Position numbers and translations under genes: made by a program | NCBI GenBank assembly: GCA_020152595.1 | Contig: JAIGNY010004510.1 | Location: forward strand, 186,001-250,000 | Length of the DNA stretch: 64,000 nucleotides | Source of the DNA: Chiridota heheva | Taxonomy: Eukaryota > Echinodermata > Holothuroidea > Apodida > Chiridotidae | Direction: 5' to 3' | Part shown: positions 1-64,000 of the stretch, in pieces | Layout: the number at the start of each line of letters is the position of its first letter | Numbering within the stretch: the stretch's first letter is position 1 | Notes under the pieces: generated by a model | Seen by the model: only the letters and a program-made list of their open reading frames with translations | Database searches by the model: none | Told to the model about the DNA's origin: nothing

Positions 1-80
1 TGAATTAACATGAGAGATTAATATCTTTCTGAATTGACATGAGAGATTAATATTTTTCTGAATTGCCATGAGAGATATGA
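1..80. repeat. 29 bp tandem repeat, window edge
   Basis: About 2.7 copies of an AT-rich unit containing TGAATTGACATGAGAGATTA. It probably continues to the left. Confidence 0.8.
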
Positions 81-1305
81 AAGCAGCTTTCAAGCTACTT
101 GATCAAGTTGAATTTTACCACATTCTGTGAGTCAAGCAATAACGGCTTAATATCTGCTGAATTATATATGAAATATATTTTAGATTTTGTCATACAGGAA
201 TTGTACTTACATTTTGAGCAATACTTTAAAAAGATTTTCAAACTGCTTTGCAATTTACATATTCATATTTGCTGATATAGACAAAATTACCCTTATTTCG
301 TTTACATGCTTTGCCATAGAATAATAACATAAATGTAAATCCAATCACTGTAATTGAGAAATACAAACTTTGTGCAATGGAATTGAGTAAGAAACACTTT
401 TAAAACACAAAATAAAACCTTTTTATGAAGCACCTACTCGCAGCCTTCAATAGAGGACACATTCCCTCCATCTACCCTACACTCGCTAGCTTCATTGATA
501 TTTTAACACCAAGGTATTTTTACCCACAGCAGAACAAATCTATTTCATGTACCTTCTCGCATTCTATAGAATGTCTACTTCTAACTATACCACTCTGATC
601 TTGACAGATTTCATTGGAATATCTACCTGATACCTATTCACATTTATATAAATATCTCTCCACATTCCATAAAATATCTATCTGTATAAAAAATCTATTC
701 CAAATTCCAAAATAATTAATCATATCTTTCAAATATAGTAATATCTTTATACACACACACAGCTAATGCCATACAAGACTGGAATATTTGTACTATGCTA
801 TATTTGTAGCTATTACTGCATATCACCGCACAATAAATATAGAAATTCTACCACATACTCGGTTAAATGCATTCTATATATACTATTATGGAACACCCTC
901 AAGATTTAATTGTCAGATATTCAGCAAGCTAATGCACAGCACTTGGGTTTATAAAGCACATCTTAAAATATATTCTTATGTACAATCTTTGTATCAATTT
1001 GTTATAAATGAATTTAATATTTCATGACCCTTAGAAGCCATCATTATTTCATAGTATTTTGTGTGACCTTCCAAAAGACCAAGTATGATTAAACATGATA
1101 TATCTATACTATTTCTTTCAATGAAAATTTATTATCGTTATTCAATTCTAAATATACAACCTTTAAAGATTTGTTGCCCTCTTTCCACTAAGTCATGAAA
1201 TATAAATTAATTCAAGATCATCTAAGTTTGTTTTTCGCAATGTGATTAGACTAGATACACCCCTTATTTGCATTGTACATTATCCTGTGAGCATGAACCT
1301 ATCAT
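81..1305. other. AT-rich DNA, nothing recognised
   Basis: No coding signature, tandem repeat or terminal-repeat element was seen. The 79-codon open frame at 788-1027 has ordinary AT-rich composition and no family resemblance. Confidence 0.6.
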
Positions 1306-1307
1306 AC

Positions 1308-1471
1308 TCTACTGTTCCCTATGAAAGTTACTTACGTCATTTACCTTTAGTGGTTAATTCTGTTATTTAATTTCCATACTGTTCCCTAGTAAAGTTACGT
1401 ATATCATTTAACTTTGGTGGTTAATTCTGTTATTTATTTTCCGTAATGTTTCCCAGGGAAGATACTTATAT
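1308..1471. repeat. 67 bp minisatellite, left part (split by composite element 1)
   Basis: About 2.4 copies of a unit carrying CTGTTCCCTAGGGAAGTTAC and GGTTAATTCTGTTATTTA. The unit is interrupted at 1471 and resumes at 4880. Confidence 0.85.
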
Positions 1472-1735
1472 TTACCCCGCTAAGCATAGCGGGGATATTT
1501 ACAATTATATTTACCTTCCATGCTATAAATATGCAATCTGGTCCATGACCCAATTCTAACACATCTCTATACGACCTTAAAAACATAGTAACCAGCCCAG
1601 CCCTGACCTCCATAATACCTCTAATAACCCTCATTTAACATTCAACAGAGGCATGGACGAGAGGGGAGGCGGCCCGGGATGCATGGAAGCTAAGTATAAC
1701 TCTTGTAAATATCCCCGCTACGCTTAACGGGGTAA
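1472..1735. mobile_element. 264 bp MITE-like unit at left end of element 1
   Basis: Its ends are TTACCCCGCTAAGC and GCTTAACGGGGTAA, flanked by AT on both sides. A near-terminal palindrome (CCCCGCTAAGCATAGCGGGG) follows the left tip. Inverted copies of CCTTCCATGC lie inside. It abuts TTACTTCAAG, the terminus of the larger element, with only AT between them. The same arrangement is seen at 6067-6330. Confidence 0.75.
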
Positions 1736-4700
1736 ATTTACTTCAAGTTATACCTTACCTTCCATGCTATAAATATGCAATCAGATTGCAACCGAGGATC
1801 GGAAAGAAGGGAGTTCAAGCCATAGCTCAATTTTCAAAAGGCTGGTCCTAAAACTCACACTAGCTTCATCCTACTTAAAGGATTAGAATCCGTATCCTCT
1901 CAAGGATAAAAAACCTCTGAATAGGAGTTTACTAAAAAGAAGTAAACCACTCCTACTTACAGTCAAACCAAACATGTCACTACCCGTTAACAGTAACTGA
2001 AGCAAACGTTCCAGGAATCCGAGTAAGAAAATCGGAAAACCTGCCAATTGAAAGAGCATTTGGACACGATAGTAACATCATAACAGTGTCTAAAATAACG
2101 CAACAAAACTCACTGACTTCGTCCATGAAACGGAACCGGCTTGTAAAACACGACTGGCAATGAAACGTGTGGGAGCTAAAACGAATTGAAGAATTCCTGG
2201 ACTGGGTTAAAACATTTTTTGTCAGTGCGCAACTTCGCAAGAGCAAAAGTTAGCAGGGTAACACGAACTTCGTAAAGTAAGTCCAGCAAAAAAACAAGGG
2301 AATAAAAGTGACATGCATTTAAGCAAACAGCGGCACGAAATATCCCTTCGAAAGAAGCCATGCCTTAAACCTGAGTGCATACCCTGGTTGTTCCATGAAC
2401 AGTGCCGACTATTTGAAGAGATTACTTATGGACAATCCATCAAAGGAAAGTGTGGTCACGACGCAGTACGATGAGATCTCCGTAACAGAAAGACGTACGT
2501 AACTGCAATGCCTAAACTCTGCTGCGCACTAATAAAAGCAACTCCAAAGACGCCAGACGGGGCACCATACCCCTTTCTCTAGTAAGTCCAGTGGCCACGA
2601 GTCAGTGATCATCGACTTAACTGGGAAGCCTCAGTGGATGGCTGCAACAGCTATCCTGGAGCCCGTGACTGAAAGCCAAACAAAGTGCCCTGGGACTGTG
2701 GTGCAGTTTTCCGGAGCATGGGAAAGAGACAAAAGTCGTCCCTGACCAGAAACTCGTACGGAAAGCCTGCAAAACAGCTGAGGTAACTGCAGATGGCCAG
2801 ACCAAGTGGGCGCTACCGGTCGTACATCACCTTGCTTAGTACCCTCGGTACCAATGTGAAAGGCGGAAAAAGTAACTCCTTTGAAAATGAATGTGTTGAC
2901 TCCAAACACGTGGGTCAGGAGGAAGGACACAGAGAATCGATAGCTTGCGATCATCCATGGACGCGGACTGACCTATGTCCGAGACTGAAAAAGCCAGATC
3001 GCTCTGGTCACCTAAGGGAAGCATGCCCAACCTGTGGGAGTCCCACTGAGACGAGACGAAGCTCCGAGATCATTTTCTTTTAGGCCAAGAGGTGAGCTGC
3101 CCAAAGGCTGACATAGTTCGTACTGCGCCGAGAGGAGAGAAAGGATTTCAGAAACTCTTGGACTCTGCTCCTCTCTGTCCGAATAAGAGAGACCAACACA
3201 GAGGTGTAAGGTCGGCGCGTATCCGAACTGCTTTGCTCAGCACTAGCGGTAAAAATGCCTGGCATACTGCCTGTGAAAAAGGCCAAGTACCTGTCCAAGT
3301 TCCTGTCATTGGGAACACATGGGGTGTGCTCCCTACCCCGTCCAAGACGCATCCGTCACCACTGATGGTGAAGGTCTGACAGGTGAAAACTTCACTCCGC
3401 ACGACTGGTAGGAGTGTCGCACCACCCCTAAACATGGGTGGTCACCGTCTGAAGGTGTAAAGCAAGGATACTAAGGTATCCTGAGAGGGACTGCCGAAGG
3501 TCTAGCAGAAGGGGGCGTAGGTTTCACGTGTGAACTTTGCACATGGGGACTATGTACACCAGGCTGGCGAAGTGGACTATGCACCTCAGCTAGTTGTTCG
3601 CATGTTCGCAGTGAGGTGAAGAAAGCGCTATCGCCTTCACGGCTAGAACTGTCTCTTCTGGAGTCATAAATGGCGTTGTGTAAGGTCCAGGATGGCCAAG
3701 ACCTTCCTTAGCCTGAGGGTAGATTTCAATGATGTCTTCCCCATGACTTGCAAAGTCTGGGAGTGTCGAAAGTACATACTGGTCGCTGATGGCCAGTGGT
3801 GCGTGGAAGGCAGTAGCCTCTCCTCCACGGCTGTGTAATCCAAGACGGAAGCTTGGATAATAAGGAGTCCATAAAGGAAGTAAACAATCTTCCATGGATC
3901 AACACTATTACTCTTCCTGTGTCCATACCTGGTCTCAGGTGGAAAGGGAGGAAGTGAGAAGTAAAGGGAAGAATGGAAACTGTCCTCTCTATAAGTGTTT
4001 CCTGCTTCTTTCTCAATCCCTACTCTGGGACCTGCTCCATTGTGGATAGGACTGAGGGGGGGGGGGGAAGTGAGCGAAAAGCCGAACATCGGCGAAACAC
4101 AGGGAGAAGTGTTGTTGAGGGGGAAGAATCATTCAGGTCGTTAGCAAGAATAAATAGGCTCTCTTGTACTAACTGTAGCTCCTTGGAGCTGAGAGAAGCC
4201 AACTCCCTGTTTACCTTGTGGATACTACGACCTCCTGCGCATGTGCCAACATCGAAATGAGAAGTTGGCCTAATGCATAGAAGAACCTGTCCTGAAGATA
4301 TCCTAACATGTTAATACAATGCATAGTATAATGCTAGGCTATCCTCGTGGTAGAGCGGGGCCTAGGGTGAAAAACACTCAAACCCAAGGGAAAGGGGTCC
4401 TCTAAACAGGCACACTAGGTGCTCTAGGGACTAAAACGCCTGCCTCGAAAGTGGGACTCGAACTAGCCACCCGCTTTGTACAAATGGAAGTAAAAACACC
4501 CTAACTTAAGTGTAAGCCTTATGGGAAAATTCTGCGAGTCGGATCGAAGAATTTCCGAGTCCTGTGGCTACCTTGTCTTACCTCAGAAAACTACTAAAGG
4601 TAAACAGCAAGGTAAAACTGTATAAAAACCTGTGCGGTGGAGCTGCAGAAGACAAAATTGTTAGAAAAGGGTGAAAATTTTAGCACAAATTTTCAGACCA

Positions 4701-4879
4701 GTTCCAGCGATGTTGTGATAACAACACGCTGAAAAGAAGTGAGGGTTATTAGAGGTAAAATGGAGGTCAGGGCTGGGCTGGTTACTACATTTCCAAGGTC
4801 GGTTAGAGGTGCATTAGAATCAGGTCATGGACCAGGTTGCATATTTATAGCATAGAAGGTAAGGTATAACTTGAAGCAA
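1472..4879. mobile_element. Composite terminal-inverted-repeat element 1 (3.4 kb, no coding capacity seen)
   Basis: It runs from TTACCCCGCTAAGC to a right end ending GAAGCAA. The sequence at 4690-4879 is an inverted copy of the left subterminal block (CCTTCCATGCTATAAATATG and TGGTC...TGACC). It is flanked by AT on both sides, and removing the element plus one AT restores the 67 bp minisatellite unit with one mismatch. The interior (1780-3450) is homologous to 6380-8070 of element 2, while 3560-4690 is private. Open frames inside are short and mutually overlapping, with no transposase motif, so this looks non-autonomous. A 2 bp AT duplication is known for ISL2EU-type elements, but I cannot assign the superfamily. 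Confidence 0.75.
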
Positions 4880-5397
4880 ATAATTTAACTTTGGTGGTTA
4901 ATTTTGTTATTTATTTTCCGTAATGTTCCCTAGGGAAGTTACTTATATCATTTAAGTTTGGTAGTTAAATCTGTTATTTAATTTCCGTACTGTTCCCTAG
5001 TGAAGTTACTTATATCATTTAACCTTGGTGGTTAATTTTGTTATCTATTTACCGTAATGTTTCCTAGGGAAGATACTTATATCATTAAATTTGGTGGTAA
5101 AATCTGTTATCTATTTACCATAATGTTCCCTAGGGAAGATACTTATATCATTTAAATTTGGTAGTTAAATCTGTTATTTATTTTCCGTACTGTTCCCTAG
5201 TGAAGTTACTTATATCATTTAACTTTAGTGGTTAATTCTGTTATTTATTTTCCATAATGTTCCCTAGGGAAGTTACTTATATCATTTAACTTTAGTGGTT
5301 AATTCTGTTATTTATTTTCTGTAATGTTCCCTAGGGAAGTTACTGATATCATTTAACTTTGGTGATTTATTCTCTTATCTATTTTCCGTGGCAAACA
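4880..5397. repeat. 67 bp minisatellite, right part
   Basis: About 7-8 copies of the same unit as 1308-1471. Copies vary at CCCTAGGGAAG versus CCCTAGTGAAG. Confidence 0.88.
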
Positions 5398-5857
5398 CAC
5401 ACCAGGGAAAGCTGCGTCATCCATGAACCTTTGATTCATATGACACTGATGGATATCACTGAGATAATTACACACAAGGAACTCTGTGTCTGAAGCCCCA
5501 CCTCAAAAAAGGACATTTCAAAAGTTTTACACCAAATAGAATGTACCCAAACCTAACACAGGCCAACTTTCCAAAATCAAACCTTACTTAAAAAACCGAC
5601 TGCAATGTGCAGATTGACCTTTGTGTAGATTGGTCCTTGAAAAGAATCCTGGTCTTGAAAACAGGTGACATCATTCAAACTCAGCAGAGAGACAAACATA
5701 CGTAGGTCGGAGCAGATTCCGCTGTGCTGCCTTTCTCATGTGACATCATATAAGAGTTTTCGATTTGACCCAGGTGGGCTACTGCTGATTGGTCCAAGTG
5801 GTAGAGTTCTATTTCTGTAATGAAAATGAAAATAGCCGTTAAGAGACAATATTACAG
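5398..5857. other. Non-repetitive spacer, nothing recognised
   Basis: No coding region, TIR or tandem unit was seen here. Confidence 0.5.
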
Positions 5858-6066
5858 TTGAATCATTAAATTGATTGACTGATGCAAATAATCATTATAT
5901 TGATTGACTGATGCGATTAATTATTAAATTGACTGACTGATGCGATTAATTATTAAATTGATTGACTAATGCGATTAATTATTAAATTAATTGTCTGATG
6001 CAATTAATTATTAAATTGACTGACTGATGCGATTAATTATCAAATTGACTGACTGATGCGATTAAT
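5858..6066. repeat. 29 bp minisatellite, left part (split by composite element 2)
   Basis: About 7 copies of ATTGACTGATGCGATTAATT plus nine further bases. It stops at GCGATTAAT, where element 2 begins, and resumes at 12633. Confidence 0.88.
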
Positions 6067-6330
6067 TTACCCCGCTAAGCGTAGTGGGGATACTTACGAG
6101 AGTTATACTTACCTTCCATGCTATAAATATGCAATCTGGTCACATGACCTGATTCTAACGCACTTCTAACCGACCATAAAAACGTAGTTGCCAGCCAGCC
6201 CTGACCTACTTTTAGCTCTACTAACCCTCACTTAACATTCCACCAAAGCCTGAACGAGAGGGAAGGCGGGCGGGATGCATGGAAGGTAAGTATAACTCTT
6301 GTATATATCCCGCTACGCTTAATGGGGTAA
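6067..6330. mobile_element. 264 bp MITE-like unit at left end of element 2
   Basis: The same length and architecture as 1472-1735: TTACCCCGCTAAGC on the left, GCTTAATGGGGTAA on the right, then AT and the larger element's terminus (TTATTTCAAG). Confidence 0.75.
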
Positions 6331-8079
6331 ATTTATTTCAAGTTGTACCTTACCTTCCATGCTATAAATATGCAATCAGATTGCAACCGAGGATAGGAAG
6401 GAAGGGAGTTCAGGTCGCAGCACAATTTTCTAAAGGCTGGTACTAAAACTCTCACTAATCTAATCCTGCTTAAAGGATGAAATTCCTTTTCCTCTTAAGA
6501 ATGAAAGACCACAGAGTGGGAAGTACTAAAACATAGTAAACCACCCCTACTTACAGTCAAACTGAACAAGGCACTATTCGTTAACAGTAACTGAGGCAAA
6601 CATCGCATGAACCTGAGTTGGAAACTCAGAAATCCATGCCAACTGGAAGAGCGTTTGGACACAATATGAATATCATAATAGTGTCTACAAAAACGCCACA
6701 AAACGCACTGGGTTTGTCTATGAGACAGAACCGGCTAGTAAAATACGATTGGGAACAAAGCGTGTACTAGCTAAAACGAAATGAAGAAATCACAGACCGG
6801 AGAAAAATTCGTTAGCGCATAACTGCTTAGGAGCAAAAGTTAGCAGGGTAACACCAACTTCGCAAAGTAAGTCAGACAAAAACAAGGGAAAAAACCGCGA
6901 TAAGCATTTTCCCGAATGGCTGCACGAAAAATCCAGTGAAAGGGGCCATGCTTAAACCTGAATTCATACCTCGGCCGTTCCATGAACAGTGTCGACTACT
7001 TTAAAAGACAGCTACTGGACGATCCTTCGGAGGAAAATGTCTCATGACACAGAACGATGAGATCTCCTGAAACTTCCCAGTGGTCACGAGTCAAAGACCG
7101 TAGACCCAACTGGAAAACCTTGGTGGATGGCTGCAAGCTATCCCAAAGCCCGTGACTGAACCAAGTCTGAGAGAGGGCCCACCTCCAAAACGGGAAAAGG
7201 GGGTGACCAACTCCTCAGAAAGGCCTTGCTATGCCAAGGAGAGGCCACACTGTCAAACAAAGCGCTCTGGGACAGATGCAGTTTGCCGGAGCCCGGGAAA
7301 AAGACAAAAGTCATCCCTGACCCAAGGCTCGTACGGGAAGCCTGCAAGGTCTTGAGCAGCTGAGGGAACAGCAGTTGGCCGGGCAAAGTGGGCGCTATTG
7401 GTTGTATGCCGCCTTGCTTAGCATACTCAGTACTAGCGTGAAAGGCAGAAAACGTAACTCACATAGTGAGTTCTTTTGAAAATAGATGCATCACCCTTAA
7501 ATCCGCGGGTCAGGAAAAAGGACGCAAAGAAAGGATAGCTTGCGATCATCCATGGATGCGGTCAGACCTACGTCTGGGAGACTGAATAAGGTCCTGATCG
7601 CTCTAATCACCTATGGAAAGCACGCCCATCCTGTAGGGGTTCCACTGAAGCGAGATAATTGTGATCGTGTTCTCGTAGTCCGAGGTGAGCGGTTGTAAGG
7701 CTGGCATAGTTCATTCTCACCGTGACGACAGGAAGGATTCCACAAACTCTTGGAGTCTGTTCCTATCTGTCTGAAAAGGAGACCACAACAGTGGTGTAAA
7801 GTCGGTGCGAATCTGAACTGCCTTGCTCAGCACTAGAGGTAAAAGGAGAAAAATACCCGGCATTCTGCCTGTGAAAAAGGCCAAGTACCGATCCAAGTTT
7901 CTGTCATAAGGGGTCACATGAAATGTGCCCCTACCTCAATCAAGATGCATCCGTCGGCACTGACGGTGAAAGTCCGACGGGTGGAAACTTCGTTCCTCAC
8001 AACAGGTGGGAGCGTGTGCACCACCACCAAGAGGGTGGCCACCGACTAAACGTGTAAAGCGGAGGTACTGAATGAGACC

Positions 8080-11000
8080 ATCTTCGGTCCAAATAAGACT
8101 GCTGACCCTGAGCAAAGTTTGTTTAAACCTAATTAAACTAAACCAATGGTTAGCGAATTAAAAGGCAGGCCGTTTATATAAAACATATACAAAAAGGGCT
8201 GCAAACCGTGTAAGGCTATGTAGCTGTGAGACGGTTTTGGGTCATAAGACTGCGGAGCCGTAAGACATTGTCTACAGCTCCGAAGCGGTGTCTGAAAACT
8301 GTAGCAGTTGCAGAACCGCATAGCTCTAGGCTACTTCTATCAACAACGAAAGTTGTCTATAAAGTTGATTGAAAAAGGTTTTAATGTACGACGTATAGTA
8401 ACAACCTTGGAACTGCCGAGCCGATGGCTACGGATGTGGAGAAAAGTAATACCGTATGTCTGTGCGGGTAGTTACCTAACAGGCCGTAAAGCCGCAAGTC
8501 GCGTTGAACTGCTTTAAGGTGTGAAAGTATAAAATGAACTATATGTGCCATTGTTTTTAATAGCTACCCCGATCGTGAGGTTGTCTATCAGAAGGCCACC
8601 TATGTCAAGAAAAGTATCCTTCATGGAGTTAATTTTGACAGGGGGTGTAACGTACTACGTCAACTGTATGAGTCGTTAACCCCAGCACTGGGGTAGAAAT
8701 CACGAAAGAGTTGACGTCCTGTGTATACTACATGTGCCGTTAATTCCGTTAAACACCCTTCACCACAGAGCTGAGAACCACGTGGCTACTGGGGGGACTA
8801 ACGCCGTACTCAGTACGCATCCCCGTTAAGTAGTACAGAGCCGTTATGGATCTGCAAAGGCGTCAACATGACAAGTAAACTCCACTAGTCGTCCGCCAAG
8901 TTTGCCTTTGTTCACCACGGAGCAATAAAGCTAGTGGCTACGCGAGGGGGACAACTGGTACTGGTACGTGTTTCTAATGTAATAGCTATCAGTACAAAAG
9001 AACCGACTGGGTCTACGATAGCGTTAACGTACTGTTACATGAGTCGTTACCTCAGTATACTTCTATTCACTACGGGGTCACTGAGTAAGTGGCTACGCGT
9101 GAGGGAGTAAAGTCATACTCAGTACGCGTTCCTGTTGGAATAGCTAAAAATATACTGGAGCCGTAGGGAATACGGAGGAGTTCACGTGCTACGCAAGCTA
9201 TATGAGCCGTAAACTCTGTTTGTTTCACTACGGAGCTAGGAAACTGGTGGCTGCGTGGGGAAGAGGGGACTATCGTTGTACTCAGCCAGGTCCCGGTAAG
9301 TATAACGGTCGCGGGACTCTGTAGCTCATGGCTAGTGGTTGCTTACCACGCAGTTGCGCTGCTGGTGTATGCCGTTAACTCTGTTTGTATCTGTTCACTA
9401 CGGAGCAGCGTAGCTGGTGTCTAAATGTGGGGGACTGCCATCGAATCCCAAATGCGTTCCGGTAAGAATGACGACCGCGGAACTCTGAAGCACACGGCTA
9501 TTGGTCGCATTATCCCAAAGTTCTGTTTATCGTACATTGTACGTTATCCCGTGTAGGTCCTGTGGGGCCGTAACGGCCCGTTCACTGGAGTCGTGTAGCT
9601 ATGGAACTGTAAAGCCGTGTCCCGGACTCATGTCTTGGAGCCATAGGAACCAGTACGGAGCCATTCAGAGGGTCTGTAAAGTTGTGGTACTCCCGAATTT
9701 ACCGTACGTTGTATGTAAAACCGCGTTAATGTCTTTATAATATGAGTGGAACGTCACGTTTGACGTGAAAATTATATTCAGTGTAGTTCGAACGGTCATG
9801 GAACTACGTAAGACAGAAAATAGTTCTCGTGATGCTATGCCTCTCGTGGAGATGGTTTTCTTATCACCCGACCACCAAGCTTCGTAACCCTAGGAAGCGC
9901 TTACACGCGACGCATCGCTGGGCATCCTGGGTGCGTATCGCACCAACATACAGGGACTTGTCCTCCGTGTCCATGATACTGGTGAGAATTTTTGCTGAAC
10001 CGTGATATTCAACGCAAAAATCTTACCAAGGTACCTCACACGGACGTGGAACTGCGTAGCTGATGGCTACAGTAACAAGAAGAAAATAGCTCTCGTAATG
10101 CTATACTCCTTGTGAAGATTGTTACTTATCACCTGACCATGTAGCTTCACAGCTAAAGGGACTATTATCGAGTGTGACGTATGTTGTACGTTACCCCGCT
10201 ACAGAACTATGGAGCCGTATGGACCCAAACGCCGGAGCCATATGGAACCAAAAGTTGTTGATTACGAAACAGTACGGGGCCGTCCCATGACCCGTGCAGA
10301 GCCATAAGGCTGTGTTAAGGACCCTTACGGGGCCGTGGAAACAAGCCACATGGAACCGATTACCAGAGCCGTACGGACCCAAATGTTTTCCTCTTCTTTC
10401 TGTGCGGACCCGTACGGAGCTGTCCCATGACCTGTACGGAGCCTCAGGTCTGTGTTACGTAGCTGTATAGAACGGATCACCGAAGCCGTACGGACCCAAA
10501 TGGACCCGTGAAAGTAGTCTAATGGCTCTACAACGAGCCGTAAAAAAGGTTATTAACTTACGTATAACCCCTTAGGCCGCTGCCTCTTGTGGGCCTACCG
10601 GTCCCTTGCGCGGAACCGTGGTCCACAGCGGTGTACACGAGTTTGTTCTTTTCGATATCACCGGAGCATAACTTAAAGAAGTATTACACGCAACGCATCG
10701 CGGGACGTCTAAAGTGCGTAATGCATCGCGGGACGTCTAAGGCGCGTAACGCACCGAAACTCGGGGACCTGTCCTTCATGTCCATGATATAGATGAAAAA
10801 TATTGCGGAACTGTAACGTTCAACGCGGAAAATCTTACTAAGGCAGTTCGCACGGTCGCGGAACTGCGTAGCTAATGGCTACTGAAACAAGAAGAAAATA
10901 GCTCTCGTGATGCTATACTTCTTGTGAAGATTGTCACTTAACATCTGACCACGTAGTTTTGTAGCTAGCGGGTCTATTTCCAAGTTTATCGTACAGTGTA

Positions 11001-12330
11001 CATTATTCGTTACAAAACTCTAGAACCGTACGGACCCGTTCACTGGTTGTATTGCGGAACTGTAATGTTCAACGCGGAAAATCTTACTGAGGCAGTTCAC
11101 ACAGCCGTGAAACTGCGTAGCTAATGGCTGCAGAGACAAGAAGAAAGTAGCTTTCGTGATGCTATACTTCTCGTGAAGATTGTCACTTATTACCTGACCA
11201 CGTAGGCTTCTTAGCTAGCGGGTCTATTTCCAGGTTCACCGTACGGTGTACGTTATCCCATTACAAAACTCTAAAGCAGTACAGACCCGTTCACCTGAGC
11301 CGTTCACCGGAGCCGTATGGTCTAGAGAGGCGTTTGCATGCTATGCATCGCAGGACATCTTGGGTGCGTAACGCACCGACACTCAGGGACCTGTCCTCTG
11401 TGTCCATGATACTAATGAAAATAATTGCGGAACTGTAATGTTTAACGCAGACAATCTTATTAATGGCATTCACACGGCCGTGAAACTGTGTAGCTAATGG
11501 CTACGGGACCAAGAAGAAAATAGCTCTCTTGGTGCTATACTTCTTGCAAAGATTGTCACCTAACCACGTAGCTTCGTAGCTAGTGGGTGTATTTCCGGGT
11601 TAATCGTACGGTGTACATTATCCCGTTACAATACTATGGAGCCGTACGGATCCGATCACCAGAGCCGTGGGCCACGGAGCCATGTGAAACCAACCAGCCA
11701 TCCAACGGACACATAAACACGGGCCGTGGAGCCATCCAATGGACCTGTAAACACGGGCCGTGGAGCCGTCCAATGGCCTCGTACAGACCCATAAACACGG
11801 GCCATGGAGCCGTATGGAACCGTCCAATGGACCAACGGAACCGTAAACACGGACCGTGGAGCCATGAAATCACTTGTGACTCACGTATAACCTCTTTGGG
11901 TGCCCCGTTTACATCGCCCTACCGGTCCCTATCGTGGCACTGTGGACCACAGCGGTATACAAAGGGTTTACTTCACTAAAAATAAGCACCGCTCGCCAAC
12001 TCAGTATTCTATCGAAAAGGGGGGCGCTTCTTTAAAGTGGTTTAAATTCTAAGTGATGTCTTCTTTAGGACGCCACTTAGTTTATCAATATATAGACTCA
12101 GGTAACTTACGTCTGATAGACCGCACCCGTGGCAATCAATATATAGACTCAGGTAACTTACGTCTGATAGACCGCACCTGTGGCACTACTGACTCAGTAA
12201 TCTATCGAGTCAGAGGCAGGGCGTTAATCAGGAAAAAGTTAACACAGTAAACTACAAACACAGGCCTTCCGAACTCAGTAATCTATCGAGAAGGTGGCCG
12301 TAGCGTAAATAGAAAAACTCAGACTAATTG
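8080..12330. repeat. CpG-rich, complex degenerate repeat block inside element 2
   Basis: Three interleaved families are visible. First, about five degenerate 160 bp units at 8650-9480, centred on TTCACTACGGAGC. Second, about five copies at 9790-11650 of a module running through TGCGTAGCTAATGGCTAC, ATAGCTCTCGTGATGCTATA and ACCACGTAGCTTCGTAGCTA. Third, short units built on GGAGCCGTACGGACCC at 10200-10550 and 11640-11870. A fourth module (CGCATCGCGGGACGTCT) recurs near 9915, 10690 and 11345. Many are imperfect palindromes. CpG density is far above the rest of the window. No sensible protein is encoded. Confidence 0.7.
12050..12310. repeat. 50 bp short tandem repeat at end of the CpG-rich block
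   Basis: ATATATAGACTCAGGTAACT plus TACGTCTGATAGACCGCACC occurs twice in tandem. Partial copies around ACTCAGTAATCTATCGAG follow. Confidence 0.7.
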
Positions 12331-12632
12331 ATTTATATTTTTTGAAAAAGAAAGATATACATATATGAATGCATACATATACATATACACCAATACGCCC
12401 CTACGAGTTATGTACCTATGATCTTTTGATCACGCTTATAGAGAGACATAAATTGATAAAAGAAAATTTGACCAGTTCCAGCGATGTGAAAAAGAGTGAG
12501 AGTAGAGGTTATATGGAGGTCAGGGCTGGCTGGTTACTACGTTTTTAAGGTCGGTTAGAAGTACGTTAGAATCAGGTCATGTGACCAGATTGCATATTTA
12601 TAGCATGGAAGGTAAGGTATAACTTGAAGTAA

Positions 12633-14027
12633 ATCATTCAATTGATTGACTGATGCGGTTAATCAATGTGATTAATCATTCAATTGATTGACTGATGCTA
12701 TTAATCGTTAAATTGATTGACTGATACAATTAATCATTAAATTGATTGACTGATGCGATTAATTATCAAATTGATTGACTGACGCGATTAATCATTAAAT
12801 TGATTGACTGATGCAATTAATCATTAAATTGATTGACTGATACAATTAATCATTAAATTGATTGACTGATGCGATTAATTATCAAATTGATTGACTGATG
12901 CTATTAATCGTTAAATTGATTGACTGATGCGATTAATCATTAATTTGATTGACTGATGCAATTAATCATTAAATTGATTGACTGATGCAATTAATCATTA
13001 AATTGATTGACTGATGCTATTAATCATTATATTGATTGACTGATGCTATTAATCGTTAAATTGATTGACTGATGCGATTAATCATTATATTGATTGACTG
13101 ATGCTATTAATCATTCAATTGATTGACTGATGCTATTAATTATTAAATTGATTGACTGATGCTATTAATCATTAAATTGATTGACTGATGCAATTAATCG
13201 TTAAATTGATTGACTGATGCTATTAATCATTAAATTGATTGACTGATGCTATTAATCATTAAATTGATTGACTGATGCTATTAATCATTAAATTGATTGA
13301 CTGATGCTATTAATCATTAAATTGATTGACTGATGCTATTAATCATTAAATTGATTGACTGATGCTATTAATCATTAAATTGATTGACTGATGCTATTAA
13401 TCGTTAAATTGATTGACTGATGCTATTAATCATTAAATTGATTCTGATGCTATTAATCATTAAATTGATTGACTGATGCTATTAATCATTATTAATCATT
13501 AATAAATTGATTGACTGATGCTATTAATTATTAAATTGATTGACTGATGCTATTAATCATTAAATTGATTGACTGCTATTAATCATTAAATTGCGATTAA
13601 TCATTAAATTGATTCAATAATCATTAAATTGATTGACTGATGCTATTAATCATTAAATTGATTAATTATAATATTAAATTGATTGACTGATGCAATTAAT
13701 TAATCATTAAATTGATTGACTGATGCTATTAATCATTAAATTGATTGACTGATGCTATTAATCATTAAATTGATTGACTGATGATTAATCATTAAATTGA
13801 TTAATCATTAAATTGATTGACTGATGCAATTAATCATTATATTGATTGAATCATTAATCATTAATTGATTGACTGATGCTATTAATCATTAAATTGATTG
13901 ACTGATGCAATTAATCGTTAAATTGATTGACTGATGCGATTAATCATTAATTTGATTGACTGATGCTATTAATCATTAAATTGATTGACTGATGCAATTA
14001 ATCATTAAATTGATTGACTGATGCAAT
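12633..14027. repeat. 29 bp minisatellite, right part
   Basis: About 48 copies of ATTAATCATTAAATTGATTG plus ACTGATGCT, nearly pure AT apart from the GACTGATGC box. Irregular deletions appear between 13440 and 13860. Confidence 0.92.
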
Positions 14028-14402
14028 TTGTCAAGAGCATGGGTCATATTATGCCAGAGGTTAAATCATTTCAAACTTGGGTATGAGGCTAAAGTAGTGC
14101 AGCCAATGAAAAGAACTCAAGATTAGTCAACTATAGAGGTGGAGAGCATTTCACATGTGTGGGGAGGGGGAGGGAGGGGGGAAGTGGAGAATTATCAGAT
14201 AACATTGTTGCAGTTTGGAAGGTTCAAGGGTGACTTATTATGGACAACATCTTGTCACAGCTCTTAACTTGAACATCTTTCAAAACAAATCCAATTTAGA
14301 AGAAATTCTTTGCCATTTTGTTGCAATGTTCTCCATCACTGAAAATCAGGAGGCTAAGCATACCCACTAGAATAAAATAGGTCAACAAAGATAGCAAGAA
14401 AA
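14028..14402. other. Sequence downstream of the last recognised NEK10 exon
   Basis: Either the 3' UTR or the last intron. No minus-strand AATAAA or ATTAAA was seen. The only distinct feature is a G-rich run at 14161-14182. Confidence 0.5.
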
Positions 14403-14642
14403 CTACCTTGCATTGGGTGACATATCGTAATAACCGCTCTCCACCAACACACTCTCGATAAACATCTGCATCTGCTCATAGGTGATGCCAATCTCTGGGT
14501 CATTGAGGTCAAAGAGGTTAAGTGAAGGTTTCTCCCCCATCACCTGCAGCGCTGCCTCTTCTCTTGTGGCTTGCTTTAGAAGATAGCAAGCTTCACCGAC
14601 GCCAAGATTTACATCGATTAATTCTTTGGATCCTGCAACAAC
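14403..14642 (-). CDS. NEK10: NEK10 exon: C-terminal GITYEQMQ exon with stop
   Basis: It encodes VVAGSKELIDVNLGVGEAC, then LLKQATREEAALQVMGEK, then GITYEQMQMFIESVLVESGY and YDMSPNAR, followed by TAG. GITYEQMQ and ESGYY are conserved at the end of vertebrate NEK10. The acceptor ttattcaaag at 14643 gives the phase-0 join required by the previous exon. The nearer AG (ttgcag, ten bases inside) would shift the frame to an early stop. The stop overlaps a possible donor (AAG|GTAGTT). Vertebrate NEK10 has about 15 further residues, so one more exon to the left is possible. No AATAAA was seen in the 360 bp downstream. Confidence 0.88.
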   Translation of the reverse strand, partial: VVAGSKELIDVNLGVGEACYLLKQATREEAALQVMGEKPSLNLFDLNDPEIGITYEQMQMFIESVLVESGYYDMSPNAR

Positions 14643-17600
14643 CTTTGAATAAAGAATAATGTACAAAAGGTTGAATAATGAAAACATTGGTTACTAATCT
14701 ATTAGACATTTAAAACATTGGTTACTAATCTATTAGACATTTAAAACATTGGTTACTAATCTATTAGACATTTAAAACATTGGTTACTAATCTATTAGAC
14801 ATTTAAAACATTGGTTACTAATCTATTAGACATTTAAAACATTGGTTACTAATCTATTAGACATTTAAAACATTGGTTACTAATCTATTACACATTTAAA
14901 ACATTGGTTACTAATCTATTAGACATTTAAAACATTGGTTACTAATCTATTAGACATTTAAAACATTGGCTACTAATCTATTAGACATTTAAAACATTGG
15001 TTACTAATCTATTAGACATTTAAAACATTGGTTACTAATCTATTAGACATTTAAAACATTGGTTACTAATCTATTAGACATTTAAAACATTAATTACTAA
15101 TCTATTAGACATTTAAAACATTGGTTACTAATCTATTAGACATTTAAAACATTGGTTACTAATCTATTACACATTTAAAACATTGATTACTAATCTATTA
15201 GACATTTAAAACATTGGTTACTAATCTATTAGACATTTAAAACATTGGTTACTAATCTATTAGACATTTAAAACATTGGTTACTAATCTATTAGACATTT
15301 AAAACATTGGTTACTAATCTATTAGACATTTAAAACATTGATTACTAATCTATTAGACATTTAAAACATTGGTTACTAATCTATTACACATGTAAAACAT
15401 TGGTTACTAATCTATTAGACATTTCATGAAATGTTGTATTTTTTATGTGTGGGATTCTCAAGTTGCTTGGTAGAGTTCAAAGACAAACCAGCAGAGGCTT
15501 AAATATGTACAAAATATTCCAATAGTGAACTACATTTTTTTTTGATGTAAGTAAAAGCAAGTAAACACTAAAAAAAAAAAGGGGTTTCAATATAAATGTA
15601 TCATCTGCTACATTGCTGCCCAACAGTTGTAACCTAGTGTTACATTGCTGCCCAACAGTTGTAACTTCACTGCTACATTGCTGCCCAACAGTTGTAACCC
15701 CACTGCTACATTTCTGCCCAACAGTTGTAACCCCACTGCTACATTGCTGCCCAACAGTTGTAACCCCACTGCTACATTGCTGCCCGACAGTTGTATCTTA
15801 CTGCAACATTGCTGCCCAATAGTTGTAACCCCACTGCTACATTGCTGCCCAACAGTTGTAACCCCACTGCTACATTACTGCTCAACAGTTGTAACCCCAC
15901 TGCTACATTGCTGCCCAACAGTTGTACCCCCACTCTCAGTACTTAAGTTTTGTGTAGCATTGCATTTAGGATGTGTATAAAACGTGAGCATGGACCTTGT
16001 TGAACCTGCCACTTCCCCTCAACATTGTTACTACCCTACAAGCCACTTACTTTCTTGAGTTCATTCTTGAGATTAACACTGGTACTGTCAGCTGAGAAGA
16101 GTGCTCTCTTAAACCGTTCAATCACCCTTCTCCTGGGGTTGGGGGCCAGGGTGGGGGGAAGCTGACAGATGAAGATGATTTTGTGGATGATGTGTAGCAT
16201 CTTCAGGACTGGGTCGCTTATCTGACGAACCTTTCTGGGAGAAATGGTCAACGTTGCGGCTGCTGAAGCTGAAGAGAGAATCAATATTAGTAACAGAACC
16301 TCAACAGCATTGGCTACATTGTGCCATATAAGCTACATTAAGTGATGATTGGCTACATTGTGCCATTTAAGCTACATTATTGATGTTTTGCTTGGTGAGG
16401 CTTAACGGTGCCACAACAACAAAGGTCAAATTGTGCCCGAGAGGTTAGATACAGGGTTTGCACACTTTTTCTGTCTAAAAATTCAAGCACTTTTCAAGTC
16501 CTTTCCAGCACCTCATGACAAAATTTCAAGTACTTTTTATAAACATTATGAAGAGATAAAAATATTTAAACAGTATTGTGGACAGTTACCTTTGTCCAGA
16601 AATGGTTAAATTGACAAAGCTCAAAATACAGTAAAATTACCTTTGGTAATATCGGAAAGAATAAGAGTTGTAGTACTAGATTCCTGCAATCTCCTCTTCG
16701 GTACAAAAGAAATAATCCTTTTACTTTCTCAATCTTATAAAGTACTTGGTTCAGGTTGGTACATGTTAACAAAGCTAATATATCCAGCTAGGAATATTTA
16801 GGATTTTCAAGCCAGAGTTTATTGAACTTACAGTTTCCAGGCATGATTTGTTACTGATGTACTGTTTTCATAATTAAATTCACATTTTAATACAAACTTT
16901 TATCATTAGAGGCCTAATGATAAGTCATTACATAACAATAACGTTGGCAAGAGCATTAGCCTAACGTGTAAATAAGTACAGTCATCATGCTTACTAGTTC
17001 GGCGAAACAGCTACAAAATTATTCCATTATTCCACATTTTCAATACAATCTAAACATGAATCACAATGATCCTCAAAAAAATGTCCATTCCCAATTAAAT
17101 ATGAAAACCTGAACAACAAATATATGCATATTTCAGACGCGATACTGATCGGACTTGCAATAAAAACAAGAGTTAAGCAGTGTGAACAGATCAGTCAAAT
17201 ATGAAGAAAGCTTACAGCAAACAAAATGTGCGTACAAAAATGCGTACGGTAACAATGACTGTCTACTATGCATGTCAGCATGAAAAATGCAAGCATCTTT
17301 GATAAAAGCACATTAAGCGTGTTTTGTGCCTTAAGCTGGTTCAATTATCTGTGCCGAATATGTTCCGATATAGCAAATGGAATATATTTTGATCGATCGT
17401 AAGTTTTGATCGGAGAGATAAAAAAAATTAAAATTTTACACGTTTTCGTCAAACTTTTTGTCATTTTTTTTTATAATTTTATTATTGAACGAAAATATAA
17501 TACTGTCTGGCACACTACATAATGGGAACACTAATTTTCAAGCACTTTTCAAAGACTTGCTTTGAATTGTTTTCAATTTAAGTACTTTCAAGGCCTTGAA

Positions 17601-20600
17601 TTTAGTCACATTAAATTCAAGTACTTTCAAGGTTTTCAAGCACCCGTGCGAACCCTGTAGATAATACCAGAGGTAGGAAAAAAATGTTAGAGGAACTATC
17701 TGAGAAAAGGTTGAGAGTCAAGTGATTAGTGAGAGTGTGTAAAACAAATGGCACATTGATAAATATTAGGGATGTGCATTTTTGTTTAATCAGTCAACGA
17801 TAAACCATCCATTTTTTCGATCGTTTATTGTGTACACGATCGCCGAAAATGCAATCACATGCCAAAAATTCCAGAAATTTTTGTGGAATTGGTTCTATCC
17901 CTACAATAAACACGTAACCATCGCGATTTCCAGCCATAAAAATAAGTAAAGAATGTTACAAAACTTGAGTAGGGGGTTATATTAAGTCTTTAAATTACCA
18001 GTAAGGCTGAAAAAAAGTTGTCAAAAATAATGGTCCATGGTTTAAATGTGCATTAAAACAAAACAGAAATAAAATTTTAGCAAGTGAATTGTCGTGTCTT
18101 GCAAGCATTTTGATGTTTTCAACACAAATCACCATGCCGTACAAGATTCAAAAGTGCACCACTAGTTTGCAGCTATAGCATACTGTATAAAAAATATTCC
18201 AACCCAGTGTTATTCCCAACTGTACTGTATTATATGCAACCCTCTTGGCAAAATGGCGCTGATGCTTACAAACCACGTTAAAATCTCAGCAACTAGGAAA
18301 CATTTTTGTTCGTTTGTTTCGCAATCCTTTTTCTTTTTTGCACAATTTATTTGACTCATCAGCTAATCTTTGCATTAATTTGTGGTGAAAATAACAGTCA
18401 ATACTTTTTTGTCCGTGTATTTTTGGGTCCATTTAACATTTTGTAAAACAGGTGTTAACCTAGCTTAGATTCAAGCCTGTATTGGTAATCAAACCTAAGC
18501 CTACATCAAGTAGTTGGCAAATCAAAGTGAAAGACTTGTGCGAATTTAACTCCTACATTAAAAAGGATTAAATCCAAATCCTTGGTTGATCGTTAGTTAA
18601 GTTTGAATTGTAAGATCATTGATTGATAGTTTTGTCTTTGGTGTGAATAAATATTGATTTTGAATGCAAAGTATTGTTGGGAAACTGTGATAGAGGCACT
18701 TTCTGGGTGATTTTTCCGTGTAAACTATGTATTAATTTTGTTAACAGTAAACAATGTTTTTGATCGTGTACACAATAATTGGTATACGGTCACATCCCTA
18801 ATAAAGGGGGTACAGTAGTTTGGAGGTGGTGGAGTGCACAGGGCTGGGGGAGGGGTTAATTGGTACTGAGGAGTCATAATTACAGAACTCATGGAACAGG
18901 TTTAGGGTTGCTAACCCTAATACAGAGCTTATGGAACAGGTTAAGGGCTACTAACCCTAATACAGAGCTCATGGAACAGGTTTAGGGTTACTAACCTTAA
19001 CCCTAATACAGAGCTCATGAAACCGGTCTTGGGTTACTAAACCTTAACCCTAATACAGAGCTCATGGAACAGGTTTACTGCAATAATAAAATATTGCTTA
19101 TGTTGTTTACTTTTTCCTTTTGAATAAACTTTTATAGCAAAATAATTATAACTTTTTTGTAATGAGAACAGTTTTCCAGCACTCTCAATAAACGGCTGAT
19201 TGATCAATCACCAAACGGCTGACTGATCAGTCACCAAACGGCTGATTGATAAATCACCAAACGGTTGATTGAGCAATCACCAAACGGCTGATTGAGCAAT
19301 CACCAAACGGCTGATTGAGCAATCACCAAACGGCTGATTGATCAATCACCAAACTGTTAATTGATCAATCACCAAGCAATTATGAAAAAGACACTGAATT
19401 CCTCCTTCATGCTTTAAGGAAGAGGATTGTATATAAATTGTTAATGAATTTTGCAAACTAAGTACTTTTCTTAATCAAAACAAAAGACTAAATTAATAAT
19501 CTAGTTACGGCAATACTTACGAGGCCTGTTCCTTTGAGAGGATGTCTGTCTCTTCAACGTCTCAATGTACGACCCACTTTGTGATCGGAGGAGTTTTTTA
19601 TCGTCTGAGGTCAAACTCAGATCAGAGGGTGGTACTTGAAGTCCTGATGTCACTAAATGAGCTTTGGTTACAGCAGCTGTATAGAGATAATAACAAGGAT
19701 TATTACTGATAATGATTACTTAACTTATAATTATATTCCTTTACATTAAACAAATGAACAACACGACTGATCAATCTTCATGTAATCTCATGAATATTCA
19801 TATACTGTGTTAGACATAATAAGCGCCTGGGCTTGCGCCACATTTTAGGCTCAAAGTTCCTTACTAATAAGCGCCTGTTAAGTTTCACGAGTTGTCCCCC
19901 CCACCTCCCCACACACACACCCACACATGGAGGCTACCATATTGTGGTCTATAGTAGGACTTTACTAAATAAAGATTACGTAGTTAATTTGCTTACAAAA
20001 TATGAATAAGAAATGTAAAATGTGATTTGTATGCAACTTAAATACAGCCCAGAAAGAGAGTATTGCAAAACATTTCTAACCCACCAGTTCCAGGTTTACT
20101 CACTTTTCTATTCTCATATAATAGGCAAATCATTACCACCAACCTTCATCTCTGATTTACCCTTACCATACACCAATACCACCAACCTTTATCTCTGATG
20201 TACCCTACCAAAAACCAATACCACCAACCTTCATCTCTGATGTACCCTACCAAAAACCAATACCACCAACCTTCATCTCTGATGTAACCTACCAAAAACC
20301 AATACCACCAACCATCTCTGATGTACCCTACCATAAACTAATACCACCAACCTTCATCTCTGATGTACCCTACCAAAAACCAAAACCACCAACCTTCATC
20401 TCTGATGTACCCTACCACAAACCAATACCACCAACCTTCATCTCTGATGTACCCTACCAAAAACCAATACCACCAACCTTCATCTCTGATGTACCCTACC
20501 ATAAACCAATACCACCAACCTTCATCTCTGATGTACCCTACCAAAAACCAATACCACCAACCTCCATCTCTGATGTACCCTACCATACACCAATACCACC

Positions 20601-23600
20601 AACCTTCATCTCTGATGTACCCTACCATAAGCCAATACCACCAACCTTCATCTCTGATGTACCCTACCAAAAACCAATACCACCAACCTTCATCTCTGCT
20701 TTACCCTTACCATAAACCAATACCACCAACCTTCATCTCTGATGTACCCTACCATACACCAATACCACCAACCTTCATCTCTGGTGTATCCCACCATACA
20801 CCAATACCACCAATCTTCATCTCTGATTTACCCTTACCATACACCAATACCACCAACCTTCATCTCTGGTGTACCCTACCATAAACCAATACCACCAACT
20901 TTCATCTCTGATGTACCTTACTATAAACCAATACCACCAACCTTCATCTCTGATGTACCCTACCATAAACCAATACCACCAACCTTCATCTCTGGTGTAC
21001 CCTACCATAAACCAATACCAGTATCAAAACAGCATTTCAACAAAATGAAACAAAGTTTTTCTTATAGAATGACAGATCAGCGCTCACTCATATCTTACTT
21101 TGCAAACCTGTTATATTATATTGTGCTGAATAGCACTTACAAAAATACCACTATTTGATAACCAAATTTTTAAGCACAGGAAAACATTTCAAATAAGTGA
21201 CATCTTCTACTGTAAAATAATTATTATGATATTTATCAAATTATGACTAAAACCTACAAGACACAAAAGCATGTTTTTAATGTATTACAATCTAATAGTT
21301 CATTAGTCGTACATGTTTTTAATGTAATACAATCTAATAGTTTATTAGTCGTACATGTTTTTAATGTATTACAATCTAATAGTTCATTAGTCGTACATGT
21401 TTTTTTAATGTAATACAATCTAATAGTTTATTAGTCGTACATGTTTTTAATGTATTACAATCTAATAGTTCATTAGTTGTACATGTTTTTAATGTAATAC
21501 AATCTAATAGTTCATTAGTCGTACATGTTTTTAATGTCATACAATCTAATAGTTCATTAGTCGTACATGTTTTTAATGTAATACAATCTGATAGTTCATT
21601 AGTCGTACATATTTTTAATGTATTACAATCTAATAGTTTATTAGTCGTACATGTTTTTAATGTAATACAATCTAATAATTCATTAGTCGAACATGTTTTC
21701 AATGTATTACAATCTAATAGTTGATTAGTCGTACATGTGTTGAATTTAATACAATCTAATAGTTGATTAGTCGTACATGTTTTTAATGTATTACAATCTA
21801 ATAGTTTATTAGTCGTATATGTTTTTAATATATTACAATCTAATAGTTCATTTGTCGTACATGTTTTTAATGTAATACAATCTAAAAGTTCATTAGTCGT
21901 ACATGTTTTTAATGTATTACAATCTAATAGTTCGTTAGTCGTACATGTTTTTAATGTAATACAATATAATACTTCATTAGTCATACATGTTTTTTTAATG
22001 TAATACAATCTAATACTTTATTAGTCGCACATGTTTTGAATGTAATACAAACTAATAGTTCATAAGTCGTACATGTTTTTAATGTAATGCAATCTAATAG
22101 TTCATTAGTCGTACATGTTTTTAATGTAATACAATCTAATAGTTCATTAGTCGTACATGTTTTTAATGTAATACAATCTAATAGTTCATTAGTCATACAT
22201 GTTTTTTTAATGTAATACAATCTAATAGTTTATTAGTCGCACATGTTTTTAATGTAATACAATCTAATAGTTCATAAGTCGTACATGTTTTTAATGTAAT
22301 GCAATCTAATAGTTCATTAGTGGTACATGCTTTAAATGTAATACAATCTAATAGTTCATTAGTCGTACATGTTTTAATGTATTACAATGTAATAGTTCAT
22401 TAGTCGTACATGTTTTTAATGTAATACAATCTAATAGTTCATTAGTCGTACATGTCTTTAATGTAATACAATCTAATAGTTCATTAGTCGTACATGTTTC
22501 TAATGTAATACAATCTAATAGTTCATTAGTCGTACATGTTTTTAATGTATTACAATCTAATAGTTCATTAGTGGTACATGTTTTTAATGTAATACAATCT
22601 AATAAATCATTAGTCGTACATGTTTTCAATGTATTACAATCTAATACTTGATTAGTCGTACATGTTTTTAATGTAATACAATCTAATAGTTCATTAGTCG
22701 TACATGTTTTAAATGTAATACAATCTAATAGTTCATTAGTCATACATGTCTTGAATTTTATACAATCTAATAGTTCGTTAGTTGTACATGATCTTAATGT
22801 AATACAAACTAGTAGTTTATTAGTCGTACATGTTTTTAATGTCATACAATCTAATAGTTCATTAGTCCTACATGTTTTTAATGTAATGCAATCAAATAGT
22901 TCATAAGTCGTACATGTTTTTAATGTAATGCAATCTAATAGTTTATTAGTCGTACATGTTTTAAATGTAATGCAATCTAATAGTTCATTAGTCGTACATG
23001 TTTTTAATGTAATACAATCTAACAGTTCATTAGTCGTACATGTCTTTGATGTAATACAATCTAATAGTTCATAAGTCGTACATGTTTTTAATGTAATGCA
23101 ATCTAATAGTTCATTAGTCCTACATGTTTTTAATGTAATACGATCTAACAGTTTATTAGTCGTACATGTCTTTAATGTAATACAATCTAACAGTTCATTA
23201 GTCGTACATGTTTTTAATGTAATACAATCTAACAGTTCGTTAGTCGTACATGTTTTCAATGTAATACAATCTAAATAGTTTATTAGTTGTACATGTTTTT
23301 AATGTATTACAATCTAATAGTTCATTAGTCGTACATGTTTTTAATGTAATACAATCTAATAGTTCATTAGTCGTACATGTTTTTAATGTAATACAATCTA
23401 ATAGTTCATTAGTCGTACATGTTTTTAATGTCATACAATCTAATAGTTCATTAGTCGTACATGTTTTTAATGTAATACAATCTAATAGTTCATTAGTCGT
23501 ACATGTTTTTAATGTATTACAATCTAATAGTTCATTAGTGGTACATGTTTTTAATGTAATACAATCTAATAAATCATTAGTCGTACATGTTTTCAATGTA

Positions 23601-26600
23601 TTACAATCTAATACTTGATTAGTCGTACATGTTTTTAATGTAATACAATCTAATAGTTCATTAGTCGTACATGTTTTAAATGTAATACAATCTAATAGTT
23701 CATTAGTCGTACATGTGTTGAATTTTATACAATCTAATAGTTCATTAGTTGTACATGATCTTAATGTAATACAAACTAGTAGTTTATTAGTCGTACATGT
23801 TTTTAATGTATTACAATCTAATAGTTCATTAGTTGTTCATGTTTTTAATGTAACACAATCTAAAAGTTCATTAGTCCTACATGTTTTTAATGTAATGCAA
23901 TCAAATAGTTCATAAGTCGTACATGTTTTTAATGTAATACAATCTAATAGTTTATTAGTCGTACATGTTTTAAATGTAATGCAATCTAATAGTTCGTTAG
24001 TCATACATGTTTTTAATGTAATGCAATCTAATAGTTCATTAGTCGTACATGTTTTTAATGTAATACAATCTAACAGTTCATTAGTCGTACATGTTTTTGA
24101 TGTAATACAATCTAATAGTTCATAAGTCGTACATGTTTTTAATGTAATGCAATCTAATAGTTCATTAGTACTACATGTTTTTAATGTTATACGATCTAAC
24201 AGTTTATTAGTCGTACATGTCTTTAATGTCATACAATCTAACAGTTCATTAGTCGTACATGTTTTTAATGTAATACAATCTAACAGTTCATTAGTCGTAC
24301 ATGTTTTCAATGTAATACAATCTAAATAGTTTATTAGTTGTACATGTTTTTAATGTATTACAATCTAATAGTTCATTAGTCGTACATGTTTTTAATGTAA
24401 TACAATCTAATAGTTCATTAGTCGTACATGTTTTTAATGTATTACAATCTAATAGTTCATTAGTCGTACATGTTTTTAATGTAATACAATCTAATAGTTC
24501 ATTAGTCGTACATGTTTTTAATGTATTACAATCTAATAGTTCATTAGTCCTACATGTCTTTAATGTAATACAATCTAACAGTTCATTAGTCGTACATGTT
24601 TTTAATGTAATACAATCTAACAGTTCGTTACATGTTTTCAATGTAATACAATCTAAATAGTTTATTAGTTGTACATGTTTTTAATGTATTACAATCTAAT
24701 AGTTCATTAGTCGTACATGTTTTTAATGTAATACAATCTAATAGTTCATTAGTCGTACATGTTTTTAATGTAATACAATCTAATAGTTCATTAGTCGTAC
24801 ATGTTTTTAATGTCATACAATCTAATAGTTCATTAGTCGTACATGTTTTTAATGTAATACAATCTAATAGTTCATTAGTCGTACATGTTTTTAATGTATT
24901 ACAATCTAATAGTTCATTAGTGGTACATGTTTTTAATGTAATACAATCTAATAAATCATTAGTCGTACATGTTTTCAATGTATTACAATCTAATACTTGA
25001 TTAGTCGTACATGTTTTTAATGTAATACAATCTAATAGTTCATTAGTCGTACATGTTTTTAATGTAATACAATCTAATAGTTCATTAGTCGTACATGTTT
25101 TTAATGTAATACAATCTAATAGTTCATTAGTCGTACATGTTTTTAATGTCATACAATCTAATAGTTCATTAGTCGTACATGTTTTTAATGTAATACAATC
25201 TAATAGTTCATTAGTCGTACATGTTTTTAATGTATTACAATCTAATAGTTCATTAGTGGTACATGTTTTTAATGTAATACAATCTAATAAATCATTAGTC
25301 GTACATGTTTTCAATGTATTACAATCTAATACTTGATTAGTCGTACATGTTTTTAATGTAATACAATCTAATAGTTCATTAGTCGTACATGTTTTAAATG
25401 TAATACAATCTAATAGTTCATTAGTCGTACATGTGTTGAATTTTATACAATCTAATAGTTCATTAGTTGTACATGATCTTAATGTAATACAAACTAGTAG
25501 TTTATTAGTCGTACATGTTTTTAATGTATTACAATCTAATAGTTCATTAGTTGTTCATGTTTTTAATGTAACACAATCTAAAAGTTCATTAGTCCTACAT
25601 GTTTTTAATGTAATGCAATCAAATAGTTCATAAGTCGTACATGTTTTTAATGTAATACAATCTAATAGTTCATTAGTCGTACATGTTTTTAATGTAATAC
25701 AATCTAATAGTTTATTAGTCGTACATGTTTTAAATGTAATGCAATCTAATAGTTCGTTAGTCGTACATGTTTTTAATGTAATGCAATCTAATAGTTCATT
25801 AGTCGTACATGTTTTTAATGTAATACAATCTAACAGTTCATTAGTCGTATATGTTTTTGATGTAATACAATCTAATAGTTCATAAGTCGTACATGTTTTT
25901 AATGTAATGCAATCTAATAGTTCATTAGTCCTACATGTTTTTAATGTTATACGATCTAACAGTTTATTAGTCGTACATGTCTTTAATGTCATACAATCTA
26001 ACAGTTCATTAGTCGTACATGTTTTTAATGTAATACAATCTAACAGTTCATTAGTCGTACATGTTTTCAATGTAATACAATCTAAATAGTTTATTAGTTG
26101 TACATGTTTTTAATGTATTACAATCTAATAGTTCATTAGTCGTACATGTTTTTAATGTAATACAATCTAATAGTTCATTAGTCGTACATGTTTTTAATGT
26201 ATTACAATCTAATAGTTCATTAGTCGTACATGTTTTTAATGTAATACAATCTAATAGTTCATTAGTCGTACATGTTTTTAATGTATTACAATCTAATAGT
26301 TCATTAGTCGTACATGTTTTTAATGTAATACAATCTAATAGTTCATTAGTCGTACATGTTTTTAATGTCATACAATCTAATAGTTCATTAGTCGTACATG
26401 TTTTTAATGTAATACAATCTAATAGTTCATTAGTCGTACATGTTTTTAATGTAATACAATCTAATAGTTCATTAGTCGTACATGTTTTTAATGTCATACA
26501 ATCTAATAGTTCATTAGTCGTACATGTTTTTAATGTAATACAATCTAATAGTTCATAAGTCGTACATGTTTTTAATGTAATACAATCTAATAGTGCATTA

Positions 26601-29600
26601 GTAGTAACTTGAAATGGTAAAAGAATAATCTTGGCATATGTGAGTAAAGTTGGATTGTGGTGTCATTTTGTGTTGCTTAGACTTCATTACTGCCCTCATG
26701 GAACAACAAGATACTTCATTACTGCCCTGATGGAACAAGATACTTCATTACTGCCCTTATGGAACAAGATACTTCATTACTGCCCTTATGGAACAAGATA
26801 CTTCATTACTGCCCTTATGGAACAAGATACTTCGTTACTGCCCCCATGGAACAAGATACTTCATTACTGCCCTTATGAAACAAGATACTTCCTTACTGCC
26901 CTTATGGAACAAGATACTTCATTACTGTCCTTATGGAACAAGATACCTCGTTACGGCCCTAATGGAACAAGACACTTTTTTACTGCCCTTATGGAACAAG
27001 ATACTTCATTACTGCCCTTATGGAACAAGACACTTCGTTACTGCCCTTATGGAACAAGATACTTCCTTACTGCCCTTATGGAACAAGATACTTCATTACT
27101 GCCCTTATGAAACAAGAGACTTCATTATTGCCCTTGGGAACAAGATACTTCGTTACGGCCCTTATGGAACAAGATACTTCATTACTGCCCTCATGGAACA
27201 AGATACTTCATTACTGACCTTATGGAACAAGATACTTCATTACTGCACTTATAGAACAAGATACTTCCTTACTGCCCTTATAGAACAAGATACTTCCTTA
27301 TTGCCCTTATAAAACAAGATACTTCGTTACTGCCCTTATGGAACAAGATACTTTATTACTGCCCTTATAAAACAAGATACTTCATTACTGCCCTTATGGA
27401 ACAAGATACTTTCTTACTGCCCTTATGGAACAAAATACTTCGTTACGGCCCTTATACAACAAGATACTTCCTTACTGCCCTTATGGAACAAGATACTTCA
27501 TTACTGTCCTTATAAAACAAGATACTTCGTTACTGCCCTTATGGAAGAAGATACTTTGTCACAGCCCTTATGGAACAAGATAGTTTGTTACGGCCCTTAT
27601 GGAACAAGATACTTCGTTACTGCCCTTATGGAAAAAGATACTTCGTAACTACCCTTATGGAACAAGATACTTCGTTACTGCCCTTATGGAACAAGATACT
27701 TCGTTTCTGCCCTTATGGAACAAATACTTCGTTACTGCCCTTATGGAACAAGATACTTTGATTGTAACCCTCTCATTTCTGTAACACATCTCTGTTACTT
27801 AAAGTGGTTTTTCACAAAATCTTTACATAAGCAGATTTACAAAGAAATAATGGGAAAAATAGAGAATATTCTAAACAAAAAAAGAATGAAAATCTTTTAC
27901 CTACCCTCATTAATCCCCCCAAATAGAGTACAATGAGATTCAAATGTGGAAGTCTAGTAATCCCCCCAATAGAGTACAATGATATTCAAATGTGGAGGTC
28001 TAGTAATCCCCCCAATAAAGTACAATGAGATTTAAATGTGGAGGTCTAGTAATCCCCCCAATGGAGTACAATGAGATTCAAATGTGGAGGTCTAGTAATC
28101 CCCCCAATGGAGTACAATGAGATTCAAATGTGGAGGTCTAGTAATCCCCCCCAATAGAGTACAATGAGATTCAAATGTGGAAGTCTAGTAATCCCCCCAA
28201 TAGAGTACAATGATATTCAAATGTGGAGGTCTAGTAATCCCCCCAATAGAGTACAATGAGATTCAAATGTGGAGGTCTAGTAATCCCCCCCAATAGAGTA
28301 CAATGAGATTCAAATGTGGAAGTCTAGTAATCCCCCAATGGAGTACAATGAGATTCAAATGTGGAAGTCTAGTAATCCCCCAATAGAGTACAATGAGATT
28401 CAAATGTGGAGGTCTAGTAATCCCCCCAATAGAGTACAATGAGATTCAAATGTGGAGGTCTAGTAATCCCCCCAATGGAGTACAATGAGATTCAAATGTG
28501 GAGGTCTAGTAATCCCCCCCAATAGAGTACAATGAGATTCAAATGTGGAAGTCTAGTAATTCCCCCAATACAGTACAATGAGATTCAAATGTGGAAGTCT
28601 AGTAATTCCCCCCAATAAAGTACAATGAGATTTAAATGTGGAGGTCTAGTAATCCCCCCAATGGAGTACAATGAGATTCAAATGTGGAGGTCTAGTAATC
28701 CCCCCAATGGAGTACAATGAGATTCAAATGTGGAAGTCTAGTAATTCCCCCAATAGAGTACAATGAGATTCAAATGTGGAGGTCTAGTAATCCCCCCAAT
28801 AGAGTACAATGAGATTCAAATGTGGAGGTCTAGTAATCCCCCCCAATAAGAGTACAATGAGATTCAAATGTGGAGGTCTAGTAATCCCCCCCAATAGAGT
28901 ACAATGAGATTTAAATGTGGAGGTCTAGTAATCCCCCCCAATAGAGTACAATGAGATTCAAATGTGGAAGTCTAGTAATCCCCCCCAATAGAGTACAATG
29001 ATATTCAAATGTGGAGGTCTAGTAATCCCCCAATAGAGTACAATGAGATTCAAATGTGGAGGTCTAGTAATCCCCCCCAATAGAGTACAATGAGATTCAA
29101 ATGTGGAAGTCTAGTAATCCCCCCAATGGAGTACAATGAGATTCAAATGTGGAGGTCTAGTAATCCCCCAATAAGAGTACAATGAGATTCAAATGTGGAG
29201 GTCTAGTAATCCCCCAATAGAGTACAATGAGATTTAAATGTGGAGGTCTAGTAATCCCCCCAATAGAGTACAATGAGATTCAAATGTGGAAGTCTAGTAA
29301 TCCCCCCAATAGAGTACAATGAGATTCAAATGTGGAAGTCTAGTAATCCCCCCCAATAGAGTACAATGAGATTCAAATGTGGAGGTCTAGTAATCCCCCC
29401 CAATGGAGTACAATGAGATTCAAATGTGGAAGTCTAGTAATTCCCCCAATAGAGTACAATGAGATTCAAATGTGGAAGTCTAGTAATCCCCCCCAATAGA
29501 GTACAATGAGATTTAAATGTGGAGGTCTAGTAATCCCCCCCAATAGAGTACAATGAGATTCAAATGTGGAAGTCTAGTAATCCCCCTAATAAAGTACAAT

Positions 29601-32600
29601 GAGATTCAAATGTGGAAGTCTAGTAATATGATCAACTTTATTGGTTTGGAAAATTCGGATGAGAAAAGGTGATTAAGTGTTCAAGGAAAATAAAAATAAA
29701 TACAAATAAAGTCATTAAGATTCAAACCTGTATGAGGCCTTCTTCTAGGGGTGATTGGTGATCCACAGGGAGGTGTTGGACAAGGGGAAATGTGATTTCC
29801 GTTGGAAATAACAGTTATACAAACACCTAAACACAGGAACATTGGGAGAACACAAGCCATACAGAGTGTGGTTAGCATAAAACACAGCAATCAAAAGTTA
29901 TCAGTCAATCCCCAAACTCCAGTTAATGAGGCATTTGCATCATTCCCTTCGAGACAAGCCCCGCCCACCCGATCATTTTTTATGAGTTGTAATTTCATTT
30001 TGGAATAGGTGCCTCAACTTCAGCAGGGCCGTATGATGAAATCAGTTCCAAGCAGGTTTTTTTTTTCAAGTAGCCCGGGATTGTTATTGTGTTAATCTTG
30101 GAAAAATAACAACTTAAGATATATTTGTTCTCTGTTTATTAGGTAATTTTGCCCATAAAGAGAGTAAATTGATTTTAAGGAATGTAAAAAATAGGTTAAA
30201 ACTTGCCGTGCTCCTGACTGCTTTGGCTGGTGTTGAAATTTAAGTGAGGTTTATTCGGAAAGATTATAAGATGCCACACATTTTGATATCAATAACAGTT
30301 TGTTGCGAAAACGTTCAGGTGGTTTAAAAGCAGATCCAAAGGTGTCCATTTCTCATTTGTCAGGTGATATGTATACACCAATAGCAGTAGTGCATTTGCT
30401 GTAATTACACTGGCCTAGGAACAGGTCTGTATTTGCCATGCTCCTGACTGGTTTGGCAGGTTTTATGATTAAGTATTATGCATAAAATGTGTAAAAGGAA
30501 ATTCTACATCACATAATCAAAAATCACTCTGTTGCGAGAATGATTACCCACATGGCATGGGAGAAATTCATAGTGTAAATGTTTCAGTTTTGTAACGTTC
30601 CTTTTGTCTGTAACTTTCATCCTTTTTTCCAATCAATGATAAGTCTAAAACATCAATGAACATTAATGTTCAACCTTTAACTAAAGGTTTTGCAAAAAAT
30701 TAACATCATTTATACATTCCTTAGCCATGAAATTATCGTCAGCAAATGGCACATTTAAACTCATTATATATTCATAAATCCAAGTGGGCGTGAATACATG
30801 CAGAAGAAAAGGAACGACTTTACAGAGTTTGGGGATCGACTGTTATCAAACATGTCAATTAAAAGCAAAAACAACTTATTTCATTTAAAATCTTTCGTAA
30901 ATAAAAAAAGTATTAAAGCTACATCAGATAAGCATTGGGGAAATGTTAACAGAATCCAAATAAGTAACTGAAGCTAGTTTTAGCTTATACTATATTCAGG
31001 AATAACTAACTGAAGCTAGTTTTAGCTTATACAATATTCAGGAATAACTACCTGAAGCTAGTTTTAGCTTATACTATATTCAGGAATAACTAACTGAAGC
31101 TAGTTTTAGCTTTATACTATCTTCGGGAATAACTAACTGAAGCTAGTTTTAGCTTATACTATATTCAGAAAAAACTAACTGAAGCTAGTTTTAGCTTTAT
31201 ACTATCTTCAGAATAACTAACTGAAGCTAGTTTTAGCTTATCATATATTCAGGAATAACTAATTAAAGCTAGTTTGAGCTTAAACTATATTAAGGAATAA
31301 GTAACTAAAGCTAGTTTTAGTTGATACTATATTCAGGAATAACTAAATGAAGCTAGTTTTAGCTTATACTAGATTAATAAATAACTAACTGAAGCTAGTT
31401 TTAGCTTATACTATATTCAGGAATATCTAACTGAAGCTAGTTAGGAATATCTAACTGAAGCTAGTTTTAGCTAATACCATATTCAGGAATAACTAAGTGA
31501 AGCTAGTTTTAGCCTATACTATATTCAGGAATAACTAAGTGAAGCTAGTTTTAGCTTATACTATATTCAGGATATTTTAGTTGGCTGCTTAGTTTTGATT
31601 GACAAAACGTTGAGTCATTAGTGCCGGAGGGTTAGCAAGAAAAAGTTATGGTTGTTACGTTGTGTTGTCATCTATCACTTCAGCACCAAAGTAATCTTAC
31701 TAAGACACAGCACACTGTAAAGCATTAATTGCAAATTTCACTGGAAATACATCATCTGGGGGAAAGGATTACAACTGAGTTTCATTTATAGACACTAATA
31801 ACTCATACAAAAGAGAGCAACAGATTCTGCATGAGCACCCAAACTCTAGCTCCACCCCCAAAAAACAACCACTATTCAAATAAAGAACTTACCCATGGAT
31901 ACGCTGCTAGTACTACTCTCAAGACTATCAATGTCAAATAACTTACCCATGGATACAGTGCTAGTACTACTCTCAAGACCATCAATGTCAAATAACTTAC
32001 CAATGGATACAGTGCTAGTACTACTCTCAAGACTATCAATGTCAAATAACTTACCCATGGATACAGTGCTAGTACTACTCTCAAGACTATCAATGTCAAA
32101 TAACTTACCCATGGATACAGTGCTAGTACTACTCTCAAGACCATCAATGTCAAATAACTTACCAATGGATACAGTGCTAGTACTACTCTCAAGACCATCA
32201 ATGTCAAATAACTTACCAATGGATACAGTGCTAGTACTACTCTCAAGACTATCAATGTCAAATAATTAACTTACCCATTGATACACTGCTAGTAGTAAGC
32301 TCAAGACTATCAATGTCAATTAAATAACTTACCCATGGATACGCTGCTAGTACTACTCTGAAGTCTATTAATGTCAATTGAATAACTTACCCATGGATAT
32401 GCTGCTAGTACTACACTCAAGATTATCAATGTCAAATAACTTACCCATGGATACGCTGCTAATACTACTCTGAAGTCTATCAATGTCAATTGAATAACTT
32501 ACCCATGGATACGCTGCTAGTACTACTCTGAAGTCTATCAATGTCAATTGAATAACTTACCCATGGATACGCTGCTAGTACTACTCTGAAGTCTATCAAT

Positions 32601-35600
32601 GTCAATTAAATAACTTACCCATGGATACGCTGCTAGTACTACACTCAAGACTATCAATGTCAATTGAATAACTTACCCATGGATACGCTGCTAGTACTAC
32701 ACTCAAGATTATCAATGTCAATTGAATAACTTACCCATGGATACGCTGCTAGTACTACACTCAAGACTATCAATGTCAATTGAATAACTTACCCATGGAT
32801 ACGCTGCTAGTACTACTCTGAAGTCTATCAATGTCAATTAAATAACTTACCCATGGATACGCTATAGTACTACACTCAAGACTATCAATGTCAATTGAAT
32901 AACTTACCCATGGATACGCTGCTAATACTACTCTGAAGTCTATCAATGTCAATTAAATAACTTACCCATGGATACGCTGCTAGTACTACACTCAAGATTA
33001 TCAATGTCAATTGAATAACTTACCCATGGATACGCTGCTAGTACTACTCTGAAGTCTATCAATGTCAATTGAATAACTTACCCATGGATACGCTGCTAGT
33101 ACTACACTCAAGATTATCAATGTCAATTGAATAACTTACCAATGGATACGCTGCTAGTACTACACTCAAGACTATTAATGTCAATTGAATAACTTACCCA
33201 TGGATACGCTGCTAATACTACTCTGAAGTCTATCAATGTCAATTGAATAACTTACCCATGGATACGCTGCTAGTACTACACTCAAGACTATTAATGTCAA
33301 TTGAATAACTTACCCATGGATACGCTGCTAATACTACTCTGAAGTCTATCAATGTCAATTGAATAACTTACCCATGGATACGCTGCTAGTACTACTCTGA
33401 AGTCTATCAATGTCAATTGAATAACTTACCCATGGATACGCTGCTAGTACTACTCTCAAGACTATCAATGTCAATTAAATAACTTACCCATGGATACGCT
33501 GCTAGTACTACTCTGAAGTCTATCAATGTCAATTGAATAACTTACCCATGGATACAGTGCTAGTACTACTCTGAAGTCTATCAATGTCAATTGAATAACT
33601 TACCCATGGAAACGCTGCTAGTACTACTCTCAAGACTATCAATGTCAATTAAATAACTTACCCATGGATACGCTGCTAGTACTACTCTGAAGTCTATCAA
33701 TGTCAATTGAATAACTTACCCATGGATACGCTGCTAGTACTACACTCGAGACTATCAATGTCAATTGAATAACTTACCTATGGAAACGCTGCTATAGTAC
33801 TACTCTGAAGTCTATTAATGTCAATTGAATAACTTACCCATGGATACGCTGCTAGTACTACACTCAAGTCTATCAATGTCAATTAAATAACTTACCCATG
33901 GATACAGTGCTAGTACTACTCTGAAGTCTATCAATGTCAATTGAATAACTTACCCATGGATACGCTGCTAGTACTACACTCAAGTCTATCAATGTCAATT
34001 AAATAACTTACCCATGGATACGCTGCTAATACTACTCTGAAGTCTATCAATGTCAATTAAATAACTTACCCATGGAAACGCTGCTAGTACTACTCTCAAG
34101 ACTATCACACGTGCTAGGATCATCCTCCTCAATCCCACTAGAGTCTGAAACAAAATCATGTCAAACATTTTTAAACCTCAATCTTGGACAAAACTGTCTT
34201 GGAACAGTCACACATGCTGCTACATTATATTTCCCAAAGCATACGTAAAAATGAATTATTTCAAGTGTGTCATGCGTCAAATGTACGATAAAGCGTTCAC
34301 CTATCTGGTTGTAACTAGATTCAGGTTCTAAATCTTATGCTATTGCCTCCTCATCCTTTCAGATAAGCACGAAGGGAAGATTTATGACAAAAAAATGTGC
34401 AAACTTACCTGTGCTCTTCTCAATGTCCCTGCTGACCAAAGGATGGCTGTGATCACTGCTAGTCCCTTTGGTTGATCTGGAGGAGGATGACAGCTCATCA
34501 GCAGAGTCAAAAACATCCCTGGTACAAAAGAATTAAAACCATTATTACTGCGCATGATACACCTACTTGAGGAGCAGCGGAAGAGTTATCAGTCCACCAT
34601 ACCCTTGGTGCATCCAGATTGTTGCTAAGCAAGTCATCAAGCTCACATAGTCATCAAGCTGACTGGGTCATAAAGCTGGCAGAGTCATAAAGCTGACCAA
34701 GTCATCAAGCTGACCGAGTCATCAAGCTGACCGAGTCATCACGCTGACCAAGTCATTATGCTGACCGAGTCATCACACTGACCGAGTCATCACATTCACT
34801 GAGTCATCACGCTGACCGAGTCATCAAGCTGACCGAGTCATCAAGCTGACCGAGTCATCAAGCTGACCAAGTCATCAAGCTGACCGAGTCATCACTCTGA
34901 CCGAGTAATCATGCTGACCGAGTAATCAAGCTGACAGAGTCATTAAGCTGACTGAGTCATCAAGCTGACCGAGTCATTAAGCTGACCAAGTCATCAAGCT
35001 GGGTTTTACATAACCATGTAGATCAATCCAAACAATCAATCCAAGATTTCCTTCACATCAATGATTGAATAATCCACGCTGTTACTTGACCAAATGTAAG
35101 AGGTAATGTAAGACCCAAAAGTAAGAGGTAATGTTAGACTCAAATGCAAGAGGCAATGTAAGAAAAAAGTGCAAGAGGTAATGTAAGACACAAATATAAG
35201 AGGTAATGTAAGACTCAAATGCAAGAGGCAATGTAAGAAAAAAGTGCAAGAGGTAATGTAAGACACAAATATAAGAGGTAATGTAAGACCCAAATGTAAG
35301 AGGTAATGTAAGACCCAAATGCAAGAGGTAATGTAAGACTCAAATGCAAGAGGTAATATAAGACTCAAATACAAGAGGTAATGCAAGACCCAAATGTAAG
35401 AGGTATTGTAAGACTCAAATGCAAGAGGTAATGTAAGACTCAAATGTAAGAGGTAAAGTAAGACTCAAATGCAAGAGGCAATGTAAGACTCAAATGTAAG
35501 AGGTAATGTAAGACTCAAGTGTAAGAGGTAATGTAAGACCCAAATGCAAGAGGTAATGTAAGACTCAAATGTAAGACTTACATGCAAGAGGTAATGTAAG

Positions 35601-38600
35601 ACTCAAATGTAAGATGTAATGTAAGACTCAAATGCAAGAGGTAATGTAAGACTCAAATACAAGAGGTAATGTAAGACTCAAATGCAAGAGGTAATGTAAG
35701 ACTCACATGTAAGAGGTAATGTATGACTCAAATGTAAGAGGTAATGTAAGACCCAAATGCAAGAGGTAATGTAAGACTCAAATGTAAGAGGTAATGTAAG
35801 ACTTACATGCAAGAGGTAATGTAAGACTCAAATGTAAGATGTAATGTAAGACTCAACTGCAAGAGGTAATGTAAGACTCAAATACAAGAGGTAATGTAAG
35901 ACTCAAATGCAAGAGGTAATGTAAGACTCACATGTAAGAGGTAATGTATGACTCAAATGTAAGAGGTAATGTACGACTCAAATGCAAGAGGTAATGTAAG
36001 ACTCAAATGCAAGAGGTAATGTAAGACTCAAATACAAGAGGTAATGTAAGATAAAAGTGCAAGAGGTAATGTAAGACTTAAATGCAAGAGGTAATGTAAG
36101 ACTCAAATACAAGAGGTAATGTAAGACTCAAATGCAAGAGGTAATGTAAGACTCAAATACAAGAGGTAGTGTAAGACTCAAATGTAAGAGGTAATGTAAG
36201 ATAAAAGTGCAAGAGGTAATGTAAGACTCAAGTGTAAGAGGTAATGTAAGACAAAAGTGCAAGAGATAATGTAAGACTCTCAAATGTAAGAGGCAATGTA
36301 AGATACAAATATAAGAGGTAATGTACGACCCAAATGTAAGAGGTAATGTAAGACACAAATGTAAGAGGTAATGTAAGTAAGACTCAAATGCAAGAGGCAA
36401 TGTAAGATTTTCATGGATAACTGTAAAATCCTGAACTTACATCATATCCGAATCACTTTTGATACTTGAAGCGCCCGCACTTCCAGACAAGTTGGCAAGA
36501 CGATCGTACCTTTCTTGTGAAGCTAGAAACAGCCTGTGATAGTTCTGCATATTCCTAGTAGCCTCGTGGTAATGTCTTCAAAAGGAAGAAAGACGTTTAG
36601 AATATAAGTTCATTTGTAAAACGTTAAAACAATATCACTTCCACCATGGCAACTGACCATCCTCCTGATGGCAACTGACCCCCCTCCTGATGGCAACTGA
36701 CCACCCTCCTGATGGCGACTAACCACCCTCCTGATGGAAACTGACCACCCTCCCGATGGCGACTAACCACCATCCTGATGGCAACTGACCACCCTCCCGA
36801 TGGCGACTAACCACCCTCCTGATAGAAACTGACCACCCACCCGATGGCGACTAACCACCATCCTGATGGCAACTGACCACCCACCCGATGGCGACTAACC
36901 ACTACCCTGATGGCAACTGACCACCATCCTATCCTGATGGCAACTGAAGACCATCCAGATGGCAACTGACCACCATTCTGATGGCAAGTGACTACCATTC
37001 TGATGGCAAGTGACCACCCTCCTGATGTCAACTGACCACCCTCCTAACGGCAACTGTCCACCCTCCTGACGGCAACTAACCACCCTCCTGATGGCAACTG
37101 ACCACCATCCTATCCTGATGGCAACTGACCACCATCCTATCCTGATGGCAACTGAAGACCATCCAGATGGCAACTGACCACCATTCTGATGGCAACTGAC
37201 CACCCTTCTGATGGCAAATGACCACCCTCCTGATGGCAAGTGACCATTCTGATAGGAAGGGTCACCGTCCTGATGGCAAGTGACCACCATTCTGATGGCA
37301 AGTGACCACCCTCCTGATGGCAAGTGACCACCCTCCTGATGGCAAGTGACCACCTTCCTGATGGCAAGTGACCACCACTCTGATGGCAACTGACCACCCT
37401 CCTGATGGCAACTGACCATTCTGATAGGAAGGGACCACCGTCCTGATGGCAAGTGACCAACATTCTGATGGCAAGTGACCACCCTCCTGATGGCAACTGA
37501 CCACCGTCCTGATGGCAACTGACCACCATCCTGATGTCAAGTGACCACCCTCCTGATGGCAACTGGTATATGGAAATGTCCTCTTCACTTGAAGTAAATA
37601 CTCTAAACAAAATAAGTTATCAGACTTCAATAATAGGTTTGTTGATGAACAGAAAAAAACAAATATTGTCATATCTAAGGGGTATGAAAGCATCAATTTG
37701 AACATTAATGCACATTGCTCAATATCAAGATACTACCATGCACTTTGAGACATTTTGAATGTATGTTTACTAGTGATTGGATAACTATCTGTGTAAATTA
37801 CATTGGTCCAGCACATGTTCTTACTTCACATGTGTGTAAATTACATTAATTTAGCATATGTTCTGACTTACTTTCCCTGTGTGTAAATTACATTGGTCCA
37901 GCACATGTTCTGACTTACTTCCCTGTGTGTAAATTACATTGGTTCAGCACAAGTTCTGACTTACTTCACTGTGTGTAAAATAAGGTTGGTCCAGCAGATG
38001 TTCTGAATTACTTTCCATGTGTGTAAATTACATTGGTTCAGCACATGTTCTGACTTACTTCGCATGTGTGTAAATTACATTGATCCAACACATGTTCTGA
38101 CTTATTTCCCATGTGTGTAAATTACATAGGTCCAGCACATGTTCCGACTTACTTCCCATGTGTGTAACTTACGTTGGTTTAGCACATGTTTTGACTTATT
38201 TCCCATGTGTGTAAATTACATTGATCCAGCACATGTTCTGACTTACTTCTGCGTTCTCTTCCTTTCTCGTTCCAGTTTCTTCTCAAGACTGATCTGGTTA
38301 CTTCTCAAGATGTCCACATGTCGCATCATCACGTCTGAGATAAGCGCTGCCACCTCAATAATATCTGGCCTATCCTCAGCCTTGGCCGTTAAACATCTAA
38401 AAACAAAGCAGTTACACATTGTCTAATTAACAAATAATAAAGGTTTTAATAAAGGTTTTGAAGGTATACTTTCATCTATCACAAATAATGATTTGCAGAT
38501 GAACTACTACATACGTCTTTCAAAAGGATTAGTGCGCTACAAGAATTTGATTCCATGTGGACACGTCGAGGTAACAATAACTCAAGGGCTTTTATTGCGT

Positions 38601-41600
38601 ATGGGCACGTCGAGGTAACAATAACTCAAGGGCTTTTTTTGCATATGGACACGTAGAGGTGACAATAATTCAAGGGCTTTTATTGCATATGAACACGTAG
38701 AGGTAACAATAATTCAAGGGCTTTTATTGCATATGGACATGTAGAGGTGACAATAATTCAAGGGCTTTGATTGCGTATGGACACGTAGAGGTAATAATAA
38801 CTCAAGGGCTTTTATTGCATATGGACACGTAGAGGTAACAATAACTCAAGGGCTTTTATTGCGTATGCACACGTCGACGTGACAATAACTCAAGGACTTT
38901 TATTGCGTATGGACACGTAGAGGTGACAATAACTCAAGGGCTTTTACTGCATATGGACACGTCGAGGTGTCAATAACTCAAGGGCTTTTATTGCATATGG
39001 ACATGTAGAGGTGACAATAACTCATGGGCTTTTATTGCGTATGGCCACGTCGAGGTGACAATAACTTAAGGGCTTTGATTGCGTATGGACACGTAGAGGT
39101 AACAATAACTCAAGGGCTTTAATTGCATATGGGCACGTCGAGGTAACAATAACTCAAGAGCTTTTATTGCATATGGGCACGTCGAGGTAACAGTAACTTA
39201 AGGGCTTTTATTGCGTATGGCCACGTCGAGGTGACAATAAGGGCTTTTATTGCGTATGCACACGTCGAGGTGTCAATAACTTAAGGGCTTTTATTGCACA
39301 TGGACACGTCGAGGTGTCAATAACTTAAGGGCTTTTATTGCGTATGCACACGTCGAGGTGACAATAACTCAAGGGCTTTTACTGCATATGGACACGTCGA
39401 GGTGTCAATAACTTAAGGGCTTTTATTGCGTATGGACACTTAAAGGTAACAATAATTCAAAGGCTTTTATTGCATATGGACACGTAGAGGTAACAATAAC
39501 TCAAGGATTTGTATTGCGTATGGACATGTCGAGGTGACAATAATTCAAGGGCTTTTATTGCGTATGCACACGTCGAGGTGACAATAACTCAAGGGCTTTT
39601 ATTGCGTATGCACATGTAGAGGTAACAATAACTGAAGGGCTTTTATTGATACGGACATGTAATTTGTTTTTTTGTTTGATGAGGTCTGAACTGCACCACG
39701 ACAACTAGGGTCAAATTGTGCCTGAGAGGTCAAATCACTTTAGAGGTAGGAAGGAAAGAAAACAGGGGGAGAATGAGAGAAATTCCAGAACAAAAGGTCA
39801 GAAAGCTGTGTTCGAGAGAAGAGGTGCATGGGTGAAACAAAAACAAAGTAGAGAGGGGGGTGGAAGAGGAGAATTAAATATGGTTGTAGAGGGAAGCATG
39901 ATGAAGGAAGGAGATAATTTTATCCGGCGGATTTCTGGAAGAACTCAGCAATTAAGTTGTGGGGAGCGAGGGAAGCTCTGAGAAGGTTGTGCAGGGGGCA
40001 AGCAAGGAGAACGTGATTGATAGTGAGGGTGCAGTAGCAATTGTTACAGAGGGGTTGGGGGGAACCAATAAGGAGGTGGGAGTGAGTGAGGTGGGTGTGA
40101 CCAATTCTAAGACGGGTAATATGAACGTTGTCAATATGAAAGAGGTTGTTGATGGTGGACTATTTGATCAGGATTGTGGGCTGGATGACATGGAGTTTGT
40201 TATCAATTTGGGAGTTTCATGAGGTTTGCCAGAGGTCACGAACAAGGGAAGCGATAAGCGGTTTGATGTCAGAGAGTTTTGTGAAAAGGGGTAGGGAGGA
40301 GGTTGAGGGCAAGCTTAGCGGCTGCATTAGCCCTGTCATTACCAGGGATGCCAACATGGCTGGGTATCCAGAAGAAAAGAACACCTTTTCCTGCAGAGGG
40401 TGGGAGAAAGGAGTTTCCGGAGGAGGAGGTGGCATGTGAGGTTATCCCATTTAAGATTAAGTAATGAAGTAAGAACAGCCTTTGAGTCGGAGAAAATGGC
40501 AAAGTGGCTGAGAGGAGAGTACTCAATAAAGTTGAGGGCGAGGAGAATGGCCTTAGCCTCCGCTGAAAAGATGGATGAATAGTCAGGAAGTCTGCTACTG
40601 AGGGTGATGTCTTGGATGATGGCAGCAGCAGCTGTCTTGTTGCCTTCCTTGGAGCCATCAGTATAGATGGAGGTGTAATTTGGAAGTTGGTCTTTAATTT
40701 GCTTGTGGAGATTGATGAAGAGGTTAGGATGGGTTTGAGTTTTATAATAAGTGGAGAGGTCTAGGTGGACAGAAGGGAGGGGGTGGCCCAAGGAGGAAAA
40801 GTGGGCCAGGAGTAGGTGCCAAGAGTGGCGGGGTTGATGCCGAGATGAAAGAGGACTGATTTAATGCGTAAGCTGAAGGGAGGGGATAAGGTTTTAGTCC
40901 TATCGAAGAGGGAGGAGAAATTGGGGTACCTAATGAGGTTGTAAACAGGGTTCTGGGTGTTGGTGAGGACTCTAAAAGCATAGAAGAGGCTAAGCTTTCT
41001 ACATCTTAGTAGAAAGGGGGGTTCGTTGGCTTCAACATGAAGGCTGGTGATTGGGGAGGTCCTGTAGGCTTCTAGACAAAGCCCGAGGGCTTCATTTTGG
41101 ATGGTATTGATGTGCTTGAGGTATGAGTTGTGAGCGACACAGTAGACAATATTGCCATAGTCAAGCTTGGCACGAATGGTGAGCCTAAAAATTTTGAGGA
41201 GAGCAAAGCGGTTCGCACCCCAAGTGGTGTTGGAGAGGAGTCTGAGGAGGTTGAGGGAGCACTTGCATTTCAGTTTCAGGTTGGTGATGTGTTGCTTGTA
41301 GGTAAGCTTAGGGTCTAGAGTTAGACCCAGAAACTTTGTGTGTTCAACTTTTGGGATGCGATTCCCATTGAGCACAAAGTTTGGGTTGGGGTGGAGGTTG
41401 TTGAAATGACAAAAGTGCATGCAGACTGTCTTGTCTTTGGAAAATTGAAAACCGTTATTTGTGCTCCAGACTTGCAGCTGGTTGAGGCTGATTTTCAACA
41501 ATAGGAAAGCTAAAGGAGGAGTAGAAGATGGTGACGTCATCAACGTAGAGGGTACGTTTGATGCTGCGGCCAAGGTTATTTACGATGTCATTAATGCTCA

Positions 41601-44600
41601 GGTTGAAGAGAGTGGGAAAGAGGATGCTGCCTTGGGGGACGCCCTCTTCTTGGAGGTACGGCTTGGAGAGGGTGTGGCTAATACGAACTTGGAACTGCCT
41701 GGGTGAGAGGAAGTTTTGAATACAAATTGGGAGGTGGCCTCCGAGGCCGATGGTGTGAAGCTTGCGGGTAATGCCTTATTTCCAAGTAGTGTCGAAAGCT
41801 TTCTTGAGGTCAAAAAAATGGCAATGAGGTGTTTCTTTTTTGCAAAGGATTCCCGGATAGCGGTGTTGAGCGTAATTAACTGGTCTGGGGTATTGCAACG
41901 TTTTTGGAAGCCGCTTTGGTGAGGGGAGAGGATTATGTTGGTCTCGAGGAACCAGTTTAGTCTCTGATTAATGATCCTTTCCACAATTTTACAGAGACAG
42001 CAAGTGAAGGCGATGGGTCGGTAGCTGGATGGGTTGGTACCGTCCTTCCCCGGTTTAAGGACGGCGATGACAATAGCTGTCCTCTAAATTAGGGGAAAGG
42101 AGTGTGAGGACCAAATGTGGTTGAAGATGGTGAGTAGAGGTGACAATAATCCAAGGGCTTTTATTGCGTATGCACACGTCGAGGTGACAATAACTCAAGG
42201 GCTTTTATTGCGTATGGACACGTAAAGGTAACAATAACTCAAGGGCTTCTATTGCGTATGGACACGTCGAGGTAACAATAACTCAAGGGCTTTGATTGCG
42301 TATGCACACGTCGAGGTGACAATAACTCAAGGGCTTTTATTGCGTATGGACATGTAGAGGTAACAACAACTCAAGGGCTTTTATTGCCTATGGACGCGCC
42401 GAGGTAACAATAACTCAAGGGCTTTTATTGCGTATGGACACTTAAAGGTAACAATAATTCAAAGGCTTTTATCGCGTATGCACACGTCGAGGTGTCAATA
42501 ACTCAAGGGCTTTTATTGCGTATGGACACGTCGAGGTGACAATAACTCAAGGGCTTTTATTGCGTATGGACACGTCGAGGTGACAATAACTCAAGGGCTT
42601 TTATTGCGTATGCACACGTCGAGGTGACAATAATTCAAGGGCTTTTATTGCGTATGGACACGTCGAGGTGTACATAACTCAAGGGCTTTTATTGCACATG
42701 GACACATAGAGGTAGCCATAACTCAAGGGCTTTTATTGCATATAGACACGTAGAGGTTACCATAACTTAAGGGCTTTTATTGCGTATGGGCAGGTAGAGG
42801 TGACAATAACTCAAGGGCTTTTAAAACCCTTGACTTGGAAACTAAGTATGCTACTTTCATAACTTAGCTATAACTCAGAAACTAAGTATGCTACTATCAT
42901 AACTTAGCAATAACTCAGAAACTAAGTATGCTACTAACATAACTTAGCTATAACTCAGAAACTTAGTATGCTACTTACATAACTTAGCTATAACTCAGAA
43001 ACTACGTATCCTACTTTCATAACTTAGCAATAACTCAGAAACTTAGTATGCTACTTACATAACTTAGCTATAACTCAGAAACTACGTATCCTACTTTCAT
43101 AACTTAGCAATAACTCAGAAACTAAGTATGCTACTTTCATAACTTAGCTATACCTCAGAAACTATGTATCCTACTATCATAACTCAGCTAAAACTAAGTA
43201 TGCTACTTGTACACGTACGGTATATGCCCATGTTCATATACCATACACTTTACACACACACTTACATGTTGTATTGTACACGTATGGTATGATACGTCTC
43301 ATCATATACCATACACTTCACACACACACACTTACATGTTGTATTGTACACATATGGTATGATACGCCTCATCACATACCATACACTTCACACACACACA
43401 CTTACATGTTGTATTGTACACATATGGTATGATACGTCTCATCATATAGCATACACTTCACACACACACTTACATGTTGTATTGTACACGTATGGTATGA
43501 TACGTCTCATCATATACCATACACTTCACACACACACACACTTACATGTTGTATTGTACACATATGGTATGATACGCCTCATCATATACCATACACTTCA
43601 CACACACACACTTACATGTTGTATTGTACACATATGGTATGATACGCCTCATCGCATACCATACACTTCACACACACACACTTACATGTTGTATTGTACA
43701 TGTATGGTATGATACGTCTCATCATATACCATATACACTTCACACACACACATTTACATGTTGTATTGTACACATATGGTATGATACGCCTCATCACATA
43801 CCATACACTTCACACACACACACTTACATGTTGTATTGTATACGTATGGTATGATACGCCTCATCATATACCATACACTTCACACACACACACACTTACT
43901 TGTTGTATTGTACACGTATGGTATGATACATCTCATCATATACCATACACTTAACACACACACACACTTACATGTTGTATTGTACACATATGGTATAATA
44001 CGCCTCATCATATACCATACACTTCACACACACACACTTACATGTTTGTGTGTACACGTATGGTATAATACGTCTCATCATATACCATACACTTCACACA
44101 CACACACTTACATAATGTATCGTACACATATGGTATGATACGCCTCATCATATACCATACACTTCACACACACACACTTACATGTTGCATTGTACACGTA
44201 TGGTATGATACGCCTCATCACATACCATACACTTCACACACACACTTACATGTTGTATTGTACGCATATGGTATGATACACCTCATCATATACCATACAC
44301 TTCACACACACACTTACATGTTGTATTGTACGCATATGGTATGATACACCTCATCATATACCATACACTTCACACACACACCCACTTACATGTTGTATTG
44401 TACACATATGGTATGATACGCCTCATCACATACCATACACTTCACACACACACACTTACATGTTGTATTGTACACGTATGGTATGATTCGTCTCATCATA
44501 TACCATACACTTCACACACACACACACTTACATGTTGTATTGTACATGTATGGTATGATACGCCTCATCATATACCAAACACTTCACACACACACACTTA

Positions 44601-47600
44601 CATGTTGAATTGTACACAAATGGTATGAAACGCCTCATCATATACCATACACTTCACACACACACACTTACTTGTTGTATTGTACACGTATGGTATGATA
44701 CACCTCATCATATACCATACACTTTACACACACACTTACTTGTTGTATTGTACACGTATGGTTAGATGTGTTAGCTTTTCATCGTGACAAAGACTTTATT
44801 GGAGGAATTGATTAATTTTTGTTTTCAAAAGTGCAAATACATTCAATGTTTTCCTTTTTACCAATGGCCAGCATGGCCGTTGGATTCATGTGTAAGTCTC
44901 TGCCAACAATGAGTCTTGTACTATAACTGTAGCTATAGTGTGCATGGTATCTTTAAATCGATGTACAGTGTGATGTATGATAAGTCTGTTTATCGCAGGA
45001 GAAATAAAAGATTCGCAAAATATATCGTATCTTTGAAAGAAAAAAACATGCATTTGAAGTTCAAAAGTGTAGTTTGGAACACAAATGAAAACTTTGTGTT
45101 GTATTTTACCTCCAATATCCTTTATTTGCGTTCTGTATAATCACTCATTACTTCATCCCATATTGACGAGAAACAGATGTAGTGTTTACTTCCATTTAGT
45201 TTGCATCAACCTGGTTTCAATATGTCTTTTACATAAAATTATATCTTTTACTTAAAATCAAATGTACAGTATACCCAAGCCCTCGATATTTTGTTCGTAT
45301 ATTCTGAGTTAATTGAACTGAACAGAAGCTGGAATCTATTCTTGGAAATACATGTTCCTTTCAAACCCATGGTTCTACCGGTAGCACTGAAAACATTTAC
45401 TCCCAGGGTTCCATATCGTAGTGTGATCTTTTGCATTAAAGCAATGTATTGCTTAAGAAGGGCTTGATAAAAAAATGTTTGTTCTTCTGTCAGTCTCATA
45501 TGTCAATGCTACCTACATTTCATTATTTAAAACATCTCAGTTTTAATTGTTTCAAAATAATTCGGGAGGAATTGCAATTGCTAGACCTATATGGTCATCA
45601 CTTTACCAAGGGTGGTGCTATGAGAGAGGGGGCATTCCCCCAACGAGATCGCATTGCCTGCCCACGCGATTGCATTGCCTTCCCCCTCCCAATTGCCTGC
45701 CACAAAATTGTGTAAAGTTACATATTTTGTCCGATATATAGGCTTCCCCCACCAATGAGACCAAATTGCCACTCTCTTGCCCCAAAATTGTGTAAAGTTA
45801 CATATTTTGTCCGATATATAGGCTTCCCCCACCAATGAGACCAAATTGCCACTCTCTTGCCCCTATGCCCAAATTCCTAGCACCACCACTGCACTTTACC
45901 CATCGAAAGTGTGTGCATGCATGTGTGTGTGTGGAGGAAGGGGGAGGGTGGGGTGTTATAAACATCGCATATCGCATGAAGATACAAAACATAAACCACA
46001 ATACAAAAAATGTAAATATGGAGAAAATAAGTTAGAAACATTTCCCCTTTCCATCCAAACTGTGTCTATGCAGCTCATGCGGATTTACTAAAAATATTGT
46101 TTTTGTAGTATCAGTATGAATCGGGAGACGGGCTTGCATTTTACTCCATGAGTGGGTGGAACCTCCACCCCCATCCTCATTTAAAAACTCATTCATATTG
46201 CAAGTAAATAAGTTGCAGATATTGTGAGAGAGAGAAATGCAACTTGAGGCTCCAAAGTTTTGTAAGATGTAGAAGTGATTATTTTGTGCTTGGGTTTGGC
46301 CATATAAATACTTCTTTGGGTTGTAAGACACCTCTCACAAGAAAAAACTAAATTAGAAAAACAATGAATACGAAATTACCCCGGAAATTACCTTTCAAAT
46401 TATAGCATTTATCAGTCTTTATAAAACATTTTCTTTACGCAAAATGTGCTCTTCACTCTTTCCAATGATATGCATCAATAATGATAAATCAGTATTTACA
46501 ATGATTATGCCTTTTTATTCTTTTTACATATACTTCTTTAACAGGATGAAAGTAGATCAGTTTTTTTTTAACTTGCCGATTCCCGATAAATAATTACATG
46601 TTTCAAATGCAAAGAAAGTTTTCTGGTGTAGACCGTGTCATAAATCAGACATGTGCGATGGACCCTGATTTTTTAGACTAGTCAATTGAAGGAGCGGGTG
46701 TACACAACATGAACAAATTGTACTTCACAAGGAAAAGAATATCCAAAAGAAAAATGTTAATGACAGGGGATCGTAGATGTCAGTTTCGGGGAGGGAATTT
46801 CCCTCAATAAAGTTATGGAATGTAGATGAGATTATACCAGAATGTAATATGAAGAGGAATAGGGGATATAGGAAGGAAGACAGAGAGGGGGGGGGGAAGG
46901 GGTGATGTAACTCCCCTTTTTTTCATATGTTTATTTTTAAATAAGTTTTTGTATCTTATTGTATTTCATGGTTTTGCCCCCCGGTTTCAGTAAGCAAATT
47001 TAATTTGATGAATTTGCTACCACATTGTTTATTTGTATACAGCCTTCTTATACCTTGTCCACAACCCTTGCAGAAACGGCGCCAGGATTTTAATGCTAGG
47101 GGAAAAAAGAGGGGTAGCTTTGTCTCATGTGCAAATACATCAGAAACAATTTGTAAATTTACATCATTTTCGGGGGAGTGGGAGGGAAAGTCGATTTCGT
47201 TAACTGATTGGTGCTTTTGTGCCGCCACTGGGAGGGTCACCCTTTCCCGAAGATATCTTGGACATAGGCCTAGGCCTACAGGAGAAAAGAAAGATAACAT
47301 GAGATCATTTTTCTTGAATTATTCCTGGAGCAATATGAATAATCCAAAAATGCCCCCTCCCGCTGCTCTGGGTCAGTATATGCTGGTTTAAGAAATCTAA
47401 TATAAGCCTGGGCTATGGTAATGACATTTTTATGGTGAAAACGGGAGCTTCATTTCGCCACTCCTTGGGAAGTTTAATTAGGCCCTATAAGGCCTATGAT
47501 ATAAACTAGTAACAAACGTTTTTATTTTTCAGGGTTTGATAAATTCACAATTCAATATTTGTTTTTTGGTTCACCTAAAATGGGCCTAAACTTTGTGGAA

Positions 47601-50600
47601 AGATAAGACAAAACACAATCTAGGGCCTAATTTATTTTTCCAATTATCTTTGGTATGAAAACACAACAAATGCTTTTGAAAATGTATAACCTGCTCTGTG
47701 AAAAAGGAATACCCTATTTAGATATATTAACAATTAAGGTGGTGATTTACCTGTTGAAAAAAAGGAAAGAAGAAGAGTGAAGTATGTTTATTTTTGATGC
47801 AATTCATGATTTGATGCAAGGCCTGCTGTACACTGTGTTAAGAGAACCATCATATTGAACTTGTAACATAATATAGCCTATACTATATGTGCCACCTTTC
47901 ACTTCAGGAAGTCAAATTCAAACAAAACCAATAATTTTACCAACAAAACCCAGGGGCAAACAGAAGAGATTTATCTTTGGTTGAACTTTTGCTGAGTTAA
48001 CCCCATTCATAGGAGATAAACACAGAAACCTCACACACATTGTACAGTGCATTCAGTGTATGCAAATAGTGAACGCGTGAACGCGTGGACGCTCTTGTCT
48101 TGTGTTGACATTGATTCAATAGGCAACTCTGTGCTATTTTTGGGTCGGGCTCCGTCCGCCCACTGGTCACCTGTCGGTCGGGTGATGGTCGCATAAAGCC
48201 TGTATGACGCAGACTTAAACTGTCCATAAGAGATATTCGAAACTTACTTTCTGATTGTGTTGGAGACTTGTGAGGAATACTTTCCATCAGGAACAGGAGG
48301 ATACTCAGCAGCGACAATCTATAAAAGATAACAATACACAAGAATAAAAATGAACATTAAAGATAACAATACACAAGGCTAACAATGAAGATCAAAGATT
48401 AAAATACACAAGGATAACAAAGAACATTAAAGATAACAATACACAAGGATAACAATGAACATTAAAGATAACAATACACAAGGCTAACAATGAAGATCAA
48501 AGATTAAAATACACAAGGATAACAAAGAACATTAAAGATAACAATACACAAGGATAACAATGAACATCAAAGATAACAATACACAAGGATAACAATGAAC
48601 ATCAAAGATAACAATACACGAAGATAACAATGAACATTAAAGATAACAATACACAAGGATAACAATGAACATTAAAGATAACAATACACAAGGCTAACAA
48701 TGAACATCAAAGATAACAATACACAAGGATAACAATGAACATTAAAGATAACAATACACAAGGCTAACAATGAAGATCAAAGATAACAATACACAAGGAT
48801 AAAAATGAACATTAAAGATAACAATACACGAAGATAACAATGCACATTAAAGATAACAATACACAAGGATAACAATGAACATTAAAGATAACAATACACA
48901 AGGATAACAATGCACATTAAAGATAACAATACACAAGGATAACAATGAACATTAAAGATAACAATACACAAGGCTAACAATGAACATCAAAGATAAAAAT
49001 ACACAAGAATAACAATGAGCATTAAAGATAACAATACACAAAAATAACAATGAACATTAAAGATAACAATACACAATGATAACAATGCACAATAAAGATA
49101 ACAATACACAAGGATAACAATGAACATTAAAGATAACAATACACAAGGCTAACAATGAACATCAAAGATAAAAATACACAAGGATAACAATGCACATTAA
49201 AGATAACAATACACAAGGATAACAATGAACATTAAAGATAACAATACACAAGGCTAACAATGAACATCAAAGATAAAAATACACAAGGATAACAATGAAC
49301 ATTAAAGATAACAATACACAAGGATAACAATGAACATTAAAGATAACAATACACAAGGATAACAATGTACATTAAATATAACAATACACAAAAATAAAAA
49401 TGAACATTAAAGATAACAATATATACGGCTAACAATGAACATCAAAGATAAAAATACACAAGAATAACAATGAGCATTAAAGATAACAATACACAAGGAT
49501 AACAATGAACATCAAAGATAACAATACACAAGGATAACAATGAACATCAAAGATAACAATACACGAAGATAACAATGAACATTAAAGATAACAATACACA
49601 AGGATAACAATGAACATTAAAGATAACAATACACAAGGCTAACAATGAACATCAAAGATAACAATACACAAGGATAACAATGAACATTAAAGATAACAAT
49701 ACACAAGGCTAACAATGAAGATCAAAGATAACAATACACAAGGATAAAAATGAACATTAAAGATAACAATACACGAAGATAACAATGCACATTAAAGATA
49801 ACAATACACAAGGATAACAATGAACATTAAAGATAACAATACACAAGGATAACAATGCACATTAAAGATAACAATACACAAGGATAACAATGAACATTAA
49901 AGATAACAATACACAAGGCTAACAATGAACATCAAAGATAAAAATACACAAGAATAACAATGAGCATTAAAGATAACAATACACAAAAATAACAATGAAC
50001 ATTAAAGATAACAATACACAATGATAACAATGCACAATAAAGATAACAATACACAAGGATAACAATGAACATTAAAGATAACAATACACGAGGCTAACAA
50101 TGAAGATCAAAGATAACAATACACAAGGATAAAAATGAACATTAAAGATAACAATACACGAAGATAACAATGCACATTAAAGATAACAATACACAAGGAT
50201 AACAATGAACATTAAAGATAACAATACACAAGGATAACAATGCACATTAAAGATAACAATACACAAGGATAACAATGAACATTAAAGATAACAATACACA
50301 AGGCTAACAATGAACATCAAAGATAAAAATACACAAGAATAACAATGAGCATTAAAGATAACAATACACAAAAATAACAATGAACATTAAAGATAACAAT
50401 ACACAATGATAACAATGCACAATAAAGATAACAATACACAAGGATAACAATGAACATTAAAGATAACAATACACAAGGCTAACAATGAACATCAAAGATA
50501 AAAATACACAAGGATAACAATGCACATTAAAGATAACAATACACAAGGATAACAATGAACATTAAAGATAACAATACACAAGGCTAACAATGAACATCAA

Positions 50601-53600
50601 AGATAAAAATACACAAGGATAACAATGAACATTAAAGATAACAATACACAAGGATAACAATGAACATTAAAGATAACAATACACAAGGATAACAATGTAC
50701 ATTAAATATAACAATACACAAAAATAAAAATGAACATTAAAGATAACAATATATACAGCTAACAATGAACATCAAAGATAAAAATACACAAGAATAACAA
50801 TGAGCATTAAAGATAACAATACACAAGGATAACAATGAACATTAAAAATAACAATACACAAAGATAACAATGAACATTAAGGATACCAATACATAATGAT
50901 AACAATGAACTTTAAATATAACAATACACAATGATAACAATGAAAATTAAATATAACAATACACAAAAATAACAATGAACATTAAAGATAACAATACCCA
51001 AGGATAACAATGAACATTAAAGATAACAATACACAAGGATAAAAATGAACATTAAAAATAACAATACACAATGATAACAATGAACATTAAATATAACAAT
51101 ACACAATGATAACAATGCACAATAAAGATAACAATACACAAGGATAAAAATGAACATTAAAGATAACAATACACAGTGATAACAATAAACATTAAATATA
51201 ACAATACACAAGGATAACAATGAACAATAAAGATAACAATACACAAGGATAACAATGAACATTAAAAATAACAATACACAAGGATAACAATGAACATTAA
51301 GGATACCAATACACAAGGATAACAATGAATATTTTGATTCCTGATCAATTGATTTATTGATCAAATCATTATCATTTTAAAGTTCATTTTCACTCATTAA
51401 TATAATCCTAAAGATAGAATTAAGAATGTAGCAAAAATTGGGTGCCACAATCTAGGGGAAACAAAAATGCTTAAGGACAACAATGACACACATTGATTCC
51501 TGATCCATTCTTCATAAAGCATACTTCAATCCAGCCAACACATCACATATCATGAAAGGTGACTTACCTTGGTGGCAAGGCTGAGCATGTTTGAGCTATA
51601 AAATGGTGGATTCAGGGTACACATCTGATACAGGATGCATCCTATGGCCCACACATCAGCTTTATCAGAGTAAGGCAAATTTTGAATTATTTCAGGACTG
51701 GAAGAGAGAAAGATAATGATTTGAATTTGATTCACAGATATGGCTTTAAAAAAATATTATGCACAAGCATGGATGGAGTGAATAAATGTGAAAAGTAAAC
51801 ATTTGCTTCAAATATCCAGAAACATTACCCTATCAAAACTACTCCATACATCAGTGTACAATGCTACCCAATTAAACCTATTCCATACATCAATGTACAA
51901 TGCTACCCAATCAAACCTATTCCATACATCAATGTACAATGCTACCCAATCAAACCTATTCCATACATCAATGTACAATGGTTCCCAATCAAACCTATTC
52001 CATACATCAATGTACAATGCTACTCAATTAAACCTATTCCATACATCAATGTACAATGATACCCAATCAAACCTATTCCATACATCAATGTACAATGCTA
52101 CTCAATTAAACCTATTCCATACATCAATGTACAATGCTACCCAATCAAACCTATTCCATACATCAATGTACAATGCTACCCAATTAAACCTATTCCATAC
52201 ATCAATGTACAATGCTACCCAATCAAACCTATTCCATACATCAATGTACAATACTACCCAATCAAACCTATTCCATACATCAATGTACAATGCTACCCAA
52301 TTAAACCTATTCCATACATCAATGTACAATGCTACCCAATTAAACCTATTCCATACATCAATGTACAATGCTACCCAATCGAACCTATTCCATACATCAA
52401 TGTACAATGCTACCCAATCAAACCTATTCCATACATCAATGTACAATGCTACCCAATTAAACCTATTCCATACATCAATGTACAATGCTACCCAATTAAA
52501 CCTATTCCATACATCAATGTACAATGCTACCCAATCAAACCTATTCCATACATCAATGTACAATGCTACCCAATTAAACCTATTCCATACATCAATGTAC
52601 AATGCTACCCAATCAAACCTATTCCATACATCAATGTACAATGCTACCCAATCAAACCTATTCCATACATCAATGTACAATGCTACCCGATCGAACCTAT
52701 TCCATACATCAATGTACAATGCTACCCAATCAAACCTATTCCATATATCAATGTGCAAATGCTACCCAATCAAACCTATTCCATACATCAATGAGCAATG
52801 CTAAGAAACTTCTGTTAATCTCCTGGACTAAAATTTAAGAAAAACTCCAATAAACTATCTGCCATTCATAACACATTACTTATCTTATCAGAAAGTTCTT
52901 TAACATTGAAAAGCCACAACTAAAAAACTGTATATGCTATATTTTTAGATGTATACCTTTCACATATGTTACCAATTGCATAATATGGATCTCTCTTTAA
53001 AGTTCCCTTTAAAGTATGTATATAAATGATTACCAATTGTATAATACAGTCCCCTTTAAAGTATATAAATAAATGATTACCAATTGTACAATATAGTTTC
53101 CTTTAAAGTATGTAAATAAATGATTATCCATTGTACAATATAGTTCCTTTAAAGTATGTAAATAAATGATTACCAATTGTATAAAATAGTTCCCTTTAAA
53201 GTATGTAAATAAATAATTACCAATTGTATAATATAGTTCCCTTTAAAGTATAAAGTATGTAAATAAATGATTACCAATTGTATAATATAGTTCCGCTTTA
53301 AAGTGGGTAAATACATGATTACCAATTGTATATGGTTCCTTTAATGTAAATAAATGATTACCAATTGTATAATATACTTCCACTTTAAAGTATGTAAATA
53401 AATAATTATCAATTGTATGACATAGTTCTCCTTTAACATGTAAATGGTTACCAATTCTATAATATAGTTCCCTTTAAACATGTAAATAAATAGTTACCAA
53501 CTGTAATGGTTACCAATTGAATGACATAGTTCCCCTTTAACATGTAAATAAATGGTTACCAATTGTATAATATGGTTCCAACCACTGAAGTCATCTTGCT

Positions 53601-56600
53601 GCAGTCCGGCTGCTTTTGTCTTGCAAGACCAAAATCAGCTGCAAAGAAAATGGATGTACAAGTCATTCTGGTACTGTTACACAAACAATTCATTCTAGTC
53701 ATGCTTTTAATGTTAAGCTACACAATTCATTCTAGTCATGCTGGTAATGTTACACTATACAATTCATTCTAGTCATGCTGGTAATGTTACACTATACAAT
53801 TCATTCTAGTCATGCTTGTAATGTTACACTATACAATTCATTCTAGTCATGCTGGTAATGTTACACTATACAATTCATTCTAGTCATGCTGGTAATGTTA
53901 CACAAACAATTCATTCTAGTCATGCTTTTAATGTTAAGCTACACAATTCATTCTAGTCATGCTGGTAATGTTACACTATACAATTCATTCTAGTTATGCT
54001 GGTAATGTTACACTATACAATTCATTCTAGTCATGCTGGTAATGTTACAGTATACAATTCATTCTAGTCATGCTGGTAATGTTACACTTTACAATTCAAT
54101 CTAGTTATGCTAGTACTGTTACACCATACAATTCATTCTAGTCATACTAATAATGTTACACTATACAAATCATTTTAATCATGCTGGTAATGTTACACCA
54201 TACAATTTATTCTAATCATGCTGGTAATATTATTAACTGGTCCAAGGTATTGCGACGTTTCCGAAAGCCGCTTTGGTGAGGGGAGAGGATTCTATTGGTC
54301 TCAAGGAACCAGTTTAGTCTCTGGTTAATGATCCTTTTCATAATTTTACAGAGACAGCAGGTGAGGGCGATGGGGCAATAGCTGGAGGGGTCGGTACTGT
54401 CCCTTCCCGGTTTGGGGACGGGGGTGACAATAGCTGTCCTCCAGATAGGGGAAACGGAATTTGAGGACCATATGTGGTCGAGGATGGTGAGTAGGGCTTT
54501 TCATAATTTTACAGAGACAGCAGGTGAGGGCGATGGGGCAATAGCTGGAGGGGTCGGTACTGTCCCTTCCCGGTTTGGGGACGGGGGTGACAATAGCTGT
54601 CCTCCAGATAGGGGAAAAGGAATTTGAGGACCATATGTGGTCGAGGATGGTGAGTAGGGTAGTGGTGGCCTTGTTGGGGAGGTGTTTCAGGAATTGGTAG
54701 AGAATGTTATCTGGGCCCTTGGAGGTGCAGCCAGCATCATGGATGGCTTGATTTAATTCAGAAAGGGTGAGAGGGGTGTTATAGCTTTTGGTGTTGTCGG
54801 AGGGAAAGGTAATACTCCGGGTTTTATCGTGAGCTTTTTTGGCTTTGAAAGCATTGGGGTAGTTGGCCGACTCGACGAGATGTTGCTGAAAGAGGCAGGG
54901 AGGTGGTTAACAATGTCCTTTTTTGTGGTGAGCTTACTATTCCAGGAGAGATGGGAGACTTGCTCACCCTGCTGTGGAAGCTATTAACCATTCTCCAAAT
55001 CTTCTTAGTGGGGGTGTTGGTGGTGAGAGAAGAGTTGAAGTTGTTCTAAGAGTTGGTTTTACTGTCTTTGATAGTGCGCCTGGTTTTAGCTCGGCAGATG
55101 CGAAAGAGGTTTGTGGTTGTGGGTTTTGGGGTTAGTTTTGAAGTTTCTGAGGGCCCTTTTCCTGTTCTTAATGGCGGTTTTGCAGTCATCAGTGAACCAG
55201 GGGTTCGGGGGTGGTTAGGGGTTTGGGGAATGGTGCAGGTGGCGATGTTGATAAGAATGTCACTGAAAAGTGACATGGGATCATCACCATCAAGGAGACG
55301 AGAGGGGGAGGTGTGAGTCACAGAGGGTTTCAAAGGGGCCAGCTGGCCTTCTCGAGGTTCCAATTGGGGTGTGGTCAGTGGGGGTTTGAAGATTGAAGTG
55401 AATAAGAAGAGGGTAATGGTCACTACCACAAAGATCACCAGTTAAAGTCAAGGAGGAGGATAGTGGAACAGATAGACAGGTCAATACAGGTGAGGGAGCT
55501 GTGGAAGGGTGAAGGTAGGTCGGGGAGTTAGTGTTGAGCAAAGAGAGGCTGTGCTGTCAGAGGGTGTTTTCAACGAGCTTGCCTCTGGGGGTCATGGTAT
55601 TGGAGCCCCACAGGGGCTTGTGGGCGTTGAAGTCACCAAGAAGGATGAAAGGGGTGGGGAGCTGAGGCTATTAAGGCTGGATGATTGAACGTTGGTGTTG
55701 GGGGGAGATAGATATTGCAAAGAGTGATGGTTTTGTGGAGGGAGATAGAAATACAGATGGCCTGAAGGTCGGTGTTCACATGAACTGGGCTGTGTGTGAT
55801 ATCGTGTCTAATGAGAATGGAGACGCCCCCACAGTCCCTGTCAGCGTCTACTTGAAGTTTATGGTAGCAAGTGAAGTTATTGAGGGAGTAATGGTCAGTG
55901 GTTTTTAAGAAGGTTTCTTGTAGGCAGAAGATGACCGGGTTGAAGGTGGTGGCCAGTAGGTCGATTTCTTCTGAATTAGCCTCAAGGCTTCTGATGTTCC
56001 ATTGTATGATGTTGTGGATGTTATTGTAATTGTTTGTGGTGCACGCCATAAGGAGGCAGGGGGTTATCTGGATGAAGATCTGTTGGGTCTGAGTTGGCTT
56101 GTTTTTTCTTTGGATTTGTCCCTGCTTCTTTGGGAGCGATTGTTTTTTAAAGTTGGACGGGAAGTATAATCGGTGTGTTCGGTAAACAAACAATCCATAT
56201 TCTCTTCAGTGTCATACATGTGGGTTTGGGTGGTGGGCTGTTTGTTGATTGGTTGTTTGTTGATTGGTTTGTTAATTGTTAGCCTGGTTGGTTTTAGTTT
56301 GATGCATGTTGGTATTAGAGGTGTTGGTGTAGGGGACGGCAGGGGTTTTAGGGAAGGAAGGAAGGTTGAGGAGAGAAGCGGTGGTGGAGGTGGTTTGGGT
56401 ATTGGGTGTGGTTGGGTTGTTGGCAATGGTGATAGGCTTAGGACTGGGTAAGAAGAGCCAGGTGAGGTCGGTTTGGGCATGTGAGTCACGTTTAGTTGTG
56501 TTAGGGGCTGTACTGGTGTTAGAGGAGACTGCACTCGGGTAGGAAGGCTTGGTGTGGAGGGAAGCAAGGAATTGTTTCCTGGCCTCTGGGTAAGTGATGT

Positions 56601-59600
56601 TGGGATTAAGGGTTTTGAGTTTAGTTATTTGCTTTTCCTGAAGCCAGATGGGGCAGTCTTTTGAGGAGGGATGGTTGGCTGGGTGATTACCGTCGCAATT
56701 TGTGCAGAGTGGGGTGTTGGTGCAGGAGGTGTTTTCATGGTCCAGAACTCTGCAATTACCACAGTGCGCTTGGTAACGGCAGCATTTTTTTCAGGTAGAA
56801 ATAGGGGAAACTGAATTGTAAGATATTTGTTTAATTTGAGAAATAAATGATTACATGATATGACAAAAGTAGTTGTAAGTTAAACTTATGAAAATCTTTA
56901 GTGAAGAAAACATATCAGAGTAGAATTTGTGATATAAATAATTTTGGTCAAAATATATATTGACACTTGTAGAGTGAAGGGGGAAAGTAATTTATTCTTT
57001 ACTGTTGGCTTAAAAAGGGAAAGTTATTTCTTGGGAAACAAGTTTGTATCTTAATTGAAAGGTAATTTGTTTCAGGGGTTACTTGAGATTGTAATGTTAC
57101 ACCATACAATTCATTCTAGTCATGCTGGTAATGTTACCCTATACAATTCAATCTGGTCATGCTGGTGATGTTACACTATACAATTCATTATAGTCATGCT
57201 GGTAATGTTACACTATACAATTCATTCTAGTCATGCTGGTAATGTTACACTATACAATTCATTCTAGTCATGCTGGTAATGTTACACTATACAATTTACT
57301 CTAGTCATGCTGGTAATGTTACACTATACAATTCAATCTAGTCATGCTGGTAATGTTACACTATACAATTCATTCTAGTCATGCTGGTAATGTTACACCA
57401 TACAATTCATTCTAATCATGCTGGTAATGTTACACTAAACAATTCATTCTAGTCATGCTGGTAATGTTACACTATACAATTTATTCTAGTCATGCTGGTA
57501 ATGTTACACTATACAATTCATTCTAGTCATGCTGGTAATGTTACACTATATAATTCATTTCTAGACATGTTCGTAACGTTACACCATACAATTCATTCTA
57601 GTCATGCTGGTAATGTTACACTATACAATTCAATCTAGTCATGCTGGTAATGTTACACTATACAATTCATTCTAGTCATGCTGGTAATGTTACACTATAC
57701 AATTCATTCTAGTCATGCTGGTAATGTTACACTATACAATTCAATTTAGTCATGCTGGTAATGTTACACTATACAATTCATTCTAGTCATGCTGGTAATG
57801 CTACAGCATACAATTCATTCTAATCATGCTGGTAAAGTTACACTATACAATTCATTCTAGTCATGCTGGTAATGTTACACTATACAATTCATTCTAGTCA
57901 TGCTGGTAATGTTACACTAAACAATTCATTTTTAGACATGTTCATAATGTTACACTATACAATTCATTTCTAGACATGTTCGTAATGTTGCACTATACAA
58001 TTCATTCTAAAATTGCCATAAAACCAACTGATTTCTTGAGTTCATTGTGAAATCTGAATAAATTTGTTATTTGCATATTATCCTAAAATCTACTTAATTT
58101 TTAGCCATGTTTTATTATCATTTATTATCTCATCACCCACACATGTGGGGATGAGATATTGTAGTCACTTTGCTGTATAGGCAAAGCACTGCCTGCACCT
58201 CCTACACTACATAACCACCCCCCTTGATATTAGATGGCTGGTAGGGCCCTTCAGGAGGTCTCATATGCTGACCTCATATTAAGGGGTTAGGGCTCTTAAG
58301 GTTTTGGAACAGGACAGAATTTGGTGATTTTTGCATCTGTCTGTGTGTGTGTGTGTGTGTGTGAGGGTGTGCATGTGTATGTATACAACAATTAATTATG
58401 TGTCACTTTTAACTTAAAAAATGTAATACAAACATGAACCAAAATTGGTGGACTGGTTTCACTTATAACTTAAAAAATGTAATACACACATGAACCAAAA
58501 TTGGTGGACTGGTACCCCTAGCCCGGAACTTTTGTCTCCACGGTTTTGGGGTAAAAAGGTCAAATGGGACAAGTTTTGGTGATGGCTGTATCTTTCGAAG
58601 GAATTACTTGGTATCTTTACAAATTGCATAGGTAAGTAGGGTTTAACATTCTAACAAAACTTTAAAATAATTGGAGATGGAAAGGTCATGGGTCAAATAA
58701 GTGCTTTTAATGCAAATTTTGCAGATTCTTAAACTCAAAAGTACAAGACCTATACCAACCCTATGTTGTACCATGACACCTTGGTACAAAAATTTGCCTT
58801 ATATAAACTCTGGGGTCAAAAGGTCAAAGAGCTATTGACCTTTTCCACCATTTTCCCGTATAGTTATGGAATGGTACATGTGACGTGAGCATAAATGGTG
58901 TCATACAGTCATACAAGTTATTTCAGTGATTAGGGTCAAGGGTCAGATTTTTAATATATAATTTTAAGGGTATTATGTACTAATTTGTACATTTTTGCAG
59001 CATTTTAATCTAAACTACAACGGTAAATACCGTCATGGTTCGCATGCCCATGCAAATTGACACCCATATCATATGATCCGGCCAATTATAAAAATGGCAT
59101 TTACACTTAAGTCCCACATGGCATCCTATGTCCCACATGGCATCCCACCCCATATCCCACATGGCATCCCACCCCATATCCCACATGACATCCCACCCCA
59201 TGTCCCACACGCCATTCCACTCCATGTCCCACATGGCATCCCACCCCATGTCCCACATGGCATCCTACCCCATGTCCCACACGACATCCCATCCCATGTC
59301 CCACATGACATTCCACCATATCTCCCACATGGCATCCCACCCCATGTCCCACATGGTATTCCACCATGTCTCCCACATGGCATCCCACCCCATGTCCCAC
59401 ATGGCATTCCACCATATGTCCCACATGGCATCCCACCCTCATGTCCCACATGACATCCCATGTCCCACATAGCATTCCATCATATGTCCCACAGGGTATT
59501 CCACCATATCTCCCACATGGCATTCCACCACACAGTGTCTCACATGGCATATTCCACCATATGTCCCACATGGCATTCCACCATATGTCTCACATGGCAT

Positions 59601-62600
59601 CCCATGCTATGACCCACATGGATCCCATCCTACATGTGTGTCCCACATTAATCCAACCATATGTACCACATGACATCCCTCCCTATGTCCCACATGGCAT
59701 CCCTCCCTGTGTCCTGCATCAGTGGCTTCCCACCTGGCATCCCACCATATGTTCCACATGGTATCCCTCCCAATGTCCCAATGACATCCTACTTTATGGA
59801 CCACATGGCATCACATCCCATATTCCCATGGCCTCCCACCCTATGTCCCACATAGCCTCCTACCCTATGTCACACATGTCATCCTACCTTATGTCACACA
59901 TGGCATCCTACCTTATGTCACATTCTGTGTTACTCGTGGCATCCCACCATGTCCCACATTGCATTCTACCCTGTTCCACATGGCATCCCACCCCATGTCT
60001 CACATGGCATTCCATCCCATGTCCCACATGACATCCCATAGGCTCTATAAGAAGTCTCATCCTAGCTATCACAGTCACTGATTGAGCATACTATGTATGA
60101 AAGTGTCAATTCATATAACTTATATGCAAATGACTCGTTAAAATGGGGTGGGACGCCATGTCCCACATGACATCCCATATCATCCCATGTCCCACATGAC
60201 ATTCCATCCCATGGCAATTCACCCTATGTCCAGCATGGCATTCCACCACATATCCTACGTGGCATTCCACCCTGTTCCACCAGGCATCCCACCCCATGTC
60301 CCATATGGTATCCCACCCCATGTCCCACATGGCATCCCACATGTCATCCCACCCTATGTCTCACATGACATCCCATAAGCTCCATAAGAAGTATCATCCT
60401 AGCTATCACAGCCCCTGATTGAGCATACTATGTATTAAAGTGTCAGCTCATATAATAACTTATATGAAAATGAGCTGTTGAATAAGAAAAAAAGGTGGAG
60501 TCAAATAATTATGCCTGATATAGCCCTTGGTGTATACAACATGGTAAATATCATATCATATGTCCCTCATGGCTCCCATCCATGTCCCACATGGCATCCC
60601 TTCCTATGTTTACATGCAATCACATCCTGTCACACTCCCTGACTAAGCATGCTAAATAAAAAAGTCTGGTCAGGTCATATACTGTAGTAACTTTATGCAA
60701 ATGAACACAATAATAAAGGTGGAGTTTAAAAAATCATGCCTGATATAACTGTTTGGTGCCCAAATATTTTGGAGAATTTTAAGGATTTCAAATCTCAAGT
60801 GCTACAAGAGAGACTCGAGAATCTCTGAAGAATATTGGAAAATTAAATCAATTTACAATTACCTCCTAAGAAAATATCAAATGTATTGTAGACTTTTTAA
60901 GGAACTAGTCTTTAATCCTATGTTAAGAACCTCTGAAAAACTTTAACATTTTATAAGGAAACTCTGAGGAATTCTCAAAAAACTTTAACTTTTCTGAGGA
61001 AATCTCAGAACAAATCTGTGGCCGGCCGGCCGGAGGTAATCGCCATTACATAGGTTCGCATAAATGCTTCGCATGCAAATTAAAAAGTACAAGACCTTAT
61101 CTATACCAACCCTATGTTGTACCATGACACCTTGGTACATGAGTGTGTCCCATAGACTCTGGGATCAAAAGGTCGGAGGTCAAAACGCTACTGACTTCTT
61201 TTCACCATTTCCCCCTATAGTTATGGAATGGTAACTTTGACGTGAGCATGAATGGTGTCATACAGTAGGGTGTAATAAATTTAAAAAAAATCAAAAGTTA
61301 TTTCAGTGATTAGGGTCAACAGTCAGAGGTCAAATATGTGATTTTAGGGATTATTATGTACTAATTTGTACATTTTTGTGCCATTTTTAACTCAAAAAGT
61401 ACAAGATCTATCTATACCAACCCTATGTTGTACCATGATACCTTGGAATATAAATGTGTCCCCATATACTCTGGGGTCACAAAGGTTAAAAGTTTGTTTG
61501 TACTACCATGGGCACTACAATCCATCAACATGCCTAAAGAAAGATAGCCAAGCATGTCTCAACATCTGCTTGTACTGGAGCTCGCATGGGCAGAGCAATC
61601 CATCAAAAGTCACAGCTATAGTGACAATGTTAGCTATTTCCCCCACTCTGCTGTATGCTTAATGTGATAAGATCAGCAACTCTGTGGATTGCTTTCTTGT
61701 TATGAGTCATTATGGCACTGTAATGACACCAATTCCATCAGTCATTATACAGCTATATTCACTACTCTGTTGTAGTCATAAAATGTATTTTATTTCTAGT
61801 AACTCCACATAGTCAAAAACATGGTCAAAATATCCACATGGTCAAAATATCTACATGGTCAAAATATCCACATGGTCAAAATATCCAATTCATTTCCACG
61901 CAGTTTGAAAAAATCAAGTTAAGTTTGAGTCATTATTAGAATGTCACAATATAATTTGTTCCCATTCCTTATTACAGCTATATAATCAAAATTAATCATT
62001 TGTTCCCATTCCTTATTACAGCTATATAATCAAAATTAATAATTTGTTCCCATTCCTTATTACAGCTATATAATCAAAATTAATAATTTGTTCCCATTCC
62101 TTATTACAGCTATATAATCAAAATTTAATTTCAATAATTCTGAGAATGTTACAACATTAATTTGTTCCAATTCAATATTAGTCTTAAAATTAAACTTCAC
62201 TTTTGGCCATTCACGGAAAATCATAATATTAATTTGTTTTGAATCATTACTACAGTCCTTAATTCAAATGAACTTTGAGCAATTCTGATAAATGCCAAAT
62301 TGTCCCTTCTTTTCCAGTTGTTCTGCGATTGGCAATACATTGTTTCACTGAAGGTTCATGAAGGTAGGGATGGTATAACAAACTTACTGATGGTCACTTT
62401 ATCATTCTCTCCAAGCATGATGTTGTTTGGTGTGAGATCTCGATGAATGATTCCTTTCTCCTTGTGAATATATCTTAACGCTAACACAATCTGTGCATAC
62501 AAATAAAACAAAACAGACATGAAGAACAAAGGAAGTAAATATCATCATTGACCCCTTGGTCCTACTTTAACGCCTTGGGCCTATTTTGATGCCTTGGGCC

Positions 62601-63490
62601 TACTTTGACGCCTTGGGCCTATTTTGATGCCTTGAGCCTACTTTGACGCCTTGGGCCTACTTTGGCTCCTTGGGCCTACTCTGACGCCTTGGGCCTATTT
62701 TGACGCCTTGGGCCTATTTTAACGCCTTGGGCCTACTTTGACGCCTTGAGCCTACTTTGACGCCTTGGGCCTACTTTGACATCTTGGGCCTACTTTGACA
62801 TCTCGGGCCTATTTTGATACCTTGTTCCATATCACATTTAAAGATGTCACCAGCAGGTTTGCAGACAACTGTAGATTATCTTGGACATCATATCCCCATG
62901 TTTCTATCAATTGGTTTTGTTTTAATGAAACTAACTTTAACATATTCTATTAATTCACTTTTTCAAACTATCTTTAGGTCATTACTTCAATAGTTCCTCC
63001 TAATGAATTTGAAGTCTCAAAATCTCACAAAAAGACTTTTCTTCTGCTAAAGTTTGCTTCAGGTTATGATGGAGACTTTGGGGAAGGATTGAGAAACAAT
63101 AACTTAATATAAGACAATTTATAGGTTTTCTTGTTGTGATATAACAAAATCTAAATAAAATTTGCATTTAATTAAGGCCTTATTATATAAGGCCTTAATA
63201 CTCAAAATGCTGTAAAATGGTCACATTTAAATTAGTTTGATCAAACATTTGCTAGTGTCATGGCTTATAGAATATATTCTTCCAAGTAAGTTGTTGCAAC
63301 CTGTCCAAACATTTGTAAAGAATAGATGTATTTTAAAGCTAAAAAAGGAAACAAAACTTATACAGTACCTGAATAAATATATTCCAAATCCTTTCTTCTG
63401 TAAACTTTGTCTTTTTTTCCTTCAGAGAATTAAAATGCTCATGGAGTGGTGCACCCTCGATAAGTTCCATCACTATGTACAACTTTTCAT
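14403..63490 (-). CDS. NEK10: NEK10-like protein kinase, C-terminal half, 12 exons (5' part outside window)
   Basis: This is a serine/threonine or dual-specificity kinase of the NIMA-related family. In vertebrates NEK10 is linked to motile cilia and DNA-damage signalling. Exons in transcript order are 63369-63490, 62388-62490, 53560-53638, 51568-51697, 48248-48318, 38247-38396, 36441-36575, 34409-34518, 34070-34144, 19521-19676, 16051-16268 and 14403-14642. All have AG acceptors and GT donors, and codon phase agrees at every junction. Diagnostic motifs are LYIVMELIEGAP (hinge), HRDLTPNNIML (catalytic loop), DFGLARQK, GTILYN-CPE, DVWAIGCILYQM, CLTAKAEDRPDI, LEKKLERERKRTQ, RKVRQISDP, RRRVIERFK and GITYEQMQ. 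The HRDLTPNN loop and the C-terminal motifs are characteristic of NEK10 rather than other NEKs. The N-terminal armadillo-type region and the ATP-binding lobe lie to the right of the window. One or more exons could be missing between 34070 and 19676. Family assignment is firm; the exact 3' end is not. Confidence 0.93.
14690..15424. repeat. 31 bp minisatellite upstream of the last NEK10 exon
   Basis: About 24 copies of ACATTTAAAACATTGGTTAC plus TAATCTATTAG, very homogeneous. It sits about 50 nt from the 3' splice site at 14643. Confidence 0.95.
15603..15940. repeat. 33 bp minisatellite
   Basis: About 10 copies of CATTGCTGCCCAACAGTTGT plus AACCCCACTGCTA. The unit is a multiple of three, so it produces open frames on the plus strand that I do not regard as genes. 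Confidence 0.93.
16051..16268 (-). CDS. NEK10: NEK10 exon: conserved C-terminal block
   Basis: The acceptor is ttctctcttcag and the donor is gtaagtgg. It encodes SAAATLTISPRKVRQISDP, then VLKMLHIIHKIIFICQLPP, then PRRRVIERFKRALFS and NLKNELKK. RKVRQISDP, LPP and RRRVIERFK match the conserved C-terminal region of vertebrate NEK10, which has no assigned catalytic role. A second AG six bases inside the exon could serve as an alternative acceptor, with loss of two residues. It ends in phase 0. Confidence 0.92.
16384..17690 (-). mobile_element. LINE 3'-end relic interrupted by a DNA transposon
   Basis: 16384-16451 (GGTCAAATTGTGCCCGAGAG) matches the 3' end of LINE copy 1 near 39680-39735 (GGTCAAATTGTGCCTGAGAG). 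The match resumes at 17658 with AGAGGTAGGAA. It is a strongly 5'-truncated relic of the same LINE family, split by the element at 16452-17657. Confidence 0.6.
16452..17657. mobile_element. Non-autonomous DNA transposon, 1.2 kb
   Basis: Ends are CAGGGTTTGCACACTTTTTC and, on the complement, CAGGGTTCGCACGGGTGCTTG. AAGCACTTTTCAAG-type sequences are inverted in both subterminal regions. It is flanked by the direct repeat TAGATA (16446-16451 and 17658-17663). No transposase frame survives. The terminus resembles hAT-group MITEs, but only 6 bp of target duplication is visible. Confidence 0.75.
17767..18800. mobile_element. hAT-like non-autonomous transposon, 1.0 kb
   Basis: Termini are TAGGGATGTGCAT and, on the complement, TAGGGATGTGACCG. 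The inverted subterminal block TTATTGTGTACACGATC is present at both ends. Flanks match at only 5 of 8 bases (ATAAATAT/ATAAAGGG), so the target duplication is decayed. No transposase is visible. Confidence 0.7.
18882..19076. repeat. 42-48 bp repeat with telomere-like core
   Basis: Four to five copies of AATACAGAGCTCATGGAACA plus GGTTTAGGGTTACTAACCCT. Each unit contains TTAGGG and CCCTAA as an inverted pair. Confidence 0.8.
19195..19376. repeat. 22 bp minisatellite
   Basis: About eight copies of AACGGCTGATTGATCAATCA plus CC. It lies 145 nt downstream (in the gene) of the donor at 19520. Confidence 0.9.
19521..19676 (-). CDS. NEK10: NEK10 exon: linker before the C-terminal conserved block
   Basis: The acceptor is ttatctctatacag and the donor is gtaagtatt. 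It encodes AVTKAHLVTSGLQVPPSDL, then SLTSDDKKLLRSQSGSY and IETLKRQTSSQRNRP. The other two frames contain stops. It is hydrophilic and not clearly alignable to vertebrate NEK10 by eye. Phase fits both neighbours, and it ends one base into the proline codon completed by the exon at 16268. Confidence 0.8.
19681..20137. other. Intron sequence, nothing recognised
   Basis: Non-repetitive apart from a short CA-rich run near 19900-19925. Confidence 0.5.
20138..21020. repeat. 42 bp minisatellite
   Basis: About 21 copies of AATACCACCAACCTTCATCT plus CTGATGTACCCTACCATAAACC. The unit is divisible by three, giving shadow open frames on both strands. Confidence 0.95.
21277..26605. repeat. 42 bp minisatellite, 5.3 kb, about 126 copies, with higher-order structure
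   Basis: The unit is TGTAATACAATCTAATAGTT then CATTAGTCGTACATGTTTTTAA. Distinctive variant units (GTGTTGAATTTTATACAATC, CATGATCTTAATG, ACAAACTAGTAGTTTATTAG) recur in the same order near 22750, 23710 and 25430. This shows duplication of blocks about 1.0 and 1.72 kb long. Minus-strand open frames of up to 303 codons result from the 14-codon period and are not genes. Confidence 0.97.
26690..27760. repeat. 29 bp minisatellite
   Basis: About 37 copies of GGAACAAGATACTTCATTAC plus TGCCCTTAT. Overlapping open frames follow from the repeat. Confidence 0.95.
27905..29622. repeat. 46-47 bp minisatellite with a variable C tract
   Basis: About 37 copies of GAGTACAATGAGATTCAAAT then GTGGAGGTCTAGTAATCC followed by C. 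The C run varies between units from about five to eight. Confidence 0.95.
29623..29896. other. Intron sequence, nothing recognised
   Basis: No repeat or coding signal was seen. Confidence 0.5.
29897..30847. mobile_element. Possible 0.95 kb MITE with imperfect inverted ends
   Basis: The left end GTTATCAGTCAATCCCCAAA and the complement of the right end, GATAACAGTCGATCCCCAAA, match at 17 of 20 positions. A GCCCCGCCCACC / CACGCCCACTTGG pair lies inside. Two diverged copies of GCTCCTGACTGCTTTGGC occur near 30210 and 30440. No clear target duplication and no coding frame were seen. Confidence 0.45.
30960..31572. repeat. 42 bp minisatellite
   Basis: About 14 copies of ACTAACTGAAGCTAGTTTTA plus GCTTATACTATATTCAGGAATA, with some truncated units near 31435. 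Confidence 0.93.
31573..31885. other. Intron sequence, nothing recognised
   Basis: No tandem unit or coding signal was seen. Confidence 0.5.
31886..34069 (-). repeat. 54/58 bp minisatellite made of exon 3' end plus splice donor
   Basis: On the minus strand each unit reads TGATAGTCTTGAGAGTAGTA, CTAGCAGCGTATCCATGG, then GTAAGTTATT and an intron tail. The first 38 nt equal the last 38 nt of the exon at 34070-34144 with one or two changes. About 39 copies. The distal block (31886-32270) has 54 bp units. The proximal block mostly has 58 bp units, with four extra bases in the intron tail (CAATTGAC or TAATTGAC). Nearly every copy keeps GG|GTAAGT. Confidence 0.95.
34070..34144 (-). CDS. NEK10: NEK10 exon: short acidic/serine exon whose 3' end seeds an array
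   Basis: This is a 75 nt exon with acceptor ttttgtttcag and donor gtaagttatt after ATGG. It encodes DSSGIEEDDPSTC, then DSLESSTSSVSM. Only this copy has an acceptor. Its last 38 nt plus the donor are repeated about 39 times to the left (31886-34069), downstream in the transcript. The first donor joins in phase to the exon at 19676 (G+CT gives alanine). Confidence 0.8.
34409..34518 (-). CDS. NEK10: NEK10 exon: serine-rich linker
   Basis: The acceptor is ttttgtaccag and the donor is gtaagttt. It encodes DVFDSADELSSSSRSTKG, then TSSDHSHPLVSRDIEKST. This is low-complexity and acidic/serine-rich, as in the poorly conserved linker of NEK10. The call rests on splice sites and on phase agreement with the exons at 36441 and 34070, not on residue conservation. 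Confidence 0.8.
34640..34998. repeat. 17 bp minisatellite
   Basis: About 21 copies of GCTGACCGAGTCATCAA with substitutions. It lies about 120 nt upstream of the acceptor at 34519. Confidence 0.92.
35085..36405. repeat. 25 bp minisatellite
   Basis: About 52 copies of GTAAGACTCAAATGCAAGAG plus GTAAT. It starts about 35 nt past the splice donor of the exon at 36441-36575. Confidence 0.95.
36441..36575 (-). CDS. NEK10: NEK10 exon: post-kinase coiled coil
   Basis: The acceptor is ccttttgaag and the donor is gtaagt. It encodes HYHEATRNMQNYHRLFL, ASQERYDRLANLSGSAG and SSIKSDSDM. It is helical and charged, then Ser/Gly-rich, corresponding to the segment just after the coiled coil of vertebrate NEK10. 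Phase is 1 at the start and 2 at the end, which fits both neighbours. The 25 bp array of 35085-36405 starts about 35 nt past the donor. Confidence 0.85.
36645..37566. repeat. 22 bp minisatellite
   Basis: About 42 copies of GATGGCAACTGACCACCCTC plus CT, with G-A and C-T variants. It lies about 70 nt upstream of the acceptor at 36576. Open frames on the minus strand are repeat artefacts. Confidence 0.95.
37790..38246 (-). repeat. 46 bp minisatellite containing copies of the adjacent splice donor
   Basis: On the minus strand units read GAAGTAAGTCAGAACATGTG then CTGGACCAATGTAATTTACA. The exon at 38247-38396 ends ...CAGAA|GTAAGTCAGAACATGTG, so units repeat three exon bases plus the donor and the first part of the intron. 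About 10 copies. Some donors have changed to ATAAGT. Confidence 0.9.
38247..38396 (-). CDS. NEK10: NEK10 exon: end of kinase domain and coiled coil
   Basis: The acceptor is gtttttag and the donor is gtaagtcag. The exon encodes CLTAKAEDRPDIIEV, then AALISDVMMRHVDIL, then LEKKLERERKRTQ. The arginine of EDRPDI is the conserved subdomain XI arginine that closes the kinase fold. The charged heptad-like tail starts a coiled coil. The donor and three exon bases recur in the array at 37790-38246. Confidence 0.93.
38560..39660. repeat. 44 bp minisatellite, left part (split by LINE copy 1)
   Basis: About 25 copies of GGGCTTTTATTGCGTATGGA plus CACGTCGAGGTGACAATAAC and TCAA. The array stops within a unit at ...GGACATGTA and resumes at 42127 with GTAGAGGTGAC. 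Confidence 0.95.
39664..42127 (-). mobile_element. Non-LTR retrotransposon, 5'-truncated 3' half (RT and RNase H), I/Jockey group
   Basis: Read on the minus strand, the fragments run as follows: INQRLNWFLETNIILSPHQS with GFQKRCNTPDQLI (RT start, 41850-41990), FDLKKAFDTTWK (about 41800), EEGVPQGSIL, LYVDDVTIF (RT catalytic YVDD, about 41533-41550), a long RT thumb and C-terminal stretch (40761-41500), then RNase H with YTDGS, FSAEAKAI, IFSDSKAV and PSHVGIPGNDRAN (40300-40700). Several frameshifts separate them, so it is inactive. The 3' end carries an A-rich tail (complement of 39664-39680). The RNase H domain argues for the I/Jockey group rather than CR1 or RTE. It lies in the same orientation as NEK10. 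Confidence 0.88.
42127..42826. repeat. 44 bp minisatellite, right part
   Basis: About 16 more copies of the 38560-39660 unit on the other side of the LINE. Confidence 0.95.
42830..43203. repeat. 40 bp minisatellite
   Basis: About nine copies of AACTCAGAAACTAAGTATGC plus TACTTTCATAACTTAGCTAT. It directly abuts the previous array. Confidence 0.93.
43205..44765. repeat. About 70 bp minisatellite with hairpin and CA tract
   Basis: About 22 copies. Each contains TTACATGTTGTATTGTACAC, TATGGTATGATACGCCTC, ATCATATACCATACACTTC and a (CA)4-7 run of variable length. TATGGTATGA and TCATATACCATA form an imperfect hairpin in each unit. Confidence 0.95.
44766..48240. other. Less repetitive intron segment
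   Basis: Mostly single-copy-looking sequence with no exon that fits NEK10. An 80 bp tandem duplication (AAAGTTACATATTTTGTCCG) occupies about 45705-45865, and a G-run lies near 46890. Open frames of 60-130 codons on both strands show no family resemblance, and old transposon debris is likely. Confidence 0.5.
48248..48318 (-). CDS. NEK10: NEK10 exon: alpha-G/H linker
   Basis: This is a 71 nt exon with acceptor tcttttatag and donor gtaagt. It encodes IVAAEYPPVPDGKYSSQ then VSNTIR and two bases of a lysine codon. The sequence corresponds to the I-V-x-A-x-Y-x-P-V-P-x-G-x-Y-S segment in the C-lobe of NEK10. The acceptor pyrimidine tract is the first unit of the upstream 35 bp array, so repeat sequence forms the functional 3' splice site region. 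Confidence 0.9.
48319..51335. repeat. 35 bp minisatellite, 3.0 kb, abutting a 3' splice site
   Basis: About 86 copies of AACATTAAAGATAACAATAC plus ACAAGGATAACAATG. On the minus strand the last unit, TTGTGTATTGTTATCTTT, runs into TATAG at the acceptor of the exon at 48318. Variant units recur in order (for example ACACGAAGAT near 48617 and 49562; ATATAC(G/A)GCT near 49421 and 50752), showing block duplications. Confidence 0.96.
51568..51697 (-). CDS. NEK10: NEK10 exon: CPE to alpha-F/alpha-G
   Basis: The acceptor is tctcttccag and the donor is gtaagt. The exon encodes (C)PEIIQNLPYSDKADVWAIG, then CILYQMCTLNPPFYSS and NMLSLATK, and ends in phase 0. DVWAIGCILYQM is the alpha-F region of subdomain IX, and NPPFYSSNML is a NEK10-like substrate-lobe sequence. 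The intron downstream of it in the gene is almost entirely the 35 bp array at 48319-51335. Confidence 0.95.
51835..52800. repeat. 39 bp minisatellite
   Basis: About 25 copies of AATGCTACCCAATCAAACCT plus ATTCCATACATCAATGTAC. The period of 13 codons keeps a plus-strand frame open for 338 codons, which is a repeat artefact. Confidence 0.96.
52975..53559 (-). repeat. 47 bp minisatellite made of exon 3' end plus splice donor
   Basis: On the minus strand units read GGAACTATATTATACAATTG, then GTAATCATTTATTTACATAC and TTTAAAG. The exon at 53560-53638 ends GGAACCATATTATACAATTG followed by GTAACCATTTATTTACATG. About 12 copies with indels. Many keep GTAACC or GTAATC at the donor position. Confidence 0.92.
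53560..53638 (-). CDS. NEK10: NEK10 exon: DFG and activation loop
   Basis: The acceptor is ttctttgcag and the donor is gtaacc, following AATTG. The split first codon becomes threonine, giving T-DFGLARQKQPD, then CSKMTSVVGTILYN and a split cysteine codon completed by the next exon. This is the DFG motif and the activation segment up to the C-P-E motif that replaces A/S-P-E. The donor is not the strongest consensus. The last 20 nt of this exon plus the donor are the seed of the array at 52975-53580. Confidence 0.93.
53668..54236. repeat. 37 bp minisatellite, left part (split by LINE copy 2)
   Basis: About 15 copies of ACAATTCATTCTAGTCATGC plus TGGTAATGTTACACTAT. It starts about 30 nt upstream of the acceptor at 53639. 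Confidence 0.94.
54237..56795 (-). mobile_element. Non-LTR retrotransposon 5' half (ORF1 zinc knuckles, endonuclease, RT start), 3' end missing
   Basis: Minus-strand fragments in order: a gag-like Cys block (CGNCRVLDHENTSC, then CTNCDGNHPA...KDCPIW, about 56640-56790) and TYPEARKQFL; a Pro/Thr-rich region (about 56200-56560); AP endonuclease with IIQWNIRSLEANSEEID, LQETFLK, GGVSILIR, ILLGDFNAHKPLWGS and SDHYPLLI (about 55400-56060); then linker and the first part of RT, ending near 54240. Frames are broken repeatedly. The element lacks everything after the early RT, including the 3' end, although target-primed insertion normally preserves the 3' end. Confidence 0.85.
54334..54659. repeat. 163 bp tandem duplication inside LINE copy 2
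   Basis: 54334-54496 and 54497-54659 are near-identical (both contain CATAATTTTACAGAGACAGC and GGAGGGGTCGGTACTGTCCC). The duplicated piece is the start of the RT region, and copy 1 carries it only once. Confidence 0.9.
56796..57092. other. Unassigned segment between LINE copy 2 and the 37 bp array
   Basis: AT-rich, with no frame matching LINE ORF1. It could be the degraded 5' region of the LINE or an unrelated insertion. Confidence 0.4.
57093..58010. repeat. 37 bp minisatellite, right part
   Basis: About 25 copies of the same unit as 53668-54236. Three units have TTTCTAGACATGTTCGTAA variants toward the right end. Confidence 0.94.
58011..59105. repeat. Dispersed repeat segment, copy 1
   Basis: It includes a GT microsatellite near 58343-58362 and a 58 bp tandem pair (ACATGAACCAAAATTGGTGG, about 58390-58510). 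At 58735-59000 lies a block containing CCAACCCTATGTTGTACCAT and GTTATGGAATGGTA that recurs at 61085-61470. No coding frame was seen. Confidence 0.65.
59113..60370. repeat. 24 bp minisatellite with larger duplication
   Basis: Units are CCCATGTCCCACATGGCATC plus CCAC, many degenerate. A non-array segment (AAGAAGTCTCATCCTAGCTA, TTGAGCATACTATGTAT) at about 60027-60135 recurs at 60365-60480. This shows duplication of a roughly 340 bp block including array and flank. Open frames of up to 221 codons on either strand come from the 8-codon period. Confidence 0.9.
60371..61084. other. Intron sequence with flank duplicates
   Basis: Contains the second flank copy (60371-60480) and a weaker third near 60640-60720. 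A GGCCGGCCGGCCGG run sits at about 61020-61033. Nothing coding. Confidence 0.5.
61085..61470. repeat. Dispersed repeat segment, copy 2
   Basis: Direct copy of 58735-59000, including TTATGTACTAATTTGTACAT. The start of the unit (GTACAAGAYCTATCTATACC) occurs again about 310 bp later (61398), so it is itself a partial tandem repeat. Confidence 0.7.
61471..61929. other. Intron sequence, mostly nothing recognised
   Basis: A short TCCACATGGTCAAAATA repeat of about 17 bp occurs four times near 61825-61890. Confidence 0.55.
61930..62135. repeat. 44 bp minisatellite
   Basis: About four to five copies of ATTTGTTCCCATTCCTTATT plus ACAGCTATATAATCAAAATTAATA. Confidence 0.9.
62388..62490 (-). CDS. NEK10: NEK10 exon: catalytic loop
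   Basis: The acceptor is tgtatgcacag and the donor is gtaagt. The exon starts in phase 0 and ends one base into a threonine codon. It encodes IVLALRYIHKEKG, then IIHRDLTPNNIML, then GENDKVTI. HRD carries the catalytic aspartate and the second N of PNN is the usual metal-binding asparagine. The position normally occupied by lysine in HRDLKxxN is threonine, which is also the case in vertebrate NEK10. Short arrays lie on both sides, at 61930-62135 and 62555-62830. Confidence 0.95.
62555..62830. repeat. 19 bp minisatellite
   Basis: About 14 copies of GCCTTGGGCCTACTTTGAC. It begins about 65 nt upstream of the acceptor at 62491. Confidence 0.92.
62831..63368. other. Intron sequence, nothing recognised
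   Basis: AT-rich, non-repetitive. The short inverted pair AAGGCCTTATTATATAAGGCCTT lies near 63175-63197. Confidence 0.5.
63369..63490 (-). CDS. NEK10: NEK10 exon: kinase hinge and alpha-D/alpha-E
   Basis: The acceptor is taatttcag and the donor is gtactg. The exon starts with two bases of a split codon and ends in phase 0. It encodes EKLYIVMELIEGAPLHEHF followed by a lysine-rich stretch and FTEERIWNIFIQ. This covers strand beta-5, the hinge after a methionine gatekeeper (VMEL), and the start of helix E. It is the most upstream exon inside the window. The glycine loop, VAIK lysine and alpha-C helix must be encoded further right. Confidence 0.92.
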
Positions 63491-63627
63491 CTGAAATTAC
63501 ATCAAATAAATTTAATCTTTAAATATTATACAATATATGATGAAAATTTATCAATTGATTTAATGACTCTTATAACAGAAACATCATCACTTTATAAATG
63601 GTTGTTGTTTTGATAACATCTTTTCAA

Positions 63628-64000
63628 ATTGCTCTTCCTGTATGTCTAAAGAATGCCTTTTATCCATACCAACCTATCAGAGATCACGTCTCAATCTAAA
63701 GAATGCCTTTCATCCATATCAACCTATCAGAGATCACGTCTCAATGTAAAGAATGCCTTTTATCCATATCAACCTAATCACGTCTCAATGTAAAGAATGC
63801 CTTTTATCCATATCAACCTATCAGTGATCACGTCTCAATCTAAAGAATGCCTTTTATCCATACCAACCTATCAGAGATCACGTCTCAATGTGAAGAATGC
63901 TTTTTATCCATATCAACCTATCAGAGATCACGTCTCAATCTAAAAAATGCCTTTTATCCATATCAACCTATCAGAGATCACGTCTCAATCTAAAGAATGC
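63628..64000. repeat. 50 bp minisatellite, window edge
   Basis: About seven copies of AAAGAATGCCTTTTATCCAT plus ATCAACCTATCAGAGATCAC and GTCTCAATCT. It continues to the right. It lies about 135 nt upstream of the acceptor at 63491. Confidence 0.93.

Follow-up and report, generated by a model that had tools for sequence, protein, structure and literature searches.

The locus raises two questions: how the end of a short predicted exon, together with its 5' splice site, came to be repeated as a long intronic minisatellite, and which of the resulting donors would be used. The window was the whole 64,000-nt stretch of the Chiridota heheva assembly analysed here. The exon and its downstream partner were placed as follows.

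34070–34144, minus strand: predicted exon 9, source of the exon part of the repeat; 75 nt, phase 1 on both sides, acceptor TTTCAG, donor ATGG/GTAAGT
29728–29826, minus strand: predicted exon 10, partner of exon 9; phase 1, set by splice signals and phase, with no tblastn match

The predicted NEK10-like gene is an 11-exon open frame that accommodates exon 9, which joins exons 8 and 10 in frame. Exons 8–10 were positioned from splice signals and phase alone and were unmatched in a tblastn search with the human protein. The same probe matched exon 3, a conserved kinase exon, at 76% identity. On the basis of that human sequence NEK10 is the likely host gene, in agreement with the earlier note. Exon 9 being symmetric, a direct junction of exons 8 and 10 is in frame too, and skipping exon 9 would therefore preserve the frame as well.

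The repeat that begins at the end of exon 9 was divided into the following parts.

31886–34107, minus strand: whole donor minisatellite (TRF, donor list and alignment); 39 donors, made up of exon 9's own and 38 intronic copies
34064–34069, minus strand: first donor, GTAAGT, predicted to splice exon 9; of the 39, only this one lets the open frame continue into exons 10 and 11
32216–34069, minus strand: proximal section, mostly 58-bp units with single 57-, 60- and 54-bp units; two-unit alternation (spacing, lag-2 similarity)
31892–32215, minus strand: distal section, built of 54-bp units without stops in the reading frame of the copied exon segment

TRF run on the window reported 31886–34107 with a period of 58, 38.8 copies and a score of 3481. 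In the donor list, 39 GTAAGT sites run from 34069 (exon 9's own) down to 31892, and the 38 intervals between them are 58 bp (29 intervals), 54 bp (7), 57 bp (1) and 60 bp (1). GTAAGTT is intact in 39/39 donors, GTAAGTTATT in 37/39, and GG precedes GT in 34/39, the remaining five having AG or TG. The earlier note had placed the array correctly, on what is the minus strand, and had rightly described a consensus 5' splice site in every copy; its figure of about 39 copies downstream of the exon holds for the donors in all, whereas the downstream copies number 38. Each unit carries the last 38 nt of the exon at 34144–34070 plus the donor, in register, and the 38-nt match stops abruptly. Over these 38 nt the mismatches to the exon end were zero for copy 8, one for copy 38 and four for copy 1. 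A 38-nt match with a sharp end means that the likeness to the exon is not confined to a few bases, the doubt raised with the original proposal. The exon-plus-donor origin of the units was thus supported, as was the picture of a single good acceptor ahead of many near-identical donors. The last copy, 1/38 nt off the exon, adjoins unique intron, as it should if the seeding duplication had its far edge there. When the 1.1-Gb assembly was searched at the DNA level (one first-look candidate), the array sequence turned up at this locus only, as expected for a locally made repeat; very common words were skipped, and the result does not prove rarity.

Alignment of the 38 copies yielded 24 distinct sequences, with identical copies occurring at a distance. 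Comparison of the units, suggested earlier for dating the copies, gave no simple gradient; an age gradient outward from the exon was rejected. The most exon-like copy is number 8, copies 8, 11 and 23 come closest to the consensus, and the 54-bp units of the distal block group separately, with weak support.

In the coding frame a TGA lies 14 nt beyond the first donor and upstream of all the later ones, so that 38/38 later donors introduce a premature stop. This counts against the array as a route for exon growth, as had been proposed. U1 complementarity reaches 7/11 matches in 38/39 donors; the later donors equal the first in strength, and the motif alone therefore does not favour the first. 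Pseudo-exons inside the array were rejected, no convincing acceptor being found among its 238 AGs (best pyrimidine share 0.59 over 17 nt). An acceptor-like site lies just beyond the array at 31756, with a pyrimidine share of 0.76, better than that of exon 10. Predicted RNA structure of the exon and four copies was no more stable than that of shuffled sequences (z 0.19).

Minisatellites of the exon–intron boundary, called mirages, have been described in amphioxus Adh3, the globins BflGb6 and BflGb9, PGBD5 and TnC. In the text available for these reports, mirages can involve the 5' or the 3' boundary, are homogenised within the cluster except at its edges, are reported to leave regular splicing undisturbed and have cephalochordate hosts in all the cases given there (PMC3087553, PMC3902484). 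Judged by its sequence, the NEK10-like array is a mirage. It is a tandem repeat across a boundary whose first copy is predicted exon 9's own, its copies retain splice signals (GTAAGTT in every donor), and its single assembly location and distant identical copies point to local origin and internal turnover. It differs in size: the same sources give 6 and 3 units for the BflGb6 haplotypes and one duplicate for BflGb9, against 39 donors here (PMC3087553, PMC3902484). The assembly, at 1.1 Gb, is about twice as large as the amphioxus genome; searches for COX1 and for the GFP family, the latter run with no positive control, gave no match.

Very probably, then, the array is a mirage-type minisatellite seeded by duplication of the boundary. 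A short tandem duplication would have captured exon 9's terminal 38 nt, the 5' splice site and ~16–20 nt of intron. Slippage or unequal exchange would then have expanded the duplicate within the intron, while internal turnover maintained the likeness of the units. Exon 9's own donor would be the productive site and the other 38 cryptic or low-use, their transcripts being cleared by nonsense-mediated decay. The downstream copies would be free to multiply because they are intronic and any use of them yields an early stop.

Two further arrays of the gene begin at predicted donors.

53001–53567, minus strand: second such array, comprising the final ~20 nt of exon 3 (53638–53560) and its donor GTAACC, with 12 further listed donor positions, six of them GTAATC
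37790–38248, minus strand: third array, beginning at the donor of exon 6 (exon at 38396–38247); unit of the donor and only ~3 nt of exon (TRF)

The exon 3 array is divided by TRF into 53001–53505 and 53443–53567, and GT is retained at 11/13 of its listed donor positions. In-register copies of the exon 6 array keep GT in 8/10 and GTAAGT in 6/10. A further array lies 34 nt beyond exon 7. With that array included, three donor-adjacent arrays were observed in the gene against 0.95 expected by random placement (P 0.058 at the widest margin, 0.10–0.18 at narrower ones); non-random positioning of arrays at donors in this array-dense gene is only suggestive.

Constancy of the donors could also reflect regulated donor choice, the array tuning productive against decayed NEK10 transcripts or serving as a bank of U1 sites that blocks early polyadenylation in a long intron. 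None of the seven donor columns is variable, compared with 23/51 elsewhere (Fisher P 0.035). GTAAGT occurs 79 times on the sense strand of the gene span (39, 21 and 7 in the three arrays, 12 elsewhere) versus 7 on the antisense strand, and intron 5 contains 38 sense AATAAA sites. However, a second block of eight columns, TTGACATT, is equally invariant, so that homogenisation can account for donor conservation; conservation as proof of selection was rejected on this ground. Donors have, moreover, drifted in the exon 3 and exon 6 arrays. Nor are donor arrays over-represented genome-wide: array matches numbered 4,199 for GGTAAGT versus 19,497 for the reversed pattern, 6,223 versus 8,770 for GGTGAGT and 7,504 versus 12,732 for the decoy GGTCAGT. 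Genome-wide enrichment was rejected, as the reversed control was higher for 3/3 motifs and the decoy outnumbered GGTAAGT. We regard regulated donor choice as improbable.

Arrays sampled elsewhere in the genome bear on whether exon 9 exists. Exons were called in the flanks by eye and not blind, using whole flanks for L025–L034 and the last 420 nt for L035–L062. An array started at the donor of a predicted exon in 3/10 GTAAGT arrays, 1/20 GTGAGT arrays and 0/8 decoys; pooled, this is a small contrast of 4/30 with 0/8. One more decoy array, the ninth (contig C23), was excluded as its upstream end fell outside the listed stretch, and L032, merely plausible and with first donor GTTAGT, was kept out of the count. 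The four called exons and L032 were searched against Pfam, and the four also against PDB. One called exon matched Zwilch at E 0.006, short of the curated cut-off; at E <= 0.001 the assembly contains a single Zwilch match, which covers the following part of the profile and lies 1,371 nt downstream of the first donor in the same orientation. One matched uDENN (E 4.6e-6, above cut-off). Homology of these two array-seeding exons to Zwilch and uDENN is weak to fair. The exons at L031 and L058 had no match in Pfam or PDB, and that at L030 matched only designed proteins in PDB (best E 0.014).

Because an exon is missing from the start of 6 or 7 of the 10 GTAAGT arrays sampled, and donor words are common in this minisatellite-rich genome, exon 9 might be spurious and the array an ordinary intronic minisatellite with a chance donor-like word. 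Its symmetry, which makes it dispensable to the frame, and the lack of a match to the human protein would agree. Exon 9 nevertheless has a good acceptor, phases that fit on both sides and an open frame, and like anatomy is found at conserved exon 3 and at the Zwilch- and uDENN-matching exons, which makes this reading unlikely.

Less likely still is a former coding repeat, in which the exon once extended into 54-bp units as an 18-residue repeat until a 4-nt insertion gave 58-bp units and closed the frame: the distal 54-bp units are indeed open in the copied exon frame and read GKLFDIDSLESSTSTVSM with small changes, but only ~16 nt of each unit are newly brought into that frame, so that an open unit would be likely by chance, the frame is already closed in the first proximal unit and the array is without a convincing acceptor.

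By analogy, a functional precedent for a multi-donor minisatellite is human IFI6 (6-16, G1P3), in which the unit is 12 bp. The source, as far as its available text goes, describes two downstream units acting as donors, with three mRNA species possible (PMC4526556). The variants there are described as coding for distinct isoforms, whereas every later donor of the NEK10-like array, 38/38, lies past the TGA. Minisatellites at exon–intron boundaries are also represented by internal tandem repeats in human segmental duplications, which, in the part of that report available, reach boundaries and change exon or intron structure; unlike the present array they average 30-bp units repeated four times and were detected by paralogue comparison (PMC2812944).

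The array is thus best read as a mirage-type repeat, already known from lancelets, with similar ones in a few genes elsewhere in the C. heheva genome. Like anatomy at exon 3 and at the Zwilch- and uDENN-like exons suggests a repeatable mutational route, which makes comparisons between alleles and species possible. With 39 near-identical donors after one acceptor, nature provides here a clean test of spliceosomal choice between equivalent 5' splice sites, and of the way in which an intron can become longer at its start. More tentatively, and with the balance somewhat against it, this genome may have an ongoing process by which long minisatellites arise from exon 3' ends and the adjoining donors, affecting something like a hundred genes in a non-lancelet animal. 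If so, boundary minisatellites would be more widespread among animal genomes, and splice-site choice could be measured on many naturally occurring arrays of near-identical donors.

The donor array, on the minus strand, was continuous with exon 9 of the predicted kinase gene (34144-34070) and ended at 31886. It contained 39 GTAAGT donors, the first (exon 9's own) at 34069 and the last at 31892, separated by 38 intervals of 58 bp (29 times), 54 bp (seven), 57 bp (one) and 60 bp (one). The exon 9 end was common to the copies over 38 nt and was followed by immediate divergence, as aligned for copies 8 and 38 (copies numbered outwards from exon 9). Over these 38 nt, mismatches to exon 9 numbered zero in copy 8, one in copies 11 and 38, two in copies 23 and 25, six in copy 31 and three to five in the remainder, with copies 5 and 21 set aside because small indels shift their register (counts of 16 and 24). 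GTAAGTT was present in 39/39 donors, and 24 of the 38 units were distinct. The repeat of exon end and donor described in the earlier note is real, and its similarity to exon 9 extends well beyond a few bases.

Amphioxus exon-intron boundary minisatellites have been named mirages and are said to have been first described by Canestro in 2002. Such repeats span boundaries in Adh3, globin, PGBD5 and TnC genes, are reportedly without effect on regular splicing and have been proposed to give rise to new introns (PMC3087553, PMC3902484). The donor array is of the same kind, a repeat across an exon-intron boundary. In human IFI6, a minisatellite reportedly provides several used donors (PMC4526556). 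A search of open-licence literature brought up no further report recognised as describing a donor array with so many copies, or one in this gene. The donor array is a genuine and rather fine case of a kind already known.

The host gene was examined by tblastn at permissive settings, with human NEK10 as query. Of the 11 modelled exons, eight (exons 1-7 and 11) had collinear minus-strand matches, as did an extra stretch at 14495-14412, with identities of 54-76% (37% in exon 7); those to exons 5 (E = 0.012) and 7 (E = 0.002) were weak, and two rows extended past their exons. Exons 8, 9 and 10 gave no tblastn match to the human protein and were placed from splice signals and phase. The 11 exons, from 63490 to 16051, joined into a single open frame, whose product contained a Pfam protein kinase domain (5.1e-42) and had NEK1 and NEK7 as its best solved relatives. 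Collinear matches, domain and relatives together make NEK10 the likely identity, as judged against the human sequence. Exon 9 is in phase between exons 8 and 10, but it is symmetric, and its omission would leave the frame intact.

Reading the exon 9 frame into the intron, a TGA was met 14 nt beyond the first donor, and all 38 later donors would therefore give the same premature end. The route for exon growth proposed in the earlier note is blocked at this codon. At exons 3 and 6 a stop begins 1 nt past the donor. Matches to the U1 consensus were near-equal across the array, at 7/11 in 38 donors and 8/11 in one. Reading frame and exon length suggest that the first donor is preferred. No convincing acceptor was found among the 238 AGs of the array, the best having a pyrimidine share of 0.59 over 17 nt, compared with 0.65 for exon 9 and 0.71 for exon 10. 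Equal or better acceptor-like sites were present between the array and exon 10 (top two 0.76).

One of these top two sites, TCCTTTCCCCCAG at 31756 on the minus strand, lies just past the array and resembles a strong acceptor (pyrimidine share 0.76). Spliced to the first donor, it would leave 18 codons open before a stop, and it may mark an alternative last exon.

Copies 8, 11 and 23 lay closest to the consensus, with 0-1 differences, against 2 for the exon copy and 6-8, missing bases included, for the distal 54-bp copies. The distal copies clustered in the unit tree with weak support. A two-unit alternation was seen in the array, where units differed on average by 3.57 at lag 2 and by 4.90 at lag 1, compared with 4.18 over all pairs of copies 1-30. 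The last copy (38) adjoins unique intron and, with its single difference from exon 9, is consistent with a seeding duplication bounded by exon 9 on one side and by this copy on the other, with turnover of the copies between them. Variable columns were 0/7 in the donor versus 23/51 elsewhere (Fisher P = 0.035); selection on the donors is not demonstrated by this, since a second stretch of 8 columns is equally invariant.

Tandem arrays (period at least 10, at least 2 copies) occupied 49% of the window versus a median of about 3.5% (range 0-45%) in 16 stretches of the same assembly, a rough sample, since these were picked by contig number, several contigs were short and two held 7,500 and 2,500 N. 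GTAAGT occurred in the consensus of 4/47 window arrays, all four on the sense strand of the gene, versus 0/57 in the comparison stretches. The exon 3 array had the same anatomy as the donor array: its repeat took in the donor and roughly the last 20 nt of the exon, and GT was kept at 11/13 listed positions, including the first. The exon 6 donor was the start of a third array (GT in 8/10; exon part about 3 nt). On random placement of 28 arrays with a 40-nt margin, 3 donor-anchored arrays were seen versus 0.95 expected (P = 0.058), a count that includes an array 34 nt past exon 7 and misses the exon 3 array because TRF split it. With donors and acceptors, 5 were seen (P = 0.030); narrower margins gave P of 0.10-0.18 for donors and 0.07-0.29 for both. 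Further repeats of the window were as follows.

38558-39648 and 42137-42823, minus strand: a single 44-bp array of intron 5, in two stretches that flank an element matching reverse transcriptase (41598-42083, E = 7.7e-9); units carry sense AATAAA (intron 5 total, 38 sense versus 5 antisense)
43207-44762, minus strand: 70/142-bp array with 21 intronic sense GTAAGT words, far from any exon found
48324-51333, minus strand: 35-bp array of 86 copies, ending 6 nt before the exon 5 acceptor, whose pyrimidine-rich stretch it appears to supply
53661-54232 and 57091-58009: a single 37-bp array, in two stretches that flank a segment matching Exo_endo_phos (55633-56205, E = 3.6e-6) and a 163-bp near-perfect duplication (54334-54659)
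12084-12185, minus strand: two near-identical 51-bp copies with GACGTAAGTT, located downstream of the final exon match; they may represent a small boundary duplication or have arisen by chance

The assembly holding the window (1.1 Gb, about double the amphioxus genome; 3,744 contigs) was searched for three GGTAAGT spaced 31-61 bp apart, with the reversed pattern and a decoy, GGTCAGT, as controls. GGTAAGT gave 4,199 matches, its reversed control 19,497 and the decoy 7,504. Genome-wide enrichment of donor arrays was therefore rejected, and the genome is simply minisatellite-rich. Upstream flanks were read for 10 GTAAGT arrays among the matches listed (contigs C1 to C52), and 3/10 began at a predicted exon's own donor and carried copies of the exon end.

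Sampled arrays anchored on predicted exon donors
L028: exon part of about 7-16 nt copied
L030: at least 28 nt of exon copied
L031: 38 nt of exon copied, with 1 mismatch

The L030 exon matched uDENN (Pfam, 4.6e-6, above the curated cut-off). That of L028 matched Zwilch below the cut-off (Pfam, 0.006, profile 318-356), with zwilch as best solved match (E = 0.077). When the assembly was searched for Zwilch, a single match reached E <= 0.001. It continues the profile (362-415) and lies 1,371 nt beyond the donor of L028, with the same contig and strand. The L031 exon was open across 46 residues, with no homology match in Pfam or solved structures. One of 20 GGTGAGT arrays among the matches listed, L058, had boundary anatomy; its exon had no homology match. 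None of 8 decoy arrays read had an exon at its start. Stops were found at +15 (L028 and L030), +8 (L058) and +57 (L031) past the donor; the second L031 donor lies at +56, so that splicing from it would cause a frameshift without passing a stop first.

L032 (G000:C49:29300-30000, minus strand) is only plausible as a boundary array. Its units are about 55 bp, the first copy follows an open stretch but has GTTAGT as its donor, and an acceptor-like TTGCAG is also present in some units.

Were the listed matches representative, the genome would hold roughly 400 GTAAGT arrays and, by rough extrapolation from the 3/10, boundary arrays on the order of a hundred. The main addition made here is that further exons in this genome show the same boundary anatomy.
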